Notes under the pieces: generated by a model
Told to the model about the DNA's origin: nothing
The model's input: the letters and a program-made list of their open reading frames with translations, nothing else
Databases searched by the model: none
Shown: positions 1-64,000 of the stretch, in pieces
Layout of the letters: every line of letters begins with the position of its first letter
Position numbering within the stretch: position 1 is the first letter of the stretch
NCBI RefSeq assembly: GCF_964204865.1
Contig: NC_135257.1
Location: forward strand, 5,416,151 to 5,480,150
Direction: 5' to 3'
DNA from: Styela clava
Taxonomy: Eukaryota > Chordata > Ascidiacea > Stolidobranchia > Styelidae
Length of the DNA stretch: 64,000 nucleotides
Position numbers and translations under genes: made by a program

Positions 1-190
1 TTAACCCGAATTGCGGTCTCGGGTCAATCCCGGGACCGCGTCTGCCTCAGGGTCGCGTTTGTCCTCACCCGAGGGCTGTCGTCAGGCCTCTGCAAAGACG
101 GCCGGGCGTCGCCCCAAGTTGAAGCGGTCGCCGAGCTTTCTCGGCGCGACCGCGTGTCCCGTACACCGCCGGCCTCTCGACGTTCAACTG
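1..190. other. GC-rich segment of unknown origin
   Basis: This stretch is strongly GC-rich with many CG dinucleotides, unlike the AT-rich sequence that begins abruptly near position 190. Two overlapping open frames cover it, but neither resembles a protein I know. It has the look of ribosomal DNA spacer or an expansion segment, or of the end of a GC-rich repeat, but I cannot identify it. Nothing else is visible up to about 445 apart from A/T-rich sequence. Confidence 0.3.
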
Positions 191-448
191 TAAAATTAAA
201 CTGTGAAATCAACTCGATGAACAACGGAACATCATGGCTTTAATGAAAATACATATGATTGATGGTGCTGTTATTAATTTTCCTATTTGTACATAGGCCT
301 ACATGTGTCACTTATTTATTTTCTTATTTATTATTTAATTATTGAAAATTCCACTTTGTTGGAACCATGAAGAAAAGAAATCAATGAAAAAAAATAAAAA
401 AGGGGAGCCGGGGAGTTTGCCGGGGAGTTTTATCAAACATTGTATTAG

Positions 449-968
449 GCTGCGAGCCCAGGCCATTTATCTTTCAGTTTCGTAGCGCACATAAGGTAAC
501 TAACTGAAAATGATTTTAAAATGTTCCTTAGAAATTTAGTAACAAATATTGCCTTGTTCCCACTTCCAAAAGTTGCACGTTTTACAGAACAGACGATTTT
601 ACTACAATAAATATGTGTTACATTCTGTCCTATTTTCTCTGCTTTTCCGGTATCATGGGCCAATGAACGGCCTTCTGCATGACGTAACCATCAAATTAGT
701 CAGCTATAGGTGGATCCCCCGTGGTCGGATGAATATCAGATGTACTACTGCTCGCTTTTGCGTTGAGTTGGATAGCCTTAACATAGTTTTTTTCAGTTAT
801 TCTAAGGAGGTGTTGAGAAGTATAAGTAAGATATTAAACACTTGTATATCCTTACCCGTAAATATATACTACTACCCTTACCATAAATAGCAATTTTAGT
901 TGAGCACTAGCTCATAAGACGTTGTTAAATAGGTACGGTGCGGTAACTCCAAGGAAGGCTAGACCTAG
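449..968 (+). repeat. Dispersed repeat R1, copy a
   Basis: This segment is related to 10030-10406 (reverse strand), 40921-41160 and 45395-45790. Shared landmarks are a block reading CGTAGCGCACATAAGG, a block around AAAAGTTGCACGTTTTAC, a block with CTTCTGCATGACGTAAC, and a right-hand block containing GTTGTTAAATAGGTAC followed by AAGGAAGGCTAGACCTA. No copy carries a long open frame. It is a dispersed interspersed repeat; the class is unknown. Confidence 0.6.
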
Positions 969-2283
969 AATAATATGTCACAAACAACGATATTTTCTGG
1001 CTTGCATGAAATGTTTATGATTAATTTAATGACTCTTCTTGACTATTCAGCAGACTTATACTACTATATTGGCCACAGCATATTTGGAAATAGAAATTAT
1101 TGGCTGTTTCTGTAATGCACGGTTGTGTGAAAGAGAAGAAAATAATCAATTTTACTAATGTCGGTTGGTCTAAATCTGAATTCATAAGGTCGACAAGAAC
1201 TTGGGAAGCAATGATAAGTTATGCCGTGGAAAGAAAGCATTGGAAGCGATTGAGAGGTGAGAAATCAAGTTGTAGACAGACAGTTGATGTTTTAAAATAT
1301 AGTCTATAGTCCAAACTCATAGGGCATTTCAGACTGTTATATATCAAAATTTAGTGTAGATATAGTCTAGTACTGGTATGCAAACACTGCTGGACTGTAG
1401 TACATGCAATGAGCATATATACGCTCATTGAGTACATCAGATAAAATGCATCATGTATTCAAGGTATTAGTTAGTATTTAGTGGTATTTTTACACTCATG
1501 CTGTTCAAAATATGATTTTCTTCCTCATTTTAGATACTGTAATACAAAAGAAAACGGCAATGTTCCACCAATCCGACCTAACGCAGGCTCTAATCCCTGC
1601 TGCTATCAGTGCTATAAAATGGATTAAACAAGAATTCTTGAAGGGTAAAGGCAGTGGTGAGCTGTAGCCGGAACGCACCGGAACGGCGTTCCGTTTGTTG
1701 GACATTTTATTGCATTTGCGTTTCTGTTGTTGGACATTATATTGCATTTGCGTTCCTGTTTATTGTACAAAAAGTCTAATTTCTCTGGTGAATCTAGTTA
1801 TAAATTTATGTTTTGTTATATCATAATTCGTATTTCTTTTTACATCACATCACACAAATAATTAGTACATCAGTAACGTGTAATAGATGTTCCCCCGACC
1901 TTTGGCCTCATGGAAATTCATCACATACTTTTTTAATAAAAACCTTTGTATTGAATCGCTATGAATATTGTTGTAATTTTACACAGACATAGTTCTGAAA
2001 TTTTTTTCATATTCCATTGTAGTTCTGCGGCTCTATCTTAGGCCAGACAAAACTTTCTTTAACGTCCGAGTCGTGTTGTAAATATATTACATTTTTGCGA
2101 ATTAGGTGCGTTCCGGTTGTTACGATTTTTCCAGCTCATCACTGCGTAAAGGTATATGAGAATCATAATAGTTGCAAACATCTTAGAGGGGTTTTCATAT
2201 TGAAATACTTCAGCACTTTTCTGCAATTGGAACTGCTCATCAAACTCATTGAGGTTTTCAATTCATTTTTTTCTCAACTATGA
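969..2283. other. No gene seen; small inverted-repeat element at 1668-2116
   Basis: No convincing coding region is visible. A perfect 12-bp inverted repeat (CCGGAACGCACC at 1668-1679 and its complement at 2105-2116) could mark the ends of a ~450-bp non-autonomous element. Just inside the left copy two ~30-bp direct repeats (from 1696 and from 1728) lie head to tail. Confidence 0.3.
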
Positions 2284-2573
2284 AGATCTTTTGAAGTTAA
2301 CGAGGCATTAAAAAATAAAGCTGAGGAATTTGTTTGTTCACTGTATGAAGAGGATAGGAAGAATGTAAATGATACCAGGTCACGTCTATTTAACACTGGC
2401 AAACATAAGAATTATACTTTTTCACCCAACAATGATTCACTGAAGAAGCATGTGGCCCTCAAATCAGTTCTTGAGTTGGCAAACTGCAAGTGTAAGAAAA
2501 ATAGTCAAAACAATTTATGCAAGTGTGGCAAAATCAACTTAAATTGCACCGATTTTTGTTTTTGTATTGACTG
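2284..2573 (+). pseudogene. Cysteine-rich reading frame, 5' part, cut by the Gypsy insertion
   Basis: An open frame runs from just after the stop at 2281-2283 up to the Gypsy LTR. The protein is charged and then cysteine-rich, with a CxC-type pattern (cysteines in NCKCKK, LCKCGK, NCTDFC) like the C-terminal domains of many uncharacterised transposon-linked invertebrate proteins. The frame breaks exactly at the LTR and resumes in the same phase at 8982 after one copy of the ACTG target duplication is removed. No start codon or upstream exon is apparent. Whether this was a host gene or part of an older mobile element is not known. Confidence 0.55.
2570..2573. repeat. Target-site duplication of the Gypsy element (left)
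   Basis: ACTG lies directly before the TGTGACG start of the 5' LTR and again at 8978-8981 directly after the 3' LTR. Four bases is at the short end for Ty3/Gypsy elements. The adjoining base differs (G versus A). Confidence 0.7.
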
Positions 2574-3201
2574 TGTGACGACCCTTGTTTTGTCTTTTAG
2601 AATTAGATGATGTCATGTGATAATATTGCTGTATTTTGTATTTCTAACACTGAAGACCCTGAGAGCGCTGTGACACTGTCGATCTGTCTTTTGGTATCCT
2701 GTTAGCCTATGCTGTGGTTTGCAGCAGTGCAGTTGTGGTTGTTTTAGTTGGATTTTTGGTGTTTTAGGTTTTTCTTGTGTCTGTTAAATTAATGTTAGTT
2801 CTTGAGAAGGGTACCCAGGGTGTTTATTTTTGATTTTATGGTTTATGACGGGTTTGGATATTCTGATATTGCTCAATAGAATGATTTTGTTGTTTGAGTG
2901 TAGTGCAATTGCAGTTGTTTTGCTATAGGTTGTACCGGTATGTTAGTCGTTGGTTGTACTACGGATTTGGTTATTGTCTTGTCAGTGCTGTTCAAGTGTT
3001 GTGTATTTTTGTTATTTTCGTTGTACCCTTTCTGTTTTCTTGATTTCATTGGAGTATTTGGTTGTATTAAGGATTGTAATTAATAAATAAAACAAAATAG
3101 TATAAATTGAAGTGAATATTGGGAGGAAACTTGACGTCAGATCATATTGGAAGATATTCTGAACTTGAATATTAATAAAAATAGACTGCCGGTACGCTAC
3201 A
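2574..3201 (+). repeat. 5' LTR of the Gypsy element
   Basis: It begins TGTGACGACC and ends near GGTACGCTACA. It aligns end to end with 8356-8977 with scattered substitutions and small indels. A likely polyadenylation signal (AATAAA) lies in its 3' third, near 3085. A 24-base stretch (3048-3071) recurs exactly inside the unrelated 12-kb element at 22301-22324. Confidence 0.9.
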
Positions 3202-3242
3202 AAATTGGGCGAGAGCACGTCAGGATATCTTCTAAACATAAT

Positions 3243-4401
3243 ATGTCACGCAGAAATAGAAAGAACGCTCAAATGAAGGGAGAGAATGACTTCGTTGCTC
3301 AAATGAAGGTACTGGAGGCTAAATGGACAACAATGGAAGCGCGAGTAGAAGGGATCGAAGGAGCAGTAGATGAACTTGGGAATGATGTAAAACAGTGTTA
3401 TGACAGTGCGATGGTACTTAATCAAGATGTGAGAGATTGGCGAGAGGAGTTGCAAGTGACACTGCATGGTTTTCAGGAGAACGTGATTGAGACATTAGTG
3501 AAAAGCAAAAGTGCCGGAGTCGGTTTGAACAAATCCGGAGGACAAGCTGAAGGGGCAGGCAAAATGGCACCACAGAGTTATGTGATGAGGGAGGACCAGA
3601 GTGACAAGGCAGAGCACACTGAATCAAAAGTTACACCACCTGACAACAACTTCGGGAGTAGACCGATGCCGGAAATGGAGTCTCCACCTATCATGCCCAG
3701 GTATCCGGTTGGTTTTTCTACCCCTATGACAAAAGGCTGTACTAGTGCATGTGGGATTATGTTCAGGCCAGAAAGATAGCCGGAGCAGTTTGATGGATCG
3801 GAGCCTTGGGGCTCGTTTCTGTACCATTTTAAAGCTATAGCTACAATTTTTGCGAGGATTAGACGACAAAGTTCGTTTGCACATTGATCTTTTGCAACCC
3901 GCCACATTGGAAGATGCAATGTCGTTGGCTACCAGATATCAATATTATGAGAAGTCATGGGAACCCGCAAAAGAGGTGATCAAACCAAGGGCTACTGTTG
4001 CAAAGATTTCTAGCGATAAGGCCAAGGTGACATTTGGAGATGATATAGTCCAGGAGATTTTAAACCGCCTGGCACCACTGGAGGCCTTAGTTGCGGAAAC
4101 GTCGAGATCCCGCGTATCTCCGACTTCTCGTACCTCTTGTTTCAGATGCGGACAGGTGGGGCACAGGATCAGTGATTGTCGCAGTCCACAAGCTCTTACA
4201 CTACCGTCCACACCATGTCCCCGCTGTAAGAAAACGGGTCATTGGGCTCGAGATTGTCCAAACAACACGGGTGGACCGACTTATTTCCGATGCGGACAAC
4301 CAGGACATATTAGCCGAAACTGTTCCCAGACCACTGAACAAAGACCAGTAAGTAGTGCTTCCACTCCCAACCAGTCTTTAAACTCGGAACAGCAGGGATG
4401 A
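3243..4401 (+). pseudogene. Gypsy gag remnant
   Basis: The first in-frame ATG inside the element is at 3243; it opens a charged, coiled N-terminal region. The frame meets a TAG at 3777-3779, reads on for about 25 codons typical of a Gag capsid, and then breaks near 3850, where capsid sequence appears to be deleted and the frame changes. The nucleocapsid part (about 4135-4325) has three CCHC knuckles: CFRCGQVGHRISDC, CPRCKKTGHWARDC, and a third whose first cysteine is replaced by tyrosine. It overlaps the protease frame by four bases near 4398. Confidence 0.85.
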
Positions 4402-7400
4402 GGTCCGCACTCCCTGCTAACATGATTTTAGATGATGATATGGACCCATTTCCCTCGACTATGATTTCTTCTCTTACATGGACTAATGGATGGCATGTCA
4501 AGGCTTTGGTCAATAACGTGCCTGTTTTGTTTTTGATTGATACCGGTGCGGGTGTCTCGCTCATTGACACCGCTGTTTACTCAATGTTACAAGAAAATTC
4601 GGACATTCCAGAACTGCATTCTTTTCAAGTACCCCTGCGTACTGCCAGTGGCGAGTCATTAGTGTCTCATGGTGCACTTGATGTCAACCTGACGATTGAG
4701 AGCTGGTCTGTGGAGCACACGGTTGTTTTCGCTGATCTAGGGTCACGGATGGGCATTCTAGGTATGGACTATCTTGGCAAATGGGACTGTGTTCTGTATC
4801 CCTCGTCGGGTCGCTTTGTTCTTGAGGGACAAGATGTTACTGTGCAGCACCAAACATCGGTTCCTTGCTGTCGTGTGACTGTAGAGGAGGATGTGGTTAT
4901 ACCGGCCCGCTCTGGAATTGTTGTACTCGCTCAGCTACAGCAGCCATGGCCCGTCCAGGGACCTAACATAGTAGCCGTTGTTGAGCCAGTGGAGATAGGC
5001 AACATCAATTTGGTCGCTTCGCTGCCGTTGGTTGACCCATCTAAGAAGGAGGTACCCGTTTGGATGAACAATGGGACGTACTATGATGCTGTCCTACCCA
5101 CAGGATCTTTAATTGGCATAGCTCAACCATACTTTGTCCGTGAAACAATGGTGGCGCCAATCTCTGAAAAGGCGGAAGAATTCAATGGATTACCTGACCA
5201 TCTTCAGGACTTGATTACATCGACGGAGGGACTTTCGGCTGATCAGTACCGAAAATTGTCTTCTTTGTTAAGAGAGTTTAAGGACATATTTGTCGGCCCC
5301 GATGGAGAACTCGGGCGTACATCGGTTGCTCGCCATCACATAGTAACTACAACACCGCATCCTATTCGACAGGCTCCGCGACGTCTGGGCTGGGCAAGGA
5401 GACAAATAGCAGAGGATGCTGTTGACAAGATGCTGGATCAAGGGGTTATTGAACTGAGTGACAGTCCATACTCGTCACCCATTGTTCTGATACCAAAAAA
5501 AAGACGGCACTACTCGTTTTTGTATCGATTCCAGATTACTTAATTCAATTACGTACAAGGACGCTTACCCTTTACCTTGTATCGATGACATCGTGAAGTC
5601 CCTTAGCGGGTCAAGTTGGTTCTCGACGCTTGACTTGGCTAGCGGCTACTGGCAGGTGGAAGTTGATCCGTCGGACAGAGCGAAAACTGCTTTCAGTCTT
5701 CCGGGAAAAGGACACAATCAATTTGTAGTCATGCCCTTTGGTCTATCCAATGCACCTGCAACCTTCGAGCGGATGATGGATCGAGTGTTGGGTGGAATTA
5801 TCGGGAAAGGATGTTCTAATTATTTGGATGATGTTTTAGCCAACGGATCCGATTTTGACACTTCATTGAGCAGTTTGCGGGAGGTTTTCCTTCGACTTCA
5901 GGGTGCTGGTTTGAAACTCAAGCCGACTAAATGCCAGTTGTTTCGTAGATCAGTTACCTACCTGGGGTACAAAATTTCTGCTGGAGGGAGGGGTTCGCTG
6001 TGATTCTCACAATGTAGCAGCTATAGTCGAGTGGGAAACATCTCAGGGGGTATCAGATGTTAGAAGTTTCTTGGGAACTGCCAAATATTATCGACGTTTT
6101 GTACCAGGTTATTCCACTATAGCGACGCCTTTAGTCCGCTTGACTCGAAAGAATGTGAAATTTGAGTGGAGTGCTGACTGTCAGGAAGCATTTGGAATTA
6201 TTAAGCGTCTTTTGACATCTGCTCCTATCCTGGCTTTTCCATTGGTTCAGGGAGACTTTATTTTGGACACCGACGCAAGTGGCTCTGGTACTGGTGCTGT
6301 GTTATCACAATTGCAAGATGGGGAAGAACATGTTATTGCTTATTTCAGCAGAACTCTATCCAAGACGGAACGCCGATACTGTATCACTGAAAGGGAGTTG
6401 TTGGCAGTGATTCAATCCGTACGACATTTTCGCCATTATTTGTGGGGGAGGAACTTTTTGATTCGCACTGATCATGGTACCTTGAAGTGGCTTTTAAATT
6501 TCCGAGAACCCGAAGGGAAGGTGGCTCGCTGGATCTCTACACTGTTCACGTATGATTTCAGCATTGAACATCGAGCAGTGACTAAACATGGTAATGCCGA
6601 TGGTCTATCTCGTCAAACCAGACGCTGTAAGCGCCCGGACTGCCCAGATTGTGTGTCTACTTCACAGGAACCTGACATCAATGTTCGTGTAGTAGCACCT
6701 CTGTATAATGCTGACTTGCCTGGGATACCAACAAACTGTAACTGGATGGACACATACACGGAGGAAAGGATTCGAACTTGCCAAGCCGAGGACCCTCATC
6801 TTTCTGCAGTTATTGCCTGGAAGCGCCGTTCATATCATAAACCCCACCCACAGGATTATATGCATGAATCTCTAGAGACCAAGCGTTATCTAGCTCAATG
6901 GCATTTGTTATATTTGACAGGTGAAATTTTGTATCGCAAGTGGATACCCGAAACATTGACTAGTGCTCCCGTTTATCAATTTTGCATTCCTGGGGCATTG
7001 AGAAGTAAAAATCTTCAAGCATTTACACAGTGCCCGTACCGCCGGACATTTAGGCTTTAATAAAACATTCAAGAGTGTTCGTGCTCGTTTTTATTGGCCT
7101 GGTTTTAAAAGAGATATTTTGCTTTGGTGCCGGTTTTGCAAACCTTGCGCTTCGGCTAAGATGACTCACGGGCGCAAACAGGGAGATCTACGACAACTGC
7201 TCTGCGGATCTCCCATGGAACGGGTCGCCATGGATTTCTTGGGACCACTACCACGTACCAAGAATGGAAATGAACATCTTCTGGTACTATCAGATTATTT
7301 CACCAAGTGGGTGGCAGACTGCAGAGGTAACAGCCGATGTGCTGATCACCCAGTTCTTCGCAAGATTTGGAGTTTCTCGGATTATTTACACTGATCAGGG

Positions 7401-8257
7401 TCGAGATTTTGAATCTCGGTTGTTCACCGAGATGTGCGACTTGTACGGTATAGTCAAGACGCATACGACACCTTATCACCCTCGATCCGATGGACAAGTG
7501 GAGAAGTTTAATCGAACGATTCAGCAAATGCTCAAGCCTTATGTGAACGATCATCGAGACGATTGGGATGACCATGTTCCTTATCTGTGCATGGCTTGCA
7601 GAGCTACAGTGCATGAAAGTACGCAGTTTACACCCCCAATTGGCTTATGCTTGGCCGAGAGATTGACCTCCCTATCGATGTCATGTATGGGCGTCCGACT
7701 CAAACTCCTCTACATCCTTGTTATACCAAATATGTGGAATGGTTTAAAGATGTCACTGAGGAATCTTTTGTATGTGCCAGAAATCATTTGTATCAAGCTG
7801 CCTTGCGACAGAAGAGAAATTTTGATGTTCATGTGCAACAACAGAAGTTTGAAGAGGGAGACCTTGTGTGGTACTATTACCCACCCAAGAAAAAGAAGCT
7901 GAGTTATCCTTTGCAAGTTCCTTTCACAGTTAGGAGATGTCTCTCAAATCACACTTATGAGATACAACGGAATCCAGGCGACAAGACGCGTGTGGTGTGG
8001 TTCATGTGGATAATTTGCGACCTTTTCTTCATGAAGAGACCCAGGAACCAAGTGCTTTCTTAGATGATAGCCCGCCGGATTCGGGGGAACAGACATCGGA
8101 AGAGGCGAATTCTGCGGAACACACACCAGGAGAGGCGGATCTTCAGCCTTGTGAGGAAATAATACCTTGGTACGAGTTGCCCAATCCAGAAGGACAAACT
8201 TTACGTATGTCTAAGCGTGAGCGTAGACAACCTGCATATTTTAAAGACTTTGTGTAA
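4398..8257 (+). pseudogene. Gypsy pol remnant (PR-RT-RNase H-IN), multiply frameshifted
   Basis: Domains in order: aspartic protease with LIDTGAG (near 4535), reverse transcriptase with YLDDV (near 5825), RNase H with DTDASGSGTG (near 6270), and integrase with the D, D, E core (MDFLGP near 7230, TDQGRDF near 7392, then the DGQVEKFNRT block near 7490) and a C-terminal VDNLRPF block near 8000. The frame changes at a run of eight A residues near 5496, again near 6000, between 7060 and 7120, near 7300-7400 and in the integrase C-terminus. A serine/proline/glutamate-rich tail ends at 8257. It is clearly a dead copy. Confidence 0.9.
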
Positions 8258-8342
8258 ATATTTTGTGTTGACTACTGCTTCTTTCGTTGTTTAATTTTTC
8301 TAATGAAGATGAAAACATTCATTCATAATGTTCCATCTAGAA

Positions 8343-8355
8343 GAGGGGGGTAATG
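8343..8355 (+). promoter_or_regulatory. Polypurine tract of the Gypsy element
   Basis: AAGAGGGGGG lies directly before the 3' LTR, the usual place for the plus-strand primer of reverse transcription. The position and composition are the only evidence. Confidence 0.7.
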
Positions 8356-8977
8356 TGACGACCCTTGTTTTGTATTTTAGATGATGTCATGTGATGATAA
8401 TATTGCTGTATTTTGTATTTTTAACACTGAAGACCCTGTGGGCGCTGTGACACTGTCGATATGACTTTTGGTATCCTGTTAGCCTATGCTGTGGTTTGCA
8501 GCAGTGCAGTTGTGGTTGTTTTAGTTGGATTTTTAGTGTTTTAGGTTTTTCTTGTGTCTGTTAAATTAATGTTAGTTCTTGAGAAGGGTACCCAGGGTGT
8601 TTATTTTTGATTTTATGGTTTATGACGGGCTTGGATATTCTAATATTGCTTAATAGAATGATTTTGTTGTTTGAGTGTAGTGCAATTGCAGTTGTTTTGC
8701 TATAGGTTGTACCGGTATGTTAGTCGTTGGTTGTACTACGAATTTGGTTATTGTCTTGTCAGTGCTGTTCAAGTGTTGTGTATTTTTGTTATTTCCGTTG
8801 TACCCTTTCTGTTTTCTTGATTTCATTGGAGTATTTGGTTGTATTAAGGATTGTAATTAATAAATAGAACAAAATAGTATAAATTGAAGTGAATATTGGG
8901 AGGAAACTTGACGTCAGATCATATTGGAAGATATTCTGAACTTGGATAATTATTACATAGACTGCCGGTACGCTAAA
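8356..8977 (+). repeat. 3' LTR of the Gypsy element
   Basis: It begins TGTGACGACC directly after the purine tract and is collinear with 2574-3201. The terminal bases are AAA where the 5' LTR has ACA. The ACTG target duplication follows at 8978-8981. Confidence 0.9.
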
Positions 8978-8981
8978 ACTG

Positions 8982-9122
8982 CAAAAATCACAGTACACTT
9001 ATAGAGGAAAAGTCTATTTGCAAGATAGTGGATTTCGAAAACAATTCAGAAGAAAGTGAATTAGATATTGCAGATGATTTAATAAGTATCATTTATTTGT
9101 TTGTTTATTCGGACATTTGTTA
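8982..9122 (+). pseudogene. Cysteine-rich reading frame, 3' part
   Basis: It continues the frame of 2284-2573 in phase once the Gypsy element and one ACTG are removed. It adds one more cysteine motif and then an acidic stretch (FENNSEESELDIADD) before a stop at about 9120. The restored continuity supports the exact insertion site of the Gypsy element. Confidence 0.55.
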
Positions 9123-10029
9123 GTGTCGTAGTCCTGTTTCTAGAAATAATATTGCCTTTGTTCAAATACATAACCACATAAACTAAAAAAAGACTAATTG
9201 TAATATTTCTGTTCACTATATTATGTACATACTGTACATTCATTTAATTTTCTTGACTTCCGGTAAATTTCTAAGTGAGAAATAACTGATTTATTTGTGT
9301 TTTCGTGCTCACGATGTCAATTTGTGACTCCATTGCTTAAAAATAAATACGTTTGATAGCGTCTCTAAAATGGATGTAGATTATTATGCTGTTCTTGTTG
9401 TAAACTGCTTGTGGTTATTACATAAAATTTATTCGACCTTTCGAGGTAACTCGCGACTTCTGTCACACAATTAAAGTATTTTTGTTGTTGGTTACATGTA
9501 TGCCATATTTTTCGTAATCTACCTAATAAATTATGATTGACTGAGGAAGTCTGATTTTGGTCAGGCAAAACGTTACAGGAATACATTTGTGTTAGTGTGC
9601 TGTAGGGCTCTCGAATTGCATAGTTCTTATGTATGTGTTGTAAACTTATGGTTATTGAATTTCCGGGAACCTCTTATATTCAATTTCGCATCAAGATTGT
9701 GGAACAAGCTGTAATGCGTTCAGTATGTTCATTTTCACACAAAACTGAAGAATTTATTTAGTTACCAGATGTGTGCTGCGAAACTCATTTTCTGGGCGTT
9801 TTCAAGGCTTCGCCCATATCCGTGGTAAGGATCTACAAGTGTTTAATTCAATTCGTTTATTACTCCAGACCGCTGTGGTCCATATAAAAACAACACAACA
9901 AATAAACATAAGCAAAACAAAAATAACGCAATAAATACATAAAATAACTGATATGACAATCAGATTCACAGTAAGTCTTAAAAAATATTTATAATATATC
10001 AATTTAAGAGACCAAAAGTGAGGTATAGA
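9123..10029. other. No gene seen
   Basis: AT-rich sequence with only short open frames. A block near 9535-9580 (ACTGAGGAAGTCTGAT followed by AAACGTTAC) resembles the ends of some retroelements, but I cannot support an assignment. Confidence 0.4.
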
Positions 10030-10376
10030 ATCTAAGATAGCCTTATACTTTTTAACAACGTCTTAGCATAACTTAACTAATAATAACTAAACAGGGCTAT
10101 GGAAAGGCTGCCCAACTCAACGCAAGATCGAGCGGTAATAACTAAGATTCATCCGCTCGCTAACAGCTGATTCGATTCAATTGTTACGTCATGCAGAAGT
10201 CATTGTTCATTCCCGGAAATGTAGAGAACATAGGACAGATCGTAGCACATATTTCTTGTAGTAAAAGCGTCTTTTCCGTAAAACGTGCAACTTTTGGAAG
10301 TGGGAACAAGGCAATATTTGTTACTAAATTTTTAAAATTTAAATGAAAATTGAATTGGTTGAAATGAGGATAGAAA
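10030..10376 (-). repeat. Dispersed repeat R1, copy b
   Basis: Reverse-strand match to the repeat at 449-968: the GACGTAAC/TGCATGACG block at 10187-10198, the AACTTTTGGAAGTGGG block near 10288, and the TTAACAACG block near 10048 all occur in the reverse order and orientation. It adjoins the ATG of the THAP fragment at 10377. Confidence 0.6.
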
Positions 10377-10407
10377 ATGGTTATTTCGTATTGTTCCGTT
10401 GGCTGTA
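10377..10407 (+). pseudogene. THAP-domain fragment, N-terminal part
   Basis: An ATG opens a short frame MVISYCSVGC that carries the first zinc-binding cysteine pair (C-x3-C) of a THAP domain. It is cut at the TA dinucleotide 10406-10407 by the pogo-type element and continues at 13388. The same coding stretch, uninterrupted, is on the minus strand at 13995-14030. Confidence 0.6.
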
Positions 10408-13387
10408 GGGGAGATGCGGGTGACTTGAGCCACGAGGAGACTTGTTCCACCCCCAAAATTAGCAACATGCATTAGTAATAGAATGCTCGCGCGCCCTCTG
10501 TTGGTAGGTTGTGTCATTACTTTATATTTGGTTGTGAGAAGCAGACGTTCTGTAGCTCTGGTGGAAAACAGTTAATGAAAAAGCCGGGATCGCAGCAAAA
10601 AGTGAATTTCATGGTCTCAGGTAATATGTTTACTATTAATAATATTTCAAGTCGTGGTTTAATCACATTAAGTCATTGTGTAGTCTATGTTGTGATGCTC
10701 TAATGGAGACTATTGCAGCGCACGTCGAGTAGTCATTCGGCAGTAGCGGAGCTCAAATGGGAAGATGGCCGATCATGGGAGGGTTGATCCAGTGGTCACC
10801 AGGAGGGTTGCTCCGTGGCTCAACGCTCCTGCATTGGATATATTTTTCATCACATTTTTTCTTTATCAGACGATGTCGCAAACATACAAAAGAAAATCAA
10901 CCCGTGGAAGTGATCCGGCATTAGTCGAAGGGCGGCAGAAGCGGTAAAAGAGGGATGCAGTATTAGATCGGCAGCGAGAACATTTGATGTGGACCGAATG
11001 ACGCTTAAGCGACACATGATTAAACAAAAACATGACCCGTTTGGTACAAGCGGCTACAAGAATTGCAAGCTCAAGAATATGATATTCAGTCCTGAAATGG
11101 AAGCTGAACTAGCTAGTCACATCAAAACACTTGCAGCAAACTACCATGGCCTATCCAAAGATAAATGCCGATGTTTGGGGTATGAGTTTGCAGCAAGAAA
11201 CGATGTTGATGTGCCAAAAAATTTGAAAATCAACAAAAAATCTGGTCAAGGGTTTTGGCTTGGATTGAAAGCACGCAATAACCTTGCAATTCGAAGTCCA
11301 GAAGCTACTTCATTAGCCAGAGCAACGGCGTTTAATCGCCATACAGTAGGACAGTTCTACAAAAACCTTGCCAAAGTAATGGACCAACACAAATTCGAGG
11401 CACAAGACGTATATAACATCAACGAAACAGGGTGCCATACGGTGCAAAAGCCTGAGAGCATTGTTACGGAAAAAGGGGTTAAGCAGATTGGTTCTGTCAT
11501 ATCAGGTGAGAGAGGTGAGCTGGTAACCGTAGTCAATGCGATCAACGCTGCTGGTGGATTTATTCCGCCCTACATGATATTTCCTCGTGTCAATTATCGT
11601 AATTACTTCATACGAGGTGCGCCACTGGGATCTGACGGTGCGGCCACCAGATCAGGTTGGATTAACGAGGAAACGTTTATAAACTATCTCGATCACTTCA
11701 TTAAGCATACACGCTGTATACCCGACAGAAAGGTATTGCTCATCTTAGACAATCACGAGGCCCACGTTTCACTGACAGCTGTTGACAAGGCAGAGGCGAA
11801 CGGATTTGTGGTGTTGACCATCCCTCCACACACGTCCCACAACCTCCAGCCTTTAGACAAGACTGTTTATGGATCATACAATAGAGCCTACGCGCGCGCG
11901 ATGGATAATTAGATGAGGTCCAATCCGGGTAAGACTGTGTCTACATACGATATAGCTCATTTGGTGAACGAAGATCACATCTGCGCATTCGTACCGCGTA
12001 ATATCCTAGCTGGCTTCCACAGCACTGGTATTATGCCTTTCAACAGCGACGTATTCTCAGATGAAGACTATGCGCCATCTTCAGTTACAGATCGCGAAAA
12101 TCCAGTTTGCTCGGCAGTAGACAATGTTGAAAGCGTGTCAGGTTTACAGAGAAATCCCGATACTCCCACGAACCAAAAAGATAACACAATTCAATCAGCA
12201 ACTGGCGTTGGGAGCAATACTGGTTTGATTAGAGCAGTGCAGACTACCAACGCGGAGACTCCTTATGTGTCTCCAAGTGATATACTACCTTTACCGAAAA
12301 CAGGGCCAAGAAAGGTGAAAGCTTCAATATGAAAAAAGGTAACACAGGAATTTTGACAGACACGCCAGTTAGAGATGAAATAGCAGCAAAATCAGTGGCT
12401 AGGATAGAAAAAAATAGAGCAAAGAACTTCGGTCGGGCTAAAAAAATGCTCTTTGCAAACAAGAAAACAGTTAGAGTCAGGGTAGCACCATCCGGATGTA
12501 GCACTTCTTCGAGCGATAGTAAATCTAACGAGAATGTATTGTGCGACGATACTGATGACTCAGAGGAGGAAGATCAAAATATTATCGAGGGCGATTTTGT
12601 CATAGTCAAGATTAGTGGAAAATCTCGAATTGTTCACTACGTCGCAAGAGTTGATGCTTTCGAAGGAGTGTTTCTCCGCCGGGTTTTAAGCGTAAATGAC
12701 CGAACTACTTTTATTTTGGATGTCGAAGATGAAGCACTTTGGTCGAAGAAAGACATTGCAAGAAAGTTATCAATCCCTAGCATTATTGGAACTTCACGTC
12801 GCACCCAGTTCACGTTCTCTTGCGACCTCGATGAATGGAATCTTTGATTTTCACATACTCTGTCACACGCTATTTCAACTTATGAATAAACGTTTCTTTT
12901 CGATTTCTAGGTGCTACCAAGGTGTAATAAGAAGGCTTCGGTGGTATAATTCGTTTCCATTCTGTATTGACTGACAAAAATAAATAAGATTATAGATGCA
13001 TTGCCTCCTATTTAAGATTAGCTAAGTTAAAGTTGCCCAGTTGCCTCACGGTTCCGATACAGAAGTATTTGCATCTTACATTTGTGAAAGATACTCTCCC
13101 GATTGCAACTTAAACGCTACTTCCCGTGCCATTCTGCATGTAGCGGCTCAACTCTCATCAATGGTATGCACAACTCTCCTCAACATGCAGGAGACTTGTG
13201 ACATCTGACACCCCTTTTTAAAACTGGCATAACTCAGAAACAGGGTCGGTTGGATTAAAAGAGACATAACTGTAACATAGCAGAGGTAATGACCTTCGGA
13301 TGATATGAGCTTCTTCAAATTGCTACGAACGATTGAGGAGATATAACTAAATATATAAAAAATGGCTCATCTCTCCCGCATCTTCCC
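10408..13387 (+). mobile_element. pogo-type (Tc1/mariner superfamily) DNA transposon
   Basis: The ~28-bp terminal inverted repeats match (left GGGGAGATGCGGG, right end complement GGGAAGATGCGGG, followed in both by TGAGCCA after a short variable stretch). A TA lies on both sides (10406-10407 and 13388-13389). The uninterrupted relative at 13995-14030 has a single TA at this point, which confirms the boundaries. The element encodes one DDE_1-type transposase, now broken. Noncoding ends are 10408-10870 and 12850-13387. Confidence 0.9.
10873..12847 (+). pseudogene. pogo/jerky-like transposase, inactivated
   Basis: Order: a short start (MSQTYKRKSTRG), then after a frameshift near 10930 a pipsqueak-type helix-turn-helix (about 10935-11030), a CENP-B-type DNA-binding domain ending RSPEATSLARATAFN, and the DDE_1 core. 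The second and third acidic residues are present (LILDNHEAH, LQPLDKT), but the first is asparagine (INETG in place of the family's DETG). A TAG at 11910-11912 interrupts the frame and a frameshift follows near 12330. The acidic C-terminal tail continues to 12847. The frame otherwise stays readable, so decay is moderate. Confidence 0.88.
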
Positions 13388-13600
13388 TACGTATAGTATA
13401 GACAACGAAATGGATCTTCAGCTATATTCCACTGATTTCAAAAGATCCGGAACGTCGCGCAATGTGGATATCATCTATTGCCTATTGGCAGAACTGCTTG
13501 GTGTCAAGTCCAGAAGTCATCTTACTTGTGTTTCACTGTTTGCGTTCAGCACTTCGTTGATGGTGAGTGATAATGTGGTGATAGTGTGCATTTTATTTTT
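13388..13600 (+). pseudogene. THAP-domain fragment, C-terminal part
   Basis: This continues the domain begun at 10377. Residues typical of the fold can be read if small frameshifts are allowed, including a tryptophan-containing middle part and the final C-x2-H-F (CVQHF near 13540). It is an inverted near-copy of 13795-13997, with a spacer of about 200 bp between the two arms. Confidence 0.55.
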
Positions 13601-13794
13601 TTGCATTAGCACTGGCGTTAAACTTTAGTTATCTATTCAACTTTTCACACTTACTAATAGATTACCTGCTAACTAGGGAAACAATACCTTATGGCAATTA
13701 ATGAGCAATACACGAGTCAAGTCTGCAAGTAGGCCTACCAATAACAGTAGTTTGTCATGTGCTTCCCATTGAAATGAGGGATCTTGTCAATATT

Positions 13795-14127
13795 TAAAGA
13801 AATTGATAACGGCACATTATGACTCACCATCAACGAAGTGCTGTCCGCAAACAGTGAAACACAAGTGAGATGGCTTCTGGACTTGACACCAAGCAGTCCT
13901 GCCAATAGATGATATCCACATTGCGCGACGTTCCGGATCTTTTGAAAACAGTGGAATATAACTGAAGATCCATTTCGTTGTCTATCTATACTATACGTAC
14001 AGCCAGCGGAACAATACGAAATAACCATTTTCAACAGCCAAACAAAACGGAAACGTATAATCCGACTTGCAACTGACAGGAGCCCAATGGACGTTTTTGT
14101 TTTATTGCCGTCCAGTAACAAAGTCAC
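13795..14127 (-). pseudogene. THAP-domain fragment, uninterrupted inverted copy
   Basis: On the minus strand the frame holds MVISYCSAGC, then a serine/phenylalanine block (SSVIFH), and, after one frame change, the closing CGQHF. This is the C-x3-C ... C-x2-H pattern of a THAP zinc finger. The site where the pogo-type element sits in the other copy is intact here (single TA). THAP domains occur in host DNA-binding proteins and in P-element transposases; too little is left to decide which this was. Confidence 0.6.
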
Positions 14128-14130
14128 GTG

Positions 14131-14974
14131 ACCCGTGCAAGTCCTCTATATGTTGATTCATCTCGTTGTTTTGTAATTGTGGGCTTGTTCACGTGTTGAT
14201 CGCTGGCCGTGTCTAAAGCGTAGGTACCGGTACCGTATATCTGTATATATAACGTTAATGGTAACTTAAAATCAGTCGTCTAAACCTAAAGACTCTAAAT
14301 ATATTTGCTGTATCTTCAATTAATTGGGTGAGCGAACACGTACTTTTATCAATACCTTCCCATCTAAAATCTGTACGGTACCCGGTAATTTAAAAAAAAA
14401 ACTTACAATTGTGAGTAATTTGATACATAACTTTATCATATTTCACCAAAACCTGTAGGGTCACATTTTGGCCAGAACAGCCATAGACCACTTATAACAC
14501 ATAACTTATAGCACATAGACCTTTAAACTTGACCATTCCCGCGTTTTATAGTATGTGGTATCATCACTCAATGGTGTTGTACATTCATCCAAATTCTTAA
14601 TTTTTCTTTATTACTATATTCATATGCAGTGTGTTTCATGCTGTGCTGTGTATCTATTTATAGATGTTGTTTTGTCTAACAAACTCCTTTGTACAAAAAG
14701 TTTTGTACACTCCAACCTTATCCCTGTTACCACACCCACCCACCCACCCTCCTTGCACAACTGCCTGTATAAAGGACCATATTGTACATATTTGATTTAC
14801 CCTATTATAATTTATATGTATCAAAAGGGGTGTATGCCGCACATTTGTGTTTTAGGCCAATATGGTCTTGTGCATACATCCCGTCTTCAGTATTTATAAT
14901 TACTTACTCTTTTATATTGCTTTTACGAGACGAATAAACATACGCACAAACATACCTGTACCGACCTCTATCAC
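14131..14974. other. No gene seen
   Basis: AT-rich sequence with short open frames only. It contains a GGTACC/ACCGGT microsatellite at about 14223-14237 and short runs of A. Confidence 0.5.
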
Positions 14975-16443
14975 GCTAGCAAAATCCTGCTACTAAAAAT
15001 TACGGTGTCATAAAAAGTGTTTCACTATAAAATTCATGATTAAAAATGTATTAAGTCATACCCTGGGAATACGGCCAAACATTATAAATACAGTATACAG
15101 TCTGATGTGAATAAAATTAAATTATAGACTTTGATAATATTATGTGAGAATTGCAATAAAGTATTTGTATGCATGTCAAAAACTAAATCAATTTTCCAAA
15201 TACCAGAAATGAACAAGATCTGACATTGGGGCTCAAAAAACCTTCAACATATTTTTTTGAATTGGAAAAAAGCACAATCAGTTTTCGAACGAAATACTTT
15301 CAATACAACGCAATGAAGAAAATTTTGAAAAATTATTAAATTGACCCAAATTAAATTTGAAGAAGATCGGTCTTTGGGGCTCAAAAAATATTTTGGGTAT
15401 GGATAGTTGGATTCATTTTCTTTCCAGTCATGTAACGAAATTAGAAAAAACTCGATCAGTTTTCTAACAAAATACTTTAAATACAACGTAATAACGTAAA
15501 TTTTCCAAAATCGTTGAATTGACCCAAGATTTGAAAAAGATTCGTTTTTGGGGCTCAATAAATATTTTGGGTATGGATAGCTGGATTCATTTCCTTTCCA
15601 ATCAAAGGAAAAAATTGGAAAAAACCTCGATCAATGTTTTAACAAAATACTTTAAATACAACGTAATGAGGTAAATTTTCCAAAATCGTTAAAGTAACCC
15701 AAAATTTGAAGAAGATTGGTCTTCAGGGCTCAAAAAATATTTTGGGTATGAATAGCTGGTTTCAACATCTTTTCGATCAGATAAAAAAAATTGGAAAAAA
15801 ACTCGATCAGTTTTCTAACAAAATACATTCAATAGAACGCAATAACGTAAATTTTCCAAAATCGTTAAATTCACCAAAAATTTGAAGAAGATCGGTCATT
15901 GGGGCTAAAAATATATTTTGGGTATAAATAGCTGGATGAATTTCCTTTTCAATCAAATGAAGAAATTGGAACAAAACTCAATCAGTTTTCTAACAAAATA
16001 CTTTCAATACAACATTTCAATAACGTGAATTTGATTGGGAAGACAATGAAACCATCTATCCATACCCAAAATTTTTTTTGAGCCCCAAAGACCAATCTTC
16101 TTCAAATTTTGGGTCAATTTAACGATTTTGGAAAATTTGGGTTAATACGTTGTATTTAAAGTATTTTGTTAGAAAACTGATCAAGTTTTTTTGTCCAATT
16201 TCTCAATTTGACTGGTAAGAAAATAAATCCTGCTACCCATACCCAAAATATTTTCGTTATTTTGTTGTAATAAATATATATTTGTTAACTTCTACTTTGA
16301 TCATATATGCCTTGTGTGATCAAATGCTACATAATAACGTTCAATTTACAACTCTACATTGCCGTTGCTATTAGTTAGAAATATGTCACAAAGTGAAACA
16401 CGTTTTTATGACATCGTATATTTTGATACGGGATTTTGCTAGC
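14975..16443. mobile_element. Non-autonomous TIR element carrying a tandem array
   Basis: Both ends carry GCTAGCAAAATCC in inverted orientation, and the similarity continues inward for about 55 bp (a GTCATAAAAA...GTTTCACT block at 15007-15027 and its complement near 16388-16412). No transposase frame is inside. A target duplication is not clear because the ends are palindromic (GCTAGC). The interior is filled by the tandem array described separately. Confidence 0.6.
15184..16262. repeat. Tandem array of a ~176-bp unit, last copies inverted
   Basis: A block with GAAGATCGGTCTTTGGGGCTC and TATTTTGGGTATGGATAG recurs near 15361, 15537, 15711 and 15887, with a diverged first copy from about 15184. 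Spacing is about 175-178 bp. From about 16025 to 16262 the same unit is present in reverse orientation, so the array ends in a fold-back. There are no long frames. Confidence 0.8.
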
Positions 16444-16572
16444 ATTTTGCTGATATGACAGTGGCCCTGTACCGTGCGCTTCAAACCTTAGGTACCGGTA
16501 CCGGTACTTGAGATTTTGTTTGCTCTCCCGATTCTATGATCAGGTATTTTCTTTTTTTTTTTGTCTTTATTT

Positions 16573-16580
16573 AATATTTT
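16573..16580. repeat. 8-bp target duplication of the 12-kb element (left)
   Basis: AATATTTT here is repeated exactly at 28593-28600, directly outside the two terminal inverted repeats. An 8- to 9-bp duplication is the known habit of Merlin/IS1016-type transposases and is too long for most retroviral integrases (4-6 bp). Confidence 0.9.
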
Positions 16581-16610
16581 GGGTCTAGTGAAGTATACAC
16601 CCGCCTGGAT

Positions 16611-16670
16611 TATACAGGGCGGATAAGTTATTAGACGGATTATGGCACTAAACGAATAACCGCCCTATAC
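16611..16670. repeat. Imperfect palindrome with a second TIR copy
   Basis: AGGGCGG (16616-16622) and CCGCCCT (16660-16666) form the base of a hairpin whose arms extend to TATAC on one side. The right half (16644-16665) matches the right-hand terminus of the element at 17 of 22 positions, so the left end seems to carry a duplicated, degenerate terminal repeat. A transposase-binding site is an inference. Confidence 0.55.
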
Positions 16671-16818
16671 AAAGTAAATAACAAAACGAGAGTGACATGA
16701 CAAACCGGAAACATGTACTGCAGGCAGAGCATGAACTCACTAAAACTACAGGCTTGATGAATAACATGACTAACACGAAAAGCAAATAACTATTAACACG
16801 GACAATAAAATGTACTAG

Positions 16819-16828
16819 TATAAAAAGG
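16819..16828 (+). promoter_or_regulatory. TATA box before the transposase frame
   Basis: TATAAAAAGG is a close match to a consensus TATA box. It is only 20 bp upstream of the first ATG (16839), so a start site 25-30 bp downstream would leave Met18 (16890) as the first usable start codon. A TTTTGCAG/AG splice-acceptor-like site at 16850-16857 would also favour Met18. Confidence 0.45.
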
Positions 16829-16838
16829 GCTCGAATAA

Positions 16839-17834
16839 ATGACAAAATATTTTGCAGAGAACGAAGACTGTTTGGATCGGGCGAGCAGTATGTCGAACGT
16901 AAGAAGATTAGCAGAGAAAGGAGTACTGTATGACGAAAAAGCGTGTATAGAATTTTTGCGATATAGAGGGCTGTTAGCGACGCGGATGAAATGTGCGAAA
17001 TGTGAAACAGAAATGAAAGAGGAAAATACCAAGTCGGCAAAACAGGACTCGTGTAGATGGAGGTGTCAGAAGAAAAATTGTAGGACTACCACCACAATAA
17101 GGAAGGGGTCATTTTTTGAAAATAGCAAGGCGGAACTGACGAAACTAGTTACGACAATGTATTTTTGGGCGGATGATGTGACCCAAGAGACGATGGCCAA
17201 GGAGAGCGAATTGTCGAAGAGAACTATGGTAGACTGGTGTAACTTCATTCGTGAAGTTTGTTCAGAAGACTTGATTGGTAGAAAGAAAAAGATAGGAGGA
17301 ATGGATCGCGTAGTGGCCATCGATGAAACGCACTTAGCAAGACGAAAACCAGCTACGAATGGACAAGGCAGGCCTGTGAAAGCTATGTGGCTTTTTGGAG
17401 GTATAGATTTAACAACAAAGGAGTTGTTTGTAGAGATAATCCCGCCGGAAGTAGGAAGAACAAAAGAAATGATGGAACAGCTAATAGTGAAGCATATAGC
17501 GGATGGAACGACAATCTGGTCAGATATGTTTCCATCGTACAATGACATAGAAAACCTTGGAAGAGGGTATACTCACAGAGCGATAAACCATTCGTACATG
17601 TACGTCACCCCCGAGGGCCATCACACCCAAAATATAGAATCAATTTGGGCGGATGTAAAAAGAAAATTTAAGCGTATGAACGGAGTACCACGACATTTAA
17701 TTCCTTCATACCTCGACGAATATTTGTGGAAGAGACAGTACCCAAAAAACGAACATTTCGACAGAATGTTAGAAGCCATAAGCGTCAACCCAAGATACAA
17801 TGCGAATCGAAAAGAAGAAGAAGACACTAACTGA
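16839..17834 (+). CDS. IS1595/Merlin-type DDE transposase (putative integrase of the element)
   Basis: 331 residues, intact. The N-terminal part has a Cys4 zinc ribbon (CAKC near residue 52, then WRCQKKNC near 75). The catalytic core has all three acidic residues: D162 in AIDETHLARRK, D229 in WSDMFPSYN, and E267 in HTQNIESIWADVKRKFK, the arrangement of the IS1595/ISXO2 family, to which animal Merlin transposases belong. Such enzymes cut at terminal inverted repeats and leave 8- to 9-bp duplications, which agrees with the ends of this element. The start is either the ATG at 16839 or Met18. It sits 258 bp inside the left end. In the joined circle it would lie directly downstream of pol, where retroviruses keep integrase. 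Family assignment is firm; use as the integrase of a retroelement is inferred. Confidence 0.93.
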   Translation: MTKYFAENEDCLDRASSMSNVRRLAEKGVLYDEKACIEFLRYRGLLATRMKCAKCETEMKEENTKSAKQDSCRWRCQKKNCRTTTTIRKGSFFENSKAELTKLVTTMYFWADDVTQETMAKESELSKRTMVDWCNFIREVCSEDLIGRKKKIGGMDRVVAIDETHLARRKPATNGQGRPVKAMWLFGGIDLTTKELFVEIIPPEVGRTKEMMEQLIVKHIADGTTIWSDMFPSYNDIENLGRGYTHRAINHSYMYVTPEGHHTQNIESIWADVKRKFKRMNGVPRHLIPSYLDEYLWKRQYPKNEHFDRMLEAISVNPRYNANRKEEEDTN

Positions 17835-17835
17835 A

Positions 17836-17854
17836 TGTTTATGTCTTTTTACAG
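17836..17854 (+). promoter_or_regulatory. Splice acceptor abutting the env start codon
   Basis: A branch-point-like ACTAAC (17827-17832), then a pyrimidine tract and CAG that ends exactly one base before the env ATG (TGTCTTTTTACAG then ATG). This is a strong 3' splice site. It suggests that Env is translated from a spliced mRNA, as in retroviruses. The matching donor is not identified. Confidence 0.6.
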
Positions 17855-20365
17855 ATGTTAACTAACAAATTAGGAAATTGTAAATATATGCATTCGAAAG
17901 AAGAAACAAATGGCCTGGTTGTCCGACGCTCCAGTGATCTTGGATTCGGATTGGTCAACGTTTTTCCTATTAATATTAAGTGTTGTTGCATTGTTTTGGC
18001 ATTGTTTGGTCACGTGCTACTGGTGCCGAAAGAAACGACCGCAGTTGGAAATGTGGGAACCGTAACAGCCGGTGTAGCGACAATAAATGATGCTTGGCTA
18101 ACCAATGAAAACGAACTAAGGTCATCCCCTTGGAAAAGAATACAGAACACTACTTGGAAAAAACTTAGTTTGACATCCTGCTGGAACATAAGCAAAGAAA
18201 AACCGGTGTTTGAGAAACCAGGATTGTTTTTTTCCTCTAATTTTGGATATGTCGTCGCGGAAAAAAAGACATACCAGGAAAAAATATATCCGAAAGGAAG
18301 ATTCTGGTCGAATCCGGACGAATTGGAAAGGAGTTGCCTATGCGAACGAACTATAAGTTATATTACGCCATCGCTAAACAGTGATAGGATGTGGGAATAC
18401 GCAGAATATCACCGCGGCACTGGACCCGATTTACGACACGTATGGAAATGGGAAGACGAATCAAGTTATAGACGATCGGAAAATTTCAAATATTTGACTG
18501 GAATGACGGTGTATAAAACTATGATAATTAAAATTTTGGCAAGTTATGCTACTGTGATTGCAAACTGTACGGACATAAGGAAAGAAAGTGAAAAAACTAT
18601 TGTGAAACCTATATTCGCAGAAGGATTGAGAGACGTTAGTTACGAAAGACAACAGATGAACACGACCTACATCTATGCGCAAGAGACCTGGGGAAACGAA
18701 AATGTGGTGACGTGGATACATACTACATGTAATTTCGCTGGAAAAATACTGGCGTTTGAACCAACGTCAGGTGATTTCCTGATTCAAGAATGGGATCCAT
18801 GGTATGAGAGAAAAAAAGTTTTAAAGTCTACAAACTATCAGGATTATATCAAAAAATACATGATCAACGGACAAATAACGTATCCTAGGGCGACAAATGT
18901 ATGGCAAAGACAAAACGCCTTCGAAGGATTGCAGCCATTCGGACCTATAAGTGAATGGAGCCCTCGAATAAAATGGATAGAATCTACAAATAACGCGCTT
19001 AATTTAACAAGGGATGGATCAATAAAAATTAAACAAGGTTCGAGATCATATTATAGCCAGTACCCGTCGATGATGAAAGAAGACGAGAAATGTAAAAGAA
19101 GAATAAACCGGAAAAGGAATTGTGAATATCCAGTAGGTGGGGTGCGAGCGAAACTCAGATTTTGGACAAAGGGGGAATACGACCCTTCGAACAACGTATC
19201 GAGATTTCCTGGAACACCCGTGTGGTTGCATGGAACGGGAAATGGCGAATGGGACAATGACCAACTCAGATCGAAATCAATGTACCGAAGGATTGCAACA
19301 CGAAGGATGAAAAGACAGTTCTTGGGAGCGGCGGCCTTGTCATTCGCATCCGCAAATAGGGTATCAATCAACAATCTCCGTAGTGAAATGAATCAAAGGA
19401 TGTCAGAAATGACAAATGAAATGAATGAAAGATTTACACAAGACGAAGGAAAGATGCAACTAATAGCGCAAAAATTGAACAAATTGTCTAGAACCAGTTA
19501 TATTGAAGAAGAAAGATTAAATAATGTTATTGTGGCAATGATTAAAGAGCAAGAAACGAGTGCCGAGAATCAGGAATGGCTCGCCGAGGAAATATCAAAA
19601 ACCCAAGAAATTGAATTAGCCGAATTAGATACTTTCCTGCACACTATAACGGATATAAGGGCTATGTCTTTGGCAGAATTGGCGTTGGACAAATTGATAA
19701 TGCAGGTATTAAAGAATGCCACGGGAAAGCCCTTGTTTGATAAAACTAAAGGTTATTTGACACGAATACAAAACGGACAATTGTACTTGAAAGAATACGC
19801 TCAACTGATTAATGCACAAAAGATAGAAGTGAACGAAACGATCCAGGAAGAACTAAAGCAGGCCGAAAAACAACGCGAGTCGTTGTATAATGCATCAATT
19901 AAGGAAGAAACGGCAAAGGGAGTCTGGGTACAAGCAGTGAACAATACAACGATTTTGCTCAATACGACGGGATGGAAGGAAAAGAACATAACTTTTGTAC
20001 CAATAAATGACACGTTCGGTGGCGATATATTATCCGGACTGGGGACAATAACCAAAACCATAGGAGGCGTGATCACCAAAGGAGTAGAAGGGATTGGAAA
20101 CATCTTAGGAAATGGTCTATATGCGATTATTAAGCCGTTTTTAAAGTTCCTGATACCCGTTGCAGTGGTTATAGTAGCAATGATTCTGGTTTGTTGTTTT
20201 TTGCAATATCACCCTAACTGCAGGAGAAATAAGCAACGATTGCCGGAAATATTGCAAATACCGGACAGGAGAGGAAAGAATTGGGCAAAAAATACTGCAA
20301 AGAAAGGGATTACGAAGACGTTATTAGAAAACGATGCAAAAACCATGGCGGAATTGGCTATTTAA
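17855..20365 (+). CDS. Envelope-like class-I glycoprotein
   Basis: 836 residues, intact. A hydrophobic stretch at about residues 43-57 could be a signal peptide or anchor. The middle has many N-glycosylation sequons. A furin-type site RRMKR (483-487) is followed directly by a hydrophobic, alanine-rich segment like a fusion peptide, then a long charged coiled coil (about 505-600), a glycine-rich region and a transmembrane helix at about 757-783 with a ~50-residue basic tail. This is the layout of a viral class-I fusion protein with surface and transmembrane subunits. Between the cleavage site and the membrane helix I see no cysteine, so the C-x6-CC loop of many retroviral Envs is absent. I cannot assign it to a named Env family by sequence. 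It starts at a perfect splice acceptor. Confidence 0.85.
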   Translation: MLTNKLGNCKYMHSKEETNGLVVRRSSDLGFGLVNVFPINIKCCCIVLALFGHVLLVPKETTAVGNVGTVTAGVATINDAWLTNENELRSSPWKRIQNTTWKKLSLTSCWNISKEKPVFEKPGLFFSSNFGYVVAEKKTYQEKIYPKGRFWSNPDELERSCLCERTISYITPSLNSDRMWEYAEYHRGTGPDLRHVWKWEDESSYRRSENFKYLTGMTVYKTMIIKILASYATVIANCTDIRKESEKTIVKPIFAEGLRDVSYERQQMNTTYIYAQETWGNENVVTWIHTTCNFAGKILAFEPTSGDFLIQEWDPWYERKKVLKSTNYQDYIKKYMINGQITYPRATNVWQRQNAFEGLQPFGPISEWSPRIKWIESTNNALNLTRDGSIKIKQGSRSYYSQYPSMMKEDEKCKRRINRKRNCEYPVGGVRAKLRFWTKGEYDPSNNVSRFPGTPVWLHGTGNGEWDNDQLRSKSMYRRIATRRMKRQFLGAAALSFASANRVSINNLRSEMNQRMSEMTNEMNERFTQDEGKMQLIAQKLNKLSRTSYIEEERLNNVIVAMIKEQETSAENQEWLAEEISKTQEIELAELDTFLHTITDIRAMSLAELALDKLIMQVLKNATGKPLFDKTKGYLTRIQNGQLYLKEYAQLINAQKIEVNETIQEELKQAEKQRESLYNASIKEETAKGVWVQAVNNTTILLNTTGWKEKNITFVPINDTFGGDILSGLGTITKTIGGVITKGVEGIGNILGNGLYAIIKPFLKFLIPVAVVIVAMILVCCFLQYHPNCRRNKQRLPEILQIPDRRGKNWAKNTAKKGITKTLLENDAKTMAELAI

Positions 20366-20833
20366 CATGAAAATGCGAATTTAGTTGATCAAAGCTGAAT
20401 TCAAGGAACCTGTTTCAACTTACCAAGAATATATTTTATTTATTGAACGTTAATGTTTTGCAAACTCTATGCACATGTTTGCAGGAAGCGCGGGCTTATG
20501 ACCTGAGCAAACGCGAGTTGCATAATCCAATTCCCGGAAGCAACCAAAAATACTCCCTACAGACAGCTGCGCGTTCTCACGCAAACATTTCCTGAGTTCA
20601 TGGGATGACTCCCGCGATGAATGAGGAATGTGAGAGAGATATTTTTTTTTCTTTTCTCATGTGCAATTATAATAGAATAACCAAGTGAAAGCAAATAAAT
20701 GTGTGACTAGCGACACACCCATGGCCATATGGAAAAAGAAAGTGTGGAGAACAGGCTGCACTACGTTGAAACAGAAATTTATTAAAGGAACGAAGTTAGA
20801 AGTTGAATAAATTTAATTAGCAGTACACTTGTA
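20366..20833. other. Noncoding spacer between env and the accessory frame
   Basis: About 470 bp. It contains a pyrimidine/AG site near 20477-20484 (ATGTTTGCAG), a T-rich run near 20640-20655 and AATAAA at about 20694. It shows no similarity to the other spacer at 21818-22632 that would mark them as LTRs. Confidence 0.6.
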
Positions 20834-21817
20834 ATGGGGAACAGTCTTCAAATTGAAAGGATCGAGGATACTGGAGAATATCAGAAAGTGACAGTACTTG
20901 TAAAAAAACCAAGGAACTTTACCGATGCCTTTACATCGACAGAAGCTAATTTTGCAGAAAAATTAAAGGTTAATGATGAAGGAAGCCCGGCGCGAGTTGT
21001 TAATTTGGTAAATACAGCGTTAATACAAACACCAACCGTTCGATCACAGGAGTTGTCACCGGATAGAAGCAAGAAATCTGGCGTGTCAAGATCATCTGAA
21101 AGGAAAGGAGAGATTGACTACATAACTGAATGGCTGCGGACCAGCGACGATGAAGTGGTCAAATTACCTGAAACACCGAGTAATTCTCGCGCTTCTTCGA
21201 GATCGGGGAGGGAATCATCAAACAAGAGGGTTGTCGTGGCTACGAAGAGAAAAATTGAAGAACGGTCGAATCCTAAAATACAAATTAAACGGATACGAAG
21301 TCCATTGGCGGATAGGATAAGGTATCCCGAACAACCGAGTAAAATTTTAAAAGTAATTAAAGAAGGAAAATGTGACAACCACTTGAGAAGAATATTTCTC
21401 TCTGAAGGAAGAAATTCAGAAAGGTGGGAAAGGTTCAAAAAATTAAAGAAAAGAGGGAGAGCAAATGACAACGAATGGAGATTAGAAAATGCGCCTCCAT
21501 ATCATGCCAAGAATGAAGAATATTATGAAGTAATCTCCTATGGGAAAGACTTCGTCGAGCGAAAGTATGTAAGGACAGAAATCACTCGGGAAATCGGAGA
21601 TTTTGGGGAACGAATAAAAAGGGACTTGTTAACGGATGTAGTATACCCGGAACTGATAATAAGAGCATTGACGATAATTGAAGAAATAGGCAGACGAGAA
21701 GCAGAAGAGAAGTACTTAGGAGCCCCGAAAGTCTTAAGCAATAAGGTTATGGTATCAGAAAAACAAGATAAAGATATATTGTCATTAACTCTTGAAGACG
21801 AAATGAACATTGAATAA
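20834..21817 (+). CDS. Accessory protein of unknown function
   Basis: 327 residues, intact. The N-terminus reads MGNSLQ, which recalls N-myristoylated proteins, but residue 6 is glutamine, outside the usual consensus. Residues ~65-155 are serine- and charge-rich and look disordered, with basic clusters (TKRKIEERS, KRIRSPLADRIR) that could act in nuclear import or RNA binding. The C-terminal half (about 170-300) is predicted helical and charged and contains a compact aromatic stretch (PPYHAKNEEYYEVISYGKDF). I recognise no family. Its place after env in the circular order corresponds to that of retroviral accessory genes. AATAAA overlaps its stop codon (21812-21817). Confidence 0.8.
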   Translation: MGNSLQIERIEDTGEYQKVTVLVKKPRNFTDAFTSTEANFAEKLKVNDEGSPARVVNLVNTALIQTPTVRSQELSPDRSKKSGVSRSSERKGEIDYITEWLRTSDDEVVKLPETPSNSRASSRSGRESSNKRVVVATKRKIEERSNPKIQIKRIRSPLADRIRYPEQPSKILKVIKEGKCDNHLRRIFLSEGRNSERWERFKKLKKRGRANDNEWRLENAPPYHAKNEEYYEVISYGKDFVERKYVRTEITREIGDFGERIKRDLLTDVVYPELIIRALTIIEEIGRREAEEKYLGAPKVLSNKVMVSEKQDKDILSLTLEDEMNIE

Positions 21818-22632
21818 ATCCCCTATTATCAAAGGAACCCCTATTGTGTTACTAACGTTGTGCTCATGGTTTAACTCGTAACTGGAACTATATTTTATTT
21901 TTTTTTATTTTACGTGATAATATCGTGAGATTAATGATTAAAGATTGATAAGGAACAGTGAAGTGTAATTGACTTGTATTTTATTTTTGATTGCATGCCT
22001 ATTATTATGTATATCTATTGTTAAGTGTTTTTTGTTTGCAATACTTATGTAATGGTGCATATCTCAACTTGTAAATTTAAAACCTTATACAAAAAAAAAA
22101 ATAAAAAATGAGATATGAATAAAACGAAATGCAACCCTATACCCCGATGCTTTATTGTTGGGTTAAAAGTCTTTAATTGTGGGACATATGTGAAATGAAA
22201 CAGTGATATATTGACTGATTTATATAATGTGATGTGTATTGTTTTCAATACTTAATTACGACATTGATCGTGTTAAAACATGGTGATGTTCTAGTTAAGT
22301 ATTGGAGTATTTGGTTGTATTAAGATTTAAAACATAACTAAATAGATAAAAATAGAGTAGTAAAATGCAAACAAGCTCGGATCAAGACTAAAAGGAACTG
22401 TTGTCGAAGTTCCGAACCAAGTGGAATCACCTGTAGACGACAAGAGTCAAGCAGAGAAAACCACTTTAAAAAAGTTGGCATCTCCGCCGGGACTTAAGAC
22501 AACAGATACGAAGAAGCTGATAAGAAGACGCTGATACGAAGAAGCTGATAAGAAGACGCTGATACGAAGAAGCTGATAAGAAGACGCTGATACGAAGAAG
22601 CCGACACAAAGACGCTGAAAAATGTTCAAAAA
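21818..22632 (+). promoter_or_regulatory. Long control/leader region before gag
   Basis: About 815 bp without a gene. It has AATAAA signals at about 21812 and 22117, a TATA-like TTTATATAATG near 22217-22227, a 24-base stretch identical to the Gypsy LTR (22301-22324), and a 28-bp tandem repeat just before gag. The order polyadenylation signal, TATA, leader, gag resembles a single fused LTR plus leader. I could not recognise a tRNA primer-binding site or a polypurine tract with confidence. The regulatory role is inferred. Confidence 0.5.
22505..22616. repeat. 28-bp tandem repeat, four units, before gag
   Basis: Four head-to-tail 28-bp units (22505, 22533, 22561, 22589). The first three are identical and the fourth diverges at a few positions. 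Within each unit an AAGAAG-CTGATA motif occurs in two related forms. It ends 17 bp before the gag start. It could be a protein- or RNA-binding array such as a packaging signal or enhancer. Confidence 0.85.
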
Positions 22633-25347
22633 ATGTTCTCTAAGAAAAGGGAACCGGTGAGTCGCGATGAGGTGAAATTGAGGAAAAGAGTGGGACATCT
22701 AAAACTCATAAGTCAACAACACCAGGACGCGACGAAAAGTGAAGCCAAGCTAAAAAACAAAATGGCGACACAAAGTAAGCTAATAAAAGAATTACATACG
22801 GAAGCTAAACAACTCCAATCAGAACTACCCAAGCTAAAGAAGGAATTAAAAGAAGCCGAAACCGACGTCGAACGAACCCAGAAGGGGGTAGCCATTCTAA
22901 CGAAGGCAGCGAAACAGGCAGCAAAGAAAGTATCGATACAGGACGTTGAAGCATTGGTGTCAGAGAAATATGCGTTGGGAAAAGCTCACGGCGAAGCGAT
23001 GAGGCCAAGGGAAGAGCCGACGGTCATGCCTACGCTGACCACCCCAGCCGTCCTGCTGGCGAATGTTTACCCGACACTAAAAAAAGAAGCACATCAAGAA
23101 AATGGAGCAGCCTCCTTTGGAATCCAGACAAGCGACGGGAATAGTGACGAGGAAGGAGCGAGCTTCGGAAAGGAATTAAGTCACCTAAGGAAGAACAACG
23201 ACAAACTACGCCGAGAAATAGAACAAGCGACAAGTGAGTCGATAAGGAAGATAGAAGAGATGACCCGAAGAGTGCGGGGTGAAACACCTAACGAAAGAGC
23301 TGAAGAAGAGCCTCCCGAGTATCCAGGCAATGAACGACTCAACGTCCAACCGACGGCCCCGTTAGACTGTGCGGTCGCGCTAAAAACAGATATGATGGTG
23401 AGGCCAATCGAATACGAAAAGGTGAGAGAGAATCCAGATCTCCCCCCTGGACCTATGCTTCTGGTGGAACCAGGCATGGACCATCAAGTCGTGCGAATGG
23501 TGCGCCCAGAGCAATTGACATCGACGCCAAAGGGCCAAAAGATACCGACTGCATGTTTCCCCACGGGAATACCGGGACAAGACGCGGTCGCTGACGACAG
23601 AATAAAGAACGGAATGTTGACGGGATATTACCCAGGAATTCAACATGTAACGCCCTATCAAAAGTCAACCTTGATCCCGCGTCCACTTATCTTAACCCCC
23701 CAGTCGAGACAACAGGAAGAGTTGAATCGGACCAGAGCGCAAGAAAACGAAAACTGGACTGCGGGCCGTGGACAGAGGCTAAGGTCAATAGAAATTGACA
23801 ACCCACCGATCATCGTCCCGAGACCAGATGAAGAACTTAGGCCAGGACAACCGGCAATGACTATGTCTGAGATGTTGCAATTGATGCCTCCTCCTGGAAA
23901 CCAAAATTTACTAAGATGGATGACTAAAAGCATGCAAAGAATTCCCCATGGAGAAGGAAATTTGGCAGTAGACATAATTCTGGCTAATGCACTACAAACG
24001 AAATTAAAAGAGGCCAATCGAAATAAAGATGCAGAGCAAATCGCCTTGGCGTTCTCCGACCCCGAACCTAATTGGGAAGACATTATGACGTCACTAGCAA
24101 TAACGAACCCCCAGGGATTAGCCAACAACGACTTGGTAATCAATGAGGTGGGGAGGACATATAACTGGGCAACCCAGAAACCGTGGACGATCATAACGAA
24201 GGCGCTACAGGAAATGGATGTAAGCAAAAATAGCGTAGTAGCGGCGAATGCAGATGGAAGAAGGTTTTTTCAAGTACTAAGGAACAGATTGCCTAGTGCG
24301 TTAAAATTCTTGCTTCAAGGTGCGGAGAGACTGACTTGGGCTGAAGTAACAACACAGTTACAAACATATTGGAACTCAGAAACGATGGACCGAAAGGTCG
24401 CGGATGTGACGACCGATGGTCGCAAGAGATGGGGACGAGAAAGAACCCCGCCTGTGTTTGTAATAAACCAGGTGCCCAAGACCGTGACCTATCCGGCGAT
24501 GCATCAAACTGACCAACTTGAGGTCGGCTCGCAAATGCCAAGACCGCTGAATGATAGCCAAAACAGGAGATATCCTGTAAGGGACAACAGAGGGGTGCCC
24601 CCGCAAAGGCTCCAAGAAAGAGCGAACACCAGAACACCGCGGCCGGCAGGAGGGATGGAAAATACTAGGCGACCGAGATCAACACCACGAGAAGTAGGCG
24701 CAGGACGAAGAAATACAACCCCTGGCCGACCACCCAGGGCGGAGAGTCTGCCCCCGCGCCCCGTACCACGAAATACGGAAGATGCACGAAGAATCAGCCA
24801 ACAAGAAGGTAAAAAATATGATTTTTGGGGAAACCCAAATATCTATGCACCTCTAGGCCTATACTTAACACCACAGACTGGCCAAGCTTTCACTGTATGC
24901 TTCACTTGCAAATCACCTGGGCACTTAAGTCGAGATTGCATCGCAGGGGCTATATTAAGAATGAACGAGCAAATAGTGCGAGACGGCATAATTATGCCGA
25001 GATTGAGAGAACAACCGGAGAACGTCCTTCGAGCTATCGGGGATAAGTGGTCTTCGTTTATGAGTGGAAACAACGTGTTAAGACGCCGGATATCGACGAT
25101 AGAAGAATTGGACGATTACTTTCGATCCCAGAATTCGCCGACGCTGCAAGAGAGAATCACCTTGTGTGATGAATATTATGGAAAAAGACCACAGCGAACC
25201 TCGGATCGCCCGAATTGGATGCCGCCAATAGGAGAAACGGGGGAACCAGAGGAAAGGAGGAGATCGGCTACCTGTGCAGCTCCGGGATGGACAGAACATG
25301 ACCTTGTGGCCGCTCTTTCCTTGGCGGGGGAAGGGTACGAGGGTTGA
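22633..25347 (+). CDS. Gag polyprotein
   Basis: 904 residues, intact, long for a Gag. Residues ~10-110 are a lysine/glutamate-rich coiled coil. Residues ~130-430 are proline-rich and charged. A helical region (about 435-600) with AMTMSEMLQLMPPPGNQ at its front is the likely capsid domain. An arginine/proline-rich stretch (about 660-720) precedes one CCHC zinc knuckle, CFTCKSPGHLSRDC (756-769), the nucleocapsid signature. The ATG at 22633 is preceded by another out-of-frame ATG at 22622; the assignment rests on the open frame. It overlaps the pol frame by 46 nt (25302-25347). Confidence 0.88.
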   Translation: MFSKKREPVSRDEVKLRKRVGHLKLISQQHQDATKSEAKLKNKMATQSKLIKELHTEAKQLQSELPKLKKELKEAETDVERTQKGVAILTKAAKQAAKKVSIQDVEALVSEKYALGKAHGEAMRPREEPTVMPTLTTPAVLLANVYPTLKKEAHQENGAASFGIQTSDGNSDEEGASFGKELSHLRKNNDKLRREIEQATSESIRKIEEMTRRVRGETPNERAEEEPPEYPGNERLNVQPTAPLDCAVALKTDMMVRPIEYEKVRENPDLPPGPMLLVEPGMDHQVVRMVRPEQLTSTPKGQKIPTACFPTGIPGQDAVADDRIKNGMLTGYYPGIQHVTPYQKSTLIPRPLILTPQSRQQEELNRTRAQENENWTAGRGQRLRSIEIDNPPIIVPRPDEELRPGQPAMTMSEMLQLMPPPGNQNLLRWMTKSMQRIPHGEGNLAVDIILANALQTKLKEANRNKDAEQIALAFSDPEPNWEDIMTSLAITNPQGLANNDLVINEVGRTYNWATQKPWTIITKALQEMDVSKNSVVAANADGRRFFQVLRNRLPSALKFLLQGAERLTWAEVTTQLQTYWNSETMDRKVADVTTDGRKRWGRERTPPVFVINQVPKTVTYPAMHQTDQLEVGSQMPRPLNDSQNRRYPVRDNRGVPPQRLQERANTRTPRPAGGMENTRRPRSTPREVGAGRRNTTPGRPPRAESLPPRPVPRNTEDARRISQQEGKKYDFWGNPNIYAPLGLYLTPQTGQAFTVCFTCKSPGHLSRDCIAGAILRMNEQIVRDGIIMPRLREQPENVLRAIGDKWSSFMSGNNVLRRRISTIEELDDYFRSQNSPTLQERITLCDEYYGKRPQRTSDRPNWMPPIGETGEPEERRRSATCAAPGWTEHDLVAALSLAGEGYEG

Positions 25348-28300
25348 GTGACCCGACCATTCAGCTCTCAAAAGAAATATTACCTTGTAAATATGTAAAT
25401 AATATATCAGAATCATTGTTACCAGTTTTCACGGATCTCATAGAAGTCGGAAGTGAGACCTTGAAGTTAAAAAACGTATTCGGAGGAGAACTAATGTTTT
25501 TAATAGATAGAAGAACCGGAGCCACCTTTTTAGCGGATACAGGCTCCGTACCAAACTTAATGAAATTAGAAACGGCGCAAAGACACTATCCCGAAGAATG
25601 GAAAAATAGGAAACCATTGGAAGGATACTTGACCGGAGTCGGAGGGGAATCCAAGGTCGACTCGCTAGTGATAATAGAAAGAGAGGAGGAGAAAATCCCA
25701 TTTGCAGTGGGAAAGAAAATACCGTTGAATATAATAGGATTCCAGTGGATAGGAAGGCTCCAACAAATGGACTCCATCGAAACCAGAATGGATGATCCAA
25801 ATTCTTATTTGAGCAGTGCAGCATTGGCCATCGAACACGAAGGTGACGATCTTCAAGACGATGGGAGACAAAGACATCCGACGCCAGAGCCCCAGGCGGA
25901 AAAAATGGGACTGCCGAATTTCTGGGCTGACAATACAGAATCGCCGGAGTCTCAGGCGAACGTGGGACTGCCGTGGCTTTGGGCTGAAAATACAGAGTCA
26001 GAGTGGCCTTGGGCTCTTGACAACCAAGATGAGAGGATGTCTCGACAACAGGGAAATCGATCAAAAACAGAAGCGCCGGTGTTTCGGGCAGAAACGAAAC
26101 AGTTGATGTCCCAGGGCAAAAGTACGGGACCAGAATTCTTACGATCGACGGACCAAAAAACCAAATCTCGAGGTAAAGTGGATGCATCACATTTATCTCC
26201 CAATGCTGAACTAAATCAAAAGAAAAGCGTGCCTGCGAAACCTAAATACTGGTACCTGTCACAACCGATAAAAGAATATGTGTTGTCAAAAGAAACTCCA
26301 GGATGGGTGAAAAGGGCATTACAGGAACTAGAGGGAGAAGCTATTGCGTTGGCCAAAGAAGAATATACGCCGACGGACTTAGGAACAAAAGAAAACGAGT
26401 TAATCCCTGAAGACGAATGGAAAAAGATTTACGAACCCTATGCAGGAGAATTGGAAAACCTCCAAAAACACTTAAATGAACCACAAGTAATGAAATATAA
26501 GTGCTCAATAGAGTTGAAGGACCCAGATACCAAACCGTTCGTGTCAGGACCTTATAACCTCAAGGGAGAAAAGCAGCAAAAGGCGTTAGAAAACGGGATA
26601 CAACTCATGAAGAATCTGGGAGTTGTGGAGACGGGATTTGCGCAATGGAAACTGGCCATTTTCGTTGTACCGCAAAAAATGAACGAACGTCAGAAACAAG
26701 ACCCAAACTGTGAACAAGCATGGCGTGTAGTGCAGAACCTGCAACCCTTAAATGCTGCAATCAAGGGAATAGAAATAGCCCCTCCATTGATACCAGACGT
26801 GCTCACGATGGCGCAAGGAAGGCCGGTCCTGAGTCTGCTGGATCTAAAGAAAGCCTACTACCATATTGAGGTACCCGAGGAATCTAGAGAATTCCTGGGC
26901 ATTGCAGTGAAAAATGAGCTGCTCAGATTTCGAAAGATGCCGTTTGGAATAAAAACGGGACCGGCGTTGTGGTCTGCAAACATGTTAGAATGCATAGAAA
27001 AACCAGTGACAAAAAACTATAGAGATCGAATTCGAGAAATGGGGAGGATGGACGAAGAAAATGCTGAGCCAATCAAAGTATATATAGACGACATGGTACT
27101 AGCGACCAAAACTATAGCAGACCACCTCGTCTTGTTAAAAGTATTGTTCGAACAAATGGTAGAAATGCGACTAACGATAAGCATAAACAAGTGTTGGATC
27201 GGAAAGAAACGGATAAACGTCCTTGGTGTAACCGTGACAGAACACGAAGTGTTGGTACAACCTGATAGAATACGAGCACTTCGAGAGATACCACCCCCGA
27301 AAAACATAAACGAGCTGCGCGGATGGATTGGCGCATTACGATACCTGGCCAACCACATCCCAAGATTAAGCTTGATATTGACACGGTTTGACGAAAAGAC
27401 GGGAAATGTTCCCTCTACGAGAGGAAAAGTCACGCCACTGGAATGGACGGAAGAATTGTTGGACGACTTTAAAATCGCCCAACAGGCGGTCAGTAATCCA
27501 GAGAAATTGTATCATTTCAAACCCGAGTACAAAACGTATCTGGAAACGGATGCAAGTGAAAAGGGATTTGGCGCCATATTATTTCAAACCAAACCGGAAA
27601 CAACGATTGAGGAAATTGGACCCCATTCAAAAAACGTTTATCCTCTAGCCTATTACAGCCAAAAGTGGAAGACTCAATGCCAGAAGGCTTATGACCCCTG
27701 CAAAAAGGAGTTGAAGGCCCTGCGCGAATCGGTGCGAAAGTTTAAAGAGGTACTGATAGGGACTTCATTTACAATACTGACGGATAACATGGGAGTCCTG
27801 GGGTTATTAAAAAAGATGCAACAACCGAAACAGCCTAGCCAAGATTTTCTTGTACTGCGTTGGTTGAATGAATTGTCAGTATACCCAATCGAACAAGCAA
27901 TACATAGGACTACTCACGAAGTATTTACGTCAGATGGACTGTCAAGATCGGGTTGGATGGAAATGGCCGTGGATGACGAAGACCCGGGAGTTTGGCCCGT
28001 AGCAGTAACGACCCTATCTGGACAAAAACAAAAAAAGAATGACGAAATATCCCGTTTCATAGTCTATCATCTTCGACACAAGACTTGTGAACATGATCAA
28101 AAGGGAATCCACCCGTGGACTGACATTCAATACATAGTGTGGAAACAGTTCGGAGAGTGGTTTCCCCAAAGGAAACTCCAAGAAATTCTTAAAGAAGGAG
28201 GAAGAGTAACGATGTCAGACGAAGGCGTAGGAGCCATCTGTGGGCACTCAAAAGGCGAAAACCCCGAGTATAAAAAGTACGAAGGAAACGAACCGTTATA

Positions 28301-28559
28301 CCACATGACACAGAAGAATAAAATTATGAGCATACTGACCAATGGACTGAAGAAAAAACAGCGAAAATTCATACATCTCACCAACGACCCGAAGAAAATT
28401 CGTGGAAAAAGGACGGAGCGGTTGAAAATATGGCCGACGAAAGACCTGGGAATCATGAAAACACCGAATTCAAAGATATTCTTGGCCCCGGATACGATAC
28501 CGGTGGACAGGATAAGACTATTGACTCATAAACACCCGATTGGATGCGAAGAGCAGTAA
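25344..28559 (+). CDS. Pol: protease-RT-RNase H-Tpt1/KptA-like fusion
   Basis: About 1071 residues counted from a TTG at 25344; the frame is open from 25302 and there is no ATG nearby, so it is probably made as a Gag-Pol fusion. Domains: aspartic protease with ADTGS (64-68); a linker with four imperfect repeats around Q(A)NVGLPWLWAENTES (about 185-225); reverse transcriptase with YIDDM (580-584); RNase H with ETDASEKGFG (D736) and a later TSDGLSRS block. From about residue 900 a Tpt1/KptA domain follows: ISRFIVYHLRHKT (LRH at 910-912), CGHSK (H968), LYHMT (985-989), ILTNGL, HLTNDP and a basic GKRTER segment. This family removes 2'-phosphates from RNA using NAD or ADP-ribosylates 5'-phosphate ends. 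No integrase domain fits between RNase H and the Tpt1 part. Confidence 0.88.
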   Translation: MSDPTIQLSKEILPCKYVNNISESLLPVFTDLIEVGSETLKLKNVFGGELMFLIDRRTGATFLADTGSVPNLMKLETAQRHYPEEWKNRKPLEGYLTGVGGESKVDSLVIIEREEEKIPFAVGKKIPLNIIGFQWIGRLQQMDSIETRMDDPNSYLSSAALAIEHEGDDLQDDGRQRHPTPEPQAEKMGLPNFWADNTESPESQANVGLPWLWAENTESEWPWALDNQDERMSRQQGNRSKTEAPVFRAETKQLMSQGKSTGPEFLRSTDQKTKSRGKVDASHLSPNAELNQKKSVPAKPKYWYLSQPIKEYVLSKETPGWVKRALQELEGEAIALAKEEYTPTDLGTKENELIPEDEWKKIYEPYAGELENLQKHLNEPQVMKYKCSIELKDPDTKPFVSGPYNLKGEKQQKALENGIQLMKNLGVVETGFAQWKLAIFVVPQKMNERQKQDPNCEQAWRVVQNLQPLNAAIKGIEIAPPLIPDVLTMAQGRPVLSLLDLKKAYYHIEVPEESREFLGIAVKNELLRFRKMPFGIKTGPALWSANMLECIEKPVTKNYRDRIREMGRMDEENAEPIKVYIDDMVLATKTIADHLVLLKVLFEQMVEMRLTISINKCWIGKKRINVLGVTVTEHEVLVQPDRIRALREIPPPKNINELRGWIGALRYLANHIPRLSLILTRFDEKTGNVPSTRGKVTPLEWTEELLDDFKIAQQAVSNPEKLYHFKPEYKTYLETDASEKGFGAILFQTKPETTIEEIGPHSKNVYPLAYYSQKWKTQCQKAYDPCKKELKALRESVRKFKEVLIGTSFTILTDNMGVLGLLKKMQQPKQPSQDFLVLRWLNELSVYPIEQAIHRTTHEVFTSDGLSRSGWMEMAVDDEDPGVWPVAVTTLSGQKQKKNDEISRFIVYHLRHKTCEHDQKGIHPWTDIQYIVWKQFGEWFPQRKLQEILKEGGRVTMSDEGVGAICGHSKGENPEYKKYEGNEPLYHMTQKNKIMSILTNGLKKKQRKFIHLTNDPKKIRGKRTERLKIWPTKDLGIMKTPNSKIFLAPDTIPVDRIRLLTHKHPIGCEEQ

Positions 28560-28592
28560 AACACAAAAGTGGGCGGTTATTTCATTAGACCC

Positions 28593-28600
28593 AATATTTT
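28593..28600. repeat. 8-bp target duplication of the 12-kb element (right)
   Basis: AATATTTT, identical to 16573-16580. Confidence 0.9.
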
Positions 28601-28863
28601 ATCGTCTACTGCTGATTATGGAGTCGAAATAAACTTATAGCCTACTTATTACAGTAGACTATTACGGTACCGTACCGGTACCTACCAGTTTGCATTGTGA
28701 CAACTCATTCTTATAATTAATAAACGAAATAGTCTTCGTTTGTCATTTAGTGCATTTTCATACTGTCAGATAGTGTCACCCATAATACAGAAATATCAGA
28801 TAAATACCGAAGTCGGGAAGTATGTAAATTCATTCTCTCCTATCAGTATTACTGTATTACGGT

Positions 28864-29048
28864 TCCATTACATTTGAACCCACGTACATTTGAACCCATG
28901 ACAATTGCACCTGTATGCTATTGCACCTATGGAATTTTTTTTGTTTCACGGATAGTTAAACCCATACTAACCCTAACCCATGGGTTTTAGCACACCCGTG
29001 GATATACGCATGGGTTCAAATGTACATGGGTTCAAATGTACGGTCACC
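28864..29048. repeat. Palindromic MITE M1, copy 1
   Basis: Two tandem blocks of ACATTTGAACCCA at the left are mirrored by two blocks of TGGGTTCAAATGTAC at the right, around an inner part with ATTGCACCT repeats. A second, more diverged copy is at 31871-32020. No coding capacity. The stretch 28601-28863 holds no gene but includes a GGTACC-type microsatellite at about 28665-28682. Confidence 0.7.
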
Positions 29049-29080
29049 CTGTATTACAGTAGTGTACGGTATTTGGTGCA

Positions 29081-29195
29081 GCGGTGTGGCTCATCGTGCT
29101 AAGCATTAGGAACGAGAGGCCGTAGTTTGCCATATCGTTAAGCCGTCATATCGGCTTTCCTCTACCCCGGGATAAATATGTAAATCCTATTTATG
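29081..29195 (+). repeat. SINE S1, internally deleted copy
   Basis: It begins GCGGTGTGGCTCATCG and jumps after about 30 bp to the 3' part of the same family (GAGAGGCCGTAGTTTGCC to AAATCCTATTT). The B box region is missing. Confidence 0.8.
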
Positions 29196-29232
29196 GCTGT
29201 GGGGGTCATTTAAACCTGTAAGGGGTGGTACA

Positions 29233-29524
29233 GGCGGTGTGGCTCACCGGGCTAAGCGTTAGGAATACGCTCGCCACCGCACCTCTAATTACTCTGCGTG
29301 GGTTCGAATCCCATGCAGGGATGGTTATGTGCGAGAGGATTGCTTGACTCCTCGCCGTCGTTGGGTGGTTCAGGTAACCGCTGGTCGGTTACGGCTTCCT
29401 CCACCACCAAGTCCATGCCCGACTTGGAATGGTAACCGGACGAGAGGCCGTGGTTCGCCATATGGATAAGCCGTCTTATCGGCTTTCCTCTCCCCCGGGA
29501 TAAATATGTAAATCCTATCCTACC
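29233..29524 (+). repeat. tRNA-derived SINE S1, near complete
   Basis: The 5' ~95 bp fold like a class II (long variable arm) tRNA, with an A box around TGGCTCACCGGGC and a B box GGTTCGAATCC. A body of ~200 bp follows with the block ACCACCAAGTCCATGC, ending in a CCTATCC tail. Compared with the copies at 40471 and 59555 it lacks short internal segments (part of GGGTTCGCAG and the block AAACAAACAATACAGTAAA). It ends about 100 bp before the MRPS31 start codon. Confidence 0.9.
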
Positions 29525-29624
29525 TATGATGTCGAAACTTACGGTACACATCTACCTGCCTACTGACCTACAAACTTCCAAAAGTTGCCTAAACACCTTA
29601 TTTAATTTTTTCCAGTTTATCAAG

Positions 29625-31351
29625 ATGTTTATTTGTAGGGTATACAGTAGTAAAAACATGAATACTCTTCGTACATGGAGCAAAGTATGCATGTCACAAT
29701 CAGAGCTGTATGCAAATTGTCGTCTCTATTCTGAATCTAATAGTGATAGTAAGAAATGGAAGCACGAAGTCAAAGTAAAGCATTCAACTAAGAAAAAGCA
29801 ACAAAATATTGGTTCATTATTAGAAGAAGTAACCGAAGAATTGAAAACCAAACCTGACTCATCAAGCAGAATTATCCAAGGACAACTTCTTGGACAACTG
29901 ACACTTATAAATAATAAGGTTCAGATAAGGAGAGATGGAGAAGGTGGTCGGTTCGAAGGTGCTAAGTCACAACCTCCAAATAAAAAAAATTGGTCTGGAA
30001 AAAGGCAAACAAAGGGAGAATTCAGATCGAGAGAAAAAATTATGTCCGTTTCGCAATTTGTCGAGCGCTTTCAGGCAAACAAAAATCAGGATCGATCTCC
30101 CATCATTCAGCAAACAATCGATGCTGAAAAAGTCAACAGCTATATCAACACTTTAATGAATAATAAATCACGCCTTGGGATGTTTAATCCACCCAAGCAA
30201 AAAGAGCATTCAGGTATACTGATTACTAGTTTGAGAAATACATCATTTTTGCATTTGCATATCTGTTACTGAAGTACTGAACAGCGGCTATATTGTTTAT
30301 GCTCGCTAAGCATTCTCCGAAAGCTGGAAAGGCTTCATTCTAATTTGTCTTCATGAACTTCATGTACAAAAGTACATTCATTTGCTGTAATTATAATTTC
30401 ACAGTTCTGATTCTGGCCAGGGTTAAATTAGCACAAGATGAGAGTTTTGATGAAATGACTTCAGTTTATAATCATGACTTTTATAGCAAATTAGCAAAGG
30501 GATTAAACATTAGTAAGTTACCATTTACTATGTTTGATCCAGGCTCTTTGTGTGATGACAGTCATTTTTTAAAGTTGTTTTTCCACACTCAATACTATAC
30601 AAATATGTGAAAAAGATGCAGCTGGAAATTATTATGACATATGGACATATTGTTAGTTTCCTAATTATTGCACAATGAGCCGTCTCATCGGCACCTTCAA
30701 TTCAAACCCCATAAGGATAATCCTCTTCATTTCATCTATCAAAATTACTTAATGCTAAATGATCATTTCATGCTTTTTGTGCAGTTGATGAAAAACCTAA
30801 CCATAAAACGGCAATTGACTGGTGGGATGAGTGTCAACGCAATGCAGATAGAGAGGGAAGAGTTGTTAAAAATCAATATCAGGTATAAAGTGTTGCACAT
30901 TTAAAAAATTTGAGGTTCAAGTTAAATTATGTTCATCCATGCAAAATGACATACTGCAAAGTAGCTAAGACAGTTGAAGGTCATGCTCAATGTAATTCTC
31001 AGACATTTTTAATGATCCACACCGACCTCATTGCAGGAAATGATGGATTGGATGATGGAAGGGAACCTATTGCAATTTCCAGTGGGAAACGAAGTTGGGA
31101 TGGAAGATGAGCAAGATGTACCATTTTACAAACACATCTTTCTGCATGAACATTTGGATGATAGATTCCCAAAGCAGGGTCCAGTAGACAAGTTTATGGA
31201 GGCTGTCATACTTGGATTGTCCAAGAACTCATACTTGACTGTAGCAGAAAAGGAAGACCACATAAACTGGTTTAAAAATTACTTCAATGAAAAATATGAA
31301 ACATTGAAAACTCTGGGACTAGGAGCTATTAGTAATAACCAACCCAAGTGA
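29625..31351 (+). CDS. MRPS31: Mitochondrial small ribosomal subunit protein mS31
   Basis: Four exons join in frame: 29625-30213, 30405-30512, 30785-30882 and 31037-31351, giving 369 residues, near the usual length of the family (~390). All introns have GT-AG borders. The N-terminus is rich in basic and hydroxylated residues without acidic ones for the first ~15 residues, as expected for mitochondrial import. The last exon carries the conserved block DRFPKQGPVDKFMEAV followed by LGLSKNSYLTV and INWFKNYFNEK, characteristic of mS31. The protein is a metazoan-type component of the mitoribosome small subunit. A SINE ends just upstream, so the promoter may extend into or across it. The start could also be an upstream in-frame ATG at 29526, but that lies at the SINE junction. 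Confidence 0.85.
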
Positions 31352-31870
31352 TATAATTACTGTATATGCACAAATTCTGCTGTAGATGAGAATTTTTGTT
31401 CGTCTGGCACTAGGAGAAGAAGATCTGGTTGAGCAGCTTTGGTCAGGTGTCGGAAATTTGAAGCCTATGCTTTGCTGTGATTGACTATACAAGTGATATT
31501 TCGGGCAAAATTCTTGATAAAACTCCTACTTTCAATCTTGTGAGCTGTTAATTTGTAAAACTTTGGATTTTCCAATTGGGTTTGGCATATCTGTGCCGAA
31601 AATTGAAATAATCTGTTTTTAAAATGAAGTTAGAGGAGTTGACATGTATAATACGATCGAGAGCTCCTCTCATAACGGGCTTCATTTGATTAGTCACCGA
31701 TAAATCCCGGATATTCTCACCAACCATTCTTTTTTTGCGCTTGGGCCCTCTTTCAAATTCAACGCCTCATTTGTCGCAAAGAATTTTCCCATTTTTCAAA
31801 CATTCATCAACTATTCTTTCTCTTTCGGGAGAAATAGTTGTACGGGTTAATGGGTCCTTAAAAAGAAAAA
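31352..31870. other. No gene seen (3' flank of MRPS31)
   Basis: Short open frames only. No clear AATAAA close to the MRPS31 stop. Confidence 0.5.
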
Positions 31871-32020
31871 CGGTTTCATTACATCTGAACCCACGACAAT
31901 TGCACCTGTATACTATTGCACCTATGGACATTTTTTTGTTTTACGGATATTTGACCCCAAACCCGCATATAGATTGAACGCGCGGATATACACGCTTTCA
32001 AATGCACGGTCACGGTCACC
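31871..32020. repeat. Palindromic MITE M1, copy 2
   Basis: Shares with 28864-29048 the left block (CATTACATCTGAACCCACG), the inner ACAATTGCACCTGTATACT block, the TTTTGTTTTACGGATA block and the end CACGGTCACC. It is more diverged and has lost one of the doubled outer blocks. Confidence 0.65.
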
Positions 32021-33233
32021 AAGAAAAACACATCTGTGTCTTGTCTAGCGGCGTGAATACCCACAAGGTTGAGAGAATGATTGTCACATTTAACAAACAC
32101 TGCATGCTTGGTTTTTTAGTATATCCTTTGTTGTACACCATTCCGATGTCCCACCATTACATCAGCATTGTCATATCACTGCGAGCGACAATTATCTATT
32201 TTTATCTCATCTTTCTGTAGTATGGAGTAGGTTGGTCTAACCAAGTTGAGAGCGACGCTAAAGAGCCAAGTGCAACTGAGACTGTGAAGAGCTAATAGCT
32301 TGAACACTGACTGGCGGCTTACTTATCGAATCTGATATGTTGTGTATCCGACCAGTTGTGGCCAATCAAGCTCATTCTCCAAATAAATTAAACATGGCGT
32401 TCACACGTTACGACGACAAGTTAGGTCGAGTTTCGGCGGTATTCTGGTCGACGATGAATTCAAAAAAGTTGCCACATGTGGTGAAGACAGTTAATAATAG
32501 TGTCCCGCCTACACTACAGTTGGCGGCGTTATACAAAACGTATTGTCAAGTCTGGGTAGATAAACAGCGTTGTCAAGTTCGGATAGATAGTGTGGCACAT
32601 CGCGCTAGAAACACGCTCGCCACAGCATCCCGCGGGAGATAATTATGTGCAAGAGAATTGTTGGATCGCCCGCCGCTGTCGGGTTAAACATTTATATTCC
32701 ATCGTATTAGAAAATGAATTCGCCTTTCGATGGTATTACCTATCAACGAAGTACGATAACATACTTAACGAGCCTTCCGCAGAATAAACAAACACGCCGA
32801 CATATGCTTGATTATAATTAATAGTGGTTAAATTCAATAATTTACACCAGTAACAAAGTCAGGCTGGACCCTATATCTAAGTGATTGTCCGCCGTTGTGC
32901 TTTAGTACACTCGGTATAACAATAATTTAAGTTTCAAATCTATATTAAGGAGTACAATTCGAGTTTTATTCTAGCATATTAGTATTCAGGATGACATAAA
33001 TTTTGAACAATTCAATGCAAAATAATATTGTGGAAATTCTTGAATTTCATTATCCTGAGAAATAGAATTAAACACTCAAGAAATATTCATATCCAAGAAA
33101 TATAATATTCAAGAATTATTCTACATTGGCCATACCTAGTTGCAGCTACATGCTTCACAGAGTATTTCTTACCACTACCATGTAATTAAACCTTGAAAAT
33201 ATTTGTTTACTGGGTGCGACATGATAGCATTGG
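32021..33233. other. No confident gene; degenerate SINE at 32588-32690
   Basis: A 101-codon frame (32337-32642) has a good ATG context at 32394, but its 3' third is SINE S1-like sequence (GTGTGGCACATCGCGCTAG onward), so I do not call a gene. Further right the sequence is AT-rich with nothing recognisable. Confidence 0.45.
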
Positions 33234-33241
33234 GTAACGAC

Positions 33242-35240
33242 TAGGGGTGGGCAAAATCGAATAGTTCGAATATTTTTACGAATAGTCGAATAACGAATAT
33301 TTTCTTTTTTAAATACAACGGGGGTCTGTCGGAGGTCGATACTCCCTTCAAAAATTAGAAGAAACTTTGAAAAGTCGGCAACAAAGCGTTTTTTATTTAC
33401 TGGTTAAATTCATTAAAATCGCTAATTGTTTTTGTCGCCGCGATCCTAAATCTGTATTCCCGCCCGATTCATTTTTTTGAAAATATTAATTCTTGCGGGT
33501 CGGCGAACATCGAAGTTTTATATATTAGGTATACCCGTGCGTTGCCGTTGAAATTTTTTTAAAACTGTAACAGTCGCCAATAACGCGTGCGATAGCATTT
33601 TGCTATAATCGCCGATTGTTATTATCAGCGTGACGTGGTATTTAGGCCGTAAACAACTTTATGTTGGTTTTATTTTCTCTAAATCAAACAAAAATTTTCC
33701 ACAACGTTGTGCGACGTTAACAATGATAATTATTTTATTTTTGTACACACACGGAATTGCCAATCTGGCGATAGTTTAATTAATATACGTTCATCGGCGG
33801 CGAGTTTTTGAGGACAACGCAAATTTTTTGCGTGAAAAGCGGCAATATAATATACTAAAAATAAAACTTTAAACAATATGAGTTTTATTGAGGCCTGCGA
33901 CAGTTTAAAAACGCCTTTTTGGACATTGAAAATCGCAAAATTTCGTTTGCCTCTCGCACACATTATGTTTGGTCAGCGTTTAGAAAACATATCGTCACTA
34001 AAATCGAAGCACTGTTAATTGTGGGCGGGATTGACCATATTATCCATTACTTTAAATTACCGTCGAAAATTCTCAACATTATACAAGGTTTGAAACGGGA
34101 CAATTCTCCCCGGGTTGTGATGATATATATAAGATAATTAATCAAATGTATATTCAATCAAAATTATTGTGCTAAAATAAATTTTAATCTGATATATTAC
34201 AGCAGATTTATGGATTTTTTGATGTTACAAGTCCTGAAAATAGGGAAATCAAAGCTTTATATGTTCGAGCAGTTTACCACACCCTATGCTCGCAGATTGC
34301 CGTAGTATTTTAAAATTGTGAAGATTTTATTTTGTCAACTCAACCGCTGGTTAAATTGAAGACAATAATAAAGCAAGACATTTTAAATATGCCCTTATCG
34401 GTTACAAATTGATTACTTTGCACAACAGAAAACTCATTATTCATTGTAAAAGTCGGCTCTTTTAACAAGTGGCCTAATCGCGGCGATGAATATGTATTTT
34501 TGATTAAACGATATACTTTATATGTATTTTCATTGTATGAAATGAAATTGTACTCTACGGGATTTTATATTAGTTATTGAGATTTTTCTAACGGCGATAA
34601 CGAGTTCGCAAGATTCCAAAAATACGTATTAAAATTAAATACACCCGGCAGTTTATATCATACTTTTATGTCCACAGATCGCCGTGGCATTTCAGAGAAG
34701 TAATGTTTTAATTTTGACTTAAGAAGAAGCAACCGCGAGTTACGTTTGACATAATTAAATTAATATATAAAGACATTTTGGAATCCCGTAGTTGTCATGG
34801 ATTGATCATTTTGCGCAACAGAAAAATCATTATACGCTGAAAAAACGTCTCTTTAACGAGCGCGTAATCCCGATGACTGTTGCAGACGGCAATCAGAATT
34901 TCCGATTTTTTAAATACATCGTCATACTTTTATAATTTACAGAACGTTCATAAATTTACGCAACGGTGGTGACCTATTTTACAAAATAGGGAAATGAAAC
35001 GATACGTTAGGCGTGAAAAGAAAACAAATAACATCATAACGCAAAGAAAATTTGTCGCTTTTGTATGTTAGCGAGCGCCGTTTGTGAATTCTCGTGCAAT
35101 ACACGATTGATTTGGTGACGCGCGAATTCCGTGTTAAAGCAAAGCGGCGCAGGTCACGTGGTACCGGGTATTCGAATAGCAAAATGCCATTCGAATATTT
35201 TGATATTCGATTCGATATTCGAATATTTTGCCCAGCCCTA
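33242..35240. mobile_element. Non-autonomous hAT-like element, 2.0 kb
   Basis: Terminal inverted repeats TAGGGGTGGGCAAAAT (left) and the complement TAGGGCTGGGCAAAAT (right) with a perfect 8-bp duplication GTAACGAC at 33234-33241 and 35241-35248. Both ends are followed by TTCGAATATT-like subterminal repeats. The interior is AT-rich with only short frames (up to ~77 codons), so no transposase is encoded. TIR form and 8-bp duplication fit the hAT superfamily. Confidence 0.88.
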
Positions 35241-35410
35241 GTAACGACTAACGAGGACTGAAAAGCACGATTTTACTAAAAAATCCAATTAAGATCACCC
35301 AGAAAATAGCAGATGTAGTTGGCACAATTTGAATGATAAAACAAAATGCTTGGGATAAAAAAAAAAAACTGTGGCAGTGATGACAAAAATATTTCAACCA
35401 CCCAAGATCC

Positions 35411-38439
<3,029 letters not shown>

Positions 38440-38666
38440 GGCCAAATACTCAATTTGAAATCAATTGTTAATTGAAGTAGTAAGTAAAAATACTAGATAA
38501 ATATTTTACAAAAAACATTGAAAACTGATGGTACTGATCAAAATTTGACTAATAGTAACAAAATCTGTTGCATCAGAAAATTTTTGTAAAAAAGCAATCA
38601 ACCATCACACAGCAGCACAGTGACATAGCTATGAAATATGTTCAAATTCTGTTCTACAGAATGTCT

Positions 38667-38673
38667 TTTATTA
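38667..38673 (-). terminator. Polyadenylation signal of PIGH
   Basis: AATAAA on the minus strand about 25 nt past the PIGH stop. A pyrimidine/AG acceptor-like site follows about 15 nt later (CTGTAGAACAG), before CDK9. Confidence 0.5.
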
Positions 38674-38695
38674 AATATCAACTTATAAATGCTCT

Positions 38696-39265
38696 TTATG
38701 TACGATTGTAAAACAAAACATTTTGCATGTCTTTGTAAACAAACTTAAGTGTATCTTCGTCGATGACAGATAAAATAATTGGTTTTACATGCAAGATGTT
38801 ATCAGAACGAGTCTGTATGTTGATGAAACAAACAATTTGATGCATTTTAACAGCTTGTTTCATGGTAATGTCATTAATTAGAATCTTCGGAAAAAATTCA
38901 TAAACTTTTCGCCCAGTAAAATAAGTCCGAGTAATCTGTAAGCCATATCTTCTGATGAGCAAAATATTCTCTTCAATCAGGTATGCAAAATGTAAATATG
39001 CAGATACAGCAACAACAACAATCAACCAGAGTATTGGTATAAATTTACTTGGCATATACCAGAACATATATACCACAGACATCAATAACCATGGCAATAA
39101 ACCAACAAATAAGTAAGACATTGTATTTCCATTAGGAGTGTAATTCAAAATACAAGAACAACTGACAGGTTCACCAGTTGAAGATGAAACTTTTGTATGG
39201 TACAACTTTGCCGTTTTCCCAGCAACTGTTAAGCAGTTACGCTCTGAGTAGGAAGTGCAAAACAT
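38696..39265 (-). CDS. PIGH: GPI-GlcNAc transferase subunit H
   Basis: A single-exon frame of 189 residues; the human protein has 188. The N-terminal half ends in two adjacent hydrophobic segments (about residues 50-66 and 74-92) that form the membrane hairpin. The C-terminal half has the PIG-H domain: LLIRRYGLQITRTYFTGRK, then ILINDITMKQAV, and the closing KFVYKDMQNVL. The protein is part of the ER complex that makes GlcNAc-phosphatidylinositol, the first step of GPI-anchor synthesis. A CTTCCTACTCAG site shortly after the ATG looks like a splice acceptor, so the first seven codons are less certain. It is on the same strand as CDK9 and 257 bp upstream of it. Confidence 0.85.
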   Translation of the reverse strand: MFCTSYSERNCLTVAGKTAKLYHTKVSSSTGEPVSCSCILNYTPNGNTMSYLFVGLLPWLLMSVVYMFWYMPSKFIPILWLIVVVAVSAYLHFAYLIEENILLIRRYGLQITRTYFTGRKVYEFFPKILINDITMKQAVKMHQIVCFINIQTRSDNILHVKPIILSVIDEDTLKFVYKDMQNVLFYNRT

Positions 39266-40219
39266 TTTAAATAAATTCTATATAAACGAGTGATACAGGA
39301 AAAAATGAAAGAATCAGAATAATTTTGACTACATACAGACATAGACCTTCTCCGGGATATTCTAACCCCAGAAATTTTCTCTGCATAGAAACACAAAGTC
39401 TCTTGACAGCATATATGGTTTACTAGGGTGACCATACGTCAGTATGTCCTCCTTTTTCGTTGAAAATTTTACGTCCTCCGAGAATGCTCTAAAAAGTCCT
39501 CATTTCTCACTAGATTAAAAATTTAAAATGCTCTTATGATATAATTAAAATTTTTTGATGTGTTACAAAAATTTTAAAGTTGAAACTTGTAAATATCAAT
39601 ACACATACGGCACACGTGATGTGTTGAGATAGCATGCGAGATACCTTTAAGTCAGTGTTTATACCCTGGGAACGATCGAACCACTGGGGTTCAGTGGAAC
39701 TGTTTCATGGGTTCGCCAAAGTTCTTCTAGAACAGTAGTTAACTTATATATAATAAATTCCAGGTCTAGTATAGTACCACAAGTACTTCCGGTGTGTAAC
39801 GAATTTTGTATATGTTATTCCTAACCCCAACCTGACTATGTCATCCATAAATTACGTCACAATCACATCATAGAGCTTGCCAAGTATTGCTACCATCGTT
39901 CGAAATGGCATCTGCGCCGACGATACCGAACTCACTAACGCCAGCGGTCTCTCTCATATCGGGATCGTTGCAACGAGAAAAATAGCTTGCTGGATCTCGA
40001 GTGATTGTCTGCGCGTTTCGGACAACCATCCGCACTTTTTAGCGGTATTTATTATGCCACTGTGGACTCGTAGTGACGTAATTATTTGAATGATTTAGGA
40101 ATGACATATGCAAAAATTGTTGAGCCAGGCCAACTAGAAGTGCATGTGTTATACCAGACCCATAAAATCCTTATAGTACCCATCTTACTAACTAATAAAA
40201 ATATCAATAGTTCATCAAA
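39266..40219. other. PIGH upstream region; MITE edge near 39424
   Basis: No gene seen. A block beginning CTAGGGTGACCATACGTC (39424) followed by a TCCTCCTTTTTC segment resembles the end of a widespread MITE type, but I cannot find its other end. Confidence 0.4.
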
Positions 40220-40335
40220 GATAGGATAGGACTTACATATTTATCCCAGGGGAGAGGAAAGTCGATGATACGGCTTATCCATATAGCAAACCACGGCCTC
40301 TCGTCAGGTTACGGTACCATTCCGAGTCGGGTATG
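40220..40335 (-). repeat. SINE S1, 3' fragment, reverse strand
   Basis: Reverse complement of the family's 3' portion, from the CCTATCCTATC tail to CCCGACTCGGAATGG. The tRNA part is absent, as in 5'-truncated SINE copies. Confidence 0.8.
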
Positions 40336-40470
40336 GGATATCAGGATATATACCGTACTGGTACAATCTTAAATCATGTTTAAACAACTCGTAAAATAGC
40401 TTAACCGGGTGTATATGTTTTACTGGACATGTTAATGACTGTTACCGGTAGCCTACTACTAACTAGGCGC

Positions 40471-40818
40471 GGCGGTGTGGCTCAACGGGCTAAGCGTTAG
40501 GAATACGCTCGCCACCGCACCTCTGATTACTCTGCGTGGGTTCGCAGGTTCGAATCCCATGCAGGGATGGTTATGTGCGAGAGGATTGCTGGACTCCTCG
40601 CCGTCGTTGGGTGGTTCACGTAACCGCTGGTCGGTTACGGCTTCTTCCACCACCAAGTCCATGCTTCCGAAAACAAACAATACAGTAAAGCTAATCCCAT
40701 ACCGGTACCCGACTTGGAATGGTAACCGGACGAGAGGCCGTGGTTCGCCATATGGATAAGCCGTCTTATCGGCTTTCCTCTCCCCCGGGATAAATATATA
40801 AATCCTATCCTATCCTAT
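40471..40818 (+). repeat. tRNA-derived SINE S1, complete copy
   Basis: Near identical to 59555-59896. A box around TGGCTCAACGGGC and B box GGTTCGAATCCC at about 40550-40561. It ends in a (CCTAT)n tail. It is about 12 bp longer than the 59555 copy at one internal GTACCGGTACC-like site. Confidence 0.92.
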
Positions 40819-40920
40819 TAAATGAATCTTTGTATACCAACTCTACGCCCCACTCTTTGGAAGTTGATCTATACAGCTATACTGTACCGGTACCGGTACG
40901 GTATGCCTTCTACAATCCTC

Positions 40921-41160
40921 CTAGGCAGCGAGACGAGGCCGTTTACCTTTCAGATTCGTAGCGCACATAAGGGAACTACCGGTACTTGGGAATAATTTTA
41001 AAATGTTTCTAGGAAATTTAGTAACAAATAATAATTTGTTCCCATTTCCAAAAGTTGCACGTTTTACGAAAAAGGCGCTTTCACTAGGAGAAATATGTGA
41101 TCCTCTCTGTCTGTCCAATGACATTAAACAACATGATAGGCAACTCTGACGTCACTCCAT
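40921..41160 (+). repeat. Dispersed repeat R1, copy c
   Basis: Collinear with 449-660: CGTAGCGCACATAAGG (40960), AAATTTAGTAACAAATA, CCAAAAGTTGCACGTTTTAC (41048). It continues into a stretch (41115-41220) whose reverse complement recurs at 44810-44935. Confidence 0.65.
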
Positions 41161-42405
41161 AAGACTACAGGCGAAACATTATATTTCATGATACGCTCCA
41201 ATGCACATATTTCTCGTCGCCTTTCGCGTCCGTTTTCCGCTCGCTTTTGCTACTCGGCGTCTTTTTTACGTGTAGTACCTGCCTTTTTGCGCCTGTAACG
41301 AAACAAAATAATTTCTATATCTAAGAAGTTTTGCTTACTTGGAAAGCTGGAATAACAGGGAAGCTGTAAAGAGCAATTCTGGACATCATAGACGTTTTTT
41401 TTTTATCAGAGAAGATTACAAACGCGATAGCGGAAAGATTTGTGTGGAACATTTTGCAAATAATGACAAAGTTCAAAGTTAGTAATTTTATTGTTTGCGC
41501 TTAATCATTGAAATTTCATTTAAAGAGGGTGTCATACAAAACTGTGCTGCGATACAATTCCATAACACAAGGTTTGCACCTATCGAACTTGCTTTTGTAG
41601 GTGAATTTATTAGACATATTACATATTCAGTTAATCGTAGGTAACATTGCTGGTACATAATGCATCGTAGATAGGTTTGTTTAAATTTAGGAATTTAGCT
41701 CATAGCCCACTAATTAATATTATCTTCTATGCAGGAGGTTGCAGGGCTGAATTCAACTTGCAGCCTTACCGATCACCTGACGATGCTCATTTAGTTTGGC
41801 TCGAGCAAGTCTTCTTGAAATGCTTGTGTGGATGGAAACTACCTATATTTTTTGTCTTCCTCCGATTTTAGACAAATTTATTCTGAGGAATTTCGCATAT
41901 AATTCTCACTGATTGTTGGCTGTTTATAATTCCTATTGATTGTGAATTCTGATTATAACAATGAATTGAAAATTTTTTTGCCTAATTTACTGGCACCTTT
42001 TTCTTGTCAATACTCCAAGCTGAGGTAATAAACATGACAATACATTTATGTCATCTGGAAGCAAAATATGCACACTAATTAATAGTTTGGCACATTGAGA
42101 TAATACATCATGACAGAAAATACAAGTTAAAGATATGTATGACCATCACATGGTAATTAAAATTAAAAAAACTAATAGGGGCTGTGGAGTATGAAAAGTT
42201 CAAGACAAAGAAAAGAACAAATGTTCATAGCTCATGAACTCTCAATTTTGCCTCCATGGCTTTGTGAAGGCCAATATATTTCGAGTGGCTGAATTGGTTT
42301 ACCTTTATGACAGCAACGATTTTGTATTTAATATAGCGAGATTATTTCAATTTAATTGAAGTGATATAATTTCCCAAAGCAATGCTTGAATCGTCTAGAA
42401 TAGAT
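41161..42405. other. No confident gene; possible THAP remnant at 41400-41480
   Basis: A short frame reading DYKRDSGKICVEHFANND near 41410-41470 has the C-x2-H-F closing motif of a THAP domain, but the first cysteines are not found. A possible exon around 41735-41870 is not recognised. Confidence 0.3.
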
Positions 42406-43590
42406 CAGTGGTGTCAAACTCATGGGTTTTTGAGAGCCGCATTGCATTTTGAAAATTGTAAAAAGAGCCGCAAACAGTTTTTGATAATGTATACTTAAAA
42501 GATATTTTTAAGATAGTTTTAGTTTGTGACATATATTGTGATGCAACTAAACAGTTGGATTAAGTTTTATTATTTTCTTCAATTTCAAATGCAATTACAT
42601 ATTAATATTTGCATTCCACTATTATTGCAACATTTGCAAGTTACAGTATTTATTATAAAAAATCGTAAAATTCTATGTACAACCATCAAAATCATTTTTG
42701 AACAAGTTTTGAATAAGGAAAGAATAATACATACACTAAAAATAACTTAATCCAAATATATGAACCTAAAATTAACAAAAATACTACAGTATAAACTCAA
42801 TGTTTTAATAATTACATTTGTCCTGGCGTTTGGCATCTTTTTTGTGTCACCAGCATACTAAGGCCAGTTCGAAATGATTTTATAGTACCAACTCTAACTA
42901 ACGAGGCCACATGATCATGGGTTTATCTGGATCTTTACGAATGTTTAATTAATTCCAGTAATGCAAAAAAGTTACTTTTATCATTTCATGTATAGATCAG
43001 TAAAAAACAAATGACAGATTTTTTCGACAAGACATTTCGCACTACATTGCGTGGCATAGGATTGCTTGAATTATTATTGATATTGATTTTTAGTAACTAA
43101 GTCGTTGTATAATTATATTAATATACAAACACATGGAAATTTTCTGTTCGAAGTTGGTCTTCGAATTTGTCATATTGACTGCTGAGCTTATTGTGTTTTT
43201 TGATTGTATTGATGAAAATATGACAAATTAAACAATGTGCTTCAGAATTTTGTGAAGAGCAGAAATGTTACAACTCCCATTTCTTCGAAAATGCCACCTT
43301 CTTCATGTACTTTGCGTTTAATTTAATTACTCAAGTGTTTTATTCAAGTATTCTTTTGCTAGCTTGATGTGTATTCTTAATTGGGTCAAAATGTGGACAA
43401 AAAAAATTAATATTCCAAAACTAATTTCAGTAAATTGTTTTCTGTGTGAATAATCAATTTCACTTTAGAAGGTTTGAAAAATCTATTACATTAAGATAAA
43501 AAAAAAAACTTCCAAAATACTATTACAATTATTGTTAAGCGTTCGAGGGCCGCACTGGAAGTTCTCTGGGCCGCGAGTTTGAGATCCCTG
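42406..43590. mobile_element. Non-autonomous hAT-like element, 1.2 kb
   Basis: Left end CAGTGGTGTCAAACTC and right-end complement CAGGGATCTCAAACTC form the inverted repeats; both are followed by a GCCGC-containing block. Flanks GAATAGAT and GTCTAGAT match at 6 of 8 positions. The interior is AT-rich without a transposase frame. Confidence 0.7.
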
Positions 43591-43598
43591 GTCTAGAT

Positions 43599-45394
43599 TG
43601 AAGTTGTTCAAAAAATATATGATAGTATTTTATCATGAATGATGATTATACCCCTTCCGGAATTTCTTCTATAGTACTACCAAAAGTTGATGAACCAAAT
43701 ATAACACAGGTGCAGTGAGGTACCCGTAATCCTCATTTCCAAAGCTGTTTTAATTATGTCTGGCGTGTTTTGTGCCTTTTTACAAATAAGACCGCTTATG
43801 CAATCTTACGCTTTGGAATTTTTAGTTATTTTCCTCAAGCCCTGCAGGATGCGGGGGCCATAAACAACTCTACCGGAGGGTCAAATGTCTTTGCATGCCT
43901 CCATAGGTTGTTTTTCTATTGCAAACATTATATTTCTTGGAATCACACTGTCACTGATATGTCGCCAGACTTCTGATAACTCCCCGTCTGCTATAGTTGT
44001 CCTGTGAATAAATAATAGGAAATTGAGATTAGACGAATAGTTGAAAGTTTTGCTTTATGTCGGCTTAATTTCTTGATTGATATACTTACTATTTCTGCTA
44101 TTGCCTCTTGTACTGCAAGAGTCTCACAATGCTCAGACAGGTTTGTCCACAACTTTCACATCTGAAGAAAGAGAGGAGATTTATTAATTTTCGTTAAGAA
44201 TAAATAAAGCAGTCTATATGATTTAGAATGGAAAAGCTAATAAATCCAATATCTCATGTTTTCTGTAAAAAATATTTTACTGAATTTCGTATATAAACCA
44301 ACTAATAAAAGGGTTTAGTCAGAAAATTACAAGCATTCGTGGCTCCAAATACTTGAGAAATCAGACTATACAATATAGACCGGTATGAGTGAAATGTTAG
44401 GTGAACTTGTTAACACTTTGATTCAATACGCAAATAAAAGTGAATGCGCAATAGTATGTTACAATGAGCAGCAATCAACAATGGGTATATATCCTCACTG
44501 AATAAAAAAATCTAACTGGAGGTGCATGAACTATTTGAAACCATAAGGGGTAAGTAAATATGTAATTTCGGCAAATGGGCAACTACGTACCGTACTGAAT
44601 TAATACCTTCGTAGTATTTGACAAAGGCTGGCTTTCCCACATGTACTTAACAGTGCGATGCCCGGGTGTGATATACAATAATACAACAATAGTATTCACA
44701 TTACCTTTTACCGATTTTATTTTACCCCAGCTTTCAAAAATATCATTAAAATCGACAACAACTGTCAAAGCAGGCACGAACACCATTCGTGCTACGCCTC
44801 GAAAGCAGCACACATCCGCTCGTTTTCGTCTCGTCAAGTATGTGCATTGGAGCGTGCTATCGAATACGATCTTCGGACAAAAATGTCGGAGTTGCGCATC
44901 ATGTTGTTTAATGTCATTGGTCTGTCCTATGGATATTTCCCCGAGCATCGACTTCCTTGTTTACTTCGTGGCATTGGCCAATCAGCAAGATGCAAAAAGT
45001 GACGTACCAATGCTCCCTTTTCGCATCCGCTCAGACCCAAAGTGACTATGATAGTCACTTTTCTCACTCAGACAGATTTTCAAGCGTGGTCGCAAACATT
45101 ACCGCGTTTTCGAACTGTATTCGTTAGTTTTCAGTTGTGTTTCGCAAACTTACGTATAAATCAGGTAATTCAATGATCACTCTGTCTTCCTAGGAGTTTT
45201 AATTTAATTGCAGTAATAAAAAATAGTGTAGAAATAGCTGTATTAGACTAGGCTAAAATTCTTCACCGGTACTTTTAAAAAACTGATTGTTGTATGCTAT
45301 GAATCATAATGATGGTTTGAAATACATACCCCATTTTACAGCCACCAACTCGCAAAAGCACTCTTAAAATAGCCCCGAAAATTTTGCAATGGTA
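43599..45394. other. No confident gene; possible minus-strand exons and a repeat
   Basis: On the minus strand 43895-44008 reads as a plausible exon (ADGELSEVWRHISDSVIP...) after a TTCACAG acceptor, and 44094-44160 as another (LWTNLSEHCETLAVQEA) between AG and GTAAGT, but the two do not join in frame and I recognise neither. 44810-44935 is an inverted relative of 41115-41220. Confidence 0.3.
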
Positions 45395-45790
45395 TTCATT
45401 ATCTCTACTTTTCCGGCAACAATGGCCAATGAACACAGACTTCTGCATGACGTAACAATTAAAATGTGATCAGCTGTTGGCGGGCGGATGAATCTCAGTT
45501 GGTACTGTTCGATCTTGCGTTGAGTTCGGTAGCCTTTCCATCGTATTTTTTAGTTATTATTAGTAATAAGTTATGCTAAGAGTGTGTTAAAAAGTATAAG
45601 TAAGCTAAAACACTTGTGGATCGTTACCATGGATAGCAATTTTAGATGAGTACTAGCTCATATACCGTTGTTAAATAGGTACCGGTACGGTGTGATAACT
45701 TCAAGGAAGGCTAGACCTAATCTTTGTTAAGCACTAGCTCATAGAACGTTGTTAAATAGGTTCGGTGCGGTAGGAAGGCTAGACCAGAAA
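45395..45790 (+). repeat. Dispersed repeat R1, copy d
   Basis: Collinear with the right half of 449-968: CTTCTGCATGACGTAAC (45441), the CGGATGAATCTCAG block, TTATTAGT/GTTAAAAAGTATAAG, and the GTTGTTAAATAGGT...AAGGCTAGACC end, which occurs twice in tandem (to 45717 and to 45785). Confidence 0.6.
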
Positions 45791-46992
45791 TTTTTCAGTT
45801 TCCAATTTCTACAACAGCGTTTTTAATCTGTCGCAAGCCTTCTCAATCAATCTTGTTTCTGTCCAGTTTTTAGTATTTTATATTGCCGCTCTGAAATCTC
45901 GATTAAGGTTGCTTGCAGATGCACTCCTTCATCTTTAGCATTATTATATAATGACTCGTTTTTCTCAATGGTTTCACAGTTCCGTATGCAAGACATATAT
46001 ATGTTGAAGGAAATTTGTGATTCGAGTAGAATAATAACCGACGTTAAGGTGTTTACGGTCTAAATAACATCTCGAGCTGACGAAAACAATCGGTCATTAA
46101 AAAAAAATTAGTCGAATGGTATTGCCGACTTGTTCATTTTCCTGAAAAAAATTTTTTTTCACAGTTAAAGTATATTTTATATGTAAATAAAAAAGAAAGT
46201 GTCCACATCTAGAAACCTGCTCGCGGGCCGGATGTGGCCCGGGGGCTGCAACTTCCTCAGGCCTGTACAAAAAGGAACCTGTAATTCGGACGACCCCATG
46301 GCACCTGGCCACGTTATCCAATTTATCTCGGCCCTGGTGGACGCCTCCGAAATTTCGCGGTTAAAACTATGAATGGCACGCAAAGCTGGCCCCCATTAGA
46401 TTCGTCGAACAGCGGTTCCCAACAGCTGACTTGCAGAGAAATTCTGCTGTCAGCCCGACGCGTTGCCTATATTCGGATAAATGTCACTGCAGGTAATTCG
46501 GGAGAAAGGCTGGGAATTTTTTTAATCTTCTAAGGAGGTACGTCACCAGACTGATGAAATCAACTATATTCAGGATCGCACGGCAAATTACAATCGTTTA
46601 CGGGTGCAAACGAACAAGTATAAACATACCTGGTCGCAATGATAATGGAACCGAAAAAAGTGTAAGCTCTATCTGCCCTAGGAGGTAAAATAATTATTCA
46701 AGCTTCTGTTTAAGGTGATTATATTTTATTAGTGATCGGTTAACCAACCACAGAGGGGAAACTTCTAGGAACCCATTTTCAATTTGTCTGTATGCTTCTA
46801 TGTTGCTAATGGGTTTGTTATAATATCCTGAATACACATATCCGTTTAGGTTTAGCTTAGGTTGCTGACAGATTGGGACGATATCGCTTCATGTGTTTGC
46901 GGAATCTAGGTAATATCACAAGCTGGTCGTTAATTTAGTAAAAATGGGTAGAAGAACACATACATGAAAATGAAATTTTTGAAAAAGCAAAC
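45791..46992. other. No gene seen
   Basis: A GC-rich block at 46212-46275 (GGGCCGGATGTGGCCCGGGGG) resembles interior sequence of some hAT-type repeats but has no recognisable ends. The rest is AT-rich. Confidence 0.4.
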
Positions 46993-46996
46993 TTAA

Positions 46997-48649
46997 AGGT
47001 GGGTTATCACGCAAACATTTTTGTGGAAAATTTGATTCTATATATTTTTTTAAGATTTTTAACGTTTACCGCTTGCATAATATGGACTTAGTTTTCTACT
47101 TATGAATTTTTAAAAACCGCTTCAACGAAAATCGACCCAGGTTCAGAAACGGCCTTGATGACGTAATAGTGAGAACTCATTCCAGAAATTAGCTCCTTCG
47201 CCATTGGCGAGTAAGGTGTTCAACCTCTGTTTTTGGCGTTTAAATCTAGTTTCTCATCGCGTAGTTTAAAAAAGATTGAAACTATAATGTATTGTTAAGC
47301 ATAAATGCTAATGCATAGGAAGTGCTGAAGGTGAGGGGATCAAGCCACGGCGTTTTATGTAATGATCGTACCGGTACTGACTTTGGTCAGGCTTTGAAGA
47401 ACTGATCCTAGAGTAAGTATTTACCACTTTATTTCGTTGATCGACTGTTGGATAAAATATTTAGTCAAAGCATGAACCAAATACAAATCGCCAATTTGTA
47501 CATTTACCAAAAGAGTGATAGTCTACTACAGTACTACCGGTACCAGATAAACGTAGAATCCCAATAATGGTTCAGTTTTTTTTATATATTCATTTCACAT
47601 TATTATGCAACAAAACACTGTTGTATGTTGAACCTTACTAAACTGTCTGGTGATAATATCCTGATCTTTTTTTTTTATGTCAGTTCTATCAATTTAATTT
47701 GTATACTCCCTTTTTCCAGTGCACACTGCTATTAACAACACCAGTCCAGTCCAGCTGTTTTCGATCCACTATTGGAGATTCGTGACAACACATTTATTGG
47801 CATGAATGAATTACATATGATGAAAACTTGTAATAAAATGTTAAAAATAAATAAAAACTGATTTGAATAACTGCGTGAGGTATTGTTGTTTCGGGCTGTG
47901 GGTAGAAGTTTGCATGGATTCCAACATAATTTTAAGGCTGAAACGATCCTTCGACTTAGAGGTCTTCTTCTAGTTCCACGGAGAGACATCAGAAAAGGTT
48001 ATTTGCAAAAATTTTCTCTATAGTTTTCTGCTTCAAGACAGATCCATCCCTGTGAAATCTGCTGTAACCACCAACTACACATTTCATACGTTTCGGTAGT
48101 GTTTGCGCATATACCGGTATAGTCAGATAGTTTATATATACCGAAAATATAATAAAAAGACTAGTTATAGGATCAGATAAGCAGAGTAAACACACATGAA
48201 TTATAAAAATGGCCTGGTATGCGCTTTTTCACTAGAAAATATATTGCAGCAAAAGGTCCGGCACAGAACTCGAGTACGTCTTGACCTCGATTAGTTGAGT
48301 ATACTGCAATTTCTCATAATGCAATAATATTATTTAAAGATATTGGTATTGATTTAAATCACAAAAACTTCCTCCAAATGCGCCGCCCAATGGAACTAGC
48401 ACACGGTGCAAAATGAGTACACAGAATGCTATAATTGCCTTTGACCTAATGCAAAGTTTCGCCGACGAGTTCTCACTACTACGTCATCAACGGGACATAC
48501 TAATTTGCGTTCGATTTCGACAGGGTCGACTTTTAAAAATTCGAGTCTCGCAAACGAAGTCGATTTTATGCAAACGGTAAACACCAAAAATCTTAATAAA
48601 TTATATAGAATCAAATTTACTACAAAAATGTTTGCGTGATAACCCACCT
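46997..48649. mobile_element. TTAA-flanked element with ~220-bp inverted repeats
   Basis: TTAA stands on both sides (46993-46996 and 48650-48653). The ends AGGTGGGTTATCACGC and complement are the start of long inverted repeats reaching to about 47220 and 48430. No transposase frame is evident in the 1.2 kb between them. TTAA duplication is typical of piggyBac elements, so a non-autonomous piggyBac-like element is the best guess. Confidence 0.75.
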
Positions 48650-48822
48650 TTAAACGAATAATGTTGATTAGTTTATGAGAAAGAATTAGAACGAAAATTG
48701 TGCTGTAAAATGTGCACTTTTAGTCATCATTATAAAGCAAGACAAAATGATCTTTTGGCAAGGCATCTCCTACAGATCATCGTGAATCTTACATCAAGTT
48801 GTGACAGATCATGATCCATTAT

Positions 48823-54367
<5,545 letters not shown>

Positions 54368-54491
54368 CTTTAAAAAAATAGTATTGATTAATATTTAGAT
54401 ACGAGAAGCTTATTGAAAACTTTGATCACAAAACTCAATTCATTTTTAAGTAACTTTAGTCAATCCAGACCATCAGATGATTGGAATACAG

Positions 54492-55012
54492 CATGGTTTC
54501 TCAAACTTTTTGAGCGGCGGACCCCTATTTGTTTATCTTAGTTTTGATGAATCCTATACTGTATACTGTATCAATTTCTGTGCCTAACCAACGAAAAAGG
54601 ATAATGTTTCATTTACAGCACAAACGGCATTAATGTCTGTAATTTGCTGATGTGATGGATGAAGTTGCGTTTCACTGCACAATTCAGCAATTTATCGATT
54701 CTCGGAGCAATTTGTGACGAGCAAGTTCGTAGATCCGACTCTAGGGCAAGTCTCGACCTGTATTTTGTCATCATATTGGTAAGAGCTGAAAATACTGCCA
54801 CACATGTCTGCATGTAGGTCTTTGCAAAAGGCAATATGACCTTTAATTGCCTTTTCTAACAGCAATATGCGTACGCAGCGTTCAACCAAGTGCAATGGCT
54901 TTTTCTTTGACATCAATCCTTAACGATCAGACTCTTGTCATGTCATTGTGAACCCCCTGTGCAGTCATCACGGACTCCCAGGGGTCCGCGAACCCCAGTT
55001 TGGGAAACCCTG
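54492..55012. mobile_element. hAT-like MITE next to KAT5
   Basis: Perfect 8-bp duplication GAATACAG (54484-54491 and 55013-55020). Ends CATGGTTTCTCAAACT and complement CAGGGTTTCCCAAACT are followed by GCGGACCCC blocks. 521 bp, no coding capacity. It lies within 130 bp of the first identified KAT5 exon, so it may be in the first intron. Confidence 0.88.
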
Positions 55013-55020
55013 GAATACAG

Positions 55021-56470
55021 GACTATCTGACCATGAATATACTTATAAGAGTAAACAGGGTCCGTTCATAAGAAAGGATAGAAATATGCAATGTGCTGAA
55101 GTTTTCTCGAACACGTTTGAGACTGAATAGAATTTACTAATTATGGTACCAGTAACGTTACAGCAGTACAGGTAATATCGTAAACTGTACAGGTATGATT
55201 CAAATGTTGAACTTCAACATTTGGATTATAAAGCTAACTCCTAAATATACCAGTACCGTAAATAAATACAACCATACCTTCATTCCTTGTGACATATTCC
55301 GTACGACGCCGTTCCAATATCGCTCTAGGCTACTTGTTTTTAACCGGTGCGACCAGCGATGCAGTTATTATGAAACTGCTTCGGGAAAACACCACTTTAT
55401 ATATCGCTGTCACGTGAATACCTCGACATGGATAATTCGGCATTATCGGGTAAGATTTACAAAACAAAAGAGAGAGAGAGAGAGGAAATTTTTTGATTCG
55501 TCAACCAAAACAAATATAAATGGAAAATATAAAAATTGTACAAATCCTACCGGTGCTGTAAGCGCGAACTCAACTAACCCACCGTATTACATTTCCGGAA
55601 CGTCTTTTGGAAAACAACACTTTATAACGTTTGTACTTAGGTCCTCCATATGAATAACTCGTCTAAAACAGGATCATGAGTTATTCGTCTTTCAATACCA
55701 CATTCACAGCGAAAATAATTATCCTAAACGACTCTGATAGGATGTGGTTCAACCTTTACGATTACGAGCCTGTCGAACGCCTACGATATTCTGCGAGCCT
55801 CCCGAACCCCTGCGATATTCTGCGAGCCCCCGTCGAACCCCAACTTTGGAATCCGAAAGATAATAAGTCAAAAACGTTAGCAGCTCAAGTCATTCGTTTT
55901 CAAACTGCATTGAAATATTGGATAATAGCTTTTGTCAAATGGTTCACAGAAATAGAAATACTATATATACGTATACCGTGTTTTCCCGAAAATAAGACAG
56001 GGTCTTGTTTCAATTTTCTTTCGAAAAATAACACTAGGGCCTATTTCGGGGGGTGTCTTCCATTTTCATATATTCGAGTTTTCGCGAATTGCCTCCCAGA
56101 TTGGTTACGTCCGATCTGAAATATTCTGGCCTCACCATAAATAGTTGCTCTATAAATACATTTGATTCTTTTTTTTTCCCGAAATAGATACTTATCTAAA
56201 GATTTGTTCCAAGAAAAGAAATATAAATATTTATTATAAAGTATGTTGCAACATGTACATTATAGCGAAATTTCAAATCCAAAAATGAACCAATATATAT
56301 ATACCGGGAGGAGTGCACCATCATGGTTTGATTAATTGATTGGAAAAAATAAACTTGACTTGACCTAAACACTTTAGATGAAATTTTACTTTGAGAAAAA
56401 TAAACAGAGACAACACTTGAATTTATTTCATTTGAATTGATTTATTTTTACAAAATTAGTACAGTATATA
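55021..56470. other. No recognised gene; two open frames and a MITE edge
   Basis: Frames of 152 and 147 codons (55195-55653, 55676-56119) are not recognised. The second spans a 30-bp direct repeat (CGATATTCTGCGAGCC twice near 55788 and 55812). At 55974 the sequence CCGTGTTTTCCCGAAAATAA resembles the end of a widespread MITE type. The KAT5 start exon may lie in this interval, but I could not find it. Confidence 0.35.
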
Positions 56471-56478
56471 TATATGAG

Positions 56479-59416
56479 CAGTGGCGGCGCGTCAATAGGG
56501 CCAACCGGGGCAATGCCCCGGTTGTTTTTTCGGTATAATAAAAAATATTCGAAAAATACCTCAATATCGGTTGCACAGACTGTCTACACTAGCCATATTC
56601 TCCCGACATGGTTCATTTTTCGCTCGCAAAGCCTTCGCCGAACGTCGACGGGGCGACGCCGATTTTGCCCCGGTTGCTCATTGTATATCGTATTCTCTCT
56701 TTTATCTTCCACTCGCCGCGTTTGTCTCGTTTGTTTTTCTGTTTCTTTTACTAAATCATCGGGGCCGATCGGGGCTAGCCCCGAAATTATGACGACACAA
56801 TGCCGACGTTTCTTACTACAACGTGTTGACATATTCACGCATTCCTTCTCGTTCGTTGGTTGCTTGAAGAGTTGATAGTTTCCTCGCCTTCGTTTTTGTC
56901 GCTTGTTTCGCTATTTGAATCAGTTAGAGACCTTTAGTCCATTTGCTTTCGATTTTCCACATTCCTTTTGAGCTCCTCACTTCTTTCCGGCTTCGCATTT
57001 CTTAGCCTTAGACCTCATAATGAATAAGGTTGATGCACTACTTCGCACTCCGTTTTCGCAGCTGCCGCTGGAACAAAAATTAGAGGTACAACGTCAACGT
57101 ATTGGGCCTTATCAACCAAAAAATTGTTCACTGGAACAATCCCATGACGGAGGAAAGCGTCGGCGTACATTCTGCGCAGAAACTTGGTATAAAAAACACG
57201 AATGGTTGTGTTACAGCGAGGACAAAAATGCACTTTTTGGTTTTTATTGCCTACTTTTTGCTACCGCCCGTGACTCACGTTGGTGTAAATTTGGTTTTAG
57301 AGATCTTAAACATCTTTCCGAGCGTGCCAGGGATCATCAATCTTCTATGGAGCATCTGGACAATGCAGTAAAATACCGAACATTCGGAAATGTTAATATT
57401 GCAGCACAGTTGGATGAAGGACGCGCGGTTTCTATTCGTCGGCACAACCAAAACGTCGAGAAAAACCGCCATGTTCTCGGTCGATTGATAGATGTTTTGA
57501 AGTTCATTGGTTGTCACGAGCTGTCCCTCCGTGGGCACGGTGAACGGGCTGGCTCTTCTAATAGAGGGGTATTTTTGGATATGGTGGAATACACCGCATC
57601 CCTAGATACAGTATTGAGAGATCATCTTGATGCCGCAACTGTTTCGAAAGGGACATCTAAGGATATCCAAAATGTTTGCTCGACTCAATGTATAAAATTT
57701 ATTTACAACATTTGGCTCTGGAAATTGAGAATTGCCAGTTCCTTTCGATTCAGTCCGACGAGACAACTGACATCACGTGCGTTTCCCAACTGGCTGTGAT
57801 TTTTCGGTTTGTGAAAGATGGTAAACCTACCGAGAGATTTCACAGCTTTGTACCAATCGTTGATCGCACGGCTTGCGGGATATCGGCTGTACTGAAAGAA
57901 GTGTTACAGCCTTACAACGCGAAGTCAAAATTGATAGCTCAAACTTATGACGGCGCGGCAGTCATGAGTGGGTCGAAACATGGTGTTCAAGTTTATATAA
58001 AAGAAGATTTTCCTCATGCGCATTTTTTACATTGTTATGCACACCCATTTAACCTCGTTATTAAAAATATGTGTCTTGATACCCCTCTCGTCCGTATATT
58101 TTTAGCAAATGTTTCGGGGTTTTCTTCATTTTTTTCCGTTTCGCCGAAGCGCTCTGACCTCCTTCGCCAGATATGTAGCCGCCGTCTCCCAGCTTGTGCA
58201 CCAACACGTTGGAACTTCCAATCACGCGTGGTGCAGGGCGTGTCCGAAATTAGGTCTGAGCTCATTGAGTGTTTCAATGGCATTCAGAGCTCTCCGGTTT
58301 GGGACGAACGCTCTGTGAGGGAGGCGGCAGGTCTAAAGCGTCTGCTAGAAGATGGTGAGTTTTCATTTTTTTCTCCACAATATTCTATCACGTGGATGTA
58401 TTATACGGCGCATTGCAGTCAAGGCTAATGGATGGAGCGTCTGTGCAGTCGTGTATTTCAGACTTCTGCGATGCTGTATCTCGTATCCGGGAAACAATAA
58501 AATACGACGACACATGGAGTGCTTCTTTACGCGCGGGCAAACAACGCAGCGTTTGATTTTGTCTGCAAAGGAATGCTGTGACATTCTGGTGAATCAAATA
58601 GGCGATCGTCTGCGCACTGGACACCTTGCCGTGTTCTCTTTGATGAACCCCAAAAAATTTTCAAAATTTGCACGTCAATTTTCCATCCATTTGTTGGCTA
58701 CTGTCTCCAAATGTTACCCCATGATAAACGTGGGTAAATTGGAAAATGAATTGCGATGTATATACATCAATCAAACTTTTTTGAACATCACATCAACTTG
58801 CGCGCTCTATAGGTTCCTCATAGATAACACTCTAGTAACTACCTTTGCGGCGTCTGCAAAATTTCTGGACATCTTTTTGACGACGCCTATTTCTTCCGCC
58901 GACGCAGAGCGAACATTCAGCACGCTGAAGCATATTAAAACGTATCTCAGAAACACAATGAAGCAAGATAGATTAAATTCCTTGGCTGTTTTATCCATTC
59001 ACAGAGACGTTATTTCTGGGATGCATGACTTTAATCAGCGCGTTATTGAGCATTTTGCTTCCAAGAAACCGCGGCGTGTTGCATATATGTTCAAGCAGTA
59101 GAAGCCTAGCAGCATATATATCTATGAGTGAGCGACGCATGTCCTTATCTTTGCATTAACTTTCCTTTCTTCATAGTAACGTTTTAAACCTTATTTTAGG
59201 TTTTGTCTGCTTTCCCGAAGTTTCTGTTAATATGTCATTGTATTTATCTGGGTAAATATTGCCTTTCCTTTTGAATAAGGTTTCAAAATAAACTATGTCT
59301 ATATTTATTAATCCCTTGACTTGGACCGGTTTTGCTCATCCTGTCCCCGTAGATGGGGGTGACTTGGTCCCGCAGTAGCTTGCCCCGGTTGTCAAAATGA
59401 CCACGCGCCGCCACTG
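56479..59416 (+). mobile_element. hAT transposon, nearly complete
   Basis: Perfect 8-bp duplication TATATGAG (56471-56478 and 59417-59424) and inverted ends CAGTGGCGGCGCGT. CCGGGGCAA blocks are repeated near both ends. It carries one hAT-type transposase gene broken by a few frameshifts. 2,938 bp. Confidence 0.93.
57020..59101 (+). pseudogene. hAT transposase with TTF-type zinc finger, frameshifted
   Basis: The start MNKVDALLRTPFSQ opens the frame. A TTF-type zinc finger (WCKFGFRDLKHLSERARDH region) and a DUF4371-like segment (IGCHELSLRGHGE, SSNRGVFLDMVEYTASLD) follow. After a frameshift near 57670 come the RNase H-like core (SDETTDITCVSQL, QTYDGAAVMSG, HCYAHPFNLVI), a further frameshift near 58380, another near 58550, and the C-terminal hAT dimerisation block (SSADAERTFSTLKHIKTYLR, ending 59101). 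Few lesions in a long frame mean modest age. Confidence 0.9.
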
Positions 59417-59554
59417 TATATGAGGTATTCTACTAGAAGGCTCTCTAATAAATTCAAACCATCAATTCAGGACGATATTGTTTTAATCGAAGAAATGGAT
59501 ATGTTTTTCGGCAACATTATGTATTTTTGTCAGCTTACACAAGAAGTTGGCGGC

Positions 59555-59896
59555 GGCGGTGTGGCTCAACGGGCTAAGCGTTAGGAATACGCTCGCCACC
59601 GCACCTCTAATTACTCTGCGTGGGTTCGCAGGTTCGAATCCCATGCAGGGATGGTTATGTGCGAGAGGATTGCTGGACTCCTCGCCGTCGTTGGGTGGTT
59701 CACGTAACCGCTGGTCGGTTACGGCTTCCTCCACCACCAAGTCCATGCTTCCGAAAACAAACAATACAGTAAAAACTAATCCCATACCCGACTTGGAATG
59801 GTAACCGGACGAGAGGCCGTGGTTCGCCATATGGATAAGCCGTCTTATCGGCTTTCCTCTCCCCCGGGATAAATATGTAAATCCTATCCTATCCTA
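59555..59896 (+). repeat. tRNA-derived SINE S1, complete copy
   Basis: Same structure as 40471-40818: tRNA-like 5' part with A and B boxes (B box GGTTCGAATCCC at about 59631), unique body, (CCTAT)n tail. It lies 130 bp downstream of the hAT element. Confidence 0.92.
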
Positions 59897-61700
59897 AGTT
59901 TACGGCGTAAAAAATGATGCATGGAATGCGTTTAAAATAAGTATACGCCCAAATAGGAATTGGATATTTCATACTACGAGTGTCAGACAAACCGAAACTT
60001 GCAAATCTTCTTCATCCATATCATTTAGAAGCAAAAAATATGTAAATATATATATACCATATGCAAATTGTAAAGGTTCAGGCTAAAGTTGCATCATTGA
60101 TAAATCAATAGATTCGGTTAGCCTACCTTAATCCCTAATTTAGATGTTCATATTAACTAGGATGTGCGCAGTGAAAACAAGTTAGTACTCATGTACGTGA
60201 AAAACAATTCATTAGAAAACAATTTATTAGTCTCATGTTTCCAACTTGACGGTTCTTGGACTTCTTGACGACGGTTTCAACAAAAAATGGTCATGCATCC
60301 CAGCTCAACGTTTTCACCGATTCATTCACAAGCTGCACTCGTGAAATTTTCGATGCAAACATTCGTAAACACGATTTTGGGTTTTCGGGCGTGAGTCAGT
60401 TGTTTTTATTTTGTGTTCTAGCAGATCAAAATGAACAACACTGCTTTAATTAACTCCGGTCGGACGTGTTTCATTCTATCCTCGATCCAGTCATGAATCC
60501 TTGCCCATTAGCACATGCTAAATTTTACATCTCGAATAAATTAACCGAACCCCAACGCTAAGATTTCAGGTATTAAGACCAATGCTCAAATATATGGACA
60601 CGTCCATCGGAGCGGAGCAGTTCTTACTTTGACGCTGCTGGTACCTACGGCGCTGCTCGCCATAGCAGAGCAAGAATTTCTTTACACACCACCGATGTTC
60701 GATGAGCATGTCATCAAAAAAACAAAAAGAAAAGTGCCAGCATAAAAACAAATCCCAGTGCTATCAGGAATATTTGAAATAAATAAAAGTAATAGCATTC
60801 TAGAAAAAAATTCATCTTCAACCACTGGAAATTTTGAATAAATGGGTCCAGTAATCAAAGAGAAAAGCGACTTTTTACGTTTTCCACTAGGTGTCCAAAA
60901 AAATTTGTAAAACGATCGTTATGTCCACAGACGTGTCCCATAAATTCACTCCAGTTCAGGTCTTAATGCCTGATATTCCACGCCCAGTTGATCATGCGCA
61001 AGAAACTTTGCCATACGATTTGCCGATACTGTACGAGGTGTCTAAAAAACGTCGTGTTCCACTTGTCCGGGTGTTTCAAAAATGTGGGACACGAGAGACA
61101 AGTGGGACAAGACATTTTCGAGACACCCATACTATGCGTACTTCCTAGTGTCGTGACGTACTTCCTAGTGTCAATTTGCGCGTCAGGCGATGGACGATTA
61201 GAGACCAATCGGCGCAAAATCGCCACAATATCTTGGAACGATTTTTGGAAACTATTATGAAGTTCAATTAATTAGATACAGACTCACTCCGCAAGTCATG
61301 GAATAGTCATAGCGTTTCTACTTTCTATATTCCAGCAATTGGGTTGGTGGTTGTACAACTAATGGGCTGAAACATAGGCCCTCCGCGATAGTACACATAG
61401 ACTGTAGGTTGGTTAGTTCATGGTTCGCGAAGGTTGGGTAATTCATCTTAGACACAATTGGATTGCGACCAGTTAGGTAGACTGTAAAATTCTTGAACTT
61501 GCAGCATGATAGGGAGAAATATTTACTCACCTTCCACAATAATGAAAAAAAAGTGGAGATATTTGAAGATCAAGATCATTTGTCACCACCAACGTTAATT
61601 AGGAGATATTGAACTTCTATGTCCTATACATGGAGTGAAAAGCATGACATTCATATTTTTTGCAATTAAAATCACAGACAGGTTTGAACAATAAATAAAA
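59897..61700. other. No gene seen
   Basis: Short frames only. A 15-base direct repeat TACTTCCTAGTGTC occurs at 61138 and 61158. The overlapping frames at 60891-61260 on both strands share no family I recognise. Confidence 0.4.
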
Positions 61701-61714
61701 TTCGTAATCTTATG

Positions 61715-62331
61715 CTTTTTTATTCAATGTCTCCAACATAATGAATGCTATCAAAAATATGAAATAACAAAAATGATTAAGACGGAAGGAAATGTATAAA
61801 TAATGAAGGCAATAATTGACAATCAATGACATTAGAAATGTACATATGGAATATATATAAACAAACACAAAAGTTCAGGCCAGACATTTCCTTGTAATAT
61901 CCACAGCCAACTATTGACAGCACTGTACTACTTTACGGCAAGCACCTAAATAATCAGACTTAAAGAGCCATGCCAGTAAAATTGTACATTCAAAAATGAC
62001 AATAATATACATTGCAGGCAGATCAGATCTGCAGCAGTAAGAGAAGAACAAACAAACAAAACCAACTCTTTTGGCCATACATTATTATTACAATCCTTAT
62101 TAAAAATGAATGAATTTATACAATCCATAAACGTCATGCAATTTCTAGTATTGTGAATCAAGAACAGAGAAATCCTACACACCGAAAATTATTAGGGACA
62201 AAATTGCATAGATTTCAAGAAAGTATTTTGCGTTGTTATAAACTTTCACATTTCAATTACATATATAGAAACTATCAATGAGATTGTACCCACAAAACTG
62301 CTGTGCAAACACTGAGTTTTTCACAACATTT
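61715..62331 (-). other. Probable 3' UTR of the zinc-finger gene
   Basis: Follows the stop of the last coding exon on the minus strand without another gene. AATAAA (minus strand) near 61718-61723 would end the transcript. The extent is inferred. Confidence 0.45.
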
Positions 62332-63967
62332 TCATCTATTCTTCACATTTTTGTTGTCAAAAGGTACAGACATCAGTGCACTTGCTTCCTCCAGAGACTC
62401 TGGGTTGATTCCAGATTTCTTCAAAATTTCATTTGCATGAGTCTGGATAAAATAAACATCATGATGTAGATCGAGCACAAATGTTCAACACCAGAAATCC
62501 AGAAAACATTTAACATTGAAAACAACATTATACAATTTCTGCCACTAATAATAATTGAAGTTCTTTGCACGATTTCTATTGCCTTATTGCAAAGGTTTAC
62601 AAAAGCAACACTCGTATAAAAAAATGGCATTTCGAGGAGCACTATATCCTACTAAAAGGCATACCCTGCCCAATTATTTAACATGGCTGAGGGTATGAAT
62701 GTCAACACAAGGAATGGTGTTTACTGTTTAGCATGGTTCACCGCATCTCAGCTGCTGAAATATCAAATTTCCTCGAGGGGTAGAGTGTCCAATCATTCTT
62801 AACAGGTGTTAAAAACAACTTTCATACGCTCTAAAGTTTCAAACAACAGAATTTTGTTTCCTCTAGAGTTCGAGTCAAAATTTATATCAATCTAGAGTGG
62901 GAGTCTTGGAATAATGGAACCTAAACTTTATCTATCAGGAATCAGGATTTAATTGTAAATTTTGTATGACTCCAAAACCCTGTAATAAGTGCTAACTACA
63001 TCAGCAGTGATGATCACTGATCGCCTACTTGTTGGCTAATACCGTGTTGTAATATATTAGTACTTTATGAAAGAGGAATTCATGAAAATCCGGCAGTAGG
63101 TTCTAGTTTATGGAAAATAAGTATTCTGGGCTGCTGTCACACCTTTAAATGCCTTGATAGATGACCTCTTCTTCTGAATGATTTATTACAAATATTACAG
63201 CTATATGGTCGTTCACCAGTATGTACTCTTGCATGACGTATCAACTGGGTTTTCCTTCTATACCTGCATCAAAAGTTCGACAGTTAATATGAGACAACAT
63301 CTGGAAACACAAATAATCACAGGTAAAACGATGCATATTTTGCCTAAGAAGGATAGATATCTACTTCTCGAATAGCACAGACAAAGGTGTGTAAATGAAA
63401 TATTTGTTGTAAAATGAAGATGCTAGAAAACCCTTTTATGAATTCAATTTGAACTAATTTAAAGCATGGTAATAATATTGGGATTAAAAAAACAGATATT
63501 GAAATTTTTAATAATTTTCATTTCCTAATTACTTCTAGAAAAATTTACTTAACACTCAAACTTCTGTTTGGTATCATTATACACAAGAGTTTCAGTAATC
63601 CAGGACATTTTGTACAAAAATCAAGTTCTTTCTAGAACATGTTCCAAATGACCTGAGTGCTGTTTATCTTAGGTCACCCTTGCATCAGTTACATTTTATA
63701 TAGAACACCAGAAAATTAATAAAAACTTGTAGTTCAAAAGTAAGACGATCAAACAATTCCAGGGAATAAATGTTCCATATACTCATATTATAATACATTA
63801 ATTAAATTTTTTTCAAATTTATCAAAATCTGATCCTTAAAATAAAGTTATAGAGATAGAAGAGTTAGTTATAAGCTCATACTTTTTCCCGCATTCATCAC
63901 ATTCAAATGGTCGTTCCCCAGAGTGAACTCTCTCATGTCTTTGCAAATGCTCTCGACGTTTATATGC
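62332..63967 (-). CDS. C2H2 zinc-finger protein, 3' end of gene
   Basis: Three exons join in phase: 63882-63967, 63143-63263 and 62332-62442; the gene continues past the right edge of the window. It reads the end of one finger ([21 protein letters not shown]), a complete finger beginning [21 protein letters not shown], and a third ([21 protein letters not shown]) whose last histidine comes from the final exon. The typical TGERPY linker is present. The 31-residue tail after the last finger ([20 protein letters not shown]...) is acidic-helical and unrecognised. Tandem C2H2 fingers bind DNA; the target is unknown. I cannot name the gene. Confidence 0.85.
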
Positions 63968-64000
63968 CTGTAAATCAGCCAGAGAAAATAAAATTTAGCT

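What the first reader, a model, noticed from the sequence alone, without database searches (positions are those of the whole stretch)
16581..28592. A 12-kb retrovirus-like element bounded as a Merlin-type DNA transposon
Seen: TIRs GGGTCTARTGAA at both ends, a perfect 8-bp duplication AATATTTT outside them, and five intact same-strand frames (DDE transposase, Env-like, unknown, Gag, PR-RT-RNase H-Tpt1). Known: retroviruses and LTR elements integrate with an RNase H-fold integrase recognising LTR ends and duplicate 4-6 bp; Merlin/IS1016 transposases duplicate 8-9 bp. Inference: here a Merlin-type transposase has taken over the role of integrase in a gag-pol-env element. I know of no described family with this makeup.
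Basis: partly seen in the sequence, partly recalled or inferred. Interest (0 to 1): 0.98.

Follow-up and report, generated by a model that had tools for sequence, protein, structure and literature searches.

The report
Retrovirus-like element moved by DNA-transposon enzyme
In what looks like a sea-squirt genome there is a family of retrovirus-like elements, with capsid, reverse-transcriptase and envelope-like genes, that sit in the chromosome as cut-and-paste DNA transposons and carry a DNA transposase but no integrase.

Summary
The window's genome (376.6 Mb; transposase 97% identical to a Styela clava protein) holds at least 10 full elements in three families (A: 2 copies, B: 7 near-identical copies, C: 1) at different sites. 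They end in TIRs, not LTRs; 9 of 10 have perfect 8-bp TSDs. They carry a Merlin/IS1595-type transposase, Env-like, Gag and a PR-RT-RNase H-Tpt1 Pol; no integrase was found in A, B or C. Between the two A copies dN/dS is 0.09-0.23 in all five genes. Before gag lies one LTR-type promoter motif (A, B, C) and, in A, a 19-nt primer-binding site exactly complementary to host tRNA-Arg(UCU), predicted before it was found. Read as a circle, the order is LTR-like region, PBS, gag, pol, [TIR junction], transposase, env: a retrovirus opened between pol and env. Best explanation: reverse transcription makes a one-LTR circle which the transposase inserts at the abutted TIRs. The RNA stage and the circle are inferred, not shown. 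A relative (D), gag-pol-env with its own tRNA primer site but no adjacent transposase, suggests that an integrase-less lineage gained a transposase. I found nothing like it in print (open-access search only).

The parts
16573..16580 (.). target-site duplication, left (AATATTTT)
16581..16592 (+). left terminal inverted repeat GGGTCTAGTGAA
   Evidence: same in the second A copy at C1
16643..16665 (+). inner left-end repeat, 78% complementary to the right end (possible second transposase-binding site)
   Evidence: I4
16839..17834 (+). Merlin/IS1595-type DDE transposase, 331 aa
   Evidence: PF12762 5e-13; DDE-type positions kept in B and P0018-P0022; dN/dS 0.09
17855..20365 (+). Env-like glycoprotein, 836 aa
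   Evidence: relatives in B (38%) and C (41%); dN/dS 0.23; no Pfam or PDB relative
20834..21817 (+). accessory protein, 327 aa (PF20886 PWP3A-B_C, 8e-7); a family B frame between transposase and env hits the same Pfam model
   Evidence: dN/dS 0.21
21818..22632 (+). long non-coding region, LTR-like, present once
22302..22324 (+). LTR-type promoter motif TTGGAGTATTTGGTTGTATTAAG
   Evidence: also in B, C, (one change) D and in both LTRs of the Ty3-type element at 2574-8978; absent from the second A copy; 345 exact sites genome-wide, 0 in the backward control
22476..22494 (+). primer-binding site TGGCATCTCCGCCGGGACT, complementary to host tRNA-Arg(UCU) 3' end with CCA
   Evidence: same 19 nt in the second A copy
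22505..22616 (+). 14-bp tandem repeats in the gag leader
   Evidence: D1
22633..25347 (+). Gag, 904 aa, CCHC zinc knuckle
   Evidence: dN/dS 0.15
25344..28559 (+). Pol, 1071 aa: aspartic-protease motif (LADTGS), RT, RNase H, Tpt1/KptA-like domain; no integrase hit
   Evidence: dN/dS 0.098
28035..28415 (+). Tpt1/KptA-like domain of Pol, C-terminal to RNase H
28581..28592 (+). right terminal inverted repeat TTCATTAGACCC
28593..28600 (.). target-site duplication, right (AATATTTT)

Best explanation
A family of retrovirus-like elements whose chromosomal form is a DNA transposon. Shown by sequence: gag, pol (PR-RT-RNase H-Tpt1), an env-like gene and a Merlin/IS1595-type transposase lie between TIRs flanked by 8-bp duplications, in several families and copies; no integrase and no LTR pair were found; one LTR-type promoter region and (family A) a tRNA primer-binding site precede gag; in family A all five genes evolved under purifying selection. 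Inferred: genomic RNA is made from a circular DNA (TIRs abutted), from the LTR-like promoter round to the same region, so that it is terminally redundant; Gag packages it; RT primes on tRNA-Arg and makes a one-LTR circular (or circularising) DNA; the transposase acts at the abutted TIRs and inserts the genome, so the integrated copy is permuted (transposase-env-accessory-LTR-gag-pol). The transposase may also excise copies and restore the circle.
For: 10 full elements in 3 families at different sites, 9 of 10 with perfect 8-bp TSDs. Seven B copies near-identical: 99.2% or more over the left 2.7 kb of six, 99.2% or more over the right 0.5 kb of all seven; Pol and Env open in 7 of 7, transposase in 6 of 7. 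dN/dS A vs A2: tnp 0.09, pol 0.098, gag 0.15, orf3 0.21, env 0.23 at dS 0.36-0.54. PBS in A and A2 with 0 of 18 mismatches to a host tRNA-Arg(UCU). The 23-nt promoter motif is exact in A, B and C, one change in D, and exact in both LTRs of a Ty3-type element: 51 of the first 100 of 345 genomic sites lie in same-strand pairs 4-11 kb apart, as LTRs do, while the 4 B elements inside that listing hold one each. On a circle the order is the retroviral one. No AATAAA or ATTAAA between the pol stop and the right end in A, B or C. B end searches find the seven long copies, one old deleted copy and a 50-bp piece, no swarm of short derivatives. B copies carry incompatible site pairs, 32 (env piece) and 3 (pol piece), as template switching would give. 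Probable linked transposase and env elsewhere: P0019 and P0026 each come from one contig of 5838 bp.
Against: No RNA, particle, circle or movement data. The TIR-TIR junction of B (0-20 nt) is absent from the assembly. No convincing PBS in B; in C only 12 nt against a tRNA-Leu end that I recall. A2 lacks the promoter part of the LTR-like region. Gene comparisons are not strictly concordant: pol and gag put B with C (60%, 45%), env does not, and the 147-aa transposase part of C is nearer to A. D has the same Pol type without this transposase next to it, and no transposase hit shares a contig length with P0001-P0004. Incompatible sites could also come from gene conversion. One B copy (C2:23.36 Mb) lacks a TSD, and so does the deleted C8 copy. 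dN/dS was measured in one pair of copies only.
Confidence: 0.72

Rival explanations
1. The element moves only as DNA by cut-and-paste; RT, Gag and Env serve only spread between cells or hosts (or a helper role), and copy gain in the genome is by transposase plus host repair.
For: TIRs, 8-bp TSDs and intact transposase suffice for DNA transposition; incompatible sites could be gene conversion.
Against: Pol is as constrained as the transposase and Gag nearly so; tRNA primer site (A) and LTR-type promoter (A, B, C) are present; the internally deleted derivatives usual for large DNA transposons are nearly absent.
Confidence: 0.18
2. The retroviral genes are passengers: a retrovirus was trapped in a Merlin transposon and is carried along without function.
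Against: Same gene set in three families about 35-60% apart in protein with long open frames; dN/dS 0.1-0.23 in gag, pol and env; permuted order rather than a nested LTR provirus.
Confidence: 0.04
3. A conventional LTR retrovirus with its own (diverged or in-trans) integrase made these insertions, and the TIR/TSD pattern is secondary.
For: D, a relative in gag-pol-env order, has no transposase next to it.
Against: No LTR pair and no integrase hit; perfect 8-bp TSDs directly outside the TIRs in 9 of 10.
Confidence: 0.04
4. Assembly artefact or chance juxtaposition of a Merlin element and a retrovirus.
For: None found beyond the single window.
Against: Ten full elements on six chromosome-size contigs and a probable linked transposase-env pair in another data set.
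Confidence: 0.01

Closest known systems
Merlin / IS1016 (IS1595-type) DNA transposons
   Same: DDE transposase of the Pfam IS1595 model, short TIRs, 8-bp TSD
   Different: Merlins known to me (recalled) carry only a transposase; here it sits with gag, pol and env in 10-16 kb
Ty3/gypsy (Metaviridae) and Retroviridae
   Same: Gag with CCHC, PR-RT-RNase H, tRNA primer site (A), LTR-type promoter, env-like gene; gene order if read as a circle
   Different: no LTR pair, no integrase, 8-bp instead of 4-6-bp TSD, permuted provirus, Tpt1 domain at the end of Pol
Caulimoviridae (pararetroviruses)
   Same: Pol without integrase; best PDB match is 8r0s 'Enzymatic polyprotein' (a caulimovirus as I recall), with Ty3-type chains close behind; circular single-LTR-like genome proposed here
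   Different: env-like gene, transposase and TIRs; animal genome; circle not shown; RT not placed against Caulimoviridae in a tree
DIRS-type retroelements
   Same: RT element that uses a DNA recombinase other than integrase (PMC12440569, passages); circular intermediate recalled
   Different: tyrosine recombinase there, DDE transposase with TIRs and TSDs here
Teratorn (piggyBac x herpesvirus)
   Same: whole virus bounded and moved as a cut-and-paste transposon, with TIRs at the ends and the transposase gene inside (PMC10175614, passages and section 9)
   Different: DNA virus and piggyBac there; reverse-transcribing virus-like element and Merlin type here

Membership tests
Merlin/IS1016 DNA transposons | IS1595-type DDE transposase | tested here: met
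   (PF12762 5e-13), alignment
Merlin/IS1016 DNA transposons | TIRs with 8-9-bp TSD | tested here: met
   9 of 10 full elements
Merlin/IS1016 DNA transposons | transposase clusters with named Merlin references | not tested
   no named Merlin reference was used; only database relatives
LTR retroelements / Retroviridae / Metaviridae | pair of LTRs | tested here: not met
   A; A2, one B copy and C by end pieces:
LTR retroelements / Retroviridae / Metaviridae | integrase in Pol | tested here: not met
   A; B; C and D; P0001-P0004
LTR retroelements / Retroviridae / Metaviridae | tRNA primer-binding site before gag | tested here: met
   A, A2; D; B not found, C tentative
LTR retroelements / Retroviridae / Metaviridae | RT and RNase H of the Ty3/retrovirus/caulimovirus kind | tested here: met
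LTR retroelements / Retroviridae / Metaviridae | RT groups inside a named family | not tested
   tree holds no named virus families
Caulimoviridae | RT groups inside Caulimoviridae | not tested
   no caulimovirus rows in the tree
Caulimoviridae | episomal circular dsDNA | not testable with these tools
   needs DNA from animals
DIRS | tyrosine recombinase | tested here: inconclusive
   no such Pfam hit in the five frames; smaller frames were not scanned

The most novel reading that the evidence does not exclude
A class of mobile element that joins the two classes of transposon: an enveloped reverse-transcribing virus, ancestrally without integrase, that makes a one-LTR circular DNA and whose obligatory chromosomal form is a Merlin transposon, so that transcription of full genomic RNA needs the circle with abutted TIRs.
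Probability: 0.5. Interest if true: 0.98.

Novelty: categorically new. Interest (0 to 1): 0.95.

Why it matters
Retroelements and DNA transposons are divided by how they move: by a reverse-transcribed copy with an LTR-specific integrase (or other retro machinery), or as DNA by a TIR-specific transposase. Here one element has both kits, both under selection in family A. It would be a natural case of an integrase vacancy filled by a transposase, and a testable route for circular viral DNA (a dead end in retroviruses, as I recall) to become the integration substrate. The Pol lineage, with a Tpt1 domain and no integrase, is not among the groups named in the passages that I read of PMC12440569, though I did not place it against them in a tree. 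Several near-identical copies make it directly testable in living animals.

Tried and rejected
Structure prediction of the Env-like protein from two rows gave pLDDT 31 and was not used. A PDB search with the Env profile found only hits of E 0.12 or worse. Viral and GTDB contig scans with the Pol alignment found no relatives (24 and 46 stretches matched a pattern, none confirmed). The 750-bp gap of the C1 B copy was tested as a spliced intron and rejected: it lies between two TGAAAAGA repeats without GT-AG ends. D was looked at for LTRs: a 455-bp, 82% direct repeat flanks it, but neighbouring repeats suggest a host array with D inside one unit, and the exact repeat at its ends is 30 bp; the copy number of the 455-bp repeat could not be checked, so an old LTR pair of D is not excluded. 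A search with D's 3' region for further D copies did not complete. TIRs of the Merlin at C13 were not found by exact 12-mers in 3 kb.
Full report
Observation. AATATTTT (16573-16580 and 28593-28600) flanks GGGTCTAGTGAA ... TTCATTAGACCC, and five same-strand frames fill the 12,012 bp between. Pfam finds an IS1595-type DDE transposase, a CCHC Gag, and a Pol with RT, RNase H and a Tpt1/KptA domain but no integrase; the 836-aa frame has no hit and is called Env-like from its layout. Pol overlaps the end of gag by four bases in another frame; how it is translated is open.

Copies. The window lies at C9:5416151-5480150 of a 376.6-Mb assembly. Its transposase is 97% identical to a Styela clava protein (P0018). 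Searches with transposase, Pol and Env in the same genome (in one search only 43 of 617 candidates were scored, so counts are lower bounds) show the same gene set repeatedly. Family A: the window copy and C1:16729404-16739417, 86% alike over the 2.7 kb compared, the latter with broken transposase, env, gag and Pol frames but the same TIRs and TSD GGATATTT. Family B (TIR GGCGCATGTTCAC / GGTGAACTAGAGCC): seven copies on C1, C2 (two), C3, C6 (two) and C9, at least 99.2% alike where compared, about 14.7 kb long except one of 13.9 kb. Family C: C19:10440547-10456298, TIR GGGGCTCC, TSD GATCCAAA. Of these 10 full elements 9 have perfect 8-bp TSDs; the exception is the B copy at C2:23.36 Mb. An older, internally deleted B-like copy at C8 has no matching flanks, which makes 9 of 11 if it is counted. 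Gag was seen in A, A2, C and two B copies over long stretches and its last 275 residues in 7 of 7 B copies. Pfam finds RT, RNase H and Tpt1 and no integrase in one full B Pol and in C. End pieces of one B copy, C and A2 show no LTR-like direct repeat (best chance match 27 bases). Further degraded Pol fragments (C4, C9, C10, C13, three places on C1) were not followed.

Selection. Between the two A copies, Nei-Gojobori dN/dS is 0.09 (transposase, 327 of 331 codons), 0.23 (env, 505 of 836), 0.21 (orf3, 323 of 327), 0.15 (gag, 819 of 904) and 0.098 (pol, 1063 of 1071), with dS 0.36-0.54. Part of the A2 change is probably after its decay, so the constrained period may have had lower values. In B, Pol and Env are open in 7 of 7, transposase in 6 of 7 (the C6:2.90-Mb copy is split).

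Retroviral control region. Between the accessory gene and gag lie 815 bp of non-coding DNA. They contain TTGGAGTATTTGGTTGTATTAAG, found also in the corresponding region of B and C, with one change at the 3' end of D, and in both LTRs of a Ty3-type element at 2574-8978 of the window; the second A copy lacks it. The genome has 345 exact sites (0 for the backward control); of the first 100 listed, 51 lie in same-strand pairs 4-11 kb apart, as LTR pairs would; the four B elements within that listing have one each. Downstream, TGGCATCTCCGCCGGGACT (22476) resembled a tRNA-Arg end that I recalled; a pattern search that left two acceptor-end bases open found three genomic sites ending in GGCGGAGATG, exactly the complement, and ARAGORN calls the one fetched tRNA-Arg(UCU); A and A2 match it 18 of 18. 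D's predicted primer site (TGGCGAGCACGCCAGGATT) likewise matched 66 genomic tRNA-end-like sites, control 0, though no tRNA call was made on them. B gave no convincing site; C only TGGTGGCAGCGG (tRNA-Leu end recalled).

Permutation. In the chromosome the order is transposase-env-accessory-LTR-like-gag-pol (A) or transposase-accessory-env-LTR-like-gag-pol (B, and C with an unclassified frame in the accessory place). Closed into a circle this is the retroviral order, with the transposase and TIR junction between pol and env. No AATAAA or ATTAAA lies between the pol stop and the right end in A, B or C (the one in the B stretch is inside the reading frame). So a full genomic RNA from the single promoter would need a circular or tandem template. 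This is inference. No tandem or circle junction of B is in the assembly.

Relatives. Pol relatives P0001-P0004 also have RT, RNase H and Tpt1 and no integrase hit. In an RT tree nine such rows (A, A2, B, C, D, P0001-P0004) separate with support 100/100 from 11 rows of Ty3-like Pols, 10 of which are listed with the integrase core PF00665 and one (P0015) only with PF17921; named virus families were not included. A transposase (P0019, 62%) and an Env relative (P0026, 45%) each come from a single contig of 5838 bp, so probably the same one. Element D (C2:5185491-5195224, minus strand) has a broken gag, an open RT-RNase H frame of 729 aa with a weak Tpt1 hit (2.6e-4, under Pfam's cut-off), and an open env-like frame directly after it, with no transposase next to it. 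It is bounded by an exact 30-bp repeat that contains the start of its primer site, as a copy opened at the primer site of a one-LTR circle might be; this is one copy and one reading, and a flanking 455-bp repeat of 82% leaves an old LTR pair possible.

Discordance. Pairwise identities: pol A-B 50, A-C 47, B-C 60; gag A-C 35, B-C 45 (C part, 485 aa), A-B 32 over 118 aa; env 36, 38, 38; transposase A-B 52, A-C 48, B-C 42 (147 aa of C). Transposases A, P0018, B, C, P0019 and P0020 form a clade at 97/97, not resolved between A, B, C, P0019 and P0020. The halves may have recombined between lineages.

Tpt1-like domain. LRH and GHS are kept, but the arginine four residues before the G of GHS in the two solved homologues shown is glycine here; it is one of the catalytic residues as I recall. 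Its role is open: removing 2'-phosphates or acting on RNA ends are guesses.

Literature. Nine searches of an open-access library and one on Styela transposons listed no title or abstract start that describes this. I read the first of five parts and passages of PMC12440569 (Troyka), passages of PMC6431247, and passages and section 9 of PMC10175614 (Teratorn); a term search in PMC5408684 (bdelloid LTR elements) returned no occurrences. No preprint library and few subscription papers were covered. PMC10175614 calls Teratorn the first example of fusion between a cut-and-paste transposon and a DNA virus; a reverse-transcribing counterpart was not found.

Verdict. The feature is real, multi-copy and young in family B. 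That a Merlin-type transposase makes the insertions is very likely from TIRs and TSDs; that the RT cycle is in use is likely from selection, primer site and promoter; the one-LTR circle is the simplest link between the two and remains to be shown.

Noticed in passing
2574-8978: Ty3-type LTR element, LTRs 95% alike, with protease, RNase H and weak integrase hits in separate frames.
   Followed up: partly
10989-12847: Transposase frame with DDE_1/DDE_3 hits at 10989-11912 and two further frames behind it.
   Followed up: no
57020-59101: hAT-type transposase pieces (DUF4371 under its cut-off, Dimer_Tnp_hAT).
   Followed up: no
15260-16254: Repeats of about 177-bp spacing, direct and inverted, just before the element.
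   Followed up: no
28869-29040: 32-nt inverted repeat with 108-nt spacer just outside the right end.
   Followed up: no
L049 and L063 (C2:5185491-5195224, minus): Relative D: gag-pol-env order, no adjacent transposase, exact 30-bp terminal repeat overlapping its primer site.
   Followed up: partly
L003:2527-3885 and window 20834-21817: Accessory frames that both hit PF20886 (PWWP3A/B C-terminal), placed before env in B and after env in A.
   Followed up: partly
L015:1430-1720: Second A copy lacks the promoter part of the LTR-like region but keeps the primer site.
   Followed up: no
protein P0003: Tpt1-type Pol cluster with 215 member sequences in another data set; its integration enzyme is unknown.
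   Followed up: no
genome C9:20869237-21051819: Array of 61 sites ending like one tRNA, the predicted primer of D.
   Followed up: no
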